Positions 1 to 64,000 of a DNA stretch of 64,000 nucleotides are shown in pieces. The number at the start of each line of letters is the position of its first letter. Positions within the stretch are counted from its first letter, which is position 1. This stretch comes from Sinohyriopsis cumingii. Lineage: Eukaryota > Mollusca > Bivalvia > Unionida > Unionidae. The DNA is taken from contig CM068830.1 in NCBI GenBank assembly GCA_028554795.2, positions 44,834,837-44,898,836 on the forward strand, read 5' to 3'. The position numbers and the translations under genes were made by a program. Under the pieces are notes generated by a model. The model saw only the letters and a program-made list of their open reading frames with translations. It was not told the DNA's origin and ran no database searches.

Positions 1-1059
1 CAAAACCGCAGACAGCCAAATCAAATACATCAGTTTTTTTATGCGAAGAGTGAAGTGTCATTATTGTCATAAGGAACGACAGAGAGTCCACCCCCAAAAC
101 AGAGCAACTCTTAAGCTGAGCCATGGTAAGGTAATATACTGTAATGCGCTGCAATTCAACATGGACTAGTTCATTTCCGCGTTCTTATTTGATTGTCGAA
201 GCAAACGTCTGATGGACCAACGAAGGCGCGCTACGATTGGCTGCGTAATTGAAAGAAATGATACGATAAGTTGCGTGATAGACATAGTTTTAATCCCTTT
301 CCTCCATACACAAGATAAGAGTTTTCATCAAACTTGCTATTCATTCTCGAAGATGCAATTTGTGGGGTAGGATGTTCCACTACCGCTTCCATTATGTTCT
401 TGAACACACTCTAGAATGTCTGTATCAGAGCGAAGTGGGTCATCAAAGAGAGGACATAGATGGCCATATTTACCAGACAGATATTCATTGAACAAAAAGA
501 GTGTTTTGAAACGAGTATTGCCGTTCGAGTCCGTGGTAAGAATTCCGCGTCCAGCCAGGATCAAGTTTGGTTATTTTTACCAATGCATGTTAGCACAATC
601 CACCAAACTAACAGCCCTTTCCAAAGCCAATCATACAAAGAGCAAAATTATGGCTATTCACAATCTTCAGCAGTATTTGTCATTCGCTATGAGTGATGGT
701 TTGTAAAGATGAGTATTTGTAAGTACAAGGGTTGGTCAGTCAGAACATACTCCTACTGTAGATTTGCTTGTAATGATGTATGTTGGTCTGTATGGACTAG
801 TGTTGGTCATTAAACAACGCTATGCCCCTCTATCCCGGTTACATTTCTTTACAATGGCTGATGTTGCATTTAAGGATGTGTCTTAGCCTTTAATGATGTG
901 TTATAGTTTGTAAGTGTTCGGTTGGGTTGAAAGGATGGTCGTTGGTCTGCCAGAGTGTGTTTATGTCCGTATATACAGGTGTGTATGTGTCATTAAGCGT
1001 GTTTGTCTTTCCGTTTGAATTTAGTTCTCAACTTTCCTGTAATAAGCGTACCTTAGTCG

Positions 1060-1060
<1 letters not shown>
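1..1060. other. Intergenic/intronic DNA, no recognised gene
   Basis: No exon of the neighbouring SLC17 gene was recognised here. A minus-strand open frame at 337-564 (75 codons, containing GKYGHLCPLFDD) has a protein-like composition but matches nothing I know and has no clear splice borders. 700-1000 is GT-rich with loosely repeated GTTGGTC and AATGATGT words. Confidence 0.5.

Positions 1061-1103
<43 letters not shown>
1061..1103. repeat. (AT)n microsatellite
   Basis: Uninterrupted AT dinucleotide run of about 43 bp. Confidence 0.97.
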
Positions 1104-1106
<3 letters not shown>

Positions 1107-1341
1107 TGAGAAAAATTGATATGCATTGCGGACAAATATTATTTCAAAACAAATCCATAGAAGATTGAATGGTCTATAAAGGATCTACATCACACACAAT
1201 ATATTGATCCCTGTGGTACACTGGTGGTGTGTTCAGAGGCCAAATTCTTAAATTCCTGGCCCCGCAGTTGTAATCTTTACTACATATAGGTTTTACTGTA
1301 TTCTAACTTCATCACTATACATATAAGCAATCTCTCCATAC

Positions 1342-1575
1342 CTGTCCTATACCAGCAATGACCCGAACAGCGATGAGTAGTTTCAGATCAGTCCTAGCGG
1401 CGAAAGGGGTCAACAGAGTGGCCACACTGCAGACGAGCACGAACCAACCGAACACTCTCTTGCCGCCATAATGGGAGGCTAGCCATCCACCCGGTAATTG
1501 CGTCACCATATAGCCCCAGAAGAAGGAGCCCAGGACTAGCCCTTGCACCTCTTTCTCCCAGTTGAACTCTCCTTC
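1342..1575 (-). CDS. SLC17-family transporter, internal exon (TM2-TM3)
   Basis: The minus strand encodes a stretch starting at EFNWEKEVQGLVLGSFFWGY and continuing MVTQLPGGWLA, YGGKRVFGW, then a hydrophobic helix and RVIAGIGQ. The phrase 'SFFWGY-VTQ-PGGWLA--YGGKRVFG' is the hallmark of SLC17 transporters (sialin, vesicular glutamate and Na/phosphate-type members of the major facilitator superfamily), covering TM2, the short cytoplasmic loop and TM3. The 3' border is a good donor: GGACAG followed by GTATGG, with the last exon base at 1342. The 5' border is less certain, near 1575, where an AG lies just before the glutamate-rich start. The exon lies downstream (in gene direction) of the TM1 exon at 2710-2951. 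Later exons must lie left of base 1. Which SLC17 member it is cannot be told from two exons. Confidence 0.85.
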
Positions 1576-1719
1576 CTTAGTCGAGGATAAACCATACATA
1601 TAAGGTACATAAATGGCAACATACCGTATTAATAGTTTAAACAGAAATAAAACAAAAGGAAGCATGTTTTCCAAAATTATCCCATTTGATCCTTGTAATC
1701 GCATGTCATATTAATATAT

Positions 1720-2210
1720 TTTTATGTGGCAATGGTAGTTTCATTTGCAGAAATAAAGTTATTTTTTACCTTAGGAGAAAGCGTATCATCTCCAGTTTTT
1801 AAAAATATTCACCAGAAACGAAAGTCGGAAGGTGTTCGGATGTTTGGAAGAAAACTGTATTTAATTTTAACTTTTTGATCTTCCTTGCCTTCTTCGTTGC
1901 TGTGCAAAATTTTACTTCTTTATCACTGTTCTTGGGGAACAACAATGTAATATATCTAATATAGAGAAAGTTTTCGGACTATGCCAGAAATAATCAAGTT
2001 CGATCGGCGGTCTTGAACCTGATTTATCTTTCCCTAACAATGGATAGTTAAATAATTTCTCGCTTTATTCAACATATGGAAAGATAGCAGGAACATTTTC
2101 AAATAAAAAACCAAACAGATTCTTTGGATAGATCGAGCGTATGGTCGTTACCTACATAGTAATATCTACATTAAAAAAGATATAAGCACCTGTAACTCTG
2201 TGTAATTCTT
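1720..2210. other. Intron of the SLC17-like gene
   Basis: AT-rich DNA between the two recognised exons. It holds no other coding signal I can support. Confidence 0.6.
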
Positions 2211-2212
2211 TC

Positions 2213-2215
<3 letters not shown>

Positions 2216-2255
<40 letters not shown>
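2216..2255. repeat. (GT)n microsatellite
   Basis: About 20 perfect GT units inside the SLC17-like intron. Confidence 0.95.
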
Positions 2256-2257
<2 letters not shown>

Positions 2258-2536
2258 CTGCTTGCTTGTATGTGTGTGTTTCGATATGTTGTACGATCAA
2301 TTCATTTTTGTCTTATAAATGGTTATGTCTGAATTATTGGTTTACAAAGATTCTATTCAGTCAGAATTATCAGATCTTTAGCCAGCAGCAATGAAAAAAT
2401 AAACATAACCTGGTATTGTAGCAGAAATAAATTCTTGTAAAATTCCCCAAATGATCCGTTGCTTTTTCAGTGTAGAATCCATGTCCGACCCTGATTCATT
2501 TTTACATGCAAACGTTTAGCAGATATTCACTTAGTC

Positions 2537-2624
2537 TGGTTCCCTACTTTGTATACTCCCTGCGTTGCACTCCGCTATTCGTACAGCGGAGTGCAACGCA
2601 GGAAGCATACTAAGCAGGGAACCA
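2537..2624. repeat. Near-perfect hairpin / miniature foldback
   Basis: Two 40-bp arms (2537-2576 and 2585-2624) are reverse complements with 4 mismatches and enclose an 8-base loop. The ends are TGGTTCCC and GGGAACCA. It sits in the intron of the SLC17-like gene. No clear target-site duplication flanks it. It is most like a very short MITE or foldback remnant. Confidence 0.85.
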
Positions 2625-2709
2625 TTCTAATACTCAGTAACAAATATCAGACAATTATATTATGAAGCTTATTTGTGTGGTTCTGTATTTTGTTAAAACA
2701 GTAACTTAC

Positions 2710-2951
2710 AGAATTTGATGATGCTGATTGCAGCGTGTGGTCGCACTTCCCTGCAGTCAAAGACTGGTTGTTACATTCCATGCTTGCTGAACCATTGGTA
2801 TTGTTTGAGAATACAGGAACTGACTGGGTCTGGTTGACCATACAAACCATGGCAACGCTCATGTTTACACGGAGAGCGTACAGGTTTACAAACCCAAAGA
2901 AAGAGATCACAGTAAGGGCAAGCCGAGTCGAACACCATAATGGAGTTGGTT
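2710..2951 (-). CDS. SLC17-family transporter, 5' exon (TM1 and glycosylated loop)
   Basis: The minus-strand frame reads CSTRLALTVISFFGFVNLYA then LRVNMSVAMVCMVN, the typical first transmembrane helix of SLC17 proteins, including the conserved arginine and asparagine of the R-x-N motif. It continues into a polar, presumably lumenal or extracellular loop with several N-glycosylation sequons (NQT, NNT, NGS, NQS), as expected between TM1 and TM2 of sialin/NaPi members. The 3' border is a consensus donor (AATTCT|GTAAGT, last exon base 2710). The 5' border is probably the AG directly after an ATT trinucleotide run, with the first exon base at 2951. The initiator methionine and cytoplasmic N-terminus must be in an upstream exon that I did not find. 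Together with 1342-1575 it is one gene running right to left. Confidence 0.85.
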
Positions 2952-2952
2952 C

Positions 2953-3006
2953 TAATAATAATAATAATAATAATAATGATAATAATAATCATCATCATCA
3001 TCATTA
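2953..3006. repeat. (AAT)n/(CAT)n microsatellite at a splice acceptor
   Basis: A run of AAT units followed by ATC/CAT units. Read on the minus strand it is a T-rich (ATT)n tract ending in AG at the proposed start of the SLC17-like exon. Confidence 0.9.
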
Positions 3007-3493
3007 CACCAATATTAATATTTATAATACGTACCTAAATAGGAAATGTTTCGTAAACTAATTCATTTAATTTAACACCTTTCAGCTGTATATCGATGCA
3101 ATTCAGCTGCAGTAGTCTCAATAATTTCTCCAGCTGTTGGTATACCCACTTTCTGCCGCAAAACCTTTAGAGATTTGCTGATTTTTCCCGAATCTTTGTG
3201 GTCACCATGCGGTGAATTAGCTATCGCTTGATAGGCAAGTCTTTTATTATCAACTAGAGAAAATAATAAAGGACACGTCCAGTCTGGCTCGCTGACTTAA
3301 GTTGTATACAATTGATGATTTCTAAGTCTCTTGTTATCGTAAAAAGGCGAGATCTTTACGAAGTGGATTTACTACCCAGAAGTGAATCAGAATATATGTG
3401 GAACGTTTATGGAAAGGATAATTCTATGCACACGTGTTTAAAACAGATGTTTCTTAAAGACGCGTGATCTATTGCTGGAATATTTACGTATTG
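3007..3493. other. Intergenic DNA before the duplicated block
   Basis: No gene or repeat recognised. It ends at the left breakpoint of the 3.5-13.5 kb duplication. Confidence 0.5.
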
Positions 3494-4829
3494 CTGCGTT
3501 AAATCAAAATACCAAGCAATAAAATACCATTGGTAGGATTCGTTAGCCAGGAATTAATGGGATCATCTAGTGAATTATGAACAGTTTGCGGGGTTGTTTT
3601 TAAAGTACAAATCTTCGGTCAGACCTATGAGATAAATATTTAATGAAAATTTGTTGATTTTTGTCTAAGGCATTTCAAATTGTAAATTGTTCATGTTGGC
3701 TTCGTTTTATGCAATGTTTATAACCATTGCAACCACATAAAATCGGTGAAATCAACAGATTAAACATCAATATAAAAGATGAAGATGGAAACAGTAGATT
3801 TTGTTTTATTGTAGTGTATGTTTTCCATCTTGCAAAATGTAGTAAACAATGTACAGAATGATCGGAGAAATATCGCGTAGAGGAAGGTCACCACGAGTTC
3901 TTTGATTGCACTGTGAGACACAGTTAGATGGAAAACGTGGAGTACTATGTAAGACATGCACAACAACAGCCATCGTGATACCAATGTTGAATTATCAGTA
4001 GGGAAACATTTTGTCCAATAAAAAGGGTTGATACTCAAATGTCTACGATTTACAATTTGAAAACAATCAAGATATGTGTGCGCGCGCTGGTGTGTTGGCC
4101 AACCTATCAATAAATTCTCAGGGCTACACAATACGGGTTGATGAGAACCGAATTTATTTTAAATGCACGTGAACTGTTCACACAGGGATTCAGAACCTTT
4201 ATATACAAGTCCTTTAGCAAAAAGGACAAGCGATTTGAATGACATGTACAATAGATTCAATTTATAATCAACACGAGAAAGATGTCTCGGAGAGAGATAA
4301 GGAGAATAAATAAAAATCTCTGTAAAACAACTGCTATTTGCAATCTTATTTTGGAAAATGTTATAGATATCTGAATAAATAAATACAACAACATGATTCC
4401 TAAATGATAGAGGTAGAGAGTTGACGTCTCAAAACTTTAGTGACACGATAACAATATAAGCTAACACTTATATATTTTATGAGATGCAAAACAAATTGTC
4501 TTAAAAGAAATAATCAAAACGATAGATGACGTCAGAAACAAAATTAATGTGAATGAATGTATGGTTTTACATAGAGAACGACATATATGGTTCATCTATT
4601 ACAGATTTATGCCATATGATCAAAACGATGAAGGATAAAGTATTCATCGAAGTTTACAACAAAATAAAACACTGAGATTGAACAATCTACATGTATATCA
4701 GACACAAACGAGCGTCCTGAGAGAGGACTTTAAAATAAATATTTAAAAGGAGACGTTCATAAAGTAGGCAAAAGGATGAAACGAATGAGATATACAAATA
4801 AATGACTTAAATGACTTGAACAAATCCTT
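3494..4829. repeat. Unique part of tandem duplication, copy 1
   Basis: This 1.33-kb stretch recurs at 7078-8406 with few substitutions and small indels (for example a TAA-containing indel near 4018 against 7597). A minus-strand open frame at 3760-4131 is partly preserved in copy 2 (7340-7564), but it has no recognisable family and its start region is disrupted in copy 2. I therefore do not call it a gene. Confidence 0.95.
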
Positions 4830-7077
4830 ACAACAATACAGATGCATTCAATATACATACAACAGTTCAGATGCATTCAATACACATACAACAGTTCAGA
4901 TGCATTCAATATACATAAAACAGCTCAGATGCATTCAATACACATACAACAGTTCAGATGTAGTCAACACACATACAACAGTTCAGATGCATTCAATATA
5001 CATACAACAGTTCAGATGTATTCAATACACATTCAACAGTTCAGATGCATTCAATATACATACAACAGTACAGATGTATTCAATACACATTCAACAGCTC
5101 AGATGCATTCAATACACATACAATAGTTCCGATGCATTCAACATACATACAACAGTTCAGATACATTCAATACACATACAACAGTTCAGATGCATTCAAT
5201 ATACATACAACAGTTCAGATGTATTCAATACACATACAACAGTTCAGATGCATTCAATACACATACAATAGTTCAGATGCATTCAGTATACATACAACAG
5301 TACAGATGTATTCAATACACATTCAACATTTCAGATGCATTCAATATACATACAACAGTTCAGATGCATTCAATACACATACAATAATTCAGATGCATTC
5401 AATACACATACAACAGTTCCGATGCATTCAATACACATACACCAGTTCAGATGCATTCAATATACATACAACAGCTCAGATGCATTCAATACACACACAA
5501 GAGTTCAGATGTAGTCAACACACATACAACAGTTCAGATGCGTTCAATACACATACAACAGTTCAGATGCATTCAATACACATACAACAGTTCAGATGCA
5601 TTCAATACACATACAATAGTTCAGATGCATTCAATACACATACATAAGTTCAGATGCATTCAATACACATACAACAGTTCAGATGCATTCAATACACATA
5701 CAACAGTACAGATGTATTCAATACACATACAACAGTTCAGATGTAGTCAACACACATACAACAGTTGAGATGCATTCAATACACATACAACAGTTCAGAT
5801 GCATTCAATACACATAAAACAATACAGATGCATTCAATACACATACAACAGTTCCGATGCATTCAATACACATACACCAGTTCAGATGCATTCAATATAC
5901 ATACCACAGCTCAGATGCATTCAATACACATACAACAGTTCAGATGTAGTCAACACACATACAACAGTTCAGATGCGTTCAATACACATACAACAGTTCA
6001 GATGCATTCAATACACATACAACAGTACAGATGTATTCAATACACATAAACAGTACAGATGTATTCAATACACATTCAGCAGTTCAGATGCATTCAATAT
6101 ACATACAACAGCTCAGATGCATTCAATACACATACAACAGTTCAGATGTAGTCAACACACATACAACAGTTCAGACGCATTCAATATACATACAACAGTT
6201 CAGATGTAGTCAACACACATACAACAGTTCCGATGCATTCAATACACATACACCAGTTCAGATGCATTCAATATACATACAACAGCTCAGATGCATTCAA
6301 TACACACACAACAGTTCAGATGTAGTCAACACACATACAACAGTTCAGATGCGTTCAATACACATACAACAGTTCAGATGCATTCAATACACATACAACA
6401 GTTCAAATGCATTCAATACACATACAATAGTTCAGATGCATTCAATACACATACATAAGTTCAAATGCATTTAATACACATACAACAGTTCAGATGCATT
6501 CAATACACATACAACAGTACAGATGTATTCAATACACATACAACAGTTCAGATATAGTCAACACACATACAACAGTTCAGATGCATTCAATACACATACA
6601 ACAGTTCAGATGCATTCAATACACATAAAACAATATAGATGCATTGAATACACATACAACAGTTCCGGTGCATTCAATACATATACACCAGTTCAGATGC
6701 ATTCAATATACATACAACAGCTCAGATGCATTCAATACACATACAACAGTTCAGATGCATTCAATATACATACAACAGCTCAGATGCATTCAATACACAT
6801 ACAACAGTTCAGATGTAGTCAACACACATACAACAGTTCAGATGCGTTCAATACACATACACCAGTTCAGATGCATTCAATACACATACAACAGTACAGA
6901 TGTATTCAATACACATAAACAGTACAGATGTATTCAATACACATTCAGCAGTTCAGATGCATTCAATATACATACAACAGCTCAGATGCATTCAATACAC
7001 ATACAAGAGTTCAGATGTAGTCAACACACATACAACAGTTCAGACGCATTCAATAGACATACAACAGTTCAGATGTA
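4830..7077. repeat. 29-bp satellite array 1
   Basis: About 77 head-to-tail copies of a 29-bp unit (ATGCATTCAATACACATACA plus ACAGTTCAG). Recurrent variants include GTAGTCAACACA, TATACAT, AGCTCAG, AGTACAG, AGTTCCG, and a 28-bp monomer with ACATAAACAG. Similar variant orders recur at 869 bp (6031 and 6900), that is 30 monomers minus one base. The long plus-strand open frames here (up to 200 codons) are by-products of a 29-bp unit that carries no stop in any forward frame; they are not genes. Confidence 0.97.
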
Positions 7078-8406
7078 TTTAAATCAAAATACCAAGCAGT
7101 AAAATACCATTGGTAGGATTCGTTAGCCAGGAATTAATGGGATCATCTAGTGAATTATGAACAGTTTGCGGGGTTGTTTTTAAAGTACAAATCTTCGGTC
7201 AGACCTATGAGATAAATATTTAATGAAAATTTGTTGATTTTTGTCTAAGGCATTTCAAATTGTAAATTGTTCATGTTGGCTTCGTTTTATGCAATGTTTA
7301 TAACCATTGCAACCACATAAAATCGGTGAAATCAACAGATTAAACATCAATATAAAAGATGAAGATGGAAACAGTAGATTTTGTTTTATTGTAGTGTATG
7401 TTTTCCATCTTGCAAAATGTAGTAAACAATGTACAGAATGATCGGAGAAATATCGCGTAGAGGAAGGTCACCACGAGTTCTTTGATTGCACTGTGAGACA
7501 CAGTTAGATGGAAAACGTGGAGTACTATGTAAGACATGCACAACAACAGCCATCGTGATACCAATGTTGAATTATCAGTAGGGAAACATTTTGTCCAAAA
7601 AAGGGTTGATACTCAAATGTCTACGATTTACAATTTGAAAACAATCAAGATAGGTGTGCGCGCGCTGGTGTGGTGGCCAACCTATCAATAAATTCTCAGG
7701 GCTACACAATACAGGTTGATGAGAACCGAATTTATTTTAAATGCACGTGAACTGTTCACACAGGGATTCAGAACCTTTATATACAAGTCCTTTAGTAAAA
7801 AGGACAAGCGATTTGAATGACATGTACAATAGATTCAATTTATAATCAACACGAGAAAGATGTCTCGGAGAGAGATAAGGAGAATAAATAAAAATCTCTG
7901 GAAAACAATTGCTATTTGCAATCTTATTTTGGAAAATGTTATAGATATCTGAATAAATAAATACAACAACATGATTCCTAAATGATAGAGGTAGAGAGTT
8001 GACGTCTCAAAACTTTAGTGACACGACAACAATATAAGCTAACACTTATATATTTTATGAGATGCAAAACAAATTGACTTAAAAGAAATAATCAAAACGA
8101 TAGATGACGTCAGAAACAAAATTAATGTGAATGAATGTATGGTTTTACACAGAGAACGACATATGGTTCATCTATTACAGATTTATGCCATATGATCAAA
8201 ACGATGAAGGATAAAGTATTCATCGAAGTTTACAACAAAAAAAAACCACTGAGATTGAACGGTCTACCTGTATATCAGACACAAACGAGCGTCCTGAGAG
8301 AGGACTTTAAAATAAATATTTAAAAGGGGGCGTTCATAAAGTAGACAAAAGGATGAAACGAATGAGATATACAAATAAATGACTTAAATGACTTGAACAA
8401 ATCTTT
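7078..8406. repeat. Unique part of tandem duplication, copy 2
   Basis: Second copy of 3494-4829, beginning at the same TTTAAATCAAAATACCAAGC junction where satellite array 1 stops. The high similarity implies a fairly recent duplication. Confidence 0.95.
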
Positions 8407-10011
8407 ACAACAATACAGATGCATTCAATATACATACAACAGTTCAGATACATTCAATACACATACAACAGTTCAGATGCATTCAATATACATACAACAG
8501 CTCAGATGCATTCAATACACATACAACAGTTCAGATGTAGTCAACACACATACAACAGTTCAGATGCATTCAATATACATACAACAGTACAGATGTATTC
8601 AATACACATTCAACAGTTCAGATGCATTCAATACACATACAACAGTTCAGATGCATTCAACATACATACAACAGTTCAGATGCATTCAGTACACATACAA
8701 TAGTTCAGATGCATTCAATACACATACAATAGTTCAGATGCATTCAATATACATACAACAGTACAGATGTATTCAATACACATTCAACAGTTCAGATGCA
8801 TTCAATATACATACAACAGTTCAGATGTAGTCAACACACATACAACAGTTCCGATGCATTCAATACACATACACCAGTTCAGATGCATTCAATATACATA
8901 CAACAGCTCAGATGCATTCAATACACACACAACAGTTCAGATGTAGTCAACACACATACAACAGTTCAGATGCGTTCAATACACATACAACAGTTCAGAT
9001 GCATTCAATACACATACAACAGTTCAAATGCATTCAATACACATACAACAGTTCAGATGCATTCAATACACAAACATAAGTTCAGATGCATTTAATACAC
9101 ATACAACAGTTCAGATGCATTCAATACACATACAACAGTACAGATGTATTCAATACACATACAACAGTTCAGATATAGTCAACACACATACAACAGTTCA
9201 GATGCATTCAATACACATACAACAGTTCAGATGCATTCAATACACATAAAACAATACAGATGCATTCAATACACATACAACAGTTCCGGTGCATTCAATA
9301 CATATACACCAGTTAAGATGCATTCAATATACATACAACAGCTCAGATGCATTCAATACACATACAACAGTTCAGATGCATTCAATATACATACAACAGC
9401 TCAGATGCATTCAAAACACATACAACAGTTCAGATGTAGTCAACACACATACAACAGTTCAGATGCGTTCAATACACATACAACAGTTCAGATGCATTCA
9501 ATACACATACAACAGTACAGATGTATTCAATACACATAAACAGTACAGATGTATTCAATACACATTCAGCAGTTCAGATGCATTCAATATACATACAACA
9601 GCTCAGATGCATTCAATACACATACAACAGTTCAGATGTAGTCAACACACATACAACAGTTCAGACGCATTCAATATACATACAACAGTTCAGATGTATT
9701 CAATACACATACAACAGTTCAGATGCATTCAATACACATACAATAGTTCAGATGCATTCAAGACACATACAATAGTTCAGATGCATTCAATATGCATACA
9801 ACAGCTCAGATGCATTCAATACACATACAACAGTTCAGATGCATTCAATACACATACAATAGTTCAGATGCATTCAATACACAGACAACAGTTCAGATGC
9901 ATTCAATATACATACAACAGCTCAGATGCATTCAATACACATACACCAGTTCAGATGCATTCAAAACACATACAACAGTTCAGATGTAGTCAACACACAT
10001 ACAACAGTTGT

Positions 10012-10203
10012 ATGTGTGTTGACTACATCTGAACTGTTGTATGTGCATTGAATACATCTGTACTGTTGTATGTGTATTGAATGCATCTGAACTGTTGTAT
10101 GTGTGTTGACTACATCTGAACTGTTGTATGTGTATTGAATGCATCTGAGCTGTTGTATGTATATTGAATGCATCTGAACTGTTGTCTGTGTATTGAATGC
10201 ATC
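10012..10203 (-). repeat. Inverted block of satellite monomers
   Basis: For about 190 bp the satellite reads as its reverse complement (CTGAACTGTTGTATGTGTAT). The two junctions are small palindromes: CATACAACAGTTGTATG on the left and ATTGAATGCATCATTCAAT on the right. A private variant, ACACAGACAAC, seen at 9880-9890, recurs inside the inverted block, so the block is an inverted copy of its left neighbour. Confidence 0.95.
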
Positions 10204-11214
10204 ATTCAATATACATACAACAGTACAGATGTATTCAATACACATTCAACAGTTCAGATGCATTCAATATACATACAACAGTTCAGATGTAGTCAACACA
10301 CATACAACAGTTCCGATGCATTCAATACACATACACCAGTTCAGATGCATTCAATATACATACAACAGCTCAGATGCATTCAATACACACACAACAGTTC
10401 AGATGTAGTCAACACACATACAACAGTTCAGATGCGTTCAATACACATACAACAGTTCAGATGCATTCAATACACATACAACAGTTCAAATGCATTCAAT
10501 ACACATAGAATAGTTCAGATGCATTCAATACACATACATAAATTCAGATGCATTTAATACACATACAACAGTTCAGATGCATTCAATACACATACAACAG
10601 TACAGATGTATTCAATACACATACAACAGTTCAGATATAGTCAACACACATACAACAGTTCAGATGCATTCAATACACATAAAACAATACAGATGCATTC
10701 AATACACATACAACAGTTCCGGTGCATTCAATACATATACACCAGTTCAGATGCATTCAATATACATACAACAGCTCAGATGCATTCAATACACATACAA
10801 CAGTTCAGATGTAGTCAACACACATACAACAGTTCCGATGCATTCAATACACATACACCAGTTCAGATGCATTCAATATACATACAACAGCTCAGATGCA
10901 TTCAAAACACATACAACAGTTCAGATGTAGTCAACACACATACAACAGTTCAGATGCGTTCAATACACATACAACAGTTCAGATGCATTCAATACACATA
11001 CAACAGTACAGATGTATTCAATACACATAAACAGTACAGATGTATTCAATACACATTCAGCAGTTCAGATGCATTCTATATACATACAACAGCTCAGATG
11101 CATTCAATACACATACAACAGTTCAGATGTAGTCAACACGCATACAACAGTTCAGACGCATTCAATATACATACAACAGTTCAGATGTATTCAATACACA
11201 TACAACAGTTCAGA

Positions 11215-12850
11215 TGCATTCAATACACATACAATAGTTCAGATGCGTTCAAGACACATACAATAGTTCAGATGCATTCAATACACATACAACAGTTCAG
11301 ATGTAGTCAACACACATACAACAGTTCAGATGCATTCAATACACATACAACAGTACAGATGTATTCAATGCACATACAACAGTTCAGATGTATTCAATAC
11401 ACACACAACAGTTCCGATGCATTCAATACACATACACCAGTTCAGATGCATTCAAAACACATACAACAGTTCAGATGTAGTCAACACACATACAACAGTT
11501 CAGATGCGTTCAATACACATACAACAGCTCAGATGCATTCAATACACATACAACAGTACAGATGTATTCAATACACATAAACAGTACAGATGTATTCAAT
11601 ACACATTCAGCAGTTCAGATGCATTCAATATACATACAACAGCTCAGATGCATTCAATACACATACAACAGTTCAGATGTAGTCAACACACATACAACAG
11701 TTCAGATGCATTCAATACACATACAACAGTACAGATGCATTCAACACACATACAACAGTTCAGATGCATTCAATATAGATACAACAGTTCAGATGCATTC
11801 AATACACATACAACAGTTCAGATACATTCAATATACATACAACAGCTCAGATGCATTCAATACACATACAACAGTTCAGATGTAGTCAACACACATACAA
11901 CAGTTCAGATGCACTCAATACACATACAACAGTACAGATGCATTCAACACACATACAACAGTTCAGATGCATTCAATATACATACAACAGTACAGATGTA
12001 TTCAATACACATACAACAGTTCAGATGCATTCAATACACATACAATAGTTCAGATGCGTTCAAGACACATACAATAGTTCAGATGCATTCAATACACATA
12101 CAACAGTTCAGATGTAGTCAACACACATACAACAGTTCAGATGCATTCAATACACATACAACAGTACAGATGTATTCAATGCACATACAACAGTTCAGAT
12201 GTATTCAATACACACACAACAGTTCCGATGCATTCAATACACATACACCAGTTCAGATGCATTCAAAACACATACAACAGTTCAGATGTAGTCAACACAC
12301 ATACAACAGTTCAGATGCGTTCAATACACATACAACAGTTCAGATGCATTCAATACACATACAACAGTACAGATGTATTCAATACACATAAACAGTACAG
12401 ATGTATTCAATACACATTCAGCAGTTCAGATGCATTCAATATACATACAACAGCTCAGATGCATTCAATACACATACAACAGTTCAGATGTAGTCAACAC
12501 ACATACAACAGTTCAGATGCATTCAATACACATACAACAGTACAGATGCATTCAACACACATACAACAGTTCAGATGCATTCAATATAGATACAACAGTT
12601 CAGATGCATTCAATACACATACAACAGTTCAGATACATTCAATATTCATACAACAGCTCAGATGCATTCAATACACATACAACAGTTCAGATGTAGTCAA
12701 CACACATACAACAGTTCAGATGCACTCAATACACATACAACAGTACAGATGCATTCAACACACATACAACAGTTCAGATGCATTCAATATACATACAACA
12801 GTACAGATGTATTCAATACACATACAACAGTTCAGATGCATTCAATACAC
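11215..12850. repeat. 811-bp higher-order tandem duplication in the satellite
   Basis: The order of monomer variants from about 11215 repeats 811 bp later (for example 11230 with 12041, 11562 with 12373, 11851 with 12662). 811 equals 28 monomers of 29 bp minus one base, because each copy contains one 28-bp monomer. Confidence 0.9.
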
Positions 12851-13550
12851 ATACAACAGTTCAGATGCATTCAATATACATACAACAGCTCAGATGCATT
12901 CAATACACATACAACAGTTCAGATGTAGTCAACACATATACAACAGTTCAGATGCATTCAATGCACATACAACAGTACAGATGTATTCAATACACATACA
13001 ACAGTTCAGATGTATTCAATACACATACAACAGTTCCGATGCATTCAATACACATACACCAGTTCAGATGCATTCAATATACATACAACAGCTCAGATGC
13101 ATTCAATACACATACAACAGTTCAGATGTAGTCAACACACATACAACAGTTCAGATGCATTCAATACACATACAACAGTACAGATGTATTCAATACACAT
13201 ACAACAGTTCAGATGCATTCAATACACATACAACAGTTCCGATGCATGCAATAAACATGCAACAGTTCAGATGCATTCAATACACATAGAACAGTTCCAA
13301 TGCATGCAATAAACATACAACAGTTCAGATGCATGCAATAAACATGCAACAGTTCGAATGCATGCAATAAACATACAACAGTTCAGATGCATTCAATACA
13401 CATAGAACAGTTCCGATGCATGCAATAAACATGCAACAGTTCAGAAGCATTCACTGCACATACAAATACCTATAAGTATTAGTAATTATGGAGTTAAAAC
13501 GGAAAAAAATGAAAACACAGAGACATTCAAAACTAAATTGAAACTTCTGA

Positions 13551-13624
13551 GTTAATTACACACCTAGTGGGGACAAAGATTATCACAATGATATTGAGTT
13601 AATTACACACCTAGTGGGGACAAA
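13551..13624. repeat. 47-bp short tandem repeat, about 1.6 copies
   Basis: GAGTTAATTACACACCTAGT and the following GGGGACAAA occur twice, 47 bp apart. Confidence 0.85.
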
Positions 13625-13639
13625 CAATCCATAATGTAA

Positions 13640-14088
13640 TGCTTGTATCACCTGGACGTGCCCACATTGTAAGTTAAGTTATAAAAGTTTTGTTTAATAT
13701 TGTCTAACGGCCCGTAAAATGCACAAGTGACCCAGAAAACATAACTGATGTGGAAGTAATACATTGATTTCTGAAGATCTTACAATTTCACATAAATAGG
13801 TGTTCCATACCTCGCTTTTTGTATACTACTCAATACATATGATTGACGTAAGTCAGGAAATTCTGATGTCTAATAATGGTGTACATTCACTAGAGTATAA
13901 TTTAAATTTCTACTTCGTGCAAAGTTTATGGAAATGCGGCTCTAAATCTTAAGAAAGACAATACATCATCATATAATTGTGAATAAGAGTAAGAGTGATT
14001 TTAATGACACGAATTATGGTTTCTCAATTAATTTACCTGTACATACTTACGTTGCATTTTTCTTGTCAAGTAATTGGTCATTCACGTT

Positions 14089-14090
<2 letters not shown>
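13640..14090. other. Intergenic AT-rich DNA
   Basis: No gene or repeat family recognised. Confidence 0.5.

Positions 14091-14131
<41 letters not shown>
14091..14131. repeat. (AG)n microsatellite
   Basis: About 20 perfect AG units. Confidence 0.97.
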
Positions 14132-14134
<3 letters not shown>

Positions 14135-14457
14135 TATCCATTGACTAACTCGTTTACAGGGTCAATCATCCGCTATTGTCATAAGCATTTTTAATTTGTG
14201 AAGTCGTGACTTGAAATTTTACAACAAATTTACTGCCGACCCCAATTATGTGCAGCATGCATTTATTCTAAACAAAGTTCTACATAACCTATACGTGTTA
14301 CGTATACTGTAATACAGGGTCTGACAAGGTTAACTAAGAATGTTGTTTTCCTAATCCCACCAATATTTAATGATTTTTTTTTTGTTTGCTTTATTATCTC
14401 AAAACAGCGTATATGAACTTCTTTATCAAATAATTCAGCTGTTTAAGGGCTTCATAG

Positions 14458-14641
14458 CTCAGAAATAAACAAATGATATAACGAAAAGTCAAGACGGTAA
14501 GACTCTCGACATAGCCGATCACAATGATCATTTTGGTGTCCGTGTGCGTGTCCGTCGGTCTGTACCTACGTTTGTTCAAAAAACAGATTAAAGTCAATAT
14601 TGAATCATCACTGAACATTAATCTCAATCTTAAGTTTTTCT
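14458..14641. mobile_element. 183-bp dispersed repeat, copy 1
   Basis: This stretch from CAGAAATAAAC to CAATCTTAAGTTTTT recurs at 16200-16383 with about 90% identity by eye. It includes GACATAGCCGATCACAATGA and GTGTCCGTGTGCGTGTCCGT. No terminal inverted repeats or tRNA boxes were seen. The shared sharp borders suggest a short non-autonomous transposable element. Confidence 0.75.
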
Positions 14642-14809
14642 TTACTCTTTAAAAAATTTGAGAGCTCGACAAATAACCGATCTCTTGCTGAAATATTTCA
14701 AGACTGAAGGACAGTAACATGGAATACAATTTATCCTAACAACCATTTTATTTGGACGGAAACAGCTCGCAACGGATACAATTGCTTAGTACCTTTTGTC
14801 ATCTTTATA

Positions 14810-15490
14810 CTTATGTTTTGAATAAGTGGACACCTGTTTATCATGGGCAAAATAGGTTTTTGACTATAAATGTGTGTTTGCGTGTGTTTAATAGGATACT
14901 ATAGAAAAATAAATATGTATTGATTAATATTCAGACTCCTTAATAAGTGAAAGTTTTTTCACGAATAAAATAGGTTTTTGAATATAATGTGTTTGTGTGT
15001 TTCATAGTATAATACCGAGCAATTATAAAACATTAAGATTCAAACTCCTTAATAAGTGGACACCTGTTTATCACAGACAAAATAGGTTTTTGTATATAAA
15101 TGTGTGTTTGTATGTGTTTCATAGTATAATACCGAGCAATTATAAAATTATTAAGATTCAAACTCCTTAAAAAGTGGACACCTGTTTATCACGGACAAAA
15201 TAAATTTTTGTTGTTGTTGTGGGGTTTAACGCCATTTTTCAGCACGATAGGCTATACATGGCGGCCAGTATTAATGGTGGAGGAAGAACCCGGAAAACCC
15301 CGGAAAGAACCACCGACCCACGAGAAGCTACTGGCAAGCTTTCTCACATGCCCACATTGGCTGAATCTTAGACTCGAACCGCCGCAGACAGAGGTGAAAG
15401 TTTTTGTATATAAATGTGTGTTTGTGTGTGTTTCATATTATAATACCGAGCAATTATAAAATTACTGATTAAGACTTAAACTCCTTTTGC
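14810..15490. repeat. 110-120-bp tandem repeat, about 5 copies
   Basis: Units share CTCCTTAATAAGTGGACACC, TGTTTATCAC, AAAATAGGTTTTTG, TAAATGTGTGTTTG and TATAATACCGAGCAATTATA. Starts fall near 14822, 14942, 15051 and 15170. The last unit is split by a SINE at 15215-15403. Confidence 0.9.
15215..15403 (-). mobile_element. tRNA-derived SINE inserted in a tandem repeat
   Basis: Read on the minus strand, CGGTTCGAGTCTAAG near the start is a pol III B-box. The body includes the complement of TGGTGGAGGAAGAACCCGG and GGTTTAACGCCATTTTTCA, a layout I associate with bivalve SINEs, and the end is a (CAA)n tail. The flanking TTTTTG looks like a target-site duplication, and the interrupted tandem-repeat unit resumes directly after the insert. 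Confidence 0.8.
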
Positions 15491-15939
15491 AAGCCATATT
15501 ATTTCTTGTGCAATTACCTCCTTTTACTGGATGCATTGTTGCACAGTATGTAAGTCTCCTATATTCTTAGCGCAAGCTAATCCCCATCTCGCGCATACTA
15601 GAAGTATGCAAGCTACTCATTCCTCGTTAAGTTTTCACGATAAGCAACTAAGTACTTAGGCATTTCTGAGATGACAAAGCAAGATATACTTACTGATTTC
15701 ATTTGTAGACTTCTCCATGATGGCTATGATCCCTTTAAACTGCAGCGCTGATGTTCACCCGACTGGGACAGCTACTGACCGCACAGGTCACATGCTCAAC
15801 CTGCATGTACATTAGCTGTAATCAAATACGACTTTGCTTGGAAAGCAACCAACCTTTTCCTTCCATTTCGGTATTTTTCCAGCCCTTATTGCAATTTGAT
15901 CAAGCATTCGGTTTTAGATGTATGTATGTTATGTATATT

Positions 15940-15943
<4 letters not shown>

Positions 15944-15971
<28 letters not shown>

Positions 15972-15972
15972 G
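15944..15972. repeat. (GT)n microsatellite
   Basis: About 14 GT units directly preceding a SINE body. Confidence 0.95.
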
Positions 15973-16199
15973 CTTTAACAATTTTTCAGTCATGCCGCTA
16001 CGATGTTTGCAGTGTGACAGTTTATAGTGATGTCTGGCACAATGGCTTCATGCCGCAGACATGTAGCATTATGTCCCACCCAGTCACATTATACTGACAC
16101 CAGACCGACCAGTCCTAACACTAACCTCTTAATGCTGAGCGCCGAGCGAGGCAGCTGTTAGTACCATTTTTGTAAGTCGTTGGTATGACTCGGCAGGGG
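15973..16199 (-). mobile_element. SINE body, family shared with 46402-46595
   Basis: Contains CACCAGACCGACCAGTCCTA, ACACTAACCTCTTAATGCTG and CAGCTGTTAGTACCATTTTT, all of which recur with small changes at 46425-46500. The tRNA-like head lies on the right in minus orientation: the A-box-like GGCCTAGTAGTTAGAGCG is still visible at about 16387-16412, beyond an interrupting 183-bp repeat. The B-box part seems lost at the interruption. Confidence 0.8.
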
Positions 16200-16383
16200 A
16201 TCAGAAATAAACAACTGATATAATGAAAAGTCAAGACGGTAAGACTCTCGACATAGCCGATCACAGTGATCATTTTGGTGTCCGTGTGCGTGTCCGTCGG
16301 TCTGTACGTACGTTTGTTCAACTAACAGATTAAATCAATTATTAACTTATCACTGTACATTAATCTCAATCTTAAGTTTTTTC
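16200..16383. mobile_element. 183-bp dispersed repeat, copy 2, nested in a SINE
   Basis: Matches 14458-14641 with the same borders. It separates the body of a SINE from its tRNA-like head and so inserted later than, or with partial loss of, that SINE. Confidence 0.75.
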
Positions 16384-16418
16384 TAGTCGGACGCTCTAAC
16401 TACTAGGCCACTGGAACG

Positions 16419-16546
<128 letters not shown>

Positions 16547-16629
16547 TTATAGTGCATGCGTTAAGTTTTTTGGTGCGTCAGATGGAGCATGTTTGGATAA
16601 CAATTTCTTGTGACCGTTTTAGCGATGTA

Positions 16630-17180
16630 TTAATCTGTGTTGTTAAGAAATTAAAGTGCATTTCTCCGAGTTGTACATACAGATTCTAGCGATCAGTGAT
16701 ATGAAAATTTATCCATTATTAGTTCACTATAATGTGTGCCCTCTAAGTTCAGGTAATTACCCAGGGCAGAAATTTTAAAAGTTTGTATCGCCACTTTTGA
16801 AATTTCGAAGGAGATATGTGGACCAGGGCAAAAACAGCAACAATCGAGAGGATGTCCATACGTGTTGATCATTAGTTTCACAGGAGGTGAAATTATATAC
16901 GTACAGATATTATTTGGTTGGGACTGAAGGGGTCAATAAAAGGTGAAATTATATAGAAACACTGGTTGAGTGCGAGTAAAAGGTTCAGTAGAAAGGTGAG
17001 ACTATACTGGGACCAGTCACAATAGATACTCGAGGTCACTGACATTGTGCGCACCTTTATTTTTTAAACGTTTGTCTTTGAGAGTATAGAGCGAATATAT
17101 AGGGCTGAAAATATTTTCCTGAGTGCTCTGGCAAACATTTGCCTTACGAAAGCTGTTCTTGATTAATATGTTTATATGAT
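16630..17180. other. Intergenic DNA
   Basis: Only a short repeated phrase (AGGTGAAATTATATA at about 16885 and 16940) was noticed. No gene. Confidence 0.5.
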
Positions 17181-17182
17181 CA

Positions 17183-17183
<1 letters not shown>

Positions 17184-17254
<71 letters not shown>
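17184..17254. repeat. (AT)n microsatellite
   Basis: About 70 bp of AT units. Confidence 0.97.
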
Positions 17255-17257
<3 letters not shown>

Positions 17258-18329
17258 TTTTAGGAAAGCTCAACAAATATGACCTTTGTAAAAACAGAAT
17301 TATTTTGTACTTACCGAGGCCAGATTAAAGGAGGAACAAATGAATGGAACTGTTGCCACCGCAACGCTGCGAAAAGATACTTTTTTTGGGTGGGGCGTGC
17401 GCTATCATTGAAATTCATTTAGAGCCTCTTTCCTAATTATTATGCCATTGATACTTCCATAACACTTGCAGTTCAAAAATTTTAGTACACCTAATGGCAC
17501 AGCTGTGCACATTTTAAACCAGCTGATACTGTTTGCTTAAGTGCCTGCATAGCTGACTTTGTATCTGCAGTAAGGATAAATAAGGCAAAAACACGTTTAT
17601 AAACACAGATAATCCCATCACAAAAAATGTAAACTCGTAATGTAACATCACAACGGATTGTATTATCAGCATGATACAAATAAACTTAAAATCATAATCC
17701 ACGTGATGAACATGGACTATTTATCCTCATGATGTGTGTAAGCGGGTGTCACGCTACCCACGGTCCACTTTGTAGAAACCTTACACAAAGTCCCCTGTTC
17801 TTGCAAGAGGTGTGTGTTAGCATTTTGTACCTTCTTTCAAGGTGTCCGTTTAATTCGGTTCTCGTTATCTAGAGATTGACAGCCCTCGATATTATTGCCC
17901 GGTTCGAGTAAATATAAATATAAGTGGTGAAACTTATAGGTGGAATAGATAGAGATCTAAGCAGATATATAGAACAAACCAACACAAGCCCCCGTACATG
18001 TAAACAAACAATTTAATAAATTACATAAAACAACCGTGAGAATTCATTACATCAGGAATATACACTGCTTTTAGAAATAAACTTTCACCGAATTACAGAA
18101 AAAAGAACACACATAGATTTAAATAAAGTAGCCGATCTGTTTTACAGATAGATTTAGTTCATCATAGGATTGAGTGAACAATCGAAGTCAATGCCTTGTA
18201 CAATTACATGACCTGTTTCTTCGTTCACTCCACTTCCACTGTAGCTGTTCCTTCAACTTTCGTCGTTCTTCCCGCTTTCGGTTCTCACTCTGTGCGTAGC
18301 ACGTAGATTCACAGATACCTGGATCTCAT

Positions 18330-18440
18330 GATAAGTACGTCTCACTAACGTCTCAGAATACGTCTCAGAATAATACGTCGCACCATACGTCGCAGAGATA
18401 ATTCGTCACAGGAATAATACGTATCAGCAAACGTCGCAGG
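18330..18440. repeat. Subterminal CGTCTC/CGTCGC word cluster, left arm
   Basis: ACGTCTCA, ACGTCTCAG, ACGTCGCA and TTCGTCACAG words recur every 12-20 bp. The mirror cluster, rich in CTGAGACGTAT, lies at 21500-21620 in the other arm. Such clusters are typical of transposase-binding subterminal repeats. Confidence 0.65.
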
Positions 18441-19639
18441 AGCTATTTTCTCCCTTTCAAAAAATAGAAATAGAGACAACCTAAATTTCCTGTTGTTTAT
18501 GAATATAGGGGCTTTTGCATTATTCTCCCTCGTTATCAGATCTTAATATCGGTGCTAAACAGTTGTTAAGGCTATCAGTCGGCTCCACATGTCCTATAAT
18601 GACCCTAGTTAGTTTAATGGCTATTTCATCACGCATTAACATCACGCAGTAACACCATACGAGGCATAACGGTTCCGAGCCAGCCTCAATTTACACAAGT
18701 GAATAAATGACATACATTATATGCCTTACTACGTCATGTTCGGGGAAATAAAAACTCAACCTTAATCATAAGTGAAATCTTCTAAATTCGGTGAATTCAC
18801 GCGGATTCTCGTAACTCATATTAACTAATGTAATGCATGAAATTCATAGGACCTAATTCTTATGCAAACAAGACGACAAAATTAAAACAATTCGTCAAAC
18901 CTATCTAAAGATTAATGTACGACTTCCTATGCATAAACTCAACACAGTTTTACTTCATAAAGCAAATTGATATACGAATGTAGAAATTAAATTCATGCAA
19001 ATATAAGTAAATAATTTCAACAAAGCATTATATATGGCATCAACAAATTGCATGGAATTGTCACAACTACCTTTGCTTTCAACGTTCCTCGCTTCCATCG
19101 CCAAATGTGTTCGTCGGGTTTTCTTCGAAAACAGTCCTCTTGGATAAGTTTAATGAGAGATTCTCTCCCAAATTTCTCCCGGAGTCATCTTTACACTTAT
19201 TTTCTCTTGCAGAAAACCTTTGATTGATTAAAATTTTCGATGTGGGCGATATTAAAACTAGGAAATTTAGTGTGGGAAACACGCCCCTTATTTAGCGTAA
19301 CCAATCAGGATTAAGTATATTTACCGCCTTTTTCCAGAGGCGCCAAATCTGGGGTCAATTTTACCTTCTACGTTGCGTCTACGGGTTAATGGAAAGTCTC
19401 AATTTGTGACAGTTTTACCATGAAATCAGAGTTTACCGTGTCCTTAATAGTCCTTCTGGCTGCTCTACAAACAAATGCTTAATTAAGAATGTAATTCTCC
19501 CCTCGAAAAGACATTACCGAACAGGGCAGTATGGCGATTTGATACGCGTCTGTCCCCATAAATCTAATTAATTGTTCTCTGTTCTCAAGTAATGTGTTCT
19601 TCATAGATCGCCAGAAATTTGCCCCTTTACAATGTGCAT

Positions 19640-19960
19640 GAACCAAATATCATGATTCACATGATATACATGACACAATAGCCCAATGCACATGATGAGC
19701 ATGAACCTAATATCCTGGTCTGCATGATTTACACGAACCAAATATCATGATCCTTGTAGTATACATGAATCCATTTTACAATCCTCATGATATACACGTA
19801 CTAATATCATGATATACATGATATACATGACCCAATATATCGATCCATGGTGAACATGAACCGAATATCCTGCATCACATAATATTTATAAACCTAATGT
19901 TATGATCCACATAATGTGCATGCATCTAGTCACATAATCCACATGATGTGCCTGATTACT
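19640..19960. repeat. Degenerate minisatellite in the foldback spacer
   Basis: Repeated CATGATATACATGAACC, AATATCATGATCC and CACATGAT words at roughly 30-40 bp spacing, strongly degenerate. Confidence 0.7.
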
Positions 19961-22374
19961 GTGCATGTAATATCATATAAAATTGTTGCATACTGATACA
20001 ATAGCGATGCTGATAACAATATCATTATATGATAATTGTTTTCGTATGTAGTTACATAAAGAATGCAGTTCCATGGTGACGGTGGACAAAATAGAAGCAC
20101 GTAACAAAATTACGGTATTGGTTGAAATGTAACCGTAATTATTAACATACAGCAATAGCTTTGCATGCAACATAAAACAAACCACTTCAACTTTGTTGTT
20201 TTCTGCTAGACGTTTCTGTATATATATAAAGCTTGATCTATGGATAAACGTTATGACATCAGACTTAACAGTTTATCAAAGCAGCATAGAGGTATGCCAA
20301 TATTACAAATGCAAATAACTTCACTGTGAAGATGGCACATTTCTGGCGATCTATGAAGAACACATTAGTTTGAGACCAGAGAACAATTAATTAGATTTAT
20401 GGGGACAGGTGCATATCAAATCGCCATACTGACATGACCGGTAATGTCTTTTCGAGGGGAGGATTTTATTCTTAATTAAGCATTCATTTATTTAGCCAAT
20501 AGAATACTGGTGGAAGCAAAAGCTAACTTTGATTCCATATTGTGAATGTCAGGATTGAAAGATTGCAGAACTCTGTTACTCAAACTACAATGTCAAGCTG
20601 ACCACGAATTTGGCGCCTCTGGAAAAATGCGGCAAATATTTTTAATCCTGATAGGGTTCGCTAGATAAGGGGCGTGTTTCCCACACTAAATTTCCTAGTA
20701 TTAATATCGCCCACATCGAAATGTTCAATCAGTCTAAACTTTTCTGCAAGAGAAAAGAAGTGTAAGAAGATTCCGAGAGTAAATTTGAGAGAAATTCTCT
20801 CGTAAAACTGTTGTCCAAGAGGGCTGTTGTGAGAGGAAAACCGACGAACAAATTTGGCGGTTAAAGCGAGGAACGCTGAAACCTCAAATGTATTTGTGAA
20901 AATTCATGTAATTTGTTGATGCCATATATAATTCATTTATTTACTTATATTTGCATGAATCTATTTGCTACGTTCGTATATGAATTTGCTTTATGAAGTA
21001 TAACTGTGTTGAGTTTATGCATAGGAAGTCGTAGATAAGTTTGACAAATTGTTTGAACTGTCGTCTTGTTTGCGTAAGAATTAGATTATAAGAATTTCAT
21101 GCATTAAATTCGTTAATATGAGTTTCGAGAATCCGTGTGATTTCACCGAATTTAGAAGATTTCACGTATTATTAAGGTTGATTGTGTATAGACTGAAATG
21201 ACGTAGTAATACATATAATGTATCTCATTGATTCACTTGTGTAAATTGAGGCTGGCTCGGAACCGTTATGCCTCGTGTAGTGTTAATGGTTGGTGTTAAT
21301 GCGAGATGAATTAGCCATTAAACTAACTAGGGTCATTATTGGACATGTGTTACCGATTGATACCCTTAGCATATGTTTAGCACCGATAGTAAGAACTGAA
21401 AACGCGAGGGGATAATGCAACCCCCTGTTTTCATAAACAAAAGAAAATTTAGGTTGTCTCTATTTATACTTTTTTAAAAGGGAGCAAATAGCTCCTGTGA
21501 GGTATAATATCTCTGAGACGTATCATGTGAAATATTGTCTCTGCGACTTATCCTGTGACGTTTTAACTCTGAGACGTATCCTGAGACGTATAGTGAGACG
21601 TATTATCCTGAGATCCAGGTATCTTCGAATCTACGTGCTACGCACAGCGTTGAGGACCGAAAGAAACAAGACAGATGGGAGTCGAAGGAACAGCTACAGT
21701 GGAAGTGGAGTGAACCGGAGAAGCAGGTTATACAATTGTACAAGGCATTGACTTCGATTGTTCACTTGATCCTATGATGAACTAAATCTATCAGTATAAC
21801 AGATCGGCTACTTTATTTAAATATATTTGTGTTTTGTAATTCGGTGAAAGTTTTATTTCAAGAAGCAGAGTATATTCCTGATGCAGTGAATTCTCACAGT
21901 TGTTTTATGTAATTGATTAAATTGTTGTTTACATGCACCGGGGCACGTGTTGGTCTGTTCTATATCTCTGCTCAGATCTCTGTCTATTCCACCTATAAGT
22001 TTAACCACTTATATTTATATTTACTCGAACCGGGCAATACTATCAAGGGGGGTCAACCTCTAGATAACGAGAACCAAATTAGGAGGACACCTTGAAGGTA
22101 CAATCCACCAACCCACAAACCTCTTGCAATGTGGGTCGCTTACATTCACCTTACGCCAGTCACTCTCTCAGACGTTCATTATATCTGTATAGCGCACCCT
22201 GTGCCATACTTATAGCATTTACCAACATGCCTTTGTGTATTCGATAAGTCTATGATCTTCAACCTGTAAAAACGGTTTGCTTTGTTGAATACTCATTCAG
22301 TTATTATTCTATGTACATCTAGTGATTGGGCACTTTTCCCGTACTTTTGTATCCAATGATCCTTATTTGGACTG

Positions 22375-22865
22375 ACCAACATTATAATTGCTGATGGACA
22401 GGTAATATACTTGTATTAAGGCACGGTCTAACACTGTAATTACTGATAGACAGGTATTGTATGAAGACACCGATCAATATTCTAGTTATGGACAGGTACT
22501 GTAAATAGACTAAGGCACGGAACAAGATATGGACATATAAAATCATTGTGTAAAGGCAAAGACCAACATAATTACTGATGGACAGGTAATTTAATTGTAG
22601 TAAGGCACGGGTCAACATTGTAATTACTTTTGGACAGATATTACAACTGTACAAAGGCACGGACTAACGTAATTACTGATCGACAGGTAATATAATTGTA
22701 TTAAGGCACGAACCAACGAAATTACTGATGGACAGGTAATTTAATTGTATTAAGGAACGGGTCAACATTGTAATTACTTTTGGACAGGTACAATAATTGT
22801 GTTAAGACACTGACCTACATTGTAATTTCCCATGGAGATGTAATATAATTGTATGATTGTAATAA
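22375..22865. repeat. Degenerate 55-60-bp minisatellite
   Basis: Eight or so units built from TAATTACTGATGGACAGGTA, ATATAATTGTATTAAGGCAC and GGACCAACAT with many differences. Confidence 0.85.
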
Positions 22866-24430
22866 GGCTCAATCTCTTGGAATAAATAAATTCATAGGTA
22901 GATTTTTTTTATTATGATAGCATTTGAAAGGAAGTAATCAGATTTTCCAGGTGATCACTGGAAGTCAGTCAAAATATTACTGATGGACAGACAGACAGAC
23001 TAGTGATGACTGACAGTTGAATATATATGGTGTCACAACTGAATGGACAGACAAATGATAGCTGACAAACTGACAGTCTAGTGATCATTAATAGGAAGAG
23101 AGATAGACAGAGGAAGAGGGTGATAAATATATTACTTTTTTACATATCTCAGAAAGCAATAGAAAGAATGAAAGAAACAAAAGACTTCCTGTATGGCAGT
23201 CAATTTGTTTGTGTTTCTCTAATCGAGAGTGTGTGGATTTGTACGTGTGTTTATGTATTTGAATATGGAAAAGAGACAGAAGAGAACAGCTAACGGAGAT
23301 TAAAAAAATCAATTGGTCTGACGTAGATAAAGACGATAGAGGGCCATAAATGTATTAAGGAACTTAATTTCCAGTGCTAGAAGAAACAGTTTTGATTTTT
23401 GCCATTCCCTCCTTCTTCATAAAATATAAATATTCATATCGAGTAATAAATGTAACTCAATGCTTTGAAATCTTGGTGGAAATGTATAAATGCACACTAT
23501 TAATTCTATATAATATTTAAGATTAAGCAAAAGTATAACTGACTCCTTATATGGGGGTCAAACAGAAAGCTTTTGTACCCTTGCACATTTCTTAACATAA
23601 CCCGTCCTCAAGGAATTTCTTAGTTTTGGTGTAAGAGAATAGGTGCATTTCTTTGTGCTAGGTCCATGATTATATCTTTCTTCCGTTACGTTTTCTGCTC
23701 AGTTTGCTATGTCGTGGACTTCGTTATGTCCGTTTACAGACAATGAATTGCTCAAAACCACACGACTTTCAAACGTAAATGACTCAATGACCCCGTCAGG
23801 GCAACAACAATTACATTACGATGACATGGGGTCTCAAAGGTCAAAGACTCAATGACCCCAACAGGTCAAACAAACACTTACATATCTATGTCATGGCCAT
23901 CTGACAAAGGTACTCAAAGGTCAATGGGGCATCAGACACCATATACAGGTTATCGTATGAAAGTGTAAGAGGCTGACAGACGTATTTTGAAATTTTATTT
24001 GACGCTAAGGTTTCAAATACTACTGGACAATTTTGAAGAAAATGGATACGCATATGTGTGAAATATTTGAATATCAGCATACGGCATGTAGTTTTCTTTT
24101 ATACACCAAAGTTGTGCAAAATCATACGAATGAAAACTTTAATGGATTTTAAGTTGACCAACCAGTTCAAAGAGATCATCCCTACACAATGATCAGCAGA
24201 CAGGAGTATCTGAAAGCATATTTTAAAACATATAAATTCAAATTGACATAACAGACTATTTTAGCCGCTATGTCAGCTTCTCAGCTTATGTGAAAAAGAA
24301 TGAAAGCAATGTATTTTCATATTGTCTTAATGTTTGAATGTAGTGGTGTCCAGTTAAATTTTATACTTTTGTAATTATTGGTAACCCTTCAATTTTAATT
24401 AATAGTTGAAATAATGCATTTATGAGCCGG
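22866..24430. other. Intergenic DNA with small local repeats
   Basis: GACAGACAGAC words at 22985-23075 and a duplicated phrase CTCAATGACCCC with AAAGGTCAA at 23785-23925. No gene recognised. Confidence 0.5.
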
Positions 24431-24434
24431 AAAT

Positions 24435-24818
24435 ATGGTATTCATCTCTGAAGATGAGGAAGGGAGATGTGAAGAAGAACGTTTGGAAAGGTGTTGTTAT
24501 GACCTAACTAATCTGTCTACTGATGTAGAACCAAATAAATTATACGAAGTTTTAAAGGAAAAGAAGCAGTTCAGGATTTCAAAGTCATCTTTTAAACGAC
24601 GCCTTTAAAATCAAGATATGTCGCCATTACGAAATCCAGTTCCATGCCGTTTCGGGAGGACCAAAGGGGTGTCTGAAGTTAACGATCAACAGGACGGAGG
24701 CCTCATAGATTTAACACAATTACTTAGAACAAATGGAGTTGAGGATATGTACAAATGTTGTACTGATGTTAGTCGACAATTTCCAGTTTTATTGATAGCA
24801 CCTTGCAGAAAAATATAG
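24435..24818 (+). pseudogene. Unrecognised open frame with one internal stop
   Basis: A single frame runs from ATG 24435 (MVFISEDEEGRCEEERLERC) through an in-frame TAA at 24606-24608 and on to TAG at 24818, about 127 codons. The first part is acidic and helix-rich and the second part is mixed. I do not recognise a family. It could be a decayed exon or chance. Confidence 0.2.
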
Positions 24819-24829
24819 AATGGCAAACA

Positions 24830-27800
24830 TTTGTTATGAAAGCTGCGAAGACAGATTTTTTAATGGTAAGAAACCGAGATGAAAACCTAAGCGGTTAGAG
24901 CACAACATTGCGTTTTTAAGTAAAATCCGTCTTTGTAAAGAAGTGCACTGTTCTACAACAAAACTCTCCAAAGACGAATGATGTCGAACGGGTTCAAAGA
25001 ATGTATAGAAAAAGGATATAACGCCATTTTGTTTTCAAAGAAATCTTAGATATATACAGATGCTCTTTCACATGTGAGTTATAACAAATTATAACTAAAT
25101 ACTACAACAGTCTTTAAACTGTGTGACACCGATTTAAGTCACAGCATGAAATGATTTAAGTGTTTGGGGATTTTTCTATTTCAAAACATCGACAAAGGAA
25201 AACACGAGAGCCACACAAAATAGACCTTTTCACATTCAAAATCATGTACCTAGTTACGGCTGTCATGGTTACAGCATCCGTTCAGGCGTTCCTTCAACAG
25301 CAGTAGACATCATAAGTCTTTTAAAATTTCGAACGAATTAAAAACACTTAATCGGATGTTATATATCAATTATTACCTTGTCAAATCTAGTATACGATAG
25401 TTTCTTTTTGTCAATTAAGAAATACTGAATTAACGTGGTGTGCTTTTTACAGGTTTGAAGTCATAGGAATACGGGTTTATTCGTGAGAATGTTTATTTTT
25501 TAGCAAAGCATACATACTTCGATAAAATTTGCATGAAGTTTACTAGCATTGACAAAGAATGTACTTTCTACCATTTCTATTAAGGAAAGCTTTATGATGT
25601 TTTATTGAATATCAAAACTATTTCCGCATATTTGAATTATCAACGTTGTATAAAGTCATTATTACAATCTGTCAGATGAACTTTAGCATGGCTAAAAGGT
25701 ATGTAGAAAATGTATTTTTTAAGCAAGAAAAGGAAAAACAAATATTGCCAACATATTTGAGCCTATATATCCAGCTACTTACAAAAAGCATTACTTATTC
25801 ACATGGTATATCTCCTTTGCGACACGAATCAGCAAAGTTCAAGGAGACCGCTCATTATTAGCATATTAGCAACCCAAGCGAACAACACAAAATCACAACT
25901 CCGATAATTGTGGTCGATTTGGAAGATTTGCGCTCGTTGCCTGCACATATTTTTTTTTCTGATGGTAACTGATAAAAAAAAAATTTGGAACTGTCAGCTC
26001 ATTGACTAGTTCTATTGTGTTTTATCCTGAAGTTCTTCAGAAGTTTTTGCGCCATTACGATTCGGTGGACATTCTTTGTTGCAAACTGACGTTGTTTGGG
26101 AGGACAGTGCAGGCATGGCTGCAACAAGGCACAATGTATGGATGCTTGCGTGATTTTTTCGTCGCCTCTGCAACTTCAGACGCAGACTTTGTGACAACTA
26201 ACTGAACATTATCTGTAGTGGAACCATCTTTGCTGTTCAACTCTGTCCTCAAACTCCTGGGTTTCGGTTTGTGACGACGACATTTGCATATTATTCAGAT
26301 GTGATAAAGGAGGGTGGCCGGTTTCAAAAGAGTCGGTGAAATATTTGTTTTTGATGAAATATGGGGAAAAGCACTATCGTGTAACGCATCGCAATCAATC
26401 GCATTAGTAAGTATATTACTATTAGAGGTATCGCAGAGATTAGAGACGCAACGTTTTGTTTTCAAGTCGAGTTACACCATAGTGACTAACGTAAGGGACC
26501 ACCAAGAAAACACTCAAAAACAGGATTAGTAACTCTTCACAACTTTTATTCCAATCGAATTACGATAGATTTGTAAGTATAAACATTTATCGGAAAACAA
26601 AGGCAGCTATGTAAGCTAGCCAACAATGCAGAGTCGTTTATATAAGTTCTTTAGTATTTCATTTTCAATATTTGCTGATTTTTGTGTCATTTTAATCTAA
26701 AAAAATTGATATAGTTTCAAAACTTTACGCATCCCTTCTCTACATATTTTCTTGCCATTCCGTAGGGGACTTAATTACAAGTGCCATTTCGATGTGTACC
26801 TGAATACTAGCTATGCGTGTAATATGGATATAAAACGATTCCTTTTAAAAGACCGCGAAACCAAAGGTACAGCTGAGAAAAATAAATACCATAATACGTG
26901 GAGAAAGGAAAATTGAAATCTTGGTAACATTTCTTGGTGCACATGTCAGACAAAGTATCGGACTGTATTCTGTCACCATCTTCATGCCAAAAAAGGGTTG
27001 TCTCCAAAGAAAAGCTGGCATTTAGGTTGAATATAGAGCTCATAGAAATCAGCAACCCAGCAGTTAAACTAACCATCTAACATCTTTGTTAAACATAACG
27101 ACTGGCACATGGTGGAGTTTCTAGCCGGCAGCTTCCTGATAAGACTCTCTGATCACGCAGCGGGGACATACTGACGGTCTAGGTCAAAAGAACAAGGACC
27201 TGTAAATGAAATAAGTAAACATGGTTAAAGCTTGGTTGGAATCTTTCTCAATTAATAAACCTTTGGAGAAGGACAAAATATGTTAATTTCATTCAGCAGT
27301 ACCCTACAAGTTACAAAATAGTTTTGGCAAGCTGAATAAATCTAATTATTACTTTTCCTTATTGTTTATCAGAGCTTTATGTGAAAGTCTGAGATCGACG
27401 TACATGGCCCTAATATCTTTAGACAGTAGGATCCCAGCATGGCGGAAACGTTGTTCGAAGCTACGAAAGCCTTTGATCTAAAGTACGAATGTTAAAAATG
27501 GTTCACCTCAGCTGTAGCAAAGTACTATACATTCTGTATCTTTACAGAAAACAATCTAATTGACATAATTTGTTATAATTGCCGAAATTTCGAATACTGC
27601 ATACTAAGCCATTTTGTTTTTCTCATGTTTTGTTCCATGTCACTGAAGTTAATGCACTCCAAGTGCCAGCTGTCTTCGGCATTTATGAGCTCTGCAGCAA
27701 ATCTTTACGCCCAGAACGTACTGAAACACGTGGTTGCAAACCAGAATATAGACGAGTATACGACTAATTGACACTGTTGATGCACGAACACTACGAACGG
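24830..27800. other. Intergenic DNA
   Basis: AT-rich. Short open frames on both strands (for example 26002-26205 and its opposite strand) lack recognisable motifs, splice borders or conserved composition. Confidence 0.5.
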
Positions 27801-27805
27801 CCTAA

Positions 27806-27960
27806 TGAAATGCTAGACTGGTTTCAGAATGGAGTATACCATCAACTGTAATATGAAATACTATACTGGTTTCAGAATGAAATATACAATAAACTGCAAT
27901 ATGAAATTCTAGACTGGTTTCATAATGGAATATGCAGTCAACTGTAATATGAAATGCTGA
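27806..27960. repeat. 48-bp tandem repeat, 3.2 copies
   Basis: Units beginning TGAAAT(G/A)CTA(G/T)ACTGGTTTC start at 27806, 27854, 27902 and 27950. Because 48 is a multiple of three, the minus strand shows a 16-residue repeat in an open frame (27802-28020), which I do not call a gene. Confidence 0.9.
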
Positions 27961-28019
27961 ACATACTTTTGTAATTGTAAACCATTCAGTTATATCTACC
28001 GACTTGAAAATGGTGAGCA

Positions 28020-28870
28020 ATTAGTCTCTTTCTGTCCAGCACTGAATGAAACCAAAGACTATAAAATGATAGGCAATGACCTTTTGTCATTTTCCTGATG
28101 GCTGGGGTCTGTATGAGTTAATTAGGACAAACAATAAGAGTTTTTACTTTACTTAGAGAAGTATTTAAATATATATGTGTGGCAGTCTGGTACCAAAGTT
28201 TTCAAGCATCCGTAATTTGAAATAATTTTTGACGCTTCTGTTAACAAAAACATTAATATTATTTTTGTTTAGATTGGTTGTCTATATTGATTGTCAAAAC
28301 CGCCATGCAAGTCGATGCCTGTTTCCTGATCAGGAAACAATATTTACCTAGGGATATTTAAAATTCTATACAGATTCGAAACTCATTCTGCAGCAACTCC
28401 TTCCCATTAAAATACTTTAGAATCTTATATGAGAGCTTCGAAATCCTTTGTTCCTTGAACTGGACAAATATGTTCTCCAAAGGCCTCTTACAAAACCATA
28501 TCCTCTCCTTGTTCATCGTACAGGATGGTGTCTGCAGCGACAAACACATTGCACAATTGTCAATGTTTGCCATCTTTGTTTATTCTTCAAGTAATATGTG
28601 GAAGACACCAAGGCTTTTTTTTATCCCCCTACTGAAACAGGATTCAAAAGTGATTTATGTTATTACATGTAACGCACAAAGACTGTTGCAGATGCAAATG
28701 GAAAAGGTTTATGCAAGTTGCAATTTGCTTGCACATGAAGAAATAGTATTCAGTGGCTATATGATGAAATCAAATTCTTACGGTTACTTAACTGAAACAA
28801 TGCTCTTAACTCAAAGTGGTCTCAAAGCCACGCGTGGTCGCACAAGTGCAGTCAGTGCCCGCTTCGATAT
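28020..28870. other. Intergenic DNA
   Basis: Overlapping open frames on the two strands at 28358-28916 with no recognisable family. Confidence 0.5.
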
Positions 28871-28876
28871 ATTTAC

Positions 28877-28877
<1 letters not shown>

Positions 28878-28912
<35 letters not shown>
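28878..28912. repeat. (CT)n microsatellite
   Basis: About 17 CT units. Confidence 0.96.
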
Positions 28913-28914
<2 letters not shown>

Positions 28915-29237
28915 AGATCACAGAATAACAGGAAGCAACCAAGGTTTCATTTATTTATACTATGTAGTACCGCGGGTACAGTGTGTTCATATAGTTACCA
29001 TGATTTTGATATTTCTTCTCCTTTTTAGACATGTGACGTCACATTTTCACTTTCAGTGTCGTTATATCCCCTTTTCAACAGCGTTAGTTCACGTACTTAG
29101 CATCAAATAGTCATTTATATAATTCTCAGAGCCTTTGAATTTGTTTTTCTTCTTGACCTATTTGTTACACATAGGCGTGGATTCAAAGATAATCTGGGAC
29201 ACGTTTAATTTATCACATAACTGACCAACACTGAAGT

Positions 29238-29238
<1 letters not shown>

Positions 29239-29322
<84 letters not shown>
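29239..29322. repeat. (AT)n microsatellite
   Basis: About 84 bp of AT units. Confidence 0.97.
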
Positions 29323-29325
<3 letters not shown>

Positions 29326-29329
29326 CACC

Positions 29330-30410
29330 TTGAGCTCTAAACAAATGGACTAAATCTGCTTTAGGTGCCTTCATATTTTGCCATCATTGTTGACAGGGAA
29401 AACAATGTTAACGATGAACGACATTGGTGGAGGAATATCATTTACCTGCTGTCGATATAAATACACAGGCAAGTTTTGAGCGTTGGTTGCTACATTATTT
29501 CAATTGTCATAGAGATATTGGTCTTTCAAGTTATATTCCTGGTTTGTCTGAGCCCAGATATACATTCTAGTGATATGAAAGTTAAGTATTTTAACTAAAA
29601 TTAAGACATATTGGTATTTGTGCCATTGGGTCTGCATCAGAAATATACATTCAGGGGCTATAAAAGTAAGTAACTAACCAGTCTTAAGACATGTCACATA
29701 CTGAGTTTTTAAAGGACGATATGCTATGTTTATTCTCCATTAGCCTGTCAGTTATCTTAATTAGATTACTGAATAATATCAGAGTGTTTCCGATGACTAA
29801 AATTCTTATGATGGCTGACATATACTAGTATCCTTTAATCTCTTTTGCTGCAGTGGGAAATGTGGTTGAGCATTTTGTTTTCAATTCTTGTAGATCTTCC
29901 CCAATTTTGAATTCAATGGCAAGCACTAGAACACATCCGAGACCAAATTCACATAAAGGTACAGTGAACTGGTTCGGGTGAAATGATGTAGCAAGAATTA
30001 ATAAATTGTACAAGGTATACTTGGACCTGTCAGTGTATAAGGTAGGGCAAATATTTGATTTATCGCATGTGTTGGTAAAATCTACCTGTGCAATAAAACT
30101 TTACACTTGAGAGGATAAGGTGGGCGTTGAAAGGTGGTCTTGAAAAACCATTTGACTCAATGAGAATAGAATGATCTTTCTAAAATTAATCAACGTCTAC
30201 TAGAATAAAACAGAGACTACAATAAAGCTGTGACATGCAGTGCGACGAGTATCTATTATATCTATAGCATAAATATCGTTAGACTGGACCAGGGTATCTA
30301 GCAATACAACATCTCCACAAAGGTTTCCGAAATATAATCCGAAAACCGCCTAAAACTACATGATGTATATTTTCTTAACTTTTGTTTTAAACAAGTATTT
30401 ATACCAATGA
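29330..30410. other. Intergenic DNA
   Basis: No coding signal or repeat recognised. Confidence 0.5.
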
Positions 30411-30419
30411 ACTGAACGT

Positions 30420-31180
30420 GGCTGCATTACTGGCAAAGCACAGGCAGGGTTTAGGCTTGGATATTCCGCTACTGATAACATATTCACTGTACAGTCTTTC
30501 ATACAGGAATACATATCAAAAAGGTACGAAGGTTTAACTGTTTGTGCGTAGATCTTCCTAAAGTGTTTGAAAAGATTGAACGCGATAAATTGTGGATACT
30601 TATTGCCTCAAAAGTTATTAATGGAAAATTTGCATCCATTGTAAATTCAATGTACTCTCATTTGCGCTTATGTGTAAAGTTGAGTGAAGGCTTAACCCAA
30701 TACGTTGACTGTATGCTGGGGAACAGACATGATTGTGTTTTGAGTCCACTGTTATTGTTTGTGTTTGTTAACGATTTGATTCCTTTACTGATGATGGAAA
30801 GTTAGAAAAAACTATTTATATTTCAGAAAATGTTTTCGATCTTTAAGCACTCTTATTTGCTGATGATGTAGACAATTACTGCGATACAGCAATAACATTG
30901 CAATAACATATACACATAATGAAACGTATTTGTAATAACAATGGAATAGTAGTTAACTTAGATAAGACAAAAAAATTGAGTTTCGCATTTGATAACCTTT
31001 AAGGAATAATGAAAAATGGTTCTTAAATGTGGCAAAAATTGGACAGTTTAATTTTATAAGTATATGGGTCTTGTGTTTCCATCCAAATTATCCTTGACGA
31101 AAGCTAAAGAAACCTTATTAGCCCAGAGTATCATAACAGTTGCGCTTTTTCTTATTACCCGTGAAATTCGGGTATTTTTA
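30420..31180 (+). mobile_element. Decayed non-LTR retrotransposon, reverse transcriptase fragment
   Basis: Reverse-transcriptase signatures appear in order on the plus strand: QAGFRLGYSATDNIF (30450), VDLPKVFEKIERDKLW (motif A region, 30545-30600), a GNRHDCVLSP block (motif B, 30720), FVNDLIPLL, then LLFADDV (motif C, about 30848) and VVNLDKTK (30950). They are spread over at least three frames with stops between them, so the copy is dead. No endonuclease part was found upstream, consistent with 5' truncation. An (AT)n run sits about 130 bp past its end. Confidence 0.85.
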
Positions 31181-31302
31181 GTTGTCTAGATGCCTTGAAA
31201 ATGTTTGATATTATGGTAAAACTCATAGAAATGTATGGTTGTAAAATTTGGGAGCATGCCTATTCAGAACGAATTGAAAGTGTTTAAAGCAGTTTCTACA
31301 AG

Positions 31303-31303
<1 letters not shown>

Positions 31304-31381
<78 letters not shown>
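31304..31381. repeat. (AT)n microsatellite
   Basis: About 77 bp of AT units. Confidence 0.97.
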
Positions 31382-31383
<2 letters not shown>

Positions 31384-31644
31384 ACGTCGTTGCAAACATG
31401 AATGTTGTCCTTGGAGTATGTGGCAGACTAGCGTTGTGGGTTACATATTATTCTAGTTGTGTTAAATATGGTGTAAATTTTAAAATATGGATACGCGATA
31501 TCCCTCAGAATGTTACAAAATGCTGAAGTAAATTAAACTATAACGTATTGTTTATATACCACCTGCTGCATTTACAAGAAAATACATCGACTGTTTAATA
31601 TAGACACAAAATGTGTATGTACGCTTCAGGTGATAGATTTCGTC

Positions 31645-31645
<1 letters not shown>

Positions 31646-31708
<63 letters not shown>
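31646..31708. repeat. (AT)n microsatellite
   Basis: About 63 bp of AT units. Confidence 0.97.
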
Positions 31709-31711
<3 letters not shown>

Positions 31712-34390
31712 GTACCATGGGTCGTGGGTAGATTACTAATTAAAAGTCTTGCATCTTGAGTCTTGAAGAACTATATGCTTGGTCTTCACTATTTAGAAAT
31801 TGAAAGGTACAGAGTTTTCAAAGTTTTTGTGTTTTTATGAATTTATTTTAGGAATTTGTATCGTATCTCCTACAGCAGCGCTTTCCATATATCATCCTTA
31901 ATCTTTACGTAGGCGTGGAAAGCATTCAGACGATGCATGATGTGGGTGTGTGAAGGGTGAATGCATTACATTCTTAAATATGGCTCTTTCTTAGGCTATG
32001 AACCCGATATATGTTTATTATTTGTCGTGAGATACATTTATTCGCATTTCGTCGTTTCATTGTCTAGAAAGCAATAAGGGTAGTTGTGTAAGATGGCTAA
32101 CATTATCAAAACATGAATACATTGCTTAGTGGTTAATAATAATAGTTATTAAAAAAAAATATAAAAATCGTATGAATGAACCCCAACGTCATCACAAAGG
32201 AAGCACCAAATTATCTCATGAAGTCCTTCTGTAAAGTTTTAATACTGGTACAAGCAACATTCATAACAAAATCTCTTCCCAGATTTGAAGTATTTCAAAA
32301 TGGAATACACGTAGCTAAAACATTCATCACGTGACCGATAATTCACTGAAAAATATTCGATGATTGCCTAGTGAAACGTTTAGAACGAAGTACTAGACCT
32401 TGTCCAGTAAATTTGGCTGTGTGAACAACTTTAGCCTGCTGAAGCACTGTCTTAATTGTATAATGTATATTACAATCAAAGCAATGGAATTACAGATGTG
32501 ACATATTTTTGGAAGACACATGCATTTAAAAAAGAAGCTCAAACTGAAGATGACTGCAATAACCAAACGTTTATCAGATAGAAGTGATATGAAAATGATG
32601 GTATAAACAATGATGATATAAATATTTGATTCTTTCTCGCGATAAAGGTTTGGTTTCCTCATTTTTTAAAAATTGTTCTTTGTCACACGTGTAAGCATTA
32701 ACTGCCTGAAACGTTGAATACAGTTGATAGATCCAAATGTTGGACGAATTTCCTTTCTAACCTAAAAGATCATTACTGTCGTAAACAGTTGATACAAGAA
32801 GTTTATTTTCACAAGTATCAGGTATGCATGAGCTTGCATTCATTTGTCCGAAGAAAGCTAAATTTAACCTAACTCTCGATGCACATTACTTCGATTATAG
32901 AATAACATTGGCACTAATATTTAATTTTGTTTGGCTGCTCTTTCATCCTGAGGTAAAGAGTGCTTAAGAAATGAAAATTGTAATAGATTTGTAAAATAAC
33001 ATTGACATAAGTGCAAATCCGATCCCGGTGTTTTTCTATCAAAGCTATGACACTTTTGATAAAAAAAGAGATTTTTGTCAGAGCTACAGAAAGTAGAAAT
33101 GCTAAACAAAGCATCTCTAGTTTCATCAACCGTTTGGTCATTTTACTCTAAAAAAAGAGTTTATCGTTTCCTAAGATTTTCCAGCCAGAATAACTAAACG
33201 TTTTTCAAAGCAATTGACAGAAATGGCTGCATTAACTTTTAATTCATAATAGCTGTTAAATGCTGAGAAAATGAAATTAATAAAATATGTGTTAAGTTTT
33301 AATTGAGGATAAATATCGAGAAAATTATGAGTACTTTCCTCAATTAAGACTTTACAAATATTTTATTAATACATCCCCGCAAACAACATCCAAAACAAAC
33401 ACACACAAAATTATGAAAAATGGGGCATTTTATAAGAATATTTAAATATTATGATCGAGTTCTGTTTCGTATTTACCTTTTTACCCTCATGTATCCACGT
33501 TCATAGCTTACCACTGACATATTGATGTTTTGCCTTGGCCAAAATCGAAACTCTGCTATTAAAAAAATATTTTTCTGGTAAATTAATTGGTACAGAGTAC
33601 GAAGTATATACTATGTACTGTAAACAAGATGAACAATAGTTAAATCGGGTCATAGAATTAATTAAAGCAAATTTTCGGCCCTCTGAATGATCGATCATAA
33701 CTGGTTAGGAACAGCACAACTATGATCGATCTGCAAAAGACGTGTACAAACATATACCATTTCTCACAAAAGCACCATTGTGCTTGTCCTCTAAAATAGG
33801 CACCTAATGGGAATCGTTTGAAAGAAAACGAGCTCAATGTTTGCATGTGATATACTCGATCAAGCAAGCTTTTATCCACACTCCCGTTTCGTAACGATTC
33901 ACACCTAGATGGTGATCGTATTCGTTATCAGTACATCGCTGACTGACATATATAACAATTACGAAGTGCTCAAGGTAATAACTTGATCAAGACAGCAGTA
34001 ATACGAACTATGAATACTGATGAGTTCCGCATGCAACTAAATGAAATCAGTCGTAAAAGCAAATAGCACGGCGGAAACCACTAGAAAAGCATCTAATTTG
34101 CATACCACCTGAAGCAGTAGTACATCAAAAGGCTCGAATGTCAATCCTCAAATTATATAGAAGATTTATTAGAGTAAGTACAAACTATATTACTGGAAAT
34201 TTAAAGTAGTTACAAATATGACAAATCGCCTGATGCTTAACGAGCAATATTTACAGTATATAGATTCATTATTTACTTCCTTAAGACACAAGGTCTCTTA
34301 CAGTGTTAAAACTCATTGCACAATACTAAAGAAATTAACATGAAATTGACTGAAGTATTCGTTGATTTATTTGAAGAATACTTACATTTT
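31709..34390. other. Intergenic AT-rich DNA
   Basis: No gene, tRNA or repeat family recognised in 2.7 kb. The short open frames on both strands look random. Confidence 0.5.
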
Positions 34391-34394
34391 GTTT

Positions 34395-35695
34395 GTTTAG
34401 AAAGTGTCTACACCACTTCCAACTACCCTCTCTCCAGTCGACCTTCCGGACTTGTTTGCAAATTTTTTCCGTGACAAAGTACAGACAATTAGAGATGACA
34501 CCACAATTTCAATTGACTTGTCGTCACCATACATTTGGGATACAGAATTTGAGCGGCAACCATTAGCAGCATTTGAACCTGTCTCTATGGATTTCGTACG
34601 TACAATCGTGATGAAGAGTGCACCAAAGTCATGTGAACTTGATCCAATTCCACATCACTGCTGCTTGAGTGCTTAGATCCAGTATTGCCTTCACTAACTG
34701 ATGTTATCAATAACTCTCTCTCAACCGGGGAATTCCCATCATTTTTCAAAACTGCCATTGTAAAGCCTGCTGAAGAAACCAACACTAGACCATAACGATT
34801 TAAAGAACTGCCGCCCAGTTTCTAATCTCCCAATCCTTTCAAAAATCTTAGAAAAGGTTGTTCTATCCCAGCTTGTATCTCATCTGAATTCAAACAGTCT
34901 TTTTAGCAATGTACAATCTGCATATCGCCCTTGCCACAGTACTGAAACTACTCTTCTAAAAGTAGTTAATGACATTCTCTCTGCTTTGGATTGCGAAAAG
35001 ATTACAGTCCTCACCCTCCTTGATTTGTCTGCAGCATTCGACACAATAGACCATGATATATTACTTGTCCGTCTCCAGCATGTATTTGGCATTCATGATA
35101 CAGCCTTACTGTGGTTCAAGTCCTACATGGTCAACAGGACACAAATTGTATCTGCAAATGGAATACATTCCAGCCCAGGTGAGCTATGTTGTGGTGTTCC
35201 ACAGGAGTCCGTTCTTGGACCTGTTCTCTTCATTCTATAAACTCACCCGCTCTCAAGTGTCATAGATCATCATCCAGTGTCTCACCAATTATACTCTGAT
35301 GACACCCACATATACAAACATGTCATGAACATATGCAAGGCTGCATATCTTGAGCTGAGACGCATCAGAACCCATTTGCAAATATCTTTCAGTTGATGCC
35401 ACTAAAGCACTTGTATTTTCATTAGTACTTTCAAGAATGGACTATTGTAACTCAATTCTGTCTGGTTAATCTCAATATCTACTCCAGAAACTTCATAAAG
35501 TTCAAAACACAGCTGCTCGGATCATACTTAGAGTACCACGATCAGAGAACACCTCTCCGCTGCTCTATACCCTACACTGGCTATCCATTCGATCTAGAAT
35601 CAAACACAAAATTTGTTCTCTGTGTTACGTTTCACTGACCGGATCCAGTCCAACATACCTATCCGACCTCACATTGAGCACATTTTCCACAAGTA
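34395..35695 (+). mobile_element. L2-like LINE fragment (reverse transcriptase), decayed
   Basis: The pieces, in order, are a linker with DLPDLFANFFRDKVQTIRDD, then NCRPVSNLPILSKILEKVV, SAYRPCHSTETTLLKVVND, LLDLSAAFDTIDHDILL (motif A), FKSYMVNRTQ, CCGVPQESVLGPVLFIL (motif B) and a YSDDTHIY version of motif C at 35290. After 35390 the sequence jumps to LSRMDYCNSILSG, LQKLHKVQNTAARIILRVPR and LHWLSIRSRIKHKICSL, the thumb and C-terminal region typical of the L2 group. The jump indicates an internal deletion between palm and thumb. Several stops and frameshifts are present, and the endonuclease half is missing. Confidence 0.9.
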
Positions 35696-35886
35696 ACTGT
35701 TACATTAGTTGTACATTTAGAGGCCGGTAAATCCAGAAAGGTATTTTCTAACGATATTCGTCTATGTTCTTGCTTTAAAGTTCTTATGGTTAAACTATAC
35801 ATGACAATATTTAGTAAGGGTTATTATCAATTTTAATTTACAGTTTATCTTATTTCTGCATCGCAATAAGCATTAAAGAGTGATAC

Positions 35887-36017
35887 CTACAACTTTTGAA
35901 TGAGGCGAGGATGTTTTTCCTTTCCTCCGAATCTTCTGTTACAAGATTACCAACATTTGCCTTGCACATCTCCTGTGCCGCGTTCCACGTCTTTTTGTAC
36001 ATATGTAGGGACAGAGT
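35887..36017 (-). CDS. C-type lectin domain exon
   Basis: The minus strand reads HMYKKTWNAAQEMCKANVGN then LVTEDSEERKNILASF, matching the start of a C-type lectin-like domain: the aromatic-K-TW--A---C core of helix 1, then G-LV--DS-EE at the helix 2 boundary. The 3' border is AGTTGTAG|GTATCA (last exon base 35887). A usable AG precedes the VTLSL stretch near 36017. The rest of the domain (WIG and WND motifs) was not found in the window, so other exons lie further left across the LINE or have been lost. The role would be carbohydrate or ligand recognition; the gene may be dead or simply partly sampled. The L2 LINE ends about 190 bp to its left. Confidence 0.6.
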
Positions 36018-36384
36018 CACTATCTTGCTCGTCAGAGAACCGCTGACAGCTAGATAAAGTAATACAGAAAGGAAGATCTCATCTATTTTTTTTCTCTCTC
36101 TCTCTCTTGTCCGCAAGATTGGCATATTTTTTACATATCTTTGTCATTTGTGCTGCTGTCGTGGTCATCCATGTCAAAGCCTTCGTTGGCGTGAAGAAAA
36201 TGAAACTTTTCAGTTCAACGTCCTGGCCCATGACCTTTCTACAAACGACAGCAGGAGAATGTTAAGATTGTATTGTACGTTTAACCTGTCTAGTGCTGCT
36301 ATGAAAATTGATGTTCACAAACCTTTAAGTTACTGTGACCTTCTTTTTATGATAGAGGAACAATGTCAAATTTTTTCAACATGA

Positions 36385-38680
36385 TCAGTTGAAGTAATTG
36401 GCGTATGCGGAATATCGAATAAACATTCTTATTATTTTAAATCCACTACATAAATGCCAGAACTTTAAAAGTAAAAAAACTTAAATATTCAAGAGTTCAT
36501 ATTTTTGTGTCAATATAAAAAGGAAAATTACTAGAACAGCTACACTCTGAATTGGTTTGGTCTAACATTGTTACTCATGATAAGTAAAAGGCCAAAGCTA
36601 CATCGTTTTGAATTCAACAGTTTCAGAGTTTAAATATTTTGTTTAACATGAATCAACCATGTCGCAATCAAAACAGCATCTGCATTTGCAGTTTTTAGAT
36701 GGGGAAAAAGTATTTAATTTCAAAATATCACACAAAATGTACTTATTTTAATATGAAATATTTATCATGTAACGCTTGTTAAATATTAAGTACAACGAAT
36801 ACTTATTTTAATATGAACTATTTATCATGTAATGCTTGGTAAATATTAAGTACAACAAATAAATAAAAATAACGGATTTATCGAACTGAGCAGCAAAAAC
36901 CACGATAGCAATATGGAATGCATTTGATTTGAGTAAATATATAAATTTTTGTTCGGTCTTAAGGTCACATACATTTTGACATTAATTCAACAACAACATA
37001 GATATTCCTTGTGATGAACAAACGCATGTGGAGTAGTATACTAGTTAAATGTTCTAGATCAACTATATTGATTAAAAACCTTGTCGAAAATCTCAAATAA
37101 ATAATACTATTGAATGATTGAAAAACGTTCACAATTATTGAATTTTGAAGAATTTTTGGGTTCTGAATGTTCTTTTGAATAGCGTCTTAACTTGATTATA
37201 AAATCAAAGACATTTATCAAGAATAAAGTATTGACCTTTATATTTTGCGCCGCTTCAACTGAATGACCAAAATATCATTTAAAATAAATTTACTATACTG
37301 AAACTCAATTCATCTCAGACCTGCCAAGAAACATTTTGGATAACCCCACTTTGAAGATGACGGCTCTGTAAAAAACAAATACACAGTGTGATAAGAAATT
37401 GTGGAAAAATATAACGAACTGAGCAGTGAGGATATAATCATCTTGTTGTACGATCTTCCACTGATATTTGAAGGGCAATAATATACCAGACTGAATCAAA
37501 TCAGCTTAAAAATATCATAATTCTTTACAGATGCGAACATTATTGTGTGAATGTAAAATACATGTACCCGATTAGTATGCACTCTAAAAGAAACAAACTG
37601 TAATGCAGATCAAAAACACTTTTAGTTGAGATGAAGGAATAAAAATCACAACAAAACCTGAATGTATACATCTAATTGGAAAACGATATACTTGGTCAAT
37701 AACGGACCGAAAAATAATGCTATACACCCATTGTTGTTATTTGCACGAACATGATTATAGAGAAGGTCATATTGAATACTGGAGGACATTATCACCTGAT
37801 AATATGAATGATAAGACATAGAAGGACGAACCTACAAGATGGGCTTACTTCTTTATGCAAAGAACACCGACAAAAGATGCATGAGGGTAGTATATGAAAT
37901 GAGGATTCCAGTCTCCCAGCTAGCCACGTTCCATTCGTCTCGCGTCCAGCCTGAAACCGTCATTTCACTTAGACTAGGCCAGCACATGCTGCTTTATTTT
38001 GCTGCGACCAGGTATCTAACTCCGTTGCCGAGCCCCTCGTCGGGCCTACTGCGCCCTCTGGCATGCTCTCCGTCGTTAGGCCCCTAATTCCCTGTGAGTC
38101 CAAGCCAGTACAGAGCTTATTGTGCTGCCAGTATACCCTAGCCTTCGTTGAGGCAAACACGACCAGGAAGCCAAATCTATGCTCCACATGTTAGTTGTCG
38201 CTGCGACCAAGTGTCTGTACCCTCGTTGAGCCTATAGCACCCAAGCAGCATATCCCTTTGATAAAATCATGGTGGAACCAGGAGGTCCATACCCTGGCGA
38301 AATATTTATGGAATTTGTTCGAGAGAATAAAATTATTCCAATAGAAAACAACGGGAAAATTCATAGTTTCATTAAACAAACACGTCGTTGGCCGTGTGTT
38401 AATAAGGACTTCCGTTTCAGCAAAATATATATGCTTCTCTCGCTCCAACAATGATTTCTGTAATGGAAACATAATTTCTGTAAAGTTAGGCTGCCAAGAT
38501 ATTCTTTGTAATCGTGGTTTGCAAGACGTGGTGTCTGCTGGTTTTAAGAACACAGACTACTCAAAACAAATGTTGTCTGTTTTTTGTTTTGCACGCTGGA
38601 AACACAACTGCTCGGCATATATTTCTAGCTTTGATGTATTTTGATCCCCGAGCTTTCTACGATGGTGTGGAAGCTTTGTG
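36385..38680. other. Intergenic AT-rich DNA
   Basis: Contains a 59-bp two-copy tandem repeat at about 36738-36858 (TACTTATTTTAATATGAA and ATTTATCATGTAA). The rest is unrecognised. A GC-richer patch at 37900-38250 with CGTTG/GCTGCGACCA words is unexplained. Confidence 0.5.
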
Positions 38681-38684
38681 ATAT

Positions 38685-38940
38685 AATGGGTCAACGAGGT
38701 TGTGTACGCCTGACGACACAATGACCTCAGTGAGGGTAAGTACACCTGACGGCACAATGGGATGAACTAAGGTATGCACGCCTGACGACACAATGAGACA
38801 AACGAGGGTATAACGACGCCTGCCGAAAGAATGAGCTCAGTGAGGGTATGTACGATTGACGAAACAATAGGTTCGACTCGGATATGTACACGTGACGACA
38901 CAACGGGATCAGCGAATGTGTCACTTTTGCTAAGCCCCAG
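38685..38940. repeat. About 40-bp minisatellite, left part
   Basis: Degenerate units with GTATGTACGCCTGACGACAC and AATGGGATCAACGAGG, six or so copies. The same unit resumes at 40712. Confidence 0.85.
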
Positions 38941-40711
38941 TTCGTAAGTTGTGTATAAACTAAGGTATTATTACAATATATGGTTTGATGTCTAAACATT
39001 GCCGCAGGCTAGAGATAATCTCTTACGCACGGTTACCGTGACCAGAGCGAATACCCGACATCTTGAATCGGCACAGGTGTTGGATCGCGCGACTTCCCAC
39101 CTATGTGTTGCAGTTTAGTCCTAAAATCAGAGGTACCCGCGAGGGACTGGGGCGTGTTCTAAATTCGTCTGCTCGTGGACAGTCAACGAGAAGAACATTG
39201 TCCACCACGTTTGATTGGATCGGTTCGGAGAAACCCAATTTTAATTGTGATAACAATTTCGATCCGAATGATAACTTCTAACTGACAAGCAAAAATTTAG
39301 TCTCGCCTAGGAAGATTGTTGGTGAATATAGGGTTATTCAGAGGAAGCCACTCGTAATTTGTCGCTAAAACTTAGATAGGAGATTTTAAATAAGTACAAA
39401 GCTTCGTAAAGATCAGTGAGGTAGTTGCTCGATTTTTGCAGATTATTACGGTATTGTAACTGTAATTATGTGAAGTATGCATAATTAATTAATATGATCA
39501 TTTAGAATGTATAATTACCTTTGTAGTATTTAATTTACATGCGTATTTGAGATATGAACTTGAGTATTATTTAGAGAATTATGTAGATTGTTAGCTTGTG
39601 GTCAGAATTAGTTTTGTCATTCCCTAATAGGTTACTTTGTAGCAAACTAGTGCATTTATTCATGATATATGTTAGATTTTACACGTGCTTGAATTGTGAA
39701 CTCGGAAAATGGTTGAAATGTGTAAGATTATTTAATATGTATGTATGGATATATTAGATCATGGATATTTGAATGTTTGTTTATTTTGTGTGAGTTGTAA
39801 TGTAAAGAAATGCGTCTGATTGCTATGATATTGTTTAGTATAATGGGATTAGGAAAATGTACTGATGTGACGCAATTTAGTGATGTATATATGATAAGCA
39901 ATTGATACCGTGCTTTTATTACGACGTTGTTTTACCATACAAGAACGTATGAGTATTTCGATGTGAATGAATGCGTGACCGAATAAATTGAATAGTTGTT
40001 ATCAGATGATAGGCTTGGTGTAGTGTGAAATATGACGGCTACAGAAAATACTGTACCGTCCTTGTGTTTTCACATGAATTTATTTTGGGGACAGAACTTC
40101 CTGTTTAGTTAAGAACCGAGTCTCTACGACGGGAGACGGAAGTGAAACTAGCATAGCAGTCGAAGTCGACAAGTCTAGTCGGTGGAGAGAGTCGAGGAGG
40201 CGGATGAAAAGAAGTCGAGGAGAAAGTGGAGAAGTAGAAGGAGTATAGAGACGTCGAGGAGGAGAATGAATTTGGAGAAAGTCGGGAGGAAGAGTAGAAG
40301 GAATTTGAGGAATAGGAGTGACGAATACAAATGAGAAGAATACACAGATGAGTAGAATACAAGGACAGGTGGAAAGCTATCTCACACTGCTAATTAAATG
40401 ATGCAAAAGGCTATCACAGGGTCGAGCGGAAGGAAAGTACTTGGGAAATTTGAAGATCTTGACTATCGAATTATTATTAAATTGTTATTCGTTGAATTTC
40501 ACTATTTTGTAAATTCTATCATTTATCCGTCGGCATTGCTGACTGGGGGCTCGGCGCTTTACATCTATCTTTCACTAATTTAACTTCCAACCAAAATCGA
40601 GCCTGGGTGGGACTTTTATATTAATTTAAATATTATGTATCGTGAGCACCCCACCCCAAACATAACACACCTACCACAGTGGTGGCATAACAAGCCCGTC
40701 ACGTCACAGAG
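38941..40711. other. 1.77-kb unexplained insert inside a minisatellite
   Basis: The minisatellite breaks off at GCGAATGTGTCAC and resumes after CCCGTCACGTCACAGAGGG. A GTCAC word at both edges could be a 5-bp target duplication. The right end has CACACCTACCACAGTGGTGGCATAACAAG, reminiscent of an LTR end followed by a primer-binding region. An AATAAA lies at 39982. Open frames at 39063-39281 and 40105-40362 match nothing known. A solo LTR or other insert is possible but unproven. Confidence 0.35.
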
Positions 40712-40836
40712 GGTATGAACGCCTGACGGCACTATGGGATCAATCAGGGTATGTACGCCTGACGACTACAATGGAAGCATCTAGATTATGTACACCTGAC
40801 GACACGATGGGATCAACGAGAATGTGAACGCCGGAG
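40712..40836. repeat. About 40-bp minisatellite, right part
   Basis: Three units of the same family as 38685-38940. Confidence 0.85.
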
Positions 40837-40839
40837 CTA

Positions 40840-41590
40840 GTCACACCTAATAGTAGGTAAAAACGAATTTGGATTTATGACAATATATTAAATCATTGTT
40901 AGTTCTAGAGACAGTGTCTTCAATGATCAACAAATTAATTCCAATCGACATATTTGAACAGTTTGGAAACTAAACTACACAATGGTAAAGTTACTTTAAC
41001 CGATATCAGATACTTCACTGGAATTTTTCATTCAAGCTGGGCGTATCCCAATCTAAATTCCGTGCTAGTTTCATTATCTCAAAACATTCATTAAAAAATT
41101 ACAAGAAAATAAATATCTGAAAATACAATTAGTCTTCCTAACAAATAAGCTAATTTTGCTCCAACACCTATTATTACAGGAGAACCTGCTTATCCAATTC
41201 TGATCGTACGTTGAAGGCCCAGTCATGCAGTAATCTCGTTAATGAAAACCAGACGAGACACATATAACTACAACAACTCAATTAATGGTTTCCAAAATCT
41301 CCTCAATGATAATGTTTGCCATATTAAAATATTAATTTCTTTCATATGCTATTTCATCTTCACAATGCATTTTATCATTATTATGTTTTGTTTGTTGCCA
41401 CTGGTTTCAAGTACTTATCAGTTGACAATAGAAAGCATTTTTGTATGTTGCTCAGGTCCAGGAGTGTCAAAAAGAGACATGCTATATTATGATTTGACCA
41501 TAGCATCATTAATAACCTTATGTGTGTGATTTTTTGCCATCTTCGACAACAGTCTATAGACGTTCAAAGTCGTGGCTGATTTAATTTCGT
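40840..41590. other. Intergenic DNA
   Basis: No gene or repeat family recognised. Confidence 0.5.
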
Positions 41591-41606
41591 TTCTTAACGC
41601 TTTTAT

Positions 41607-41795
41607 GGGATGCCATAGTAATTCAGTGGTTAGCGTGCAGGACCTCTGACCAAAAGAGCGAGAATTGGAATCCAAACATCGGGATCAGCCTAGGTCAGCT
41701 ACCGTGGTGTGTCCTTTGGCAATGCACTATACTCACATTGCGTCGGCACGAAATAACATACTTGTGTTGCTGTACTGTAAAGCACCAAACCAAAA
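41607..41795 (+). mobile_element. tRNA-derived SINE
   Basis: GGATGCCATAGTAATTCAGT followed by GGTTAGCGTGCAGGACC resembles a tRNA 5' half with an A-box, and AGAATTGGAATCCAA a degraded B-box. The body contains GGTGTGTCCTTTGGCAATGC and ACTATACTCACATTGCGTCG, a central motif common in metazoan SINEs. It ends near ACCAAACCAAAAC. Confidence 0.75.
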
Positions 41796-42335
41796 CTGAA
41801 TACATGAAAAATGCTTCTTCATACCATTTGTGAAATTCTGTGATTTTCACAACCATATTATCTTGATCAAGTATATTCATGTCAATGTTCTCTGTTTTCG
41901 TTATACAACTGCTGAATATATCTTTTATTTCCAACTACAAAGTCATTAGGATATGTCTTACGACATGGTCTGCAATAAGTACCATGTTTGTTTACGTCAT
42001 GTTTAATATTCTCGAAATGTTGTATAGGTTTTGAAATCCATATCTCTTAATTCAACAATTGTATTTCAAAATAATTTTCATTACTCAAAGTAGCATAATA
42101 AGCCAAATTACAAATAACCATTCCTACATTCTGACATCATGGTGAATCAACATTTTAAATTTCATCGCAAACGAATGGAAAGTGAAGAAGGCAAAAAGGA
42201 TGATGAATCTAAGGTTACGAAGATTCAGAAAAATGTACTTCACGAAATATGAACATTCACATAGAGTTGAACTTGTTAGACAACTTTACAAACTTTAACA
42301 GAATTTAAAAAATTCGAACCTGAACGCTCGAACAA
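41796..42335. other. Intergenic DNA
   Basis: Nothing recognised. Confidence 0.45.
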
Positions 42336-42485
42336 AGAGTAAGAAGAGCCAAAATGGTCGAAGGCTGAAGTCAAGAACAAGAATAGCCCTAAAGGTCGAA
42401 GGCTGCAATCAAGAACAAGAGGAGCCCAAAAGTTCGAAGGCTGAAATAAAAAACAAGAAGAACCCAAAAAGTCGAAGACGACAAA
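42336..42485. repeat. About 42-bp degenerate tandem repeat
   Basis: Three and a half units with AAAGGTCGAAGGCTGAA, TCAAGAACAAGA and AGAGCCC. The unit length keeps a minus-strand frame open, which explains the open frame at 42276-42599. Confidence 0.8.
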
Positions 42486-42489
42486 GCAC

Positions 42490-43610
42490 AACTTTCCACG
42501 TCTCTGTAATCGCAATGCGCAAAAGATATTATTTATGTTCACACAGAACAGTATATTAATTAATGCGTTGCTGTGTGGCAATTTGAATATTGTGATCATT
42601 ATTCACAAGGTGAAGTTGTTTCTCTTTCTAAAGCTGATGAGACAAGGCTTTACAAAGTAAGCATTTGAGACCCAGAAATCTTCAGCACTAAAGAAGAACA
42701 TGAGAAGGATTTGTCTGTATATAAAGCAATAACAGAAATGCTTTAATCTTCCGTATAATGAATAGCGTAGCTTTTCGAGCAGAAAAACAATATCGAGAAA
42801 AACAAAGTTTTTAATAAATATCATTTAGCATTCAGCGCTTAAATCTGTTAATGCGTGAACATTTATGGCTATTAACTAGTATAGATTTTTCTGTAAACAA
42901 ATGTCGACCAAAACGAGAAACAAAACAGTTCATTGTGCAACATTGCACTCTGTTCATTGAGTAGCCTACGTTATGCTGTCTTGAATGAATCTATTGAACA
43001 TCGTAAAAGGTCTGCCAAAACAGGAAAAAGACGGAGAGTGAATCAGACCAGGAACAAAATCTACAGAGTTAAAAAATAAAACGGAGATAACTATAGAGAC
43101 TAACTTGTCTCTTTCATATATATAAATGAGCTACAAGACACTACGTGCTCCACTATGATGTCCTATACTGACACTGATGCTCGGTTAAAAGGATTGTTCC
43201 TCTGAGACAAGAAAGATAAACAATGTTTGTAGGAGTAGGTTGCACGCCTTTAACGAGGATGAAAATGATTTGGAGATGATATATGCAGAACACCGTAAAG
43301 ATGTTAGAAAGAAATACACAGTAAATGTAGTCCACATTGCTTTGAATCAGACAGAGGTTAGCTCTGCAGCAGTTGAAGGTTCTATGGGAATAGCATCAAA
43401 TGGGTTAGGTGCAGCATAAATACATGTCGGTATTGATGTTACATTGGTTTTAAGCCAATTTAGAGCAAAACTGAATAGAGTTGTTATAAAAGAACTTTGA
43501 CGACGTTGCTTCAGTCAAACAATTTAATACATGATGAAATAGGAACATCTACATTCACTACGTTTAACCGTATTTATGACGCGATATGCAGAGAAGTAAG
43601 CCTGGATGAA
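42490..43610. other. Intergenic DNA
   Basis: Short plus-strand coding-like scraps near 43330-43420 (EVSSAAVEGSMGIASNG) without recognisable family or borders. Confidence 0.45.
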
Positions 43611-43616
43611 ATTAGC

Positions 43617-43876
43617 GAGTTGATGCCCACATACGTATAAACGAGTTGATGCCCACATACGTATAAATGAGTTGATGCCCACATACGTATAAACGAGTTG
43701 ATGCCCATATACGTATAAACGAGTTGATGCCCACATACGTATAAATGAGTTGATGCCCACATACGTATAAACGAGTTGATGCCCACATACGTATAAATGA
43801 GTTGATGCCCACATACTTATAAACGAGTTGATGCCCACATACGTATAAATGAGTTGATGCCCACATACGTATAAAC
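43617..43876. repeat. 26-bp tandem repeat, 10 copies
   Basis: Ten units of GAGTTGATGCCCACATACGT plus ATAAA(C/T). The last base alternates C and T through most of the array, suggesting amplification by pairs (52 bp). Degenerate copies continue to about 43985. The minus strand is open in all three frames, so the open frames of up to 130 codons are artefacts. Confidence 0.95.
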
Positions 43877-43989
43877 GAGTTAAACAAATATGTTTAAAAC
43901 ATTGATGCTCAAACACGCATAAAAGAGTTGATGTTCAAATATGCATCAACGAATTGATATTCAGATATCAATGAACGAGTTTGAAGATT

Positions 43990-45625
43990 GTTAGGATAAC
44001 ATGTTAAGGCACATATTATCTGTGAAAGTGAATTTCTTTGATAGATTAACGACAGTTAGAAAATTCAAAAATAACCATCTACAAGTGAGCAGTGAACGTG
44101 TGTGTATTTGTGTAGATATATTCGGGATCACTTTATATTTAGACTGAATCTCATACTATGTTTTCTCGCAATCAAATACCATTTACTCCTTAGATCTACT
44201 TTTAATGAAATGTGCAAAGTTCACCAGGTGCTCCTGTCTACCTTATCTGTTACTTACTGTTTACATTCATCTCCATTTGAACAAAGACGGAAGCGACATA
44301 TATGATATACATTGATGCGGACGCCATATTTCTTCGTTTACTCTCCCAGATAATGCAAAAAATTCTTCCTCACTCATGAGATAACTTCATGTCGATGAGA
44401 GTTAACACAAGCTTCGACGCTATTCAGAACGCCGATTAATTGCATGACCAAATATTTGTCGATCTCATTGGTAACATGTAAAACTGTTTTCTGATGTTCC
44501 AGCTCGAGTTTGAATCTCGATCCCTCGAGCCCGTGTTTTGATTTGGTATGATGTCTTTGAAGACAAGATTTAGCCCTTACGATCAGCATGAAACAAGCAA
44601 TCGTATTTCTCCTACCAATACCTTGATTCATCTAGTGATATAAATGTTAATTTAATTAAAGAATTAATTTTTAATCATGAATCTGATTCATATTTTAATA
44701 TGTGCTCTCCAGAGTATCAATATCATAACATATATTTTTGGGGATTTAATTACAAATTGATTCTCTAAGCCAAAAATCATTTGATGTGAAACACTTGCTC
44801 ATATTCGCATGATCGTATTGTAATGCATTGTCTTTTTTATTAGTATTACGGAGACTACACCAAGGTTTACATTTCTAACATGTGCTACATACAAAACTCT
44901 GAAAAGGTTATACTTAAAAGGAATGACGTTGCAAATTATTCCCCAGGTACAATCCAACGCAACTGTTTTCGTCCGAGTTCTCCTTCCTTGGTTTGACTAT
45001 ATATTTTTGACACCTTAAAGATGGAGAATAATAAATACAAATTGTGTAAGACGTGTGTATCCTAAAAGAAATAGGCAATTGTGACCTAGGTTTAAGAGCC
45101 ATCCAGTAAAAAATAAGACAAATGTTAATATTGTAGTTTTAAACTCGTTTTAATAAAAGGTTATATTTCTATTGTTTTTACAACGAAAATGTATTGTTAA
45201 CCCGTTACTTATTAATGTATTGTATTATCATCTTAAAATATCGCATCAAGTAGACATGAGACAAAATTCGTTAAAAACACGTATATACATCGGTCTTCGG
45301 TTATTAGACATGCTGATGTACGTATTGATGTTCAGCACAAACAAAATCCGATTTCTGTTCTCGGTTTGTAGTTATGGATATGTGAAGTTCCAACCAAAAC
45401 AAAATGTCATCACTCTATTGAAAATGGACAGATTTTGCAGATTTGTGTGTTCTTTGTTTACTTTCTGCAAACTCTTATCACAATTTAACATTTTGACAGA
45501 AGAAGGAATATTCTACTATTACCTTTTGCAGGACATTTTATTTACTAAAATGCCAATTTATATTTGCCAAATAAATTTAATTGATATCCATTTATACCGT
45601 TTGAATCTCGATTCACCTATTGACA
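43990..45625. other. Intergenic DNA
   Basis: Long AT-rich plus-strand frame at 45172-45636 (154 codons, rich in L/F/Y/I) looks like chance. Nothing recognised. Confidence 0.45.
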
Positions 45626-45630
45626 CATTA

Positions 45631-45672
<42 letters not shown>

Positions 45673-45717
45673 CAACAACAACAACAGCAATAATAATAAT
45701 AATAATGATAATAATAA
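45631..45717. repeat. (AAT)n/(AAC)n microsatellite
   Basis: AAT units, a short AAC block, then AAT units again. Confidence 0.96.
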
Positions 45718-45719
45718 AA

Positions 45720-46330
45720 ATAAAACAGAACTGAAACATGTTCAAGTTAAATAACTAGCGGGCCATTTGTGTTGCCTTCCGCACGGTTATTAAGGACTCA
45801 TTATTTCGTGACCGAAAAAACGAAACGTAAAATATGTTATAAATATAAATATACCTTTCTGTTAGTTAATTATAATTTTAAAAAAAATATTTGGCATTAT
45901 ACATAAATATGATATAGCGTATATATAAAAGCTATCAAGTCCATATAATGTAACGTCAGGAAATAGTTGTTACAATATAGTGTTTTGAGACATAAAAGAC
46001 GGGTCGAGAAAAATAGCTCACTTTCCTAACTAGGTTTGTTACTTTCTGTAGACAATCCTCATATTTTGAAAATATTGGACTGATGAATACCCGTCTTTCC
46101 TGTTATTATAACTTTTATGTTCTTCAAATATGCCCTCATTCTAACTGCGATCGGTGTAAATTCGAACAAAGCACCAGCACCAGTCCAACAGCGAAGATTT
46201 CTGATTGGGATCTTGGGATCTTTGCTATCTGAATAAAAAGGTGTGTGGCATACACGGGTAAACATGGTACCTACTTTAGACTGCAACGTGACACTATGTT
46301 ATTCATGCCGCAAAATTGAATTATCGACTT
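45720..46330. other. Intergenic DNA
   Basis: Nothing recognised. Confidence 0.45.
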
Positions 46331-46331
46331 A

Positions 46332-46336
<5 letters not shown>

Positions 46337-46401
<65 letters not shown>
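46337..46401. repeat. (AT)n microsatellite
   Basis: About 65 bp of AT units at the 3' (tail) side of a SINE. Confidence 0.97.
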
Positions 46402-46404
<3 letters not shown>

Positions 46405-46595
46405 ACCCTGTCGCATTATCATGACACCAGGCCGACCAGTCCTAACACTAACCTCATAATGATGAGCGCCAAGTGAGGCAGCTGATAGTACCATTTATAC
46501 AAGTCATTGGTATGACTCAGCCAGCGTTCGAACGCTCGACCTCCATTTTCCGAGGCGGATGCTCTTACTGCTTGGCCATCGGAGCTGTATTCGAC
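46402..46595 (-). mobile_element. tRNA-derived SINE
   Basis: On the minus strand the head reads TGGCCAAGCAGTAAGAGCAT (A-box) and GTCGAGCGTTCGAACGC (B-box-like). The body matches 15973-16199 (GCCGACCAGTCCTAACACTA and AGGCAGCTGATAGTACC on the plus strand), and an (AT)n run sits at the tail. This is the more complete copy of that family in the window. Confidence 0.85.
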
Positions 46596-46599
46596 GTAA

Positions 46600-49000
46600 T
46601 GAAAAAGACTTTCAAAAAATGACATCTTATAATTATACCCTCATCGGGACACGTAACACAAAGTATAAATACAGAATGCTGATTTCCTAAACATGCAAAC
46701 TAAACGATCTATAAGAACTTGGGGCGAGTGTGTTATTAACGGTGGCTATGAACTGACTCACTAAAACTGTTTCAGATTAAGGATCAATGACTCACCCACA
46801 GGTAGGTCGGACCTACACACATTCTGGGCAAGTTTAAAAATGAACTGCAGACGGTCATGCTTGGCTGGATGGATGTGAATGCTTCTGCGGTTTTCATTGT
46901 ACGGAGGGCGTGTCAGTGCAATCGGGCTAGACATCGAGGCACTTATATAAATGTAATGTAGCAAATTCAAAACTTGCGATGTCAGTATATTATATTTCAT
47001 ATTAACGCAAATTTCAGTACATACTTAAATTCATGCAACGTCGAACTGTTTTTCAACGAAAAAAGATACTTGAATTTATATTACATAAAATTGTATACTT
47101 ACGAGTTAGAGGAGCAATCTATTTCGTAGCCTACCTTAAAACTGAGTAGATGAAGTGCAAACAAAGGTAAACGACGTACTTTCTTTTAGTTGAGGCAAGA
47201 CGGCTTGCTGGATAGAAACGGAAAACTGGATCCATTGTGATGATGTCGAGCTGGACCTTGACTTCGATGAAGAATATATCACAGCTTTAAGGACATACGG
47301 GATATAAATCGAATGTTTTACATCTGAATGTCATGACTACGGAAGCAGAACTGTTATTATTATATGCTCTTTTGTTTCTCCGTTAACTCTACATTATCAC
47401 AGTCGTTCAGTATTTTACGATATTGCACACCTTCATATTGCATTTACGTGCATAAAGGAACTACTTTCTATTGTAAACAAACAATGGACGCAGACGTCAG
47501 CAATATTGATTTATAAACAACTCATGTACACTTGCGTAGCAGGCGTTTTACGTTTTGGCTGATTAAATTTGTTTCTGAATGAAGTAAGGCAGACGTTTCG
47601 TGGACTGCCACATACCAGCTGCTTCGGCACATTTCTCGTTAATTTTTTTTGATACAATGTTTATGGTTTAGGCTAGGTATACAGTAGACGCCAGAAAGGG
47701 TCCTTACATATAACATACAAGTGACAAGGTATAAACTGTCTTCTTTAGCTGATAATAAGGATGGCGAAAAAATATACTTACAGTTTACATTCTCAATTTC
47801 CTCAAAATTTACTTTCTTAGTTCTGCAAAACCGAATTACATGAGTCATGTCATAGTTCTCAATCTTGATTACACATTTCGAAATTGTACTGTAATTTCCA
47901 ATAAAAGTGCAATTAAATCCTCCTTACTGAACTCAAAATGAAATAAGCATTACGTTCCATTGTGTCTTTTTGATAATTGCAATTGAAAGACTTCATATTT
48001 TTCCCACATTATGATTTCAAACATTCAATGACAGAAACAGAAACACATTTGCAGATGTCAACAAGCTTCTCCCTCGCTTCTTCAATCCGATGTATTTCAT
48101 GTGGTATTGTCACATATAAATCCAGTCCATAATCACGAAATTTCGTAGAATCGTAAACAAATACCAAAATATATTCATTCCAGATCAAATGGAAAATTTG
48201 TTGCAATAAGCATTCATTCACAATATGACTCTAAATTTCAGTTTTAACTAGACGCGCCATTTTCTTTCGAAAGTTATGTCGAGCGCGCGACTAAGTTCAA
48301 ATTTATCTGGGCGGAGTTATGTGCGCAGTAATAATGTTGTTGTTGTGTAATGATAAATATTCGCTTGTGTATTTAGTTTGGAATACGGCATACATTAAGT
48401 TACTTTGCTTCTTGCAGCGTATTTTGTTAATATAATTAAGCATTAGGTAGAGTACGAAAATGAGCATATAATAAAAAGGTTACTGCGTTTGTATGGGAAA
48501 ATATGAACTTGTTTTGTCGGATGGATATACTTCACTACCAATTTCGTACATTTAATTACATCCGAAAAACTCGTTCATATTTTCCCATAAAAATGCAGTA
48601 ACCTATACGTATTGGATGCCATTTATTAACATTTCTCTAAGACGTTTTCGAAGAAATGTGTTGGAACATGTTGAACAGGCTAAACCGGATTTTATTCAAT
48701 GATTATGTAAAAGAAGAGAAAAATGGTTTTACATGTCTATTTACCTGTGACGGGAAACAAACAATTTCAATGAAGGTTTAAGTTAATATCCTTTTAAGTG
48801 AATATTTATCAGCAGCAACGTTTGGAACACAGAATGTCTATGCATTCTGTGGAATAAATAAGGAGAGATTTATAAGAGTTTTTTGTAATGTTTCCCATCA
48901 AAATCAACGAATGCTTGTATACAGTAGAAACACAATTTTTGTAAATACCTTTATCTTTAACATTTCTCATATTGCCTTGGACAGACAACACACAGCTGGA
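46600..49000. other. Intergenic DNA
   Basis: A short inverted pair around the phrase GTTACTGCGTTTGTATGGGAAAATATGAA (48479-48510) and TTCATATTTTCCCATAAAAA (48570-48592) could form a hairpin with about 60-bp spacing. A minus frame at 48009-48221 (ending in KLVDICKCVSVSVIECLKS) is protein-like but unrecognised. Confidence 0.45.
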
Positions 49001-49004
49001 TGGA

Positions 49005-49045
49005 ATAAAAATAATAATTAAATAAGAATTATATAATAATAATTC

Positions 49046-49081
<36 letters not shown>

Positions 49082-49158
49082 TACAATAATAATAATTATA
49101 ATATAAATATTATTAATAATAATAAATAGTAGTAGTAGTAGTTGTTTTTGTTGTTGTT
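49005..49158. repeat. (AAT)n, (AGT)n and (TTG)n compound microsatellite
   Basis: Imperfect AAT/ATA units followed by AGT and GTT/TTG units. Confidence 0.93.
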
Positions 49159-49378
49159 GCTGAATAATCTTTTCTTTAAGTCCTTGATAACACAACGATA
49201 CCTTTAGTACAGTACTTTTACATGCCCCACAACTACATTTAACAATCGCGGGAAATTCCAAAATATTTTTATTATAGTTTTCATCCAAAATTCGTTCATT
49301 TTAAATGGCAGATATAATTGGTTGCTAATAATAAATTCTTGCTAGATATAAGGCACCCAAAATTATATCGCGTGGGTT

Positions 49379-49385
49379 CATATAA
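49379..49385 (+). promoter_or_regulatory. Possible TATA box
   Basis: TATAAAG lies about 55 bp before the ATG at 49437 of a signal-peptide-like frame. It is a weak candidate with no other promoter support. Confidence 0.25.
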
Positions 49386-49436
49386 AGTAGAAACCTTCTT
49401 GTGTGTCTTGTCAATGAAGGCACCGTCACAAAGAAG

Positions 49437-49598
49437 ATGCATTTCATTGTTTTCTTTATCTTTTCTGCTCTTTTATTCTCTTCTCTTTGTCAAGGCACAA
49501 CGTCAATACCACACGATTTGGCAGAGTGTTTTTCTTTAATATGTGATTTTCCACATCATGTCTGCATGGCTAGTACTCACAATGGAGAACAGCCCTAA
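49437..49598 (+). CDS. Possible small secreted peptide
   Basis: From ATG 49437 the frame gives MHFIVFFIFSALLFSSLCQG, an excellent signal-peptide-like start, then a short mature part with three further cysteines (AECFSLICDFPHHVCM) and a stop at 49598. A TATAAAG sits upstream. The length (about 53 residues) fits a small secreted cysteine peptide or the first exon of one. An overlapping frame from 49414 also starts with a hydrophobic stretch, so chance in T-rich DNA cannot be excluded. No family recognised. Confidence 0.25.
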   Translation: MHFIVFFIFSALLFSSLCQGTTSIPHDLAECFSLICDFPHHVCMASTHNGEQP

Positions 49599-49984
49599 AG
49601 CCCCAACAACAATCGTTCTGTGTTATTCAGTGGCAAAGAACAAAAAAATGAACATCACAAAAACTTCCATAATAGTTTTTAAAATTTTTTTTACCACACA
49701 TGAGGAATATTCTATTGATTTCATTGACTCTCTTCTTAGAAACTCCTTTTGAGGATAATGACACAAATAGGGGACCTAACGAGGGTACTGAAATTTCTTT
49801 GCTTCATTCAAATTTTTGGAGCGTCTGGGAAAGACCAAATTATTTGTAAAGTATAATTGAAGATTGTTAAAATTTTGTTTTTAATGCAACACATTTAAAT
49901 TCTAGAAACCATGCGCATATGGTGTAAAAAATCTTTAAAAATGACATAAACTTCCACTGTATTTTAGACGTTTCCAATAAACAA

Positions 49985-50022
49985 ATAAGCGAACGCCTGA
50001 AGGATTCGAACACAGGCTTTCA
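49985..50022 (-). mobile_element. SINE scrap with B-box next to (AT)n
   Basis: GGATTCGAACACAGGC is the complement of a pol III B-box (GTTCGAATCC). It abuts the longest (AT)n run in the window. Only a fragment is recognisable. Confidence 0.4.
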
Positions 50023-50028
50023 TGACTG

Positions 50029-50217
<189 letters not shown>

Positions 50218-50700
50218 GGCGGTGGTGTAGATCAAACTACACTCTTACTAATATGTACGACGGTTTGAATCTATTGATATCAGTAACGTCATTAGCAAAC
50301 GAAGGGCCCGATTTGGATCATTTTGGCGGTCGCTCTTTTAAACAGGGTATGACGATTTTCTGTTTGCAGCAAGACACGATTGAATGTAACGAAACATGTG
50401 CATCTTGGAGGTTTTACAACTTGAACGTTTCTTTAAGTAGTGCTTATAGCAAATTCGAACATTTTCTTTATATACAACTGATCTTTTCATCTGATTCAAT
50501 TACCTCTGTGTGTGAATGCTTTCTTTTTGACAGGTTATATAAGCAATTATTTCAACTGAAAACTTGAAACCTTCATCGCATACGGTGGAGTTAACACCCA
50601 GTGAAATAGATTACCTAATATTTCTTTCGTAAAGAGAAAGCCTTCTCTATTCCGTGCAAGACAATAACTTTTCAAAAAACTGCACTCTTTAAATGTTCAA
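50218..50700. other. Intergenic DNA before the virus-like segment
   Basis: A plus frame at 50250-50567 is open but unrecognised. Confidence 0.4.
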
Positions 50701-50708
50701 ATGTGTGA

Positions 50709-50960
50709 TTGGCATTAACTTCTTATACTATTTTCAACAATCTCCAAGTGACAAACAACCCTTATGACTACTATAACAATAGATTTGAAAATGAACCAAA
50801 ACGTCAACATTTTGAAAACCAAACGGAAAAATCCAAGAAAGGAAAATTTATCACTCTAGGTATGGGAGACGAGCACAAGAAAGCAATCGATACTGCGAAA
50901 TCAGTCATTTCTTCAGACGAGTTTTCAAGAAATTCTAATATGGACCTAACCTTTAAGTAG
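50709..50960 (+). CDS. Unrecognised small protein (segment 1)
   Basis: Open frame of about 80 codons without an early ATG (it begins at a TTG). It is polar and charged, with NNPYDYYNNRFENEPKRQHF then TEKSKKGKFITLGMGDEHKK, and ends at TAG 50960. A second frame (50964-51110) starts 3 bp later, an arrangement that suggests one disrupted gene or two tightly packed ones. No family recognised. The 5' part may be missing. Confidence 0.35.
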   Translation: MALTSYTIFNNLQVTNNPYDYYNNRFENEPKRQHFENQTEKSKKGKFITLGMGDEHKKAIDTAKSVISSDEFSRNSNMDLTFK

Positions 50961-50963
50961 ATA

Positions 50964-51110
50964 TGTCGCAGTCCAATCTAGCTCAACAGAACGATATTAG
51001 AAAAATCTTCCAAGATGGACATATACCAATATGCAACCCGCTAAATGTTGATAGAGCTGTATCAGTACTTCCATCTGAGAAATACAGTGTCCATCATGGG
51101 TATAGATAGT
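50964..51110 (+). CDS. Unrecognised 48-residue protein (segment 1)
   Basis: ATG 50964, MSQSNLAQQNDIRKIFQDGH onward, stop TAG at 51110. It follows the previous frame with almost no gap. The composition is protein-like but no domain was recognised. It may be a truncated N-terminus, because the DNA after it turns into a short tandem repeat at 51340. Confidence 0.3.
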
Positions 51111-51339
51111 GCCAAAAGGGCGATTCCAAATGGGTAATGATCGGAGAAGAAACTCCACACAAGATTGTCCAGGATGACATACCCGATCAAACTACGACAA
51201 GGAAGAGTGATAGGGAAGCAACTGTGGACGTAGCAGAAAATAAACACAACCATTAGAACCGGGAAATCCATGACTGTCTAATGTGTCCGTGTATACCGTA
51301 CTTTGCGTTGATCTGTTGTATCCTCGCAGTAGTGTATAG

Positions 51340-51535
51340 GGATACCCTAGCGTCAAGGGGACTTTAATGTTAAACTAGGAGGGTTGTATCCTGGCGTCAA
51401 GGGAAATTTAACATGGGGCAAAGTGAGTTTGTACCTTGCCGTCAAGAGAAATTTAACATGGTGGGACTGTCTAGTGTCAAGGGAAATTGAACATGGTGGG
51501 ACTGTCTAGCGTCAAGGGAAAGTGAACATGGGAAA
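51340..51535. repeat. About 40-55-bp degenerate tandem repeat
   Basis: Five units with GCGTCAAGGGAAATTTAACA, TGGTGGGACTGTCTAG and similar words. Confidence 0.85.
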
Positions 51536-51664
51536 TGGATAGAATACAGACAATAGACAACAGACATTTAAAAAAAAAGAAATTAGACATGAAAGTTAAT
51601 TCTTTTCGAGGCATATGATTGGCCCTGAAAAGGGCCTTTGGCTTTATGTTAACATACCATACTG

Positions 51665-51898
51665 TTAGCATAGAGGGTACCGCTGAGGTCTCCTTGTTTT
51701 CCTTAAACTCTGTCTCACTTCTGATCCGTAAATCAAAACCCTCTTTAAACGGCCTTGTCTTTCTACGTAGATTCTTATTTTCCACACACATGTATCCGTC
51801 ATCTTGACAATAGTCCACGAGGATCGGACATACATCGGTAAGTCCGACCGAAGTAGCATTGAAGAGACGAGAGTAGAGGATTCCACGTCGGTCCACAT
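51665..51898 (-). CDS. Unrecognised 77-residue protein, left member of divergent pair 1
   Basis: ATG at 51898 (MWTDVESSTLVSSMLLRSDL), stop at 51665. It is arginine-rich toward the C-terminus (RQGRLKRVLIYGSEVRQSLR). I prefer this frame over the longer overlapping minus frame 51477-52013 because a good minus-strand TATA element (TATAAATA, 51948-51941) lies about 45 bp upstream and inside that longer frame. It shares the intergenic region 51899-52097 with the plus gene at 52098. Function unknown. Confidence 0.4.
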   Translation of the reverse strand: MWTDVESSTLVSSMLLRSDLPMYVRSSWTIVKMTDTCVWKIRIYVERQGRLKRVLIYGSEVRQSLRKTRRPQRYPLC

Positions 51899-51940
51899 CT
51901 TGGTGACGAGAACAGGTGAAGGAATGCAGCGAACTGCGGT

Positions 51941-51948
51941 TATTTATA
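51941..51948 (-). promoter_or_regulatory. TATA box of the minus gene in pair 1
   Basis: CCTATAAATA on the minus strand, about 43 bp before ATG 51898. Confidence 0.5.
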
Positions 51949-52061
51949 GGGGAAGGGATGATCGAAACGGATTGAGTTGGTTGACCAATCCAATCACGCG
52001 TTACAAAATTCAATCACCATTCGTCCAATCGGAAGAGATCAGTCCGTGAAGTCACATTCCC

Positions 52062-52067
52062 TATAAA
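52062..52067 (+). promoter_or_regulatory. TATA box of the plus gene in pair 1, with CAGT start-like motif
   Basis: CTATAAAGAGG with CAGTC 26 bp downstream (52088), the spacing expected of TATA plus an initiator; the ATG follows at 52098. Confidence 0.55.
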
Positions 52068-52097
52068 GAGGCACTAGCGTTTGTGCGCAGTCAATCC

Positions 52098-52679
52098 ATG
52101 CGACACAGCATAAACATGACACAAACTCAGAAGACAATGAATTGGGGTGCACCGGCCGTGGAAACTACCCAAGTGAACCCGGACTTACTTCCAGAAGAGG
52201 TGAATTGGGATTTTGTGGATTTTCTTTCGCAAGAATTTGTTCCTCAACCATTACCTTCGCCACCTTCTCCTTCTTTACCACACGTGGAGAATTTTAAACA
52301 GAAACAGAAAGAACAATTGGAGAAATTTATACAACAGCAAGAGGAAGCAGAACAAGCTTTTTTCCTACGACAGCAAGAAGAAGAGGTAAGAAAGAAACAA
52401 TAAGAAGAAGCAGCAAAGAAACAAGAGGGTGAAAGTCAAACGGTTACGATACTGTTAGACATTTTAGCGGAGTTAAGAAGTCTGAAACAAATGTATCAGA
52501 CTTCTTTATTACGACCGAAGAGAAAAAGACCTTCCCGAGCTAAACAACCCAACCCTGTGACAACACCTACAATACCACCCTTAATGATTTCTACCAAATC
52601 ATCATCGACAGGACGCAGTCCAGAAGTAGGCCTTGGCCGTGGCAAAGGCTTAAGGCAGTTAAAGTTGATTGCTTCCTAA
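52098..52679 (+). pseudogene. Proline-rich, coiled-coil and basic protein (segment 1), one internal stop
   Basis: A single frame runs from ATG 52098 to TAA 52679 with one in-frame TAA at 52401-52403. In order: a polar N-terminus ending in NPDLLPEEVNWDFVDFL, a proline-rich stretch (PQPLPSPPSPSLPHVENF), a Q/E/K coiled coil with EEAEQAFFLRQQEEEVRKKQ, the stop, a leucine-rich helix (TVTILLDILAELRSLKQMYQ), then a basic tail with RPKRKRPSRAKQPN and GLGRGKGLRQLKL. This layout resembles a DNA- or scaffold-binding structural protein, but I recognise no family. It is expressed from the divergent promoter at 51.9-52.1 kb. Confidence 0.45.
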
Positions 52680-53027
52680 GTTTGTTGTTTAAAACCAACA
52701 AATACCCAAAGGCCCTTTTCAGTGCCACCCATTTCTCTTGAAAAGAGATAGTATTTCAATTGCCAACATCAATTAAAACTAAAAAATCTTTTTTACCCAT
52801 ATAGTACGTGTGAATGGTTGAGTGCGTGAGTATAGGTTCTTATTCTTAAAATCAAAACCAAGAGACACTTACTTTTTATAGACTGTCTGTTCTGGTACGA
52901 ATTTTACAATCCAATTCACAACACAACATAGCACTTTAAAAAGTTCATAGGCTTCTTCTTTGTCTGTTTTCACTCTCTCTTTTTTTTAAATGTCTTCACT
53001 TTCACAGTTTTTTCCTCCTCTTCATCC
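52680..53027. other. Convergent 3' region of segment 1
   Basis: Non-coding DNA between the convergent plus gene ending at 52679 and the minus gene ending at 53028. A CT-rich stretch lies next to the latter. Confidence 0.5.
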
Positions 53028-53399
53028 TCACTTTCTTCCCTTCTTTTTTTTCTCCTGTTTCTGTTTCTTCACCTGTTTGCTTTCTTCCTCTTCTTCCTCT
53101 CTATAACTCCCCTCTTCTTCTTGCTCCTGTTGTTTCTTAGGGCAATCTGGAGACCAATGTCCTTTCTCTTGACAATGATAACATGCATCTTGACGTTTGT
53201 CTCTTCTAACCCCTGTTTTGTTTTCTTGACAGTCTGGACACTCTGAAGACCAATGTCCTTTATTCTTACAGATATAGCAAGTATCTTGACTTTTATCTCG
53301 AAAGGAGGATGAGTAGTCCGTAGGCTTGTCTGAAGAAAATTTTCTGATGACCCCTCGCAAAGCTCTGATGAAACGTTCGATCTGTGTAGTCTCGTCCAT
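53028..53399 (-). CDS. Double CCHC zinc-knuckle protein
   Basis: Starting at ATG 53399 (MDETTQIERFIRALRGVIRK), 123 residues. Two zinc knuckles of the CX2CX4HX4C form are intact: CYICKNKGHWSSEC and CYHCQEKGHWSPDC, each followed by a proline or charged linker. The C-terminus is a long E/K-rich tail (about 40 residues). CCHC knuckles bind single-stranded nucleic acid and are best known from retroviral Gag, but here the gene is a stand-alone intronless unit with no capsid or protease part. I prefer this start to the upstream one at 53543 because a minus-strand TATA (TATATAAA, 53461-53454) lies about 55 bp before it. It is divergent from the plus gene at 53535. The zinc-binding function is confident; the role is inferred. 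Confidence 0.7.
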   Translation of the reverse strand: MDETTQIERFIRALRGVIRKFSSDKPTDYSSSFRDKSQDTCYICKNKGHWSSECPDCQENKTGVRRDKRQDACYHCQEKGHWSPDCPKKQQEQEEEGSYREEEEEESKQVKKQKQEKKKKGRK

Positions 53400-53453
53400 T
53401 GTTCTGCTCAGTTTGAGAGTGAAATGAATAATGGAAGGACAAGACACACACCC

Positions 53454-53461
53454 TTTATATA
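53454..53461 (-). promoter_or_regulatory. TATA box of the zinc-knuckle gene
   Basis: GTATATATAAAGGG on the minus strand. Confidence 0.55.
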
Positions 53462-53480
53462 TACGCTGGTCTGTCATGGA

Positions 53481-53487
53481 TATAAAG
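53481..53487 (+). promoter_or_regulatory. TATA box of the plus gene in pair 2
   Basis: GATATAAAGTG, 54 bp before ATG 53535, with TAGTCATTT about 28 bp and CAGTC 46 bp downstream. Confidence 0.5.
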
Positions 53488-53534
53488 TGACCCATGGTGT
53501 TTCTCATGTAGTCATTTGACTTTTTGCAGTCAAG

Positions 53535-54198
53535 ATGAAACAATCCAATCCACTCGTGAAGAAAGGAGAAGAAGAAAGTAAGAGGCAGAAACGTGATCTA
53601 TCGCCTCGTACCATCGCTGAAGTCTTGGCACAAATTCATGCCAGTGATTTTGAAGAGGACATGAGTGAACCAGAATCCAGGCCCAGAGAGTCTACACCTA
53701 GTCGAAGTTCACGAGTCAACCCTGAAAAGTACTATCACATTCGAGAGACGGAAAAGCGTCCCTCTAGAAAATTTAGAACCACGGCTTACAAATACACGGT
53801 GAAGTTTAAAGATTTCAAGTCCGACGTACCATTGGAGAAAGCAGAAGGGTTCATCACCGAGGTGTGGGATTCTTTGCTCACCACACTAAAGCGACAATGT
53901 CAACCCAAAAGAATACGATCGCTTGAGACTTTCCATAGAACACGACGGTTTTAAATCCCCTGTTTGGATCGAGTTTAGCAGCCCTGCATAATTGACCGCT
54001 TCCAAAGTCATGGACAAGATTCAATATGTACAACAATCTAATGACCAAATTGACATCACAGACGGTAAAGCCACACTGTCCGTGACCCACGTCTCTCCTC
54101 CTCAAGGGACCGGACGCAAAAAGGTCTTATTGGTGAACGATCTTCGCAGCATCAAAACAAGCCTAAAGCAGCAGGGAGGGCGAACAGACTCTAATTGA
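53535..54198 (+). pseudogene. Possible N-terminal part of a Maverick-type PolB protein
   Basis: Frame 1 (53535-53954) begins MKQSNPLVKKGEEESKRQKR, with a basic, disordered start and then a folded-looking part ending DSLLTTLKRQCQ. A frameshift near 53910 moves the continuation into another frame (EYDRLRLSIEHDGFKSPVWI), which crosses an in-frame TAA at 53989-53991 and runs to 54198 (SVTHVSPPQGTGRKKVLL, DLRSIKTSL). By overall pattern I associate this order of segments with the region preceding the polymerase domain in proteins of Maverick/Polinton-like elements, but this is from memory of family style, not a search. No polymerase motif follows: the gene is cut off at about 54170. The promoter is shared with the zinc-knuckle gene. 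Confidence 0.4.
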
Positions 54199-54346
54199 AA
54201 ATTTCCATTTTATGCCAAAGAAGACTTCCACGAAAAAATCATCATGTAAGTCTTTGTTTGTTAAAAATAAACACTTCTATGATGATTTAAAGATCTTAGC
54301 CAGCGAGAAAACAATCTTAAAATATACTTGAGACGGACCCTCCCTG
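54167..54346. repeat. Short inverted repeat at the border of segments 1 and 2
   Basis: GCAGCAGGGAGGG at about 54170 and CCCTCCCTGCTGC at about 54333 are perfect reverse complements enclosing about 150 bp of non-coding DNA. They mark the place where the PolB-like gene of segment 1 stops. Confidence 0.7.
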
Positions 54347-54434
54347 CTGCTATTCATTTCAGAATATTTTCTAAATCAGTCTTGATTAAAATATTTTATC
54401 ATTATAAATTAAAATCATTAATATATTAATAATC

Positions 54435-55126
54435 ATGGATGTTGGAGAAGCATATACTACTAGATTAGTACCAGAACGATTAGAAGCAATAAAGAAATAT
54501 CTTCCACTGAGAGATTCTGTCAAACGAAAAATGCAAGCAGTTGAAGATGCAAAACAAGGTTTCGCGGAGTCAACTGAGTTATTATTTAAACCTGTAACTA
54601 AAGCTACTGAAAAAGCCGCCGAGGCTGCTGAAAGAATCCTGCTTTGAGATATTGAAGATCCCGAAGAAAGAAATAGAGGCATCCTTCCAGTGTTAAAACA
54701 ATTTGAAGCTCAAACTCGACCTCAAGCTCAAGCTCAACCTGCAGCTCAACCTGAACCTGTAGCTCAACCTGAACAGGTTTCTTTCATAGAAAGATTTACT
54801 GATGATGCTGCACGAACAATAAAAAATTTCCATTTGAAACTGCTGATGATATAATTGAATTTGGTGCATTTGCTTACTCAATTTTTAAAGAAAAACATAA
54901 TTTTTTAAAAACTGAATATTTTACAAAAAGTAAAAGTAGCAATTCGTGGATTGATTGGATATATAAAGCAAAACGAAATATTTCCCGTGTAAATAAAATT
55001 GGTGATGATATTTATCGTAAGTTTAGTGAGGGAAAAATATTAAAAGAAAAATATGATCTAGAAAAAAAGGAAGAAGAAAGAAGAAAAAATGGAAAAAAAT
55101 TATGCAAAAAGCAAAGAAGGTACTGA
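54435..55126 (+). pseudogene. Unrecognised element protein with A/P/Q-rich linker, broken
   Basis: From ATG 54435 (MDVGEAYTTRLVPERLEAIK) a helical, charged domain runs to an in-frame TGA at 54645-54647. The same frame then continues through an acidic bit and a low-complexity linker (QAQAQPAAQPEPVAQPEQ, about 54715-54775). Near 54825 the frame shifts and goes on with FGAFAYSIFKEKHNFLK and WIDWIYKAKRNISRVNKIGD, ending in a K/E-rich helix and TGA at 55124-55126. It overlaps the next frame by about 25 bp and might once have formed one protein with it. No family recognised. The position at the head of the capsid cluster suggests a structural or accessory virion role. Confidence 0.45.
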
Positions 55127-55725
55127 AAAGTGTGCCAGAAAAACAACAACCTTCATATAAACTTCCTGCGCCTTTGCAACAACAACCTAAATTATCATCT
55201 CAACCTAGTATGATGTTTACTGATGATACTCTTAATACTTTTAAAGACAGAGATAAATTAATTAATATTGCTGCGCATAATTATGATTACAGAGATGATT
55301 ATCTGAAACCAGAATTTGTTGATGACATAACATCTGAAAAAGAATGGATTCCTTCAGTATATTTTGCTTCTACAGGAGATAAAATAAATTTATCAGATCC
55401 AGAGTATAAATTTTTTTTTAAAGATGTAAGTGAGCGTTTGATTAAAACATATCAACAAAAAGAATCTACGGAAGAACAATCTTTCGATATACTAAAATCT
55501 CTTGGTGTTACCGGTAGTGGTTATAATTCTGTTTGTTCCGACAATGTTCTCAATGATGTATCGCGATTAGAAGTTTTTATTGGAGGAAAACGAGCTGGAA
55601 ATAATTCATCAGAAATAATCAACGAGCCAACTGATATCTGCCGAAGATTGTTTCAGGCCGGCGTCATGGATATTAGCATTTACCGAAATCTCATTGATGA
55701 ACTCGTTGACGATTACAGTGACTAG
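55102..55725 (+). CDS. Unrecognised 207-residue element protein
   Basis: Intact frame from ATG 55102 (MQKAKKVLKSVPEKQQPSYK) to TAG 55725. It has a basic, P/Q-rich N-terminus of about 40 residues, then a mostly acidic and aromatic globular part (IAAHNYDYRDDYLKPEFVDD, IPSVYFASTGDKINLSDPEY), a glycine-rich turn (LGVTGSGYNSVCSDN) and an acidic C-terminus ending DELVDDYSD. No known domain recognised. It sits directly upstream of the minor-capsid-like gene, and its 3' end is followed by two AATAAA signals, the second abutting the next ATG. It is one of the few unbroken frames here. Confidence 0.6.
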   Translation: MQKAKKVLKSVPEKQQPSYKLPAPLQQQPKLSSQPSMMFTDDTLNTFKDRDKLINIAAHNYDYRDDYLKPEFVDDITSEKEWIPSVYFASTGDKINLSDPEYKFFFKDVSERLIKTYQQKESTEEQSFDILKSLGVTGSGYNSVCSDNVLNDVSRLEVFIGGKRAGNNSSEIINEPTDICRRLFQAGVMDISIYRNLIDELVDDYSD

Positions 55726-55747
55726 TTGTTAAATAAACAAATAATTA

Positions 55748-55753
55748 AATAAA
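55748..55753 (+). terminator. AATAAA polyadenylation signal abutting the next start codon
   Basis: AATAAAATG: the signal for the upstream gene ends exactly where ATG 55754 begins. A second AATAAA lies at 55732-55737. Confidence 0.5.
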
Positions 55754-56180
55754 ATGATCGTGCATAAAAATTATCGTAAACCTGTGCCTGTTCGAGTGGT
55801 GAATGCGCGGTTACCCATGTACAAATTCACTTACGGAAATGGATTAGGTGATATTATTAAAGGTTTTATTACAAGACTAGCTCCTAAAGCGGGTCCTATC
55901 GTGAAACAATTATCAATGAAGGCTATAGACTTTATTCGTGATAAAGCTTTTGCTGCTGTTGGTAGCGCTGCCAGCAAAACGTTCAACACCGTCAAAGACG
56001 GAATATTCAATTTAGTACGCAGAAAAAAAACAACCTGTCGCGGCGGTCAAATTACCAAGCACCGCAGTGATGCCCAGCGACGTCAGTAAAATAATAAACG
56101 ACGCAGCAAATCAAAATCTATCATCGTTGATAAATCAAGAAGCAGAACAAATAAATACGAGCATGATATCAGGAAGGTAA
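55754..56180 (+). pseudogene. Minor capsid / pVI-pX-like protein, frameshifted
   Basis: ATG 55754. A basic N-terminus (KNYRKPVPVRVVNARLPMYK) is followed by a glycine motif and amphipathic helices (TYGNGLGDIIKGFITRLAPK, KQLSMKAIDFIRDKAFAAVG), then KDGIFNLVRRKK. A short basic head, a G-N-G-x-G-D-I motif and a membrane-active-looking helix before basic residues are features of adenovirus pVI/pX-type minor virion proteins and their adintovirus counterparts. A run of eight A at 56023-56030 shifts the frame; the continuation in the next frame (SDVSKIINDAANQNLSSLIN) ends at TAA 56178-56180, just before the capsid gene. Family assignment is by pattern only. Confidence 0.55.
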
Positions 56181-56187
56181 TGTTTTT

Positions 56188-56193
56188 AATAAA
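56188..56193 (+). terminator. AATAAA signal abutting the capsid gene start
   Basis: AATAAAATG again: the signal follows the stop of the pVI-like gene by 7 bp and touches ATG 56194. Confidence 0.5.
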
Positions 56194-57443
56194 ATGTTCT
56201 CGCGAATATCTAACGCTGTTTTTGACATGGATGAACTAATAAGCAAAGATGATTCGGTGCGTGATTATCAGTATTATTCATATGACGCGGTAAAACCAAA
56301 TCAAGATGGGCGAGTTGAACTTCAGGTTCATGACACAAGCAGATACTTTTTACCTTGTGAAGCGTTGATCGAAGTTGTTGGTGAACTCATAAAAGCCGAT
56401 AATAACGTATATCCAGAAGCTTTCAAAGTTGGTTTTGTTAATAATGGTATTATGACATTATTTAAGAGCGCCATATACATGGTTGATGGAAAAGAAATTG
56501 AATCAATTCATGACAATGTCGATGTTGCTACGACGATTATAGACCTAGCGAGATACTCAAATGATTTTACTAGATCAGCTGATCCTAGTATGATGTTTGC
56601 CAAGGATAATTTTAATGAAGCTGATCATAATCAATTCAATCTCGTACAATTGACTCATGTTTCTGCGGGTGCTGCCGCAGCTGGAACGATAGCTCGGTCA
56701 GGTGCTCCATTTCCGGTAGTGCAAAGCGTTAATCATAATTTTAATATGGGATTTGCAACACGCAGACACATGTTAAAAGGTAACCGCAGAAGATTTTCGG
56801 GTATGATTCCGTTATCTCATATATTTGGATTCTGCAGAGATTTTAGAAAAGTAATTTTTGGAGCCAAACACACAGTTGTTCTTTATCGAAAAGGCGATAG
56901 TAATGATGCAATCTGGAGAGAGGGTGATGATGATCCTGCTGTTGATGCTGCTAATGCTGGTAAAGTAGTACTATCTAAACTTTCACTGTGGATGCCAGTA
57001 ATGACCCCATCAATATCTGAAGAAAGTAAATTACTTTCTTTTATGAATCAGGGTGGTAAATCAATAATGTATTGGTTGACAACGATCACCGATAGTACCA
57101 GCAATAACATAAATGGTATTTTACTTGGCATATATCATCACAACAAGGTGTTTCTGCACCTAGACATATCTTTATTGCTCTTCAAAACGCTGATCGATCA
57201 GATAATAATCAAAGAGCTAGTCATATGATATTTGATCATTTTAACGCTAGTGAAATATCATTGCGGATAAATGGGCATCAAGAACCATCTGAAGAAATAT
57301 CGTTAGATTTTGATACTAATTCAGTAGCGCGTGGATATCGTCGGTTGTTGAGTTTTATGGGACGAGATGAAAATATCGATACTGGTTTGCAAATATCACA
57401 ATTGGATTTTATAACATTATATCCGATCTATTATTTTTCATGA
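56194..57443 (+). pseudogene. Probable major capsid protein (double jelly-roll type), one frameshift
   Basis: About 415 codons in two frames. The N-terminal part begins MFSRISNAVFDMDELISKDD and contains a beta-rich fold with KVGFVNNGIMTLFKSAIYMV and DGKEIESIHDNVDVATTIID. The middle has MIPLSHIFGFCRDFRKVIFG and a strand-rich section with KVVLSKLSLWMPVMTPS. Near 57115 the frame shifts by one base; the rest (HMIFDHFNASEISLRINGHQ, QISQLDFITLYPIYYFS) ends at TGA 57441-57443. The length, order of blocks and C-terminal 'D-x-x-x-LYP-x-x-F' end match capsid-type proteins found repeatedly in invertebrate Maverick-like elements. The jelly-roll fold is inferred, not computed. The neighbouring pVI-like and penton-like genes support it. 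Confidence 0.6.
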
Positions 57444-57494
57444 AATCATATCAAATTAAATGATATAATTCGACGGAGCGAATATAATACTCAC

Positions 57495-58071
57495 GTGAAT
57501 GATTTTACTACCCTTCAAGAAGCTATCAGAAAAACTGATGAAACTATTACTGAAAAAATCGACAGATATGCTGTAAGAGTCCTTGAATATATCATAAAAA
57601 AACGATAATAAAATCGATGAAACTATCAAAAAAATAGAATAAATTAACAAAAAACTCACCGATATCAATACCAGCATAGATTAATTCAAAGGAACTGAAT
57701 TATTAATTCCTGGAATTATTGGAAAAACTAACCTTGTTAAGATTCCAGCAAGAATAAACGTAAACAATATCTTATTTACGACGTTGACGGGATCATCAAC
57801 ATGGACGCCAGAAAATAATACTCTCAAATACACCGCTGCAGTTACTGGCGTGCACAGATTATACATATTTTCCCCTGTAAGATTCAGAATAATTACTAAA
57901 GAATACGACTGGAGACATCCCAGTGATAGATTTCTCGGATTTTTAACTGTTTTATTAAATAAAGGAGTCGAAGAAACATTTACGTTAGAAACTGATAAAA
58001 CAACAAAACCAACATCGTACTGGTGGTGCATGGAGTTCATAGCTGAGTCGCCTCAATTATTTACTAGGTAA
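57495..58071 (+). pseudogene. Fibre-like protein: coiled-coil stalk plus beta-rich head, broken
   Basis: The open frame after the capsid gene (no ATG found) starts with a heptad-like helix (LQEAIRKTDETITEKIDRYA and on to YIIKK). It shifts frame at a run of seven A near 57600, continues with DNKIDETIKKIE and NKKLTDINTSID across two in-frame TAA (57640-57642, 57682-57684), then becomes beta-rich: GTELLIPGIIGKTNLVKIPA, SSTWTPENNTLKYTAAVTGV, SPVRFRIITKEYDWRHP, ending with YWWCMEFIAESPQLFTR. A thin coiled-coil stalk followed by a beta head is the architecture of trimeric viral receptor-binding fibres. There is no sequence family I can name; the assignment rests on architecture and position in the virion cluster. 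Confidence 0.45.
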
Positions 58072-58078
58072 AAACATA

Positions 58079-58607
58079 ATGAGTGCATCCAAGTACAGGT
58101 ATGATCAAGTGCGTGAATGACAGTCGTCGCTGAAAAATATCATCGACGTATACACGGCAAAGATAAAAAAAATATCAGGGACGATTAGTTATCATTGATG
58201 TGATTGTTTATTCGGTATCCGCGGCTGTTGCTGGAGCTAGAATAATATTATCCGCGGTAACAATGATGGCACCGGTAACTATAACTATTTGTGTTTCCGC
58301 GGCAACGACGGTCGCAGGTGTCCTTAACATGGTCTCAAAAAAAGTGTGTTCCTGTACGAATGAAAAATTATCCGAGTATGTTATTAAATTACATACAGGG
58401 ACGGCCGCGTATTCGAAATTATCTTCGCTGTTGTAGGAGAGTCTCAGTGATGAAATTATATCCGACTCTGAGTTCTCGTCGATGATGAAAATTTACAACC
58501 AAGCTGATATTAAAGCTACGAATATTAATAATGGCGGAATTACTTCAGCAGATCGTGACAAATACGGTTCCAAGAAAAACCACGATGATCTCGGTAAGTT
58601 CGACTAA
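58079..58607 (+). pseudogene. Small membrane protein of the element, broken
   Basis: ATG 58079 (MSASKYRYDQVRE), an in-frame TGA at 58118-58120, a helix with KNIIDVYTAKIKKISGTISY, a frameshift near 58195, then two alanine/valine-rich membrane-like segments (YSVSAAVAGARIILSAVTMM, ITICVSAATTVAGVLNMVSK). After an in-frame TAG (58434-58436) the frame continues with an acidic helix (ESLSDEIISDSEFSSMMKIY) and ends at TAA 58605-58607, overlapping the next gene by 77 bp. The order soluble helix, two TM segments, acidic C-terminal helix recurs in Maverick-like elements as far as I know, with unknown function, possibly a virion membrane or exit protein. Confidence 0.45.
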
Positions 58608-59942
58608 ACCAGAATTTAATATTAATTTTCCAGCTGCAATTTCCATTGACGAAATCGCACTAGCACAGTTGCGAGTATATCACAGCTGGCCCAACATCAG
58701 ATCTAAATCATTTGGTGGATTACAATCAAATAATTCATTTGTGTTTACTAATAAAAATAAAACCGATGGCACCCCTAATTGGATCGTCGTTGGAATACCA
58801 ACAGGTAGTTATCAAATTGAAGAAATTAATGATGAATTAACACGCAGAATAAAAAATATAACCGGAAAAGAACCTGGGATAAAAATATCCGCGCATGAAC
58901 CAACACTAACTTCGATCATCAAGGTAAGTTCAAACTACGTTGTTGATATTTATGCAATTTAATTAGAACCGTCTTAGGATGGCCTGAAATTGTACCAGCA
59001 CAACCACCAGATCCACCAGAAATTAAAAAATCTGATTATATCACAGACAAACAATCATATTATGATACTGATCCAAAATACAAACAAAATTTAGATGTTA
59101 TAAAGGATGCAACCATAAAAAGCGATTTTATTCTCAGAGAGAAAGATCAAATACCGTGTAGTTTTTATAGTAAGCGAATTCAAGCGGGAACAAGAAGAGG
59201 CGTCTCTGTTGATGTAAGTGAATTTTTTGAGTATTTTAAAGAAATTAATCAAGAACATTTTAATCAACTAAATCAATTAAAGAAATATTTTCGTGAATGT
59301 GTTTTTAACGTATCAAGTTCATGTAGCGAGATTATCAAACACATAGAAATAATGAATCAGCTTGCATCCGACATGAAATATTTTCACACACGAATGGTTC
59401 AGGCAGTAATTAATCCGTTAGGCTTATAAAATAAAGAAAAATTTTTAGACGCGTACTCGCTGACGGAAGCTGAATTACCAAAATTTAAATTTTCTGGTTA
59501 TAACGCACCTGAATTAAGAAAATCTGTCAGCGACACCATTGATGAATTATTTTATGAATTATCCGCGTGGAAATAATTATTACCACCACCAGCTATACTT
59601 AGACGCGAAAATGCTCCATCTGGCGGCGGCAGACATATTTCGCCGGAGCCGGTAAATATAACGACCGTGGTTGCGGTTAATCTTAGTTGTGACATCGTCG
59701 AAAACAGCTACAGCGCAGACACATCAGTGTCAAATCAGGCCCAGCAAGGATTTATTCTTTATTCGTTCTCGCCGAAACAACCACCGGGATACTTAATTGT
59801 GCAAGAACCAATTAATCCGGTTTATCTGCGATGTCATAATCGTTTATTATCAAGAATGAATTTCAGACTAACAGATCAATCTGGAAATTTGCTTGATTTA
59901 AGAAACGAAACATTAAGTATTAATTTACTTATAAGATCGTAA
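58531..59942 (+). pseudogene. Penton-like jelly-roll protein with a ~200-residue insertion, broken
   Basis: The first frame (ATG 58531, MAELLQQIVTNTVPRKTTMI) has strand-rich blocks including LAQLRVYHSWPNIRSKSF and PTGSYQIEEINDELTRRI and ends at 58962. A one-base shift near 58958 leads into one continuous frame to 59942, crossed by TAA at 59427-59429 and 59574-59576. This frame holds a polar, helical stretch (VSEFFEYFKEINQEHFNQLN, DMKYFHTRMVQAVINPL, ELPKFKFSGYNAPELRKSVS), then strand-rich blocks typical of the second half of such proteins (PVNITTVVAVNLSCDIVENS, FILYSFSPKQPPGYLIVQEP, NFRLTDQSGNLLDLRNETLS). Both halves fit the single-jelly-roll minor capsid (penton-type) proteins of Maverick-like elements; the helical middle looks like an insertion. 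It is located between the membrane protein and an A-rich 3' region. Confidence 0.5.
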
Positions 59943-60045
59943 GATCTTTATCGTAAAATGTTTCCAACCTCTATACCTGAAAAAAAAAAAATAAAAAAAA
60001 AGATAAAAACCAACAAAAAATAATAAAATATATTTTTTTAAAATT
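59943..60045. terminator. A-rich convergent 3' region
   Basis: Between the plus-strand penton-like gene and the minus-strand gene. It contains two long A runs with an AATAAAA at 60020-60030, suitable as a polyadenylation region for the plus gene. Confidence 0.45.
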
Positions 60046-60520
60046 TCATAATTTTGGAATATAAAAATTATACCTAATAAGGTAATCTTTGATATTAAAT
60101 ATCATCGAAGTATGATAATGAATTTTAGATTTATCTGCGGCAATTTTAACATATTCAGCTGCTTCTAGAAATTCCTGAAATTTAATAAAATTTCTTTGTG
60201 AAAGTTTTTTAATTCGCCGCTGAAATTCCTCATGAAACTCACTAACTATTGCAATTAGCGAAAACGGAGTTAGATCAGGCGAATCGTTTCTGGAATTTAT
60301 TGGCTAAATAAACCTGATATTGGAAATCTTACTTTGATGAAATTTTCTTCAAAATTAAATTGTGTAGCTGAGCGAGTAATGGAGCATTTTGCAAACGCAA
60401 ATGCGGATCAGGTTTAACCGATTCAAGACGAAAAATAATAATCGCATGGACGGAATCGGTCACTGCGGGTGCGTCAGTAAATGATGTTGCTGCGTTATCA
60501 ACTAAATTAAAATGTCCCAT
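60046..60520 (-). pseudogene. Unrecognised minus-strand element protein, broken
   Basis: ATG 60520 (MGHFNLVDNAATSFTDAPAV) with VHAIIIFRLESVKPDPHLRL and an amphipathic region to a stop at 60329. A shift near 60290 gives a long helical continuation (TPFSLIAIVSEFHEEFQRRI, FQEFLEAAEYVKIAADKSKI) ending at 60046. The frame also stays protein-like upstream of ATG 60520 (GAPRDLLADSYKTSPDSVFT) to about 60600, interrupted only by a TGA, so the true start may be further right. Its helical C-part resembles in style the inserted region of the penton-like gene (both have an F-E-F/helical block and an HT-M ending), which hints at a shared origin. Function unknown. Confidence 0.45.
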
Positions 60521-60660
60521 GATGGTAAAAACGCTGTCGGGGGAAGTTTTATACGAGTCAGCGAGTAAATCTCGAGGAGCACCAATTATAATTGTTGATC
60601 AGAATTCGCACGCATGGACGTCCGCGGTAACAATATTCCTCAGAAAATTCTGAGGCAGAT

Positions 60661-61863
60661 ATGTTTGATTTTATTTATAAAATAAGTAAATCCGATCCAG
60701 TATCGGTGTGGTTGTTTAAGAGCAACGAGGATGAATATGATCAGTTTGTAAGACATAATGGTGAATTATATAGAAATGAATTATTACACAACGAAATGAA
60801 AAAATTGTCAGAAAAATACTCAACAAATCCTGAACAGTTATTGATTAATTGTTTAACTGTTCCATCTGTTGCTGCCCACACTGCCAAGGAAAAAAATACA
60901 TGGAAACCAACTGGGGGGGGGAATTTCTCAAAGATGTACAACAAAGTTGTATCGAATATGGACACGGCGGATTATGGAATACCAAATACAATTGTGTCGA
61001 TATGGTATCATTTGACATAATCGCGTGTTATCCTGGAAGTTTTTTAGGATTAGGCGAATGTGCTAAATATTTTACACAATCTGGACATCCTTGTGACGAA
61101 TTGACGCTAGTATCAATTAATGGTCCGTTACCGGATTTTCCACTGACAGGATTCGCTCGTGTAGTATCATTTGAGTTTGCTGCGAATTTACATAAAATTT
61201 GTTATATTTGGTTTGGTAAACTTTTTTCGGAACGATGCTGGGTACCAATAGTGTTGCTGCGATATATGCTTGATTCGGCGATGTTAACGACGCTGACGAT
61301 CAGCGATGCAATTATATCATATAAAAAACAAACTTCGGTTTGGTTGCCAACGGAACACGAAGCAGCAAAAGATCTAAGTAGAAAAATAATCGGTAAATTC
61401 ACTCAAGGTGGTGCATATGATCATCAACGACATCTTTGCAGATTAATCATGGACGACCCTGAATTAGATTTTATAATCGCTGATACCGCATCAAGAAATA
61501 TATTTTGTAATCGAGAAAACGTTTATTTATTAAACTGAAAAAAATTAGGTACCGTTGTCAGTTACATTGATGGAGAATCTCCGCAGTATACTCATTTAAG
61601 ATCATCGATGTTCGCATATGTAAGTATAAATTTACTTTCGATAATAAAAAAGATTTCCCAGCGAGGCAGTTAGAGTAGCTACTGATTCGTTTTACATCGA
61701 TAGAAATCACTCAGCGGCGTTAGAAAATTTAACCGGTGACGGTTCATGGGGCACATGGAGAATCAAAAACGAAAATATTCTTAATTATTGTGAGCCAGCT
61801 TATGTTGCGATTGAAGATAAATATTACCGCGATGCAGTATTAGAAATTTCTTCATCACCGTGT
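60661..61863 (+). pseudogene. PolB-helicase-HNH fusion, part 1: family B DNA polymerase palm
   Basis: ATG 60661 (MFDFIYKISKSDPVSVWLFK). A run of nine G (60913-60921) shifts the frame. After it comes WNTKYNCVDMVSFDIIACYP then GSFLG, matching PolB motif A (D-x-x-x-x-YP-S). Next are a long region with DAIISYKKQTSVWLPTEHEA and FIIADTASRNIFCNRENVYL, an in-frame TGA (61536-61538), and SYIDGESPQYTHLRSSMFAY in the same frame. A second shift near 61640 gives SEAVRVATDSFYIDR, the TDS-type motif C. A complete N-terminal exonuclease domain is not evident. The same open frame that carries motif C runs straight into the helicase part, so polymerase and helicase are one protein. Replication of the element is the likely role. 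Confidence 0.65.
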
Positions 61864-62956
61864 TTGTACGATCCGGTATCACGATGTAAAACCGTCTGCG
61901 TGAACGGGCCGGGTAGTTCTGGTAAAACCACAAGAATAATAGAATTAGTTAGAAATTCTGACGTGATCGTGTTGACGCCCACACACAAACTAGAGCGGGA
62001 GATGAAACAACGAGAAGTTAATTCGTGGACGTACCATAGTTTTTTTAAATACAGCGGTGGTACATGGACTTCTTCGCGAATGGGGGAAAAATATATCAGT
62101 AAAGTTATTATTTGGGATGAAATTTGTACTGTTTCGTTGGAAACACTAAAAACATTCCTTGATTGGTTATTGTTGAAAAATACTGCTATAATTATGTGCG
62201 GTGATCACGGTCAACCGAATCCCATTGATGGAGAATCTCCTCATGACTGGCTGAAGAATTTTGTTGATTATTATGAAGAAGTTGATACCGATTACAGATC
62301 ACTTGATACAGAATTAAGTTAATTTAAAAAATTATTTCGATTACAATCAAATAAAACTCAGTGCACGATTATGCGTAGAGTAATTTCAGAAACATCCATG
62401 AAGGAATTTTTAAATCTATGGACGCCAAATGATTTAATAGTTGCAAGTAGAAAAATAGTTCGTGATGCGCTTCAACGGGAATTATTTCAGTTACATAAAG
62501 ACAAATTTCCATTATTACCGGTGTCGTTATGCTATCTGCCAGCAGATAGACGACGACAAAATATTGACGTTAACGTGCCAGGGCAAGGAAATCAACATTT
62601 AGTATTAAATTATATTGTTACTGTTAATGCTGAACTTGTCGAGCAAGCACTACACGCGGATAAATCTCCATGGACGTTAGGATATGCATTGACGATTCAT
62701 TCGTCTCAAGGATTAACAATTACTGATACACGAGTTTGGATCGTCGATGATCACATATAATGGTCAAATTTAGTTTATGTAGCTGTATCTAGAGTTAGAA
62801 AAATATCTCAACTGAAACGGATCGTTTTAGATAAATCAATAATTAATGATGAAATCGACGATTACGTAATAAGGAAAAAATTATTTAGTTATAAACAATT
62901 TGATAACAAAATAATTATAAATTTGACCTGGATGTGCAATTTGTTATATCGCTGAA
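61864..62956 (+). pseudogene. PolB-helicase-HNH fusion, part 2: SF1 helicase
   Basis: Walker A GPGSSGKTTR (motif I, about 61906), TPTHKLEREMK (motif Ia), TYHSFFKYSG, IIWDEICTV (Walker B, D-E, about 62112), IIMCGDHGQPNPI (motif III with GDxxQ), EEVDTDYR. An in-frame TAA follows at 62320-62322. The frame resumes with TQCTIMRR, NDLIVASRKIVRD (motif IV-like), TLGYALTIHSSQGLTI (motif V) and, beyond an in-frame TAA at 62758-62760, WSNLVYVAVSRVRKISQL (motif VI with SR). All superfamily 1 motifs are therefore present in order. The frame starts upstream of this coordinate without a break from the polymerase motif C, and ends at TGA 62954-62956. It is a DNA-unwinding module for element replication. Motif residues look intact; the gene as a whole is broken. 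Confidence 0.8.
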
Positions 62957-63147
62957 ACAACAACAAAACAATCACTGTTCAGGTTGTAATTGTATAATAA
63001 CGTGGCAGTATCAGAAAATGATTCAAGACAATTTACCGTTGACAGGAAAATAATAATTACGGTCATACGCGAGAAAACATCACTCTAGCGTGTTTGGAAT
63101 GTAATCGACGTGGAGTTTGTTATTTAAGTGATTGCGGCGGTAATTGA
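62905..63147 (+). pseudogene. PolB-helicase-HNH fusion, part 3: HNH-like zinc endonuclease tail
   Basis: A shift near 62905 gives FDLDVQFVISLKQQQNNHCS then GCNCIITWQYQ, a C-x2-C pair. A short QFTVDRK piece lies in another frame (about 63029), and NNYGHTRENITLACLECNRR (63053-63112) supplies a histidine and a second C-x2-C, ending at TGA 63145-63147. C-x2-C ... D-R ... GH-x2-(E)N ... C-x2-CN is the layout of HNH/endonuclease-VII-type zinc nucleases. It is the C-terminal tail of the polymerase-helicase gene and overlaps the 3' end of the converging integrase by 28 bp. Two frameshifts lie within it. Confidence 0.6.
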
Positions 63148-64000
63148 GTATCCTCGGGAATTACTTGTAATTCTTCACGCTGAGGAGCAAGTGAATCAAG
63201 TACATAAATTGCTAGTTCTACCGGTTGATCTTGTCACGGTGGATATTTTATGTGTTGTTATACTCCAAAATAGGATCAGTTGCTCTTTTTCTGCCACCCT
63301 CAGCCTCGCCTGGTTTATATAAATATCTCACAATGATACTACCTAGCACTGGTCGTGTTGAAAAATCATATCTTTTTATTGGTTTGACCTCGCGCGTAAT
63401 CGCGATCGCCGGTTTCATATTTATTGCTCGTGTTGATTCATTATTTATCGCTAATATTACATCTGGTAATCCTTCCACCCATTCGTGGGATCTCTTATCC
63501 TGAATAAATTCTCTCGCGTACTGATATCCAAATAATCGCTCAGCAAGTGTTTTATTAAATCGTTCAACAATAGCTTGATCGCGATGAATTCCAGTATGTC
63601 CGCGCCGTATATTAACGTTTTTTTGTTTCATTAAAAATGATAGCGCACCTAAAAATTCCCTACCAGGATCAACTTGAAGTAAAATTGGCCATTTTAACGG
63701 TCCTCGCTGATAAATTTTTATAAATGCATTTTGTCGATAACGGTTCCGCTTCTTTGTATCTACTTGAGATATCAACTATCGTTAGTACGGACTTGTATGT
63801 TTTATCGTTAACAACATCGTGCGGTAAAAACATAATATCAGTCTAATAAACTTTATTAGGAACACTAACGTCAAAATGTGCGTGTTCGATTCGTTTAGGC
63901 GGCGGTAGATAAATTTGCCACGCTGCCTGCTTGGACAACCACGACGCAGCAGTAGCAGGTTTTACTTTTGCAGCTGCGGTAAGTTTTTTAATTGCTGTTT
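63120..64000 (-). pseudogene. Maverick-type DDE integrase, broken and running off the window
   Basis: Reading right to left: AASWLSKQAAWQIYLPPPKR and HAHFDVSVPNK, then an in-frame TAG (63845-63843), TDIMFLPHDVV (first catalytic D) and SVLTIVDISSRYKEAEPLS. A frameshift near 63735 follows, then YQRGPLKWPILLQVDPGREF (second D), GHTGIHRDQAIVERFNKTLA (catalytic E, about 34 residues after the second D), SHEWVEGLPDVILAINNEST, and a C-terminal beta-rich tail with PVLGSIIVRYLYKPGE. Another shift near 63255 leads to ELAIYVLDSLAPQREELQVI and the stop at 63120. All three DDE residues are readable. This is the retrovirus-like integrase that inserts Maverick/Polinton elements. The N-terminus lies beyond base 64000. 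Confidence 0.85.

What the first reader, a model, noticed from the sequence alone, without database searches (positions are those of the whole stretch)
54350..64000. Endogenous virus-like element with virion module, polymerase-helicase and integrase
In under 10 kb there are pVI-like, capsid-like, fibre-like, membrane and penton-like genes followed by a replication gene and a DDE integrase. This combination defines Maverick/Polinton-like elements, but the polymerase is fused to an SF1 helicase and the fibre and minus-strand proteins are unfamiliar. It is the best candidate in the window for an undescribed lineage.
Basis: partly seen in the sequence, partly recalled or inferred. Interest (0 to 1): 0.85.

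Follow-up and report, generated by a model that had tools for sequence, protein, structure and literature searches.

The report
Broken polinton-like provirus in animal genome
This is a decayed copy of a virus-like DNA element, with shell-protein, replication and integration genes, that has multiplied to many copies in what is probably a freshwater mussel genome; its kind was known mainly from single-celled organisms.

Summary
The gene block is one integrated element. The window copy runs from a left terminal inverted repeat (TIR) at 54167 to a right one beyond the window end (65089; 10,923 bp; 76-bp arms, 1 mismatch). The MCP is a double jelly-roll. The virion-gene order recurs in 9 of 9 other copies examined. 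117 MCP loci, this one included, were scored in the 2.9-Gb genome; 52 of 117 have an open frame of 450 aa or more and no stop in the match. The replication protein is a phi29-polymerase-like fold fused to a Pif1/RecD2-type SF1 helicase, with motif C DTD changed to A/V-TD in 24 of 24 relatives. That is the published Tlr1-like helicase, so this is a Tlr1-type polinton-like virus, not a canonical Polinton. The window copy is defective: MCP C-terminus, protease and a cargo block are deleted and frames are broken. It sits inside a canonical Polinton. The host, probably a unionid mussel, is inferred. The architecture, and cargo of HNH and lipase kinds, are known; a molluscan host was not met in the literature searched.

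The parts
54167..54242 (.). Left terminal inverted repeat; its partner lies beyond the window at 65014-65089
   Evidence: 76 bp, 98.7% identical to the inverted copy; first 23 bp found with 0-4 mismatches at the left end of 8 of 10 copies examined
54408..55725 (+). Remains of the first gene (531 aa open in copy c1), no known family, split over frames here
   Evidence: Cluster K11, 10 of 10 copies; no Pfam hit
55754..56089 (+). pVI-like small basic protein (name by position and composition)
   Evidence: Cluster K12, 10 of 10 copies; a similar stretch precedes the MCP inside the Potamilus streckersoni gene model P0023 (by eye); no Pfam hit
56194..57443 (+). Major capsid protein, double jelly-roll; frame broken and C-terminus deleted
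   Evidence: PF21738 E 3.7e-8; sister copy c2 1.1e-20; model of relative P0001 matches PBCV-1, faustovirus and mavirus MCPs
57440..57448 (.). Deletion junction 1: MCP C-terminus, whole protease-like gene and start of fibre-like gene missing
   Evidence: About 1.3 kb present in copies c1, c2, c9, c10 is absent here; cluster K17 in 9 of 10 copies, not in the window
57448..58071 (+). Fibre-like protein, later part
   Evidence: Cluster K19, 10 of 10 copies; a longer relative matches coiled-coil families
58167..58436 (+). Membrane-type small protein
   Evidence: Cluster K21, 10 of 10 copies; hydrophobic segments seen by eye in a sister copy
58489..59942 (+). Penton-like (minor capsid) protein in three frame pieces, with a long middle region
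   Evidence: Cluster K25, 10 of 10 copies; pieces align to open frames of 465 and 456 aa; relatives P0079-P0081 cover 95-98% of it; no Pfam family above its cut-off
59950..60285 (.). Deletion junction 2: minus-strand cargo block (HNH endonuclease and two small genes in other copies) missing
   Evidence: About 1.8 kb in c6 and c9 replaced by about 0.33 kb here; HNH_3 E 6e-12 in copy c1
60372..62955 (+). Protein-primed-type polymerase fused to SF1B helicase, in several frame pieces
   Evidence: Cluster K31; AAA_19 1.1e-8; motifs; model of relative P0026 matches phi29 polymerase and Pif1/RecD2
63248..64000 (-). rve-type (DDE) integrase, interrupted; its start lies just beyond the window
   Evidence: Cluster K37; rve 4e-9 in L030:7049-8047; window frames shown
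53520..54166 (+). Flank: part of a canonical Polinton into which the element inserted (not part of the element)
   Evidence: Flanks 88-91% identical to L027 and L023, where they lie next to each other; L027 carries DNA_pol_B_2 2.3e-36

Best explanation
A defective integrated copy of a Tlr1-type polinton-like virus (PLV) of a bivalve, probably a freshwater mussel of the order Unionida. Shown: a TIR-bounded element (14.1 and 14.4 kb in the two sister copies read to both ends, 10.9 kb here) inserted with a short target duplication; many dispersed copies; a double jelly-roll MCP, a protease-like gene, an A32-type packaging ATPase, a PLA2-DUF5679 protein, an rve integrase and a fused polymerase-helicase. 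Inferred: the linear double-stranded genome is copied by strand displacement from its TIRs by the pPolB-S1H protein, packed by the ATPase into an icosahedral capsid of the MCP with penton-like and fibre-like proteins, matured by the protease, helped across membranes by the PLA2 domain, and inserted into the germ line by the integrase. The window copy cannot do this: the protease gene and part of the MCP are gone, the ATPase P-loop is damaged and many frames are broken.
For: TIRs and borders. Target duplication: 6 bp AGTACT exact in c6, a 7-bp match in c2, AGCCT/AACCT for the window copy, read by eye against the empty site. Synteny over 10 copies. MCP: Pfam and structure. ATPase Pox_A32 3.9e-12; PLA2 2.2e-13 with DUF5679 3.5e-12. 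Protease: Peptidase_C5 at 0.011 and 0.078, below cut-off, with His, Asp, Gln and Cys in order in c16 (tetrad recalled). Polymerase-helicase. Copies: 117 MCP loci scored, a lower bound. MCP dN/dS median 0.27 over 75 of 78 pairs from 13 stop-free sequences, which fits a protein in use while copies spread.
Against: No Pfam polymerase model hits any of 24 relatives at E 0.1 and a profile comparison with a Polinton pPolB fails (probability 3.4), so the polymerase part rests on fold (phi29 rmsd 6.5) and motifs. No virion, transcript or extrachromosomal DNA was seen. Penton, fibre and pVI names have no family hit. The Cys of the protease is absent in the c12 frame. A P-loop frame was seen in 3 of 5 right-end pieces only: c10 showed none within 1.5 kb and c9 is mostly masked. 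Five scans of IMG/VR, which need short exact patterns, found no relative; P0001 has no PDB match by sequence. The window copy's target duplication is imperfect. Using stop-free sequences biases dN/dS downward.
Confidence: 0.9

Rival explanations
1. A canonical Maverick/Polinton (adintovirus-like) element with an ordinary pPolB and an extra helicase.
For: rve integrase, A32-type ATPase, protease-like gene, DJR MCP, TIRs and a 6-bp duplication are shared with Polintons.
Against: Motif C lacks the first Asp in 24 of 24 relatives; helicase and polymerase are one open frame in P0026, 1058 aa; the Polinton repeat around it has DTDS in sister copy L027.
Confidence: 0.05
2. A purely intracellular DNA transposon: the integrase moves copies within the germ line and the capsid genes are passengers, never forming particles.
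For: Many held and decayed copies; no particle evidence; integrase and TIRs could suffice for movement.
Against: MCP dN/dS 0.12-0.48 in the 75 usable of 78 pairs; protease-like, ATPase, PLA2 and virion genes stay together across the copies read.
Confidence: 0.2
3. Contamination of the assembly by a protist or virus living in the animal.
For: Elements of this general kind are described mainly from protists (passages of PMC10120064).
Against: The 117 MCP loci lie on 33 contigs, and those whose length was shown include many of over 100 Mb; this copy is nested in a Polinton of the same assembly; named MCP relatives are unionid mussels.
Confidence: 0.02
4. Chance neighbourhood of unrelated decayed elements.
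For: The window is repeat-rich.
Against: Same order of virion genes in nine other copies and matching TIRs at both ends.
Confidence: 0.01

Closest known systems
Tlr1 element of Tetrahymena thermophila and Tlr1-type polinton-like viruses (pPolB-S1H)
   Same: rve integrase, packaging ATPase, both capsid proteins and a large polymerase-helicase with a Pif1-like SF1 domain and altered motif C (passages of PMC11071308 and PMC4642659)
   Different: Host is an animal, probably a bivalve; carries PLA2-DUF5679 and an HNH gene on the minus strand (HNH domains and lipases as such are reported in related elements); no GIY-YIG hit among the frames scanned; no sequence of Tlr1 itself was at hand to compare
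Canonical Polinton/Maverick and adintoviruses
   Same: DJR capsid, rve integrase, A32-type ATPase, protease-like gene, TIRs, 6-bp duplication (the last recalled for Polintons)
   Different: Polymerase motif C is not DTD and a helicase is fused to it
Oxyrrhis marina PLV (OmPLV)
   Same: Polymerase-SF1 helicase fusion in an endogenous PLV (passages of PMC12721341)
   Different: There the helicase is N-terminal, the exonuclease is kept, a tyrosine recombinase is present and rve was not detected; here the helicase is C-terminal and rve is present
Transpovirons
   Same: Tlr1-like polymerase-helicase (passages of PMC11071308)
   Different: Described there as linear plasmid-like molecules parasitising mimivirids, not as elements with a virion module

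Membership tests
Tlr1-type polinton-like virus | Polymerase palm of pPolB type fused to a C-terminal SF1 helicase, motif C without the first Asp | tested here: met
   on relative P0026 and 23 others; window pieces and sister copies show the same motifs; no Pfam polymerase hit
Tlr1-type polinton-like virus | rve-type integrase | tested here: met
   PF00665 4e-9 in L030:7049-8047; the window integrase piece itself has no hit
Tlr1-type polinton-like virus | Double jelly-roll MCP | tested here: met
[quoted passage not shown]
   Candidate by position and recalled resemblance; no Pfam family above its cut-off; structure not predicted
Tlr1-type polinton-like virus | FtsK/HerA-type packaging ATPase | tested here: met
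   Pox_A32 3.9e-12 in L030:5865-6539; P-loop frames in c2, c6, c16 (3 of 5 right-end pieces); damaged in the window copy
Tlr1-type polinton-like virus | vOTU and terminal-protein domains before the palm | tested here: inconclusive
   The model's first 290 residues are partly of low confidence and were not searched alone
Tlr1-type polinton-like virus | MCP and polymerase-helicase group with Tlr1 or PLV references in a tree | not tested
   No reference sequences were at hand; the tree holds only database relatives
Canonical Polinton/Maverick | pPolB with SLYP and DTD motifs and an exonuclease domain | tested here: not met
   CYP or CFP in 22 of 24 (2 are gapped there) and A/V-TD in 24 of 24; the exonuclease part was not tested separately
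Canonical Polinton/Maverick | TIRs and short target duplication | tested here: met
Canonical Polinton/Maverick | Adenovirus-like cysteine protease | tested here: inconclusive
   Peptidase_C5 0.011 and 0.078, below cut-off; residues in order in c16, Cys missing in c12; gene absent from the window copy

The most novel reading that the evidence does not exclude
A still-active lineage of virion-forming polinton-like viruses of molluscs, distinct from the Maverick/Polinton lineage known in animals, that parasitises or competes with canonical Polintons in the same genome, of which the nested insertion seen here is one trace.
Probability: 0.15. Interest if true: 0.8.

Novelty: new member of a known kind. 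Interest (0 to 1): 0.45.

Why it matters
A published survey, which searched protist genomes and excluded animal ones from its screen, states that cnidarian capsid genes were the only metazoan ones outside the Maverick-Polinton cluster (passages of PMC10120064). A Tlr1-type PLV amplified to over a hundred capsid loci in a bivalve, with polymerase-helicase relatives named from sea slugs and arbuscular mycorrhizal fungi, would widen the known hosts of this type and gives a copy-rich series in which to test whether such elements spread as viruses or as transposons. Nesting in a Polinton shows that both element types entered one germ line. Against this, another paper already mentions PLV-like elements in animals, with entomopoxviruses (passage of PMC12220804).

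Tried and rejected
Canonical Polinton and chance assembly were tested and rejected. A packaging ATPase seemed absent until the right end was read. Self-comparison of the window for TIRs gave nothing usable because the right end lies outside it. IMG/VR scans with the MCP, the MCP alignment, the helicase, the integrase and the polymerase-helicase alignment gave no relative in 5 of 5; the phage collection gave none for the MCP; P0001 gave no PDB sequence match. Profile comparison with a Polinton pPolB failed. One integrase of 339 aa (L037:8280-9296) clustered with the element's integrase but reads like that of the Polinton type by eye, so it is not used as evidence. A first dN/dS run used wrong strands for nine of ten loci and a second stopped on an identical pair; one search replaces both, with 3 of 78 pairs dropped (two saturated, one near-identical). 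In one search one of 43 sequences was dropped for poor coverage; P0076, a named fungal protein, is not in that tree. On rereading I found that HNH genes and lipases are already reported in related elements and that PLV-like elements in animals are mentioned, so I narrowed the novelty claim and lowered interest from 0.5 to 0.45.
Full report
What was given. I checked the sequence, its continuation beyond the window, sister copies in the same genome and relatives elsewhere.

Borders. The window is G000:C7:44834837-44898836, in a genome of 2.9 Gb in 1138 contigs. Comparing the region before the capsid gene with the sequence after the window end finds a 76-bp inverted repeat, 98.7% identical, at 54167-54242 and 65014-65089. 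The same first 23 bp lie at the left end of 8 of 10 copies examined (nine others plus the window), with 0 to 4 mismatches; c16 and c82 gave none at up to 5. Two sister copies were read at both ends: c6 spans 14,373 bp, its ends aligning over 248 bp at 92.7% (about 20 of these bases lie outside the TIR), and c2 spans 14,080 bp, with 283 bp at 96.8%. c6 has an exact 6-bp duplication AGTACT; c2 shows a 7-bp match CCTCTTG. The window copy, 10,923 bp, is shorter by about 3.2-3.5 kb.

Empty site. The two flanks of the window copy align at 88-91% to L027 and L023, where they are next to each other. Read by eye against these, the overlap AGCCT (left) and AACCT (right) suggests a 5-bp duplication with one mismatch, plus two extra bases on the left. 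The repeat it sits in is a canonical Polinton: L027 encodes DNA_pol_B_2 at 2.3e-36 with SLYP and DTDS motifs, and the sequence after the window carries DNA_pol_B_2 fragments (7.9e-8, and 2e-5 just under the cut-off), a Pox_A32 ATPase (6.7e-7) and an rve integrase (9.5e-11). This is a virus-like element inside another.

Gene content. I fetched 10 kb on either side of the capsid start for nine other copies, chosen from the 117 loci, and clustered open frames of 70 aa or more. In element orientation: a first gene of up to 531 aa, pVI-like, MCP, fibre-like, membrane and penton-like genes, each in 10 of 10 copies including the window; a protease-like gene in 9 of 10 (missing in the window); three minus-strand cargo clusters in 7, 7 and 6 of 10; polymerase-helicase and integrase in the expected orientation in 8 of 10 (c12: inverted second element; c82: not reached). 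Further right, in the pieces reached, lie a minus-strand DUF5679-PLA2 gene and a plus-strand ATPase next to the right TIR. A P-loop frame was seen in c2, c6 and c16, in c12's second element, and damaged in the window copy; c10 showed none within its 1.5-kb piece and c9 is mostly masked. Pfam: MCP PF21738 1.1e-20 and HNH_3 6e-12, with NUMOD1 1.8e-4 just under its cut-off; rve 4e-9; ATPase Pox_A32 3.9e-12; PLA2 2.2e-13 with DUF5679 3.5e-12. The window's own PLA2 piece, at 64110-64385, gives 2.8e-12; its ATPase piece gives no hit. The protease reaches Peptidase_C5 only at 0.011 and 0.078, below cut-off; the c16 frame shows His, Asp, Gln and Cys in the order I recall for adenovirus-like proteases, the c12 frame lacks the Cys.

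Penton-like protein. Open frames of 465 and 456 aa in c16 and c2 align with the three window pieces. Ten relatives were found; P0079-P0081 cover 95-98% at 43-47% identity, and Potamilus and Sinanodonta are among the rest. So its long middle region is a lasting trait and not an accident of this copy.

Copies and decay. 117 MCP loci, the window copy included, were scored in the genome (a lower bound), the others at 61% to 76% identity to it; 52 of 117 have a frame of 450 aa or more and no stop in the match. dN/dS over about 300 MCP codons among 13 stop-free sequences has a median of 0.27, range 0.12-0.48, in 75 of 78 pairs. The window copy lost about 1.3 kb at 57440-57448 and a net of about 1.4 kb at 59950-60285, and its first gene, MCP, penton, polymerase-helicase and integrase are each broken into frame pieces. 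Copies without these lesions exist; none is singled out here.

Placement and novelty. It works like, and by most features tested is, a Tlr1-type PLV; trees with reference sequences, the single jelly-roll of the penton and the vOTU domain remain untested or open. It is not a canonical Polinton. Nine literature searches (listings read) showed no report of a Tlr1-type PLV in a mollusc. The library lacks most subscription papers, and the key paper PMC5499653 was not held, so animal examples may be printed there; PMC12220804 mentions PLV-like elements in animals. HNH genes and lipases are reported in related elements. The PLA2-DUF5679 fusion and the long penton middle region were not searched for in print, apart from PLA2. 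PMC11071308, PMC12721341, PMC10120064, PMC4642659, PMC3671162, PMC12220804 and PMC11071296 were read as passages only, PMC4028283 as outline and abstract. The host name is an inference from named relatives and genome size.

Noticed in passing
window 52000-54166 and L021:1090-10000: The element is nested in a canonical Polinton with pPolB (SLYP, DTDS in sister copy L027), A32-type ATPase and rve integrase; the flank also holds a zinc-knuckle frame (53031-53597, minus; zf-CCHC 1.1e-12).
   Followed up: partly
window 4829-13465: A tandem array of 29-bp units, 8.6 kb long, about 295 copies; a 26-bp array at 43616-43978.
   Followed up: no
L029:6620-9988: A second copy of the fibre-like, membrane and penton-like genes lies upstream of copy c3; the fibre-like frame there is 493 aa and matches coiled-coil families.
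   Followed up: no
L030:1-10000: Copy c12 is followed by a second element in inverted orientation.
   Followed up: partly
L006 and L013: Two MCP copies on contig C5, 0.4 Mb apart, are 99.3% identical with 0 synonymous and 6 nonsynonymous differences; a recent duplication or a recent second insertion.
   Followed up: no
proteins P0043, P0046, P0057, P0061, P0068, P0072: Polymerase-helicase relatives named from arbuscular mycorrhizal fungi form a well-supported group with one unnamed protein.
   Followed up: partly
window 34764-35240: Frame with reverse-transcriptase-like wording by eye (AFDTIDH), a likely LINE fragment.
   Followed up: no
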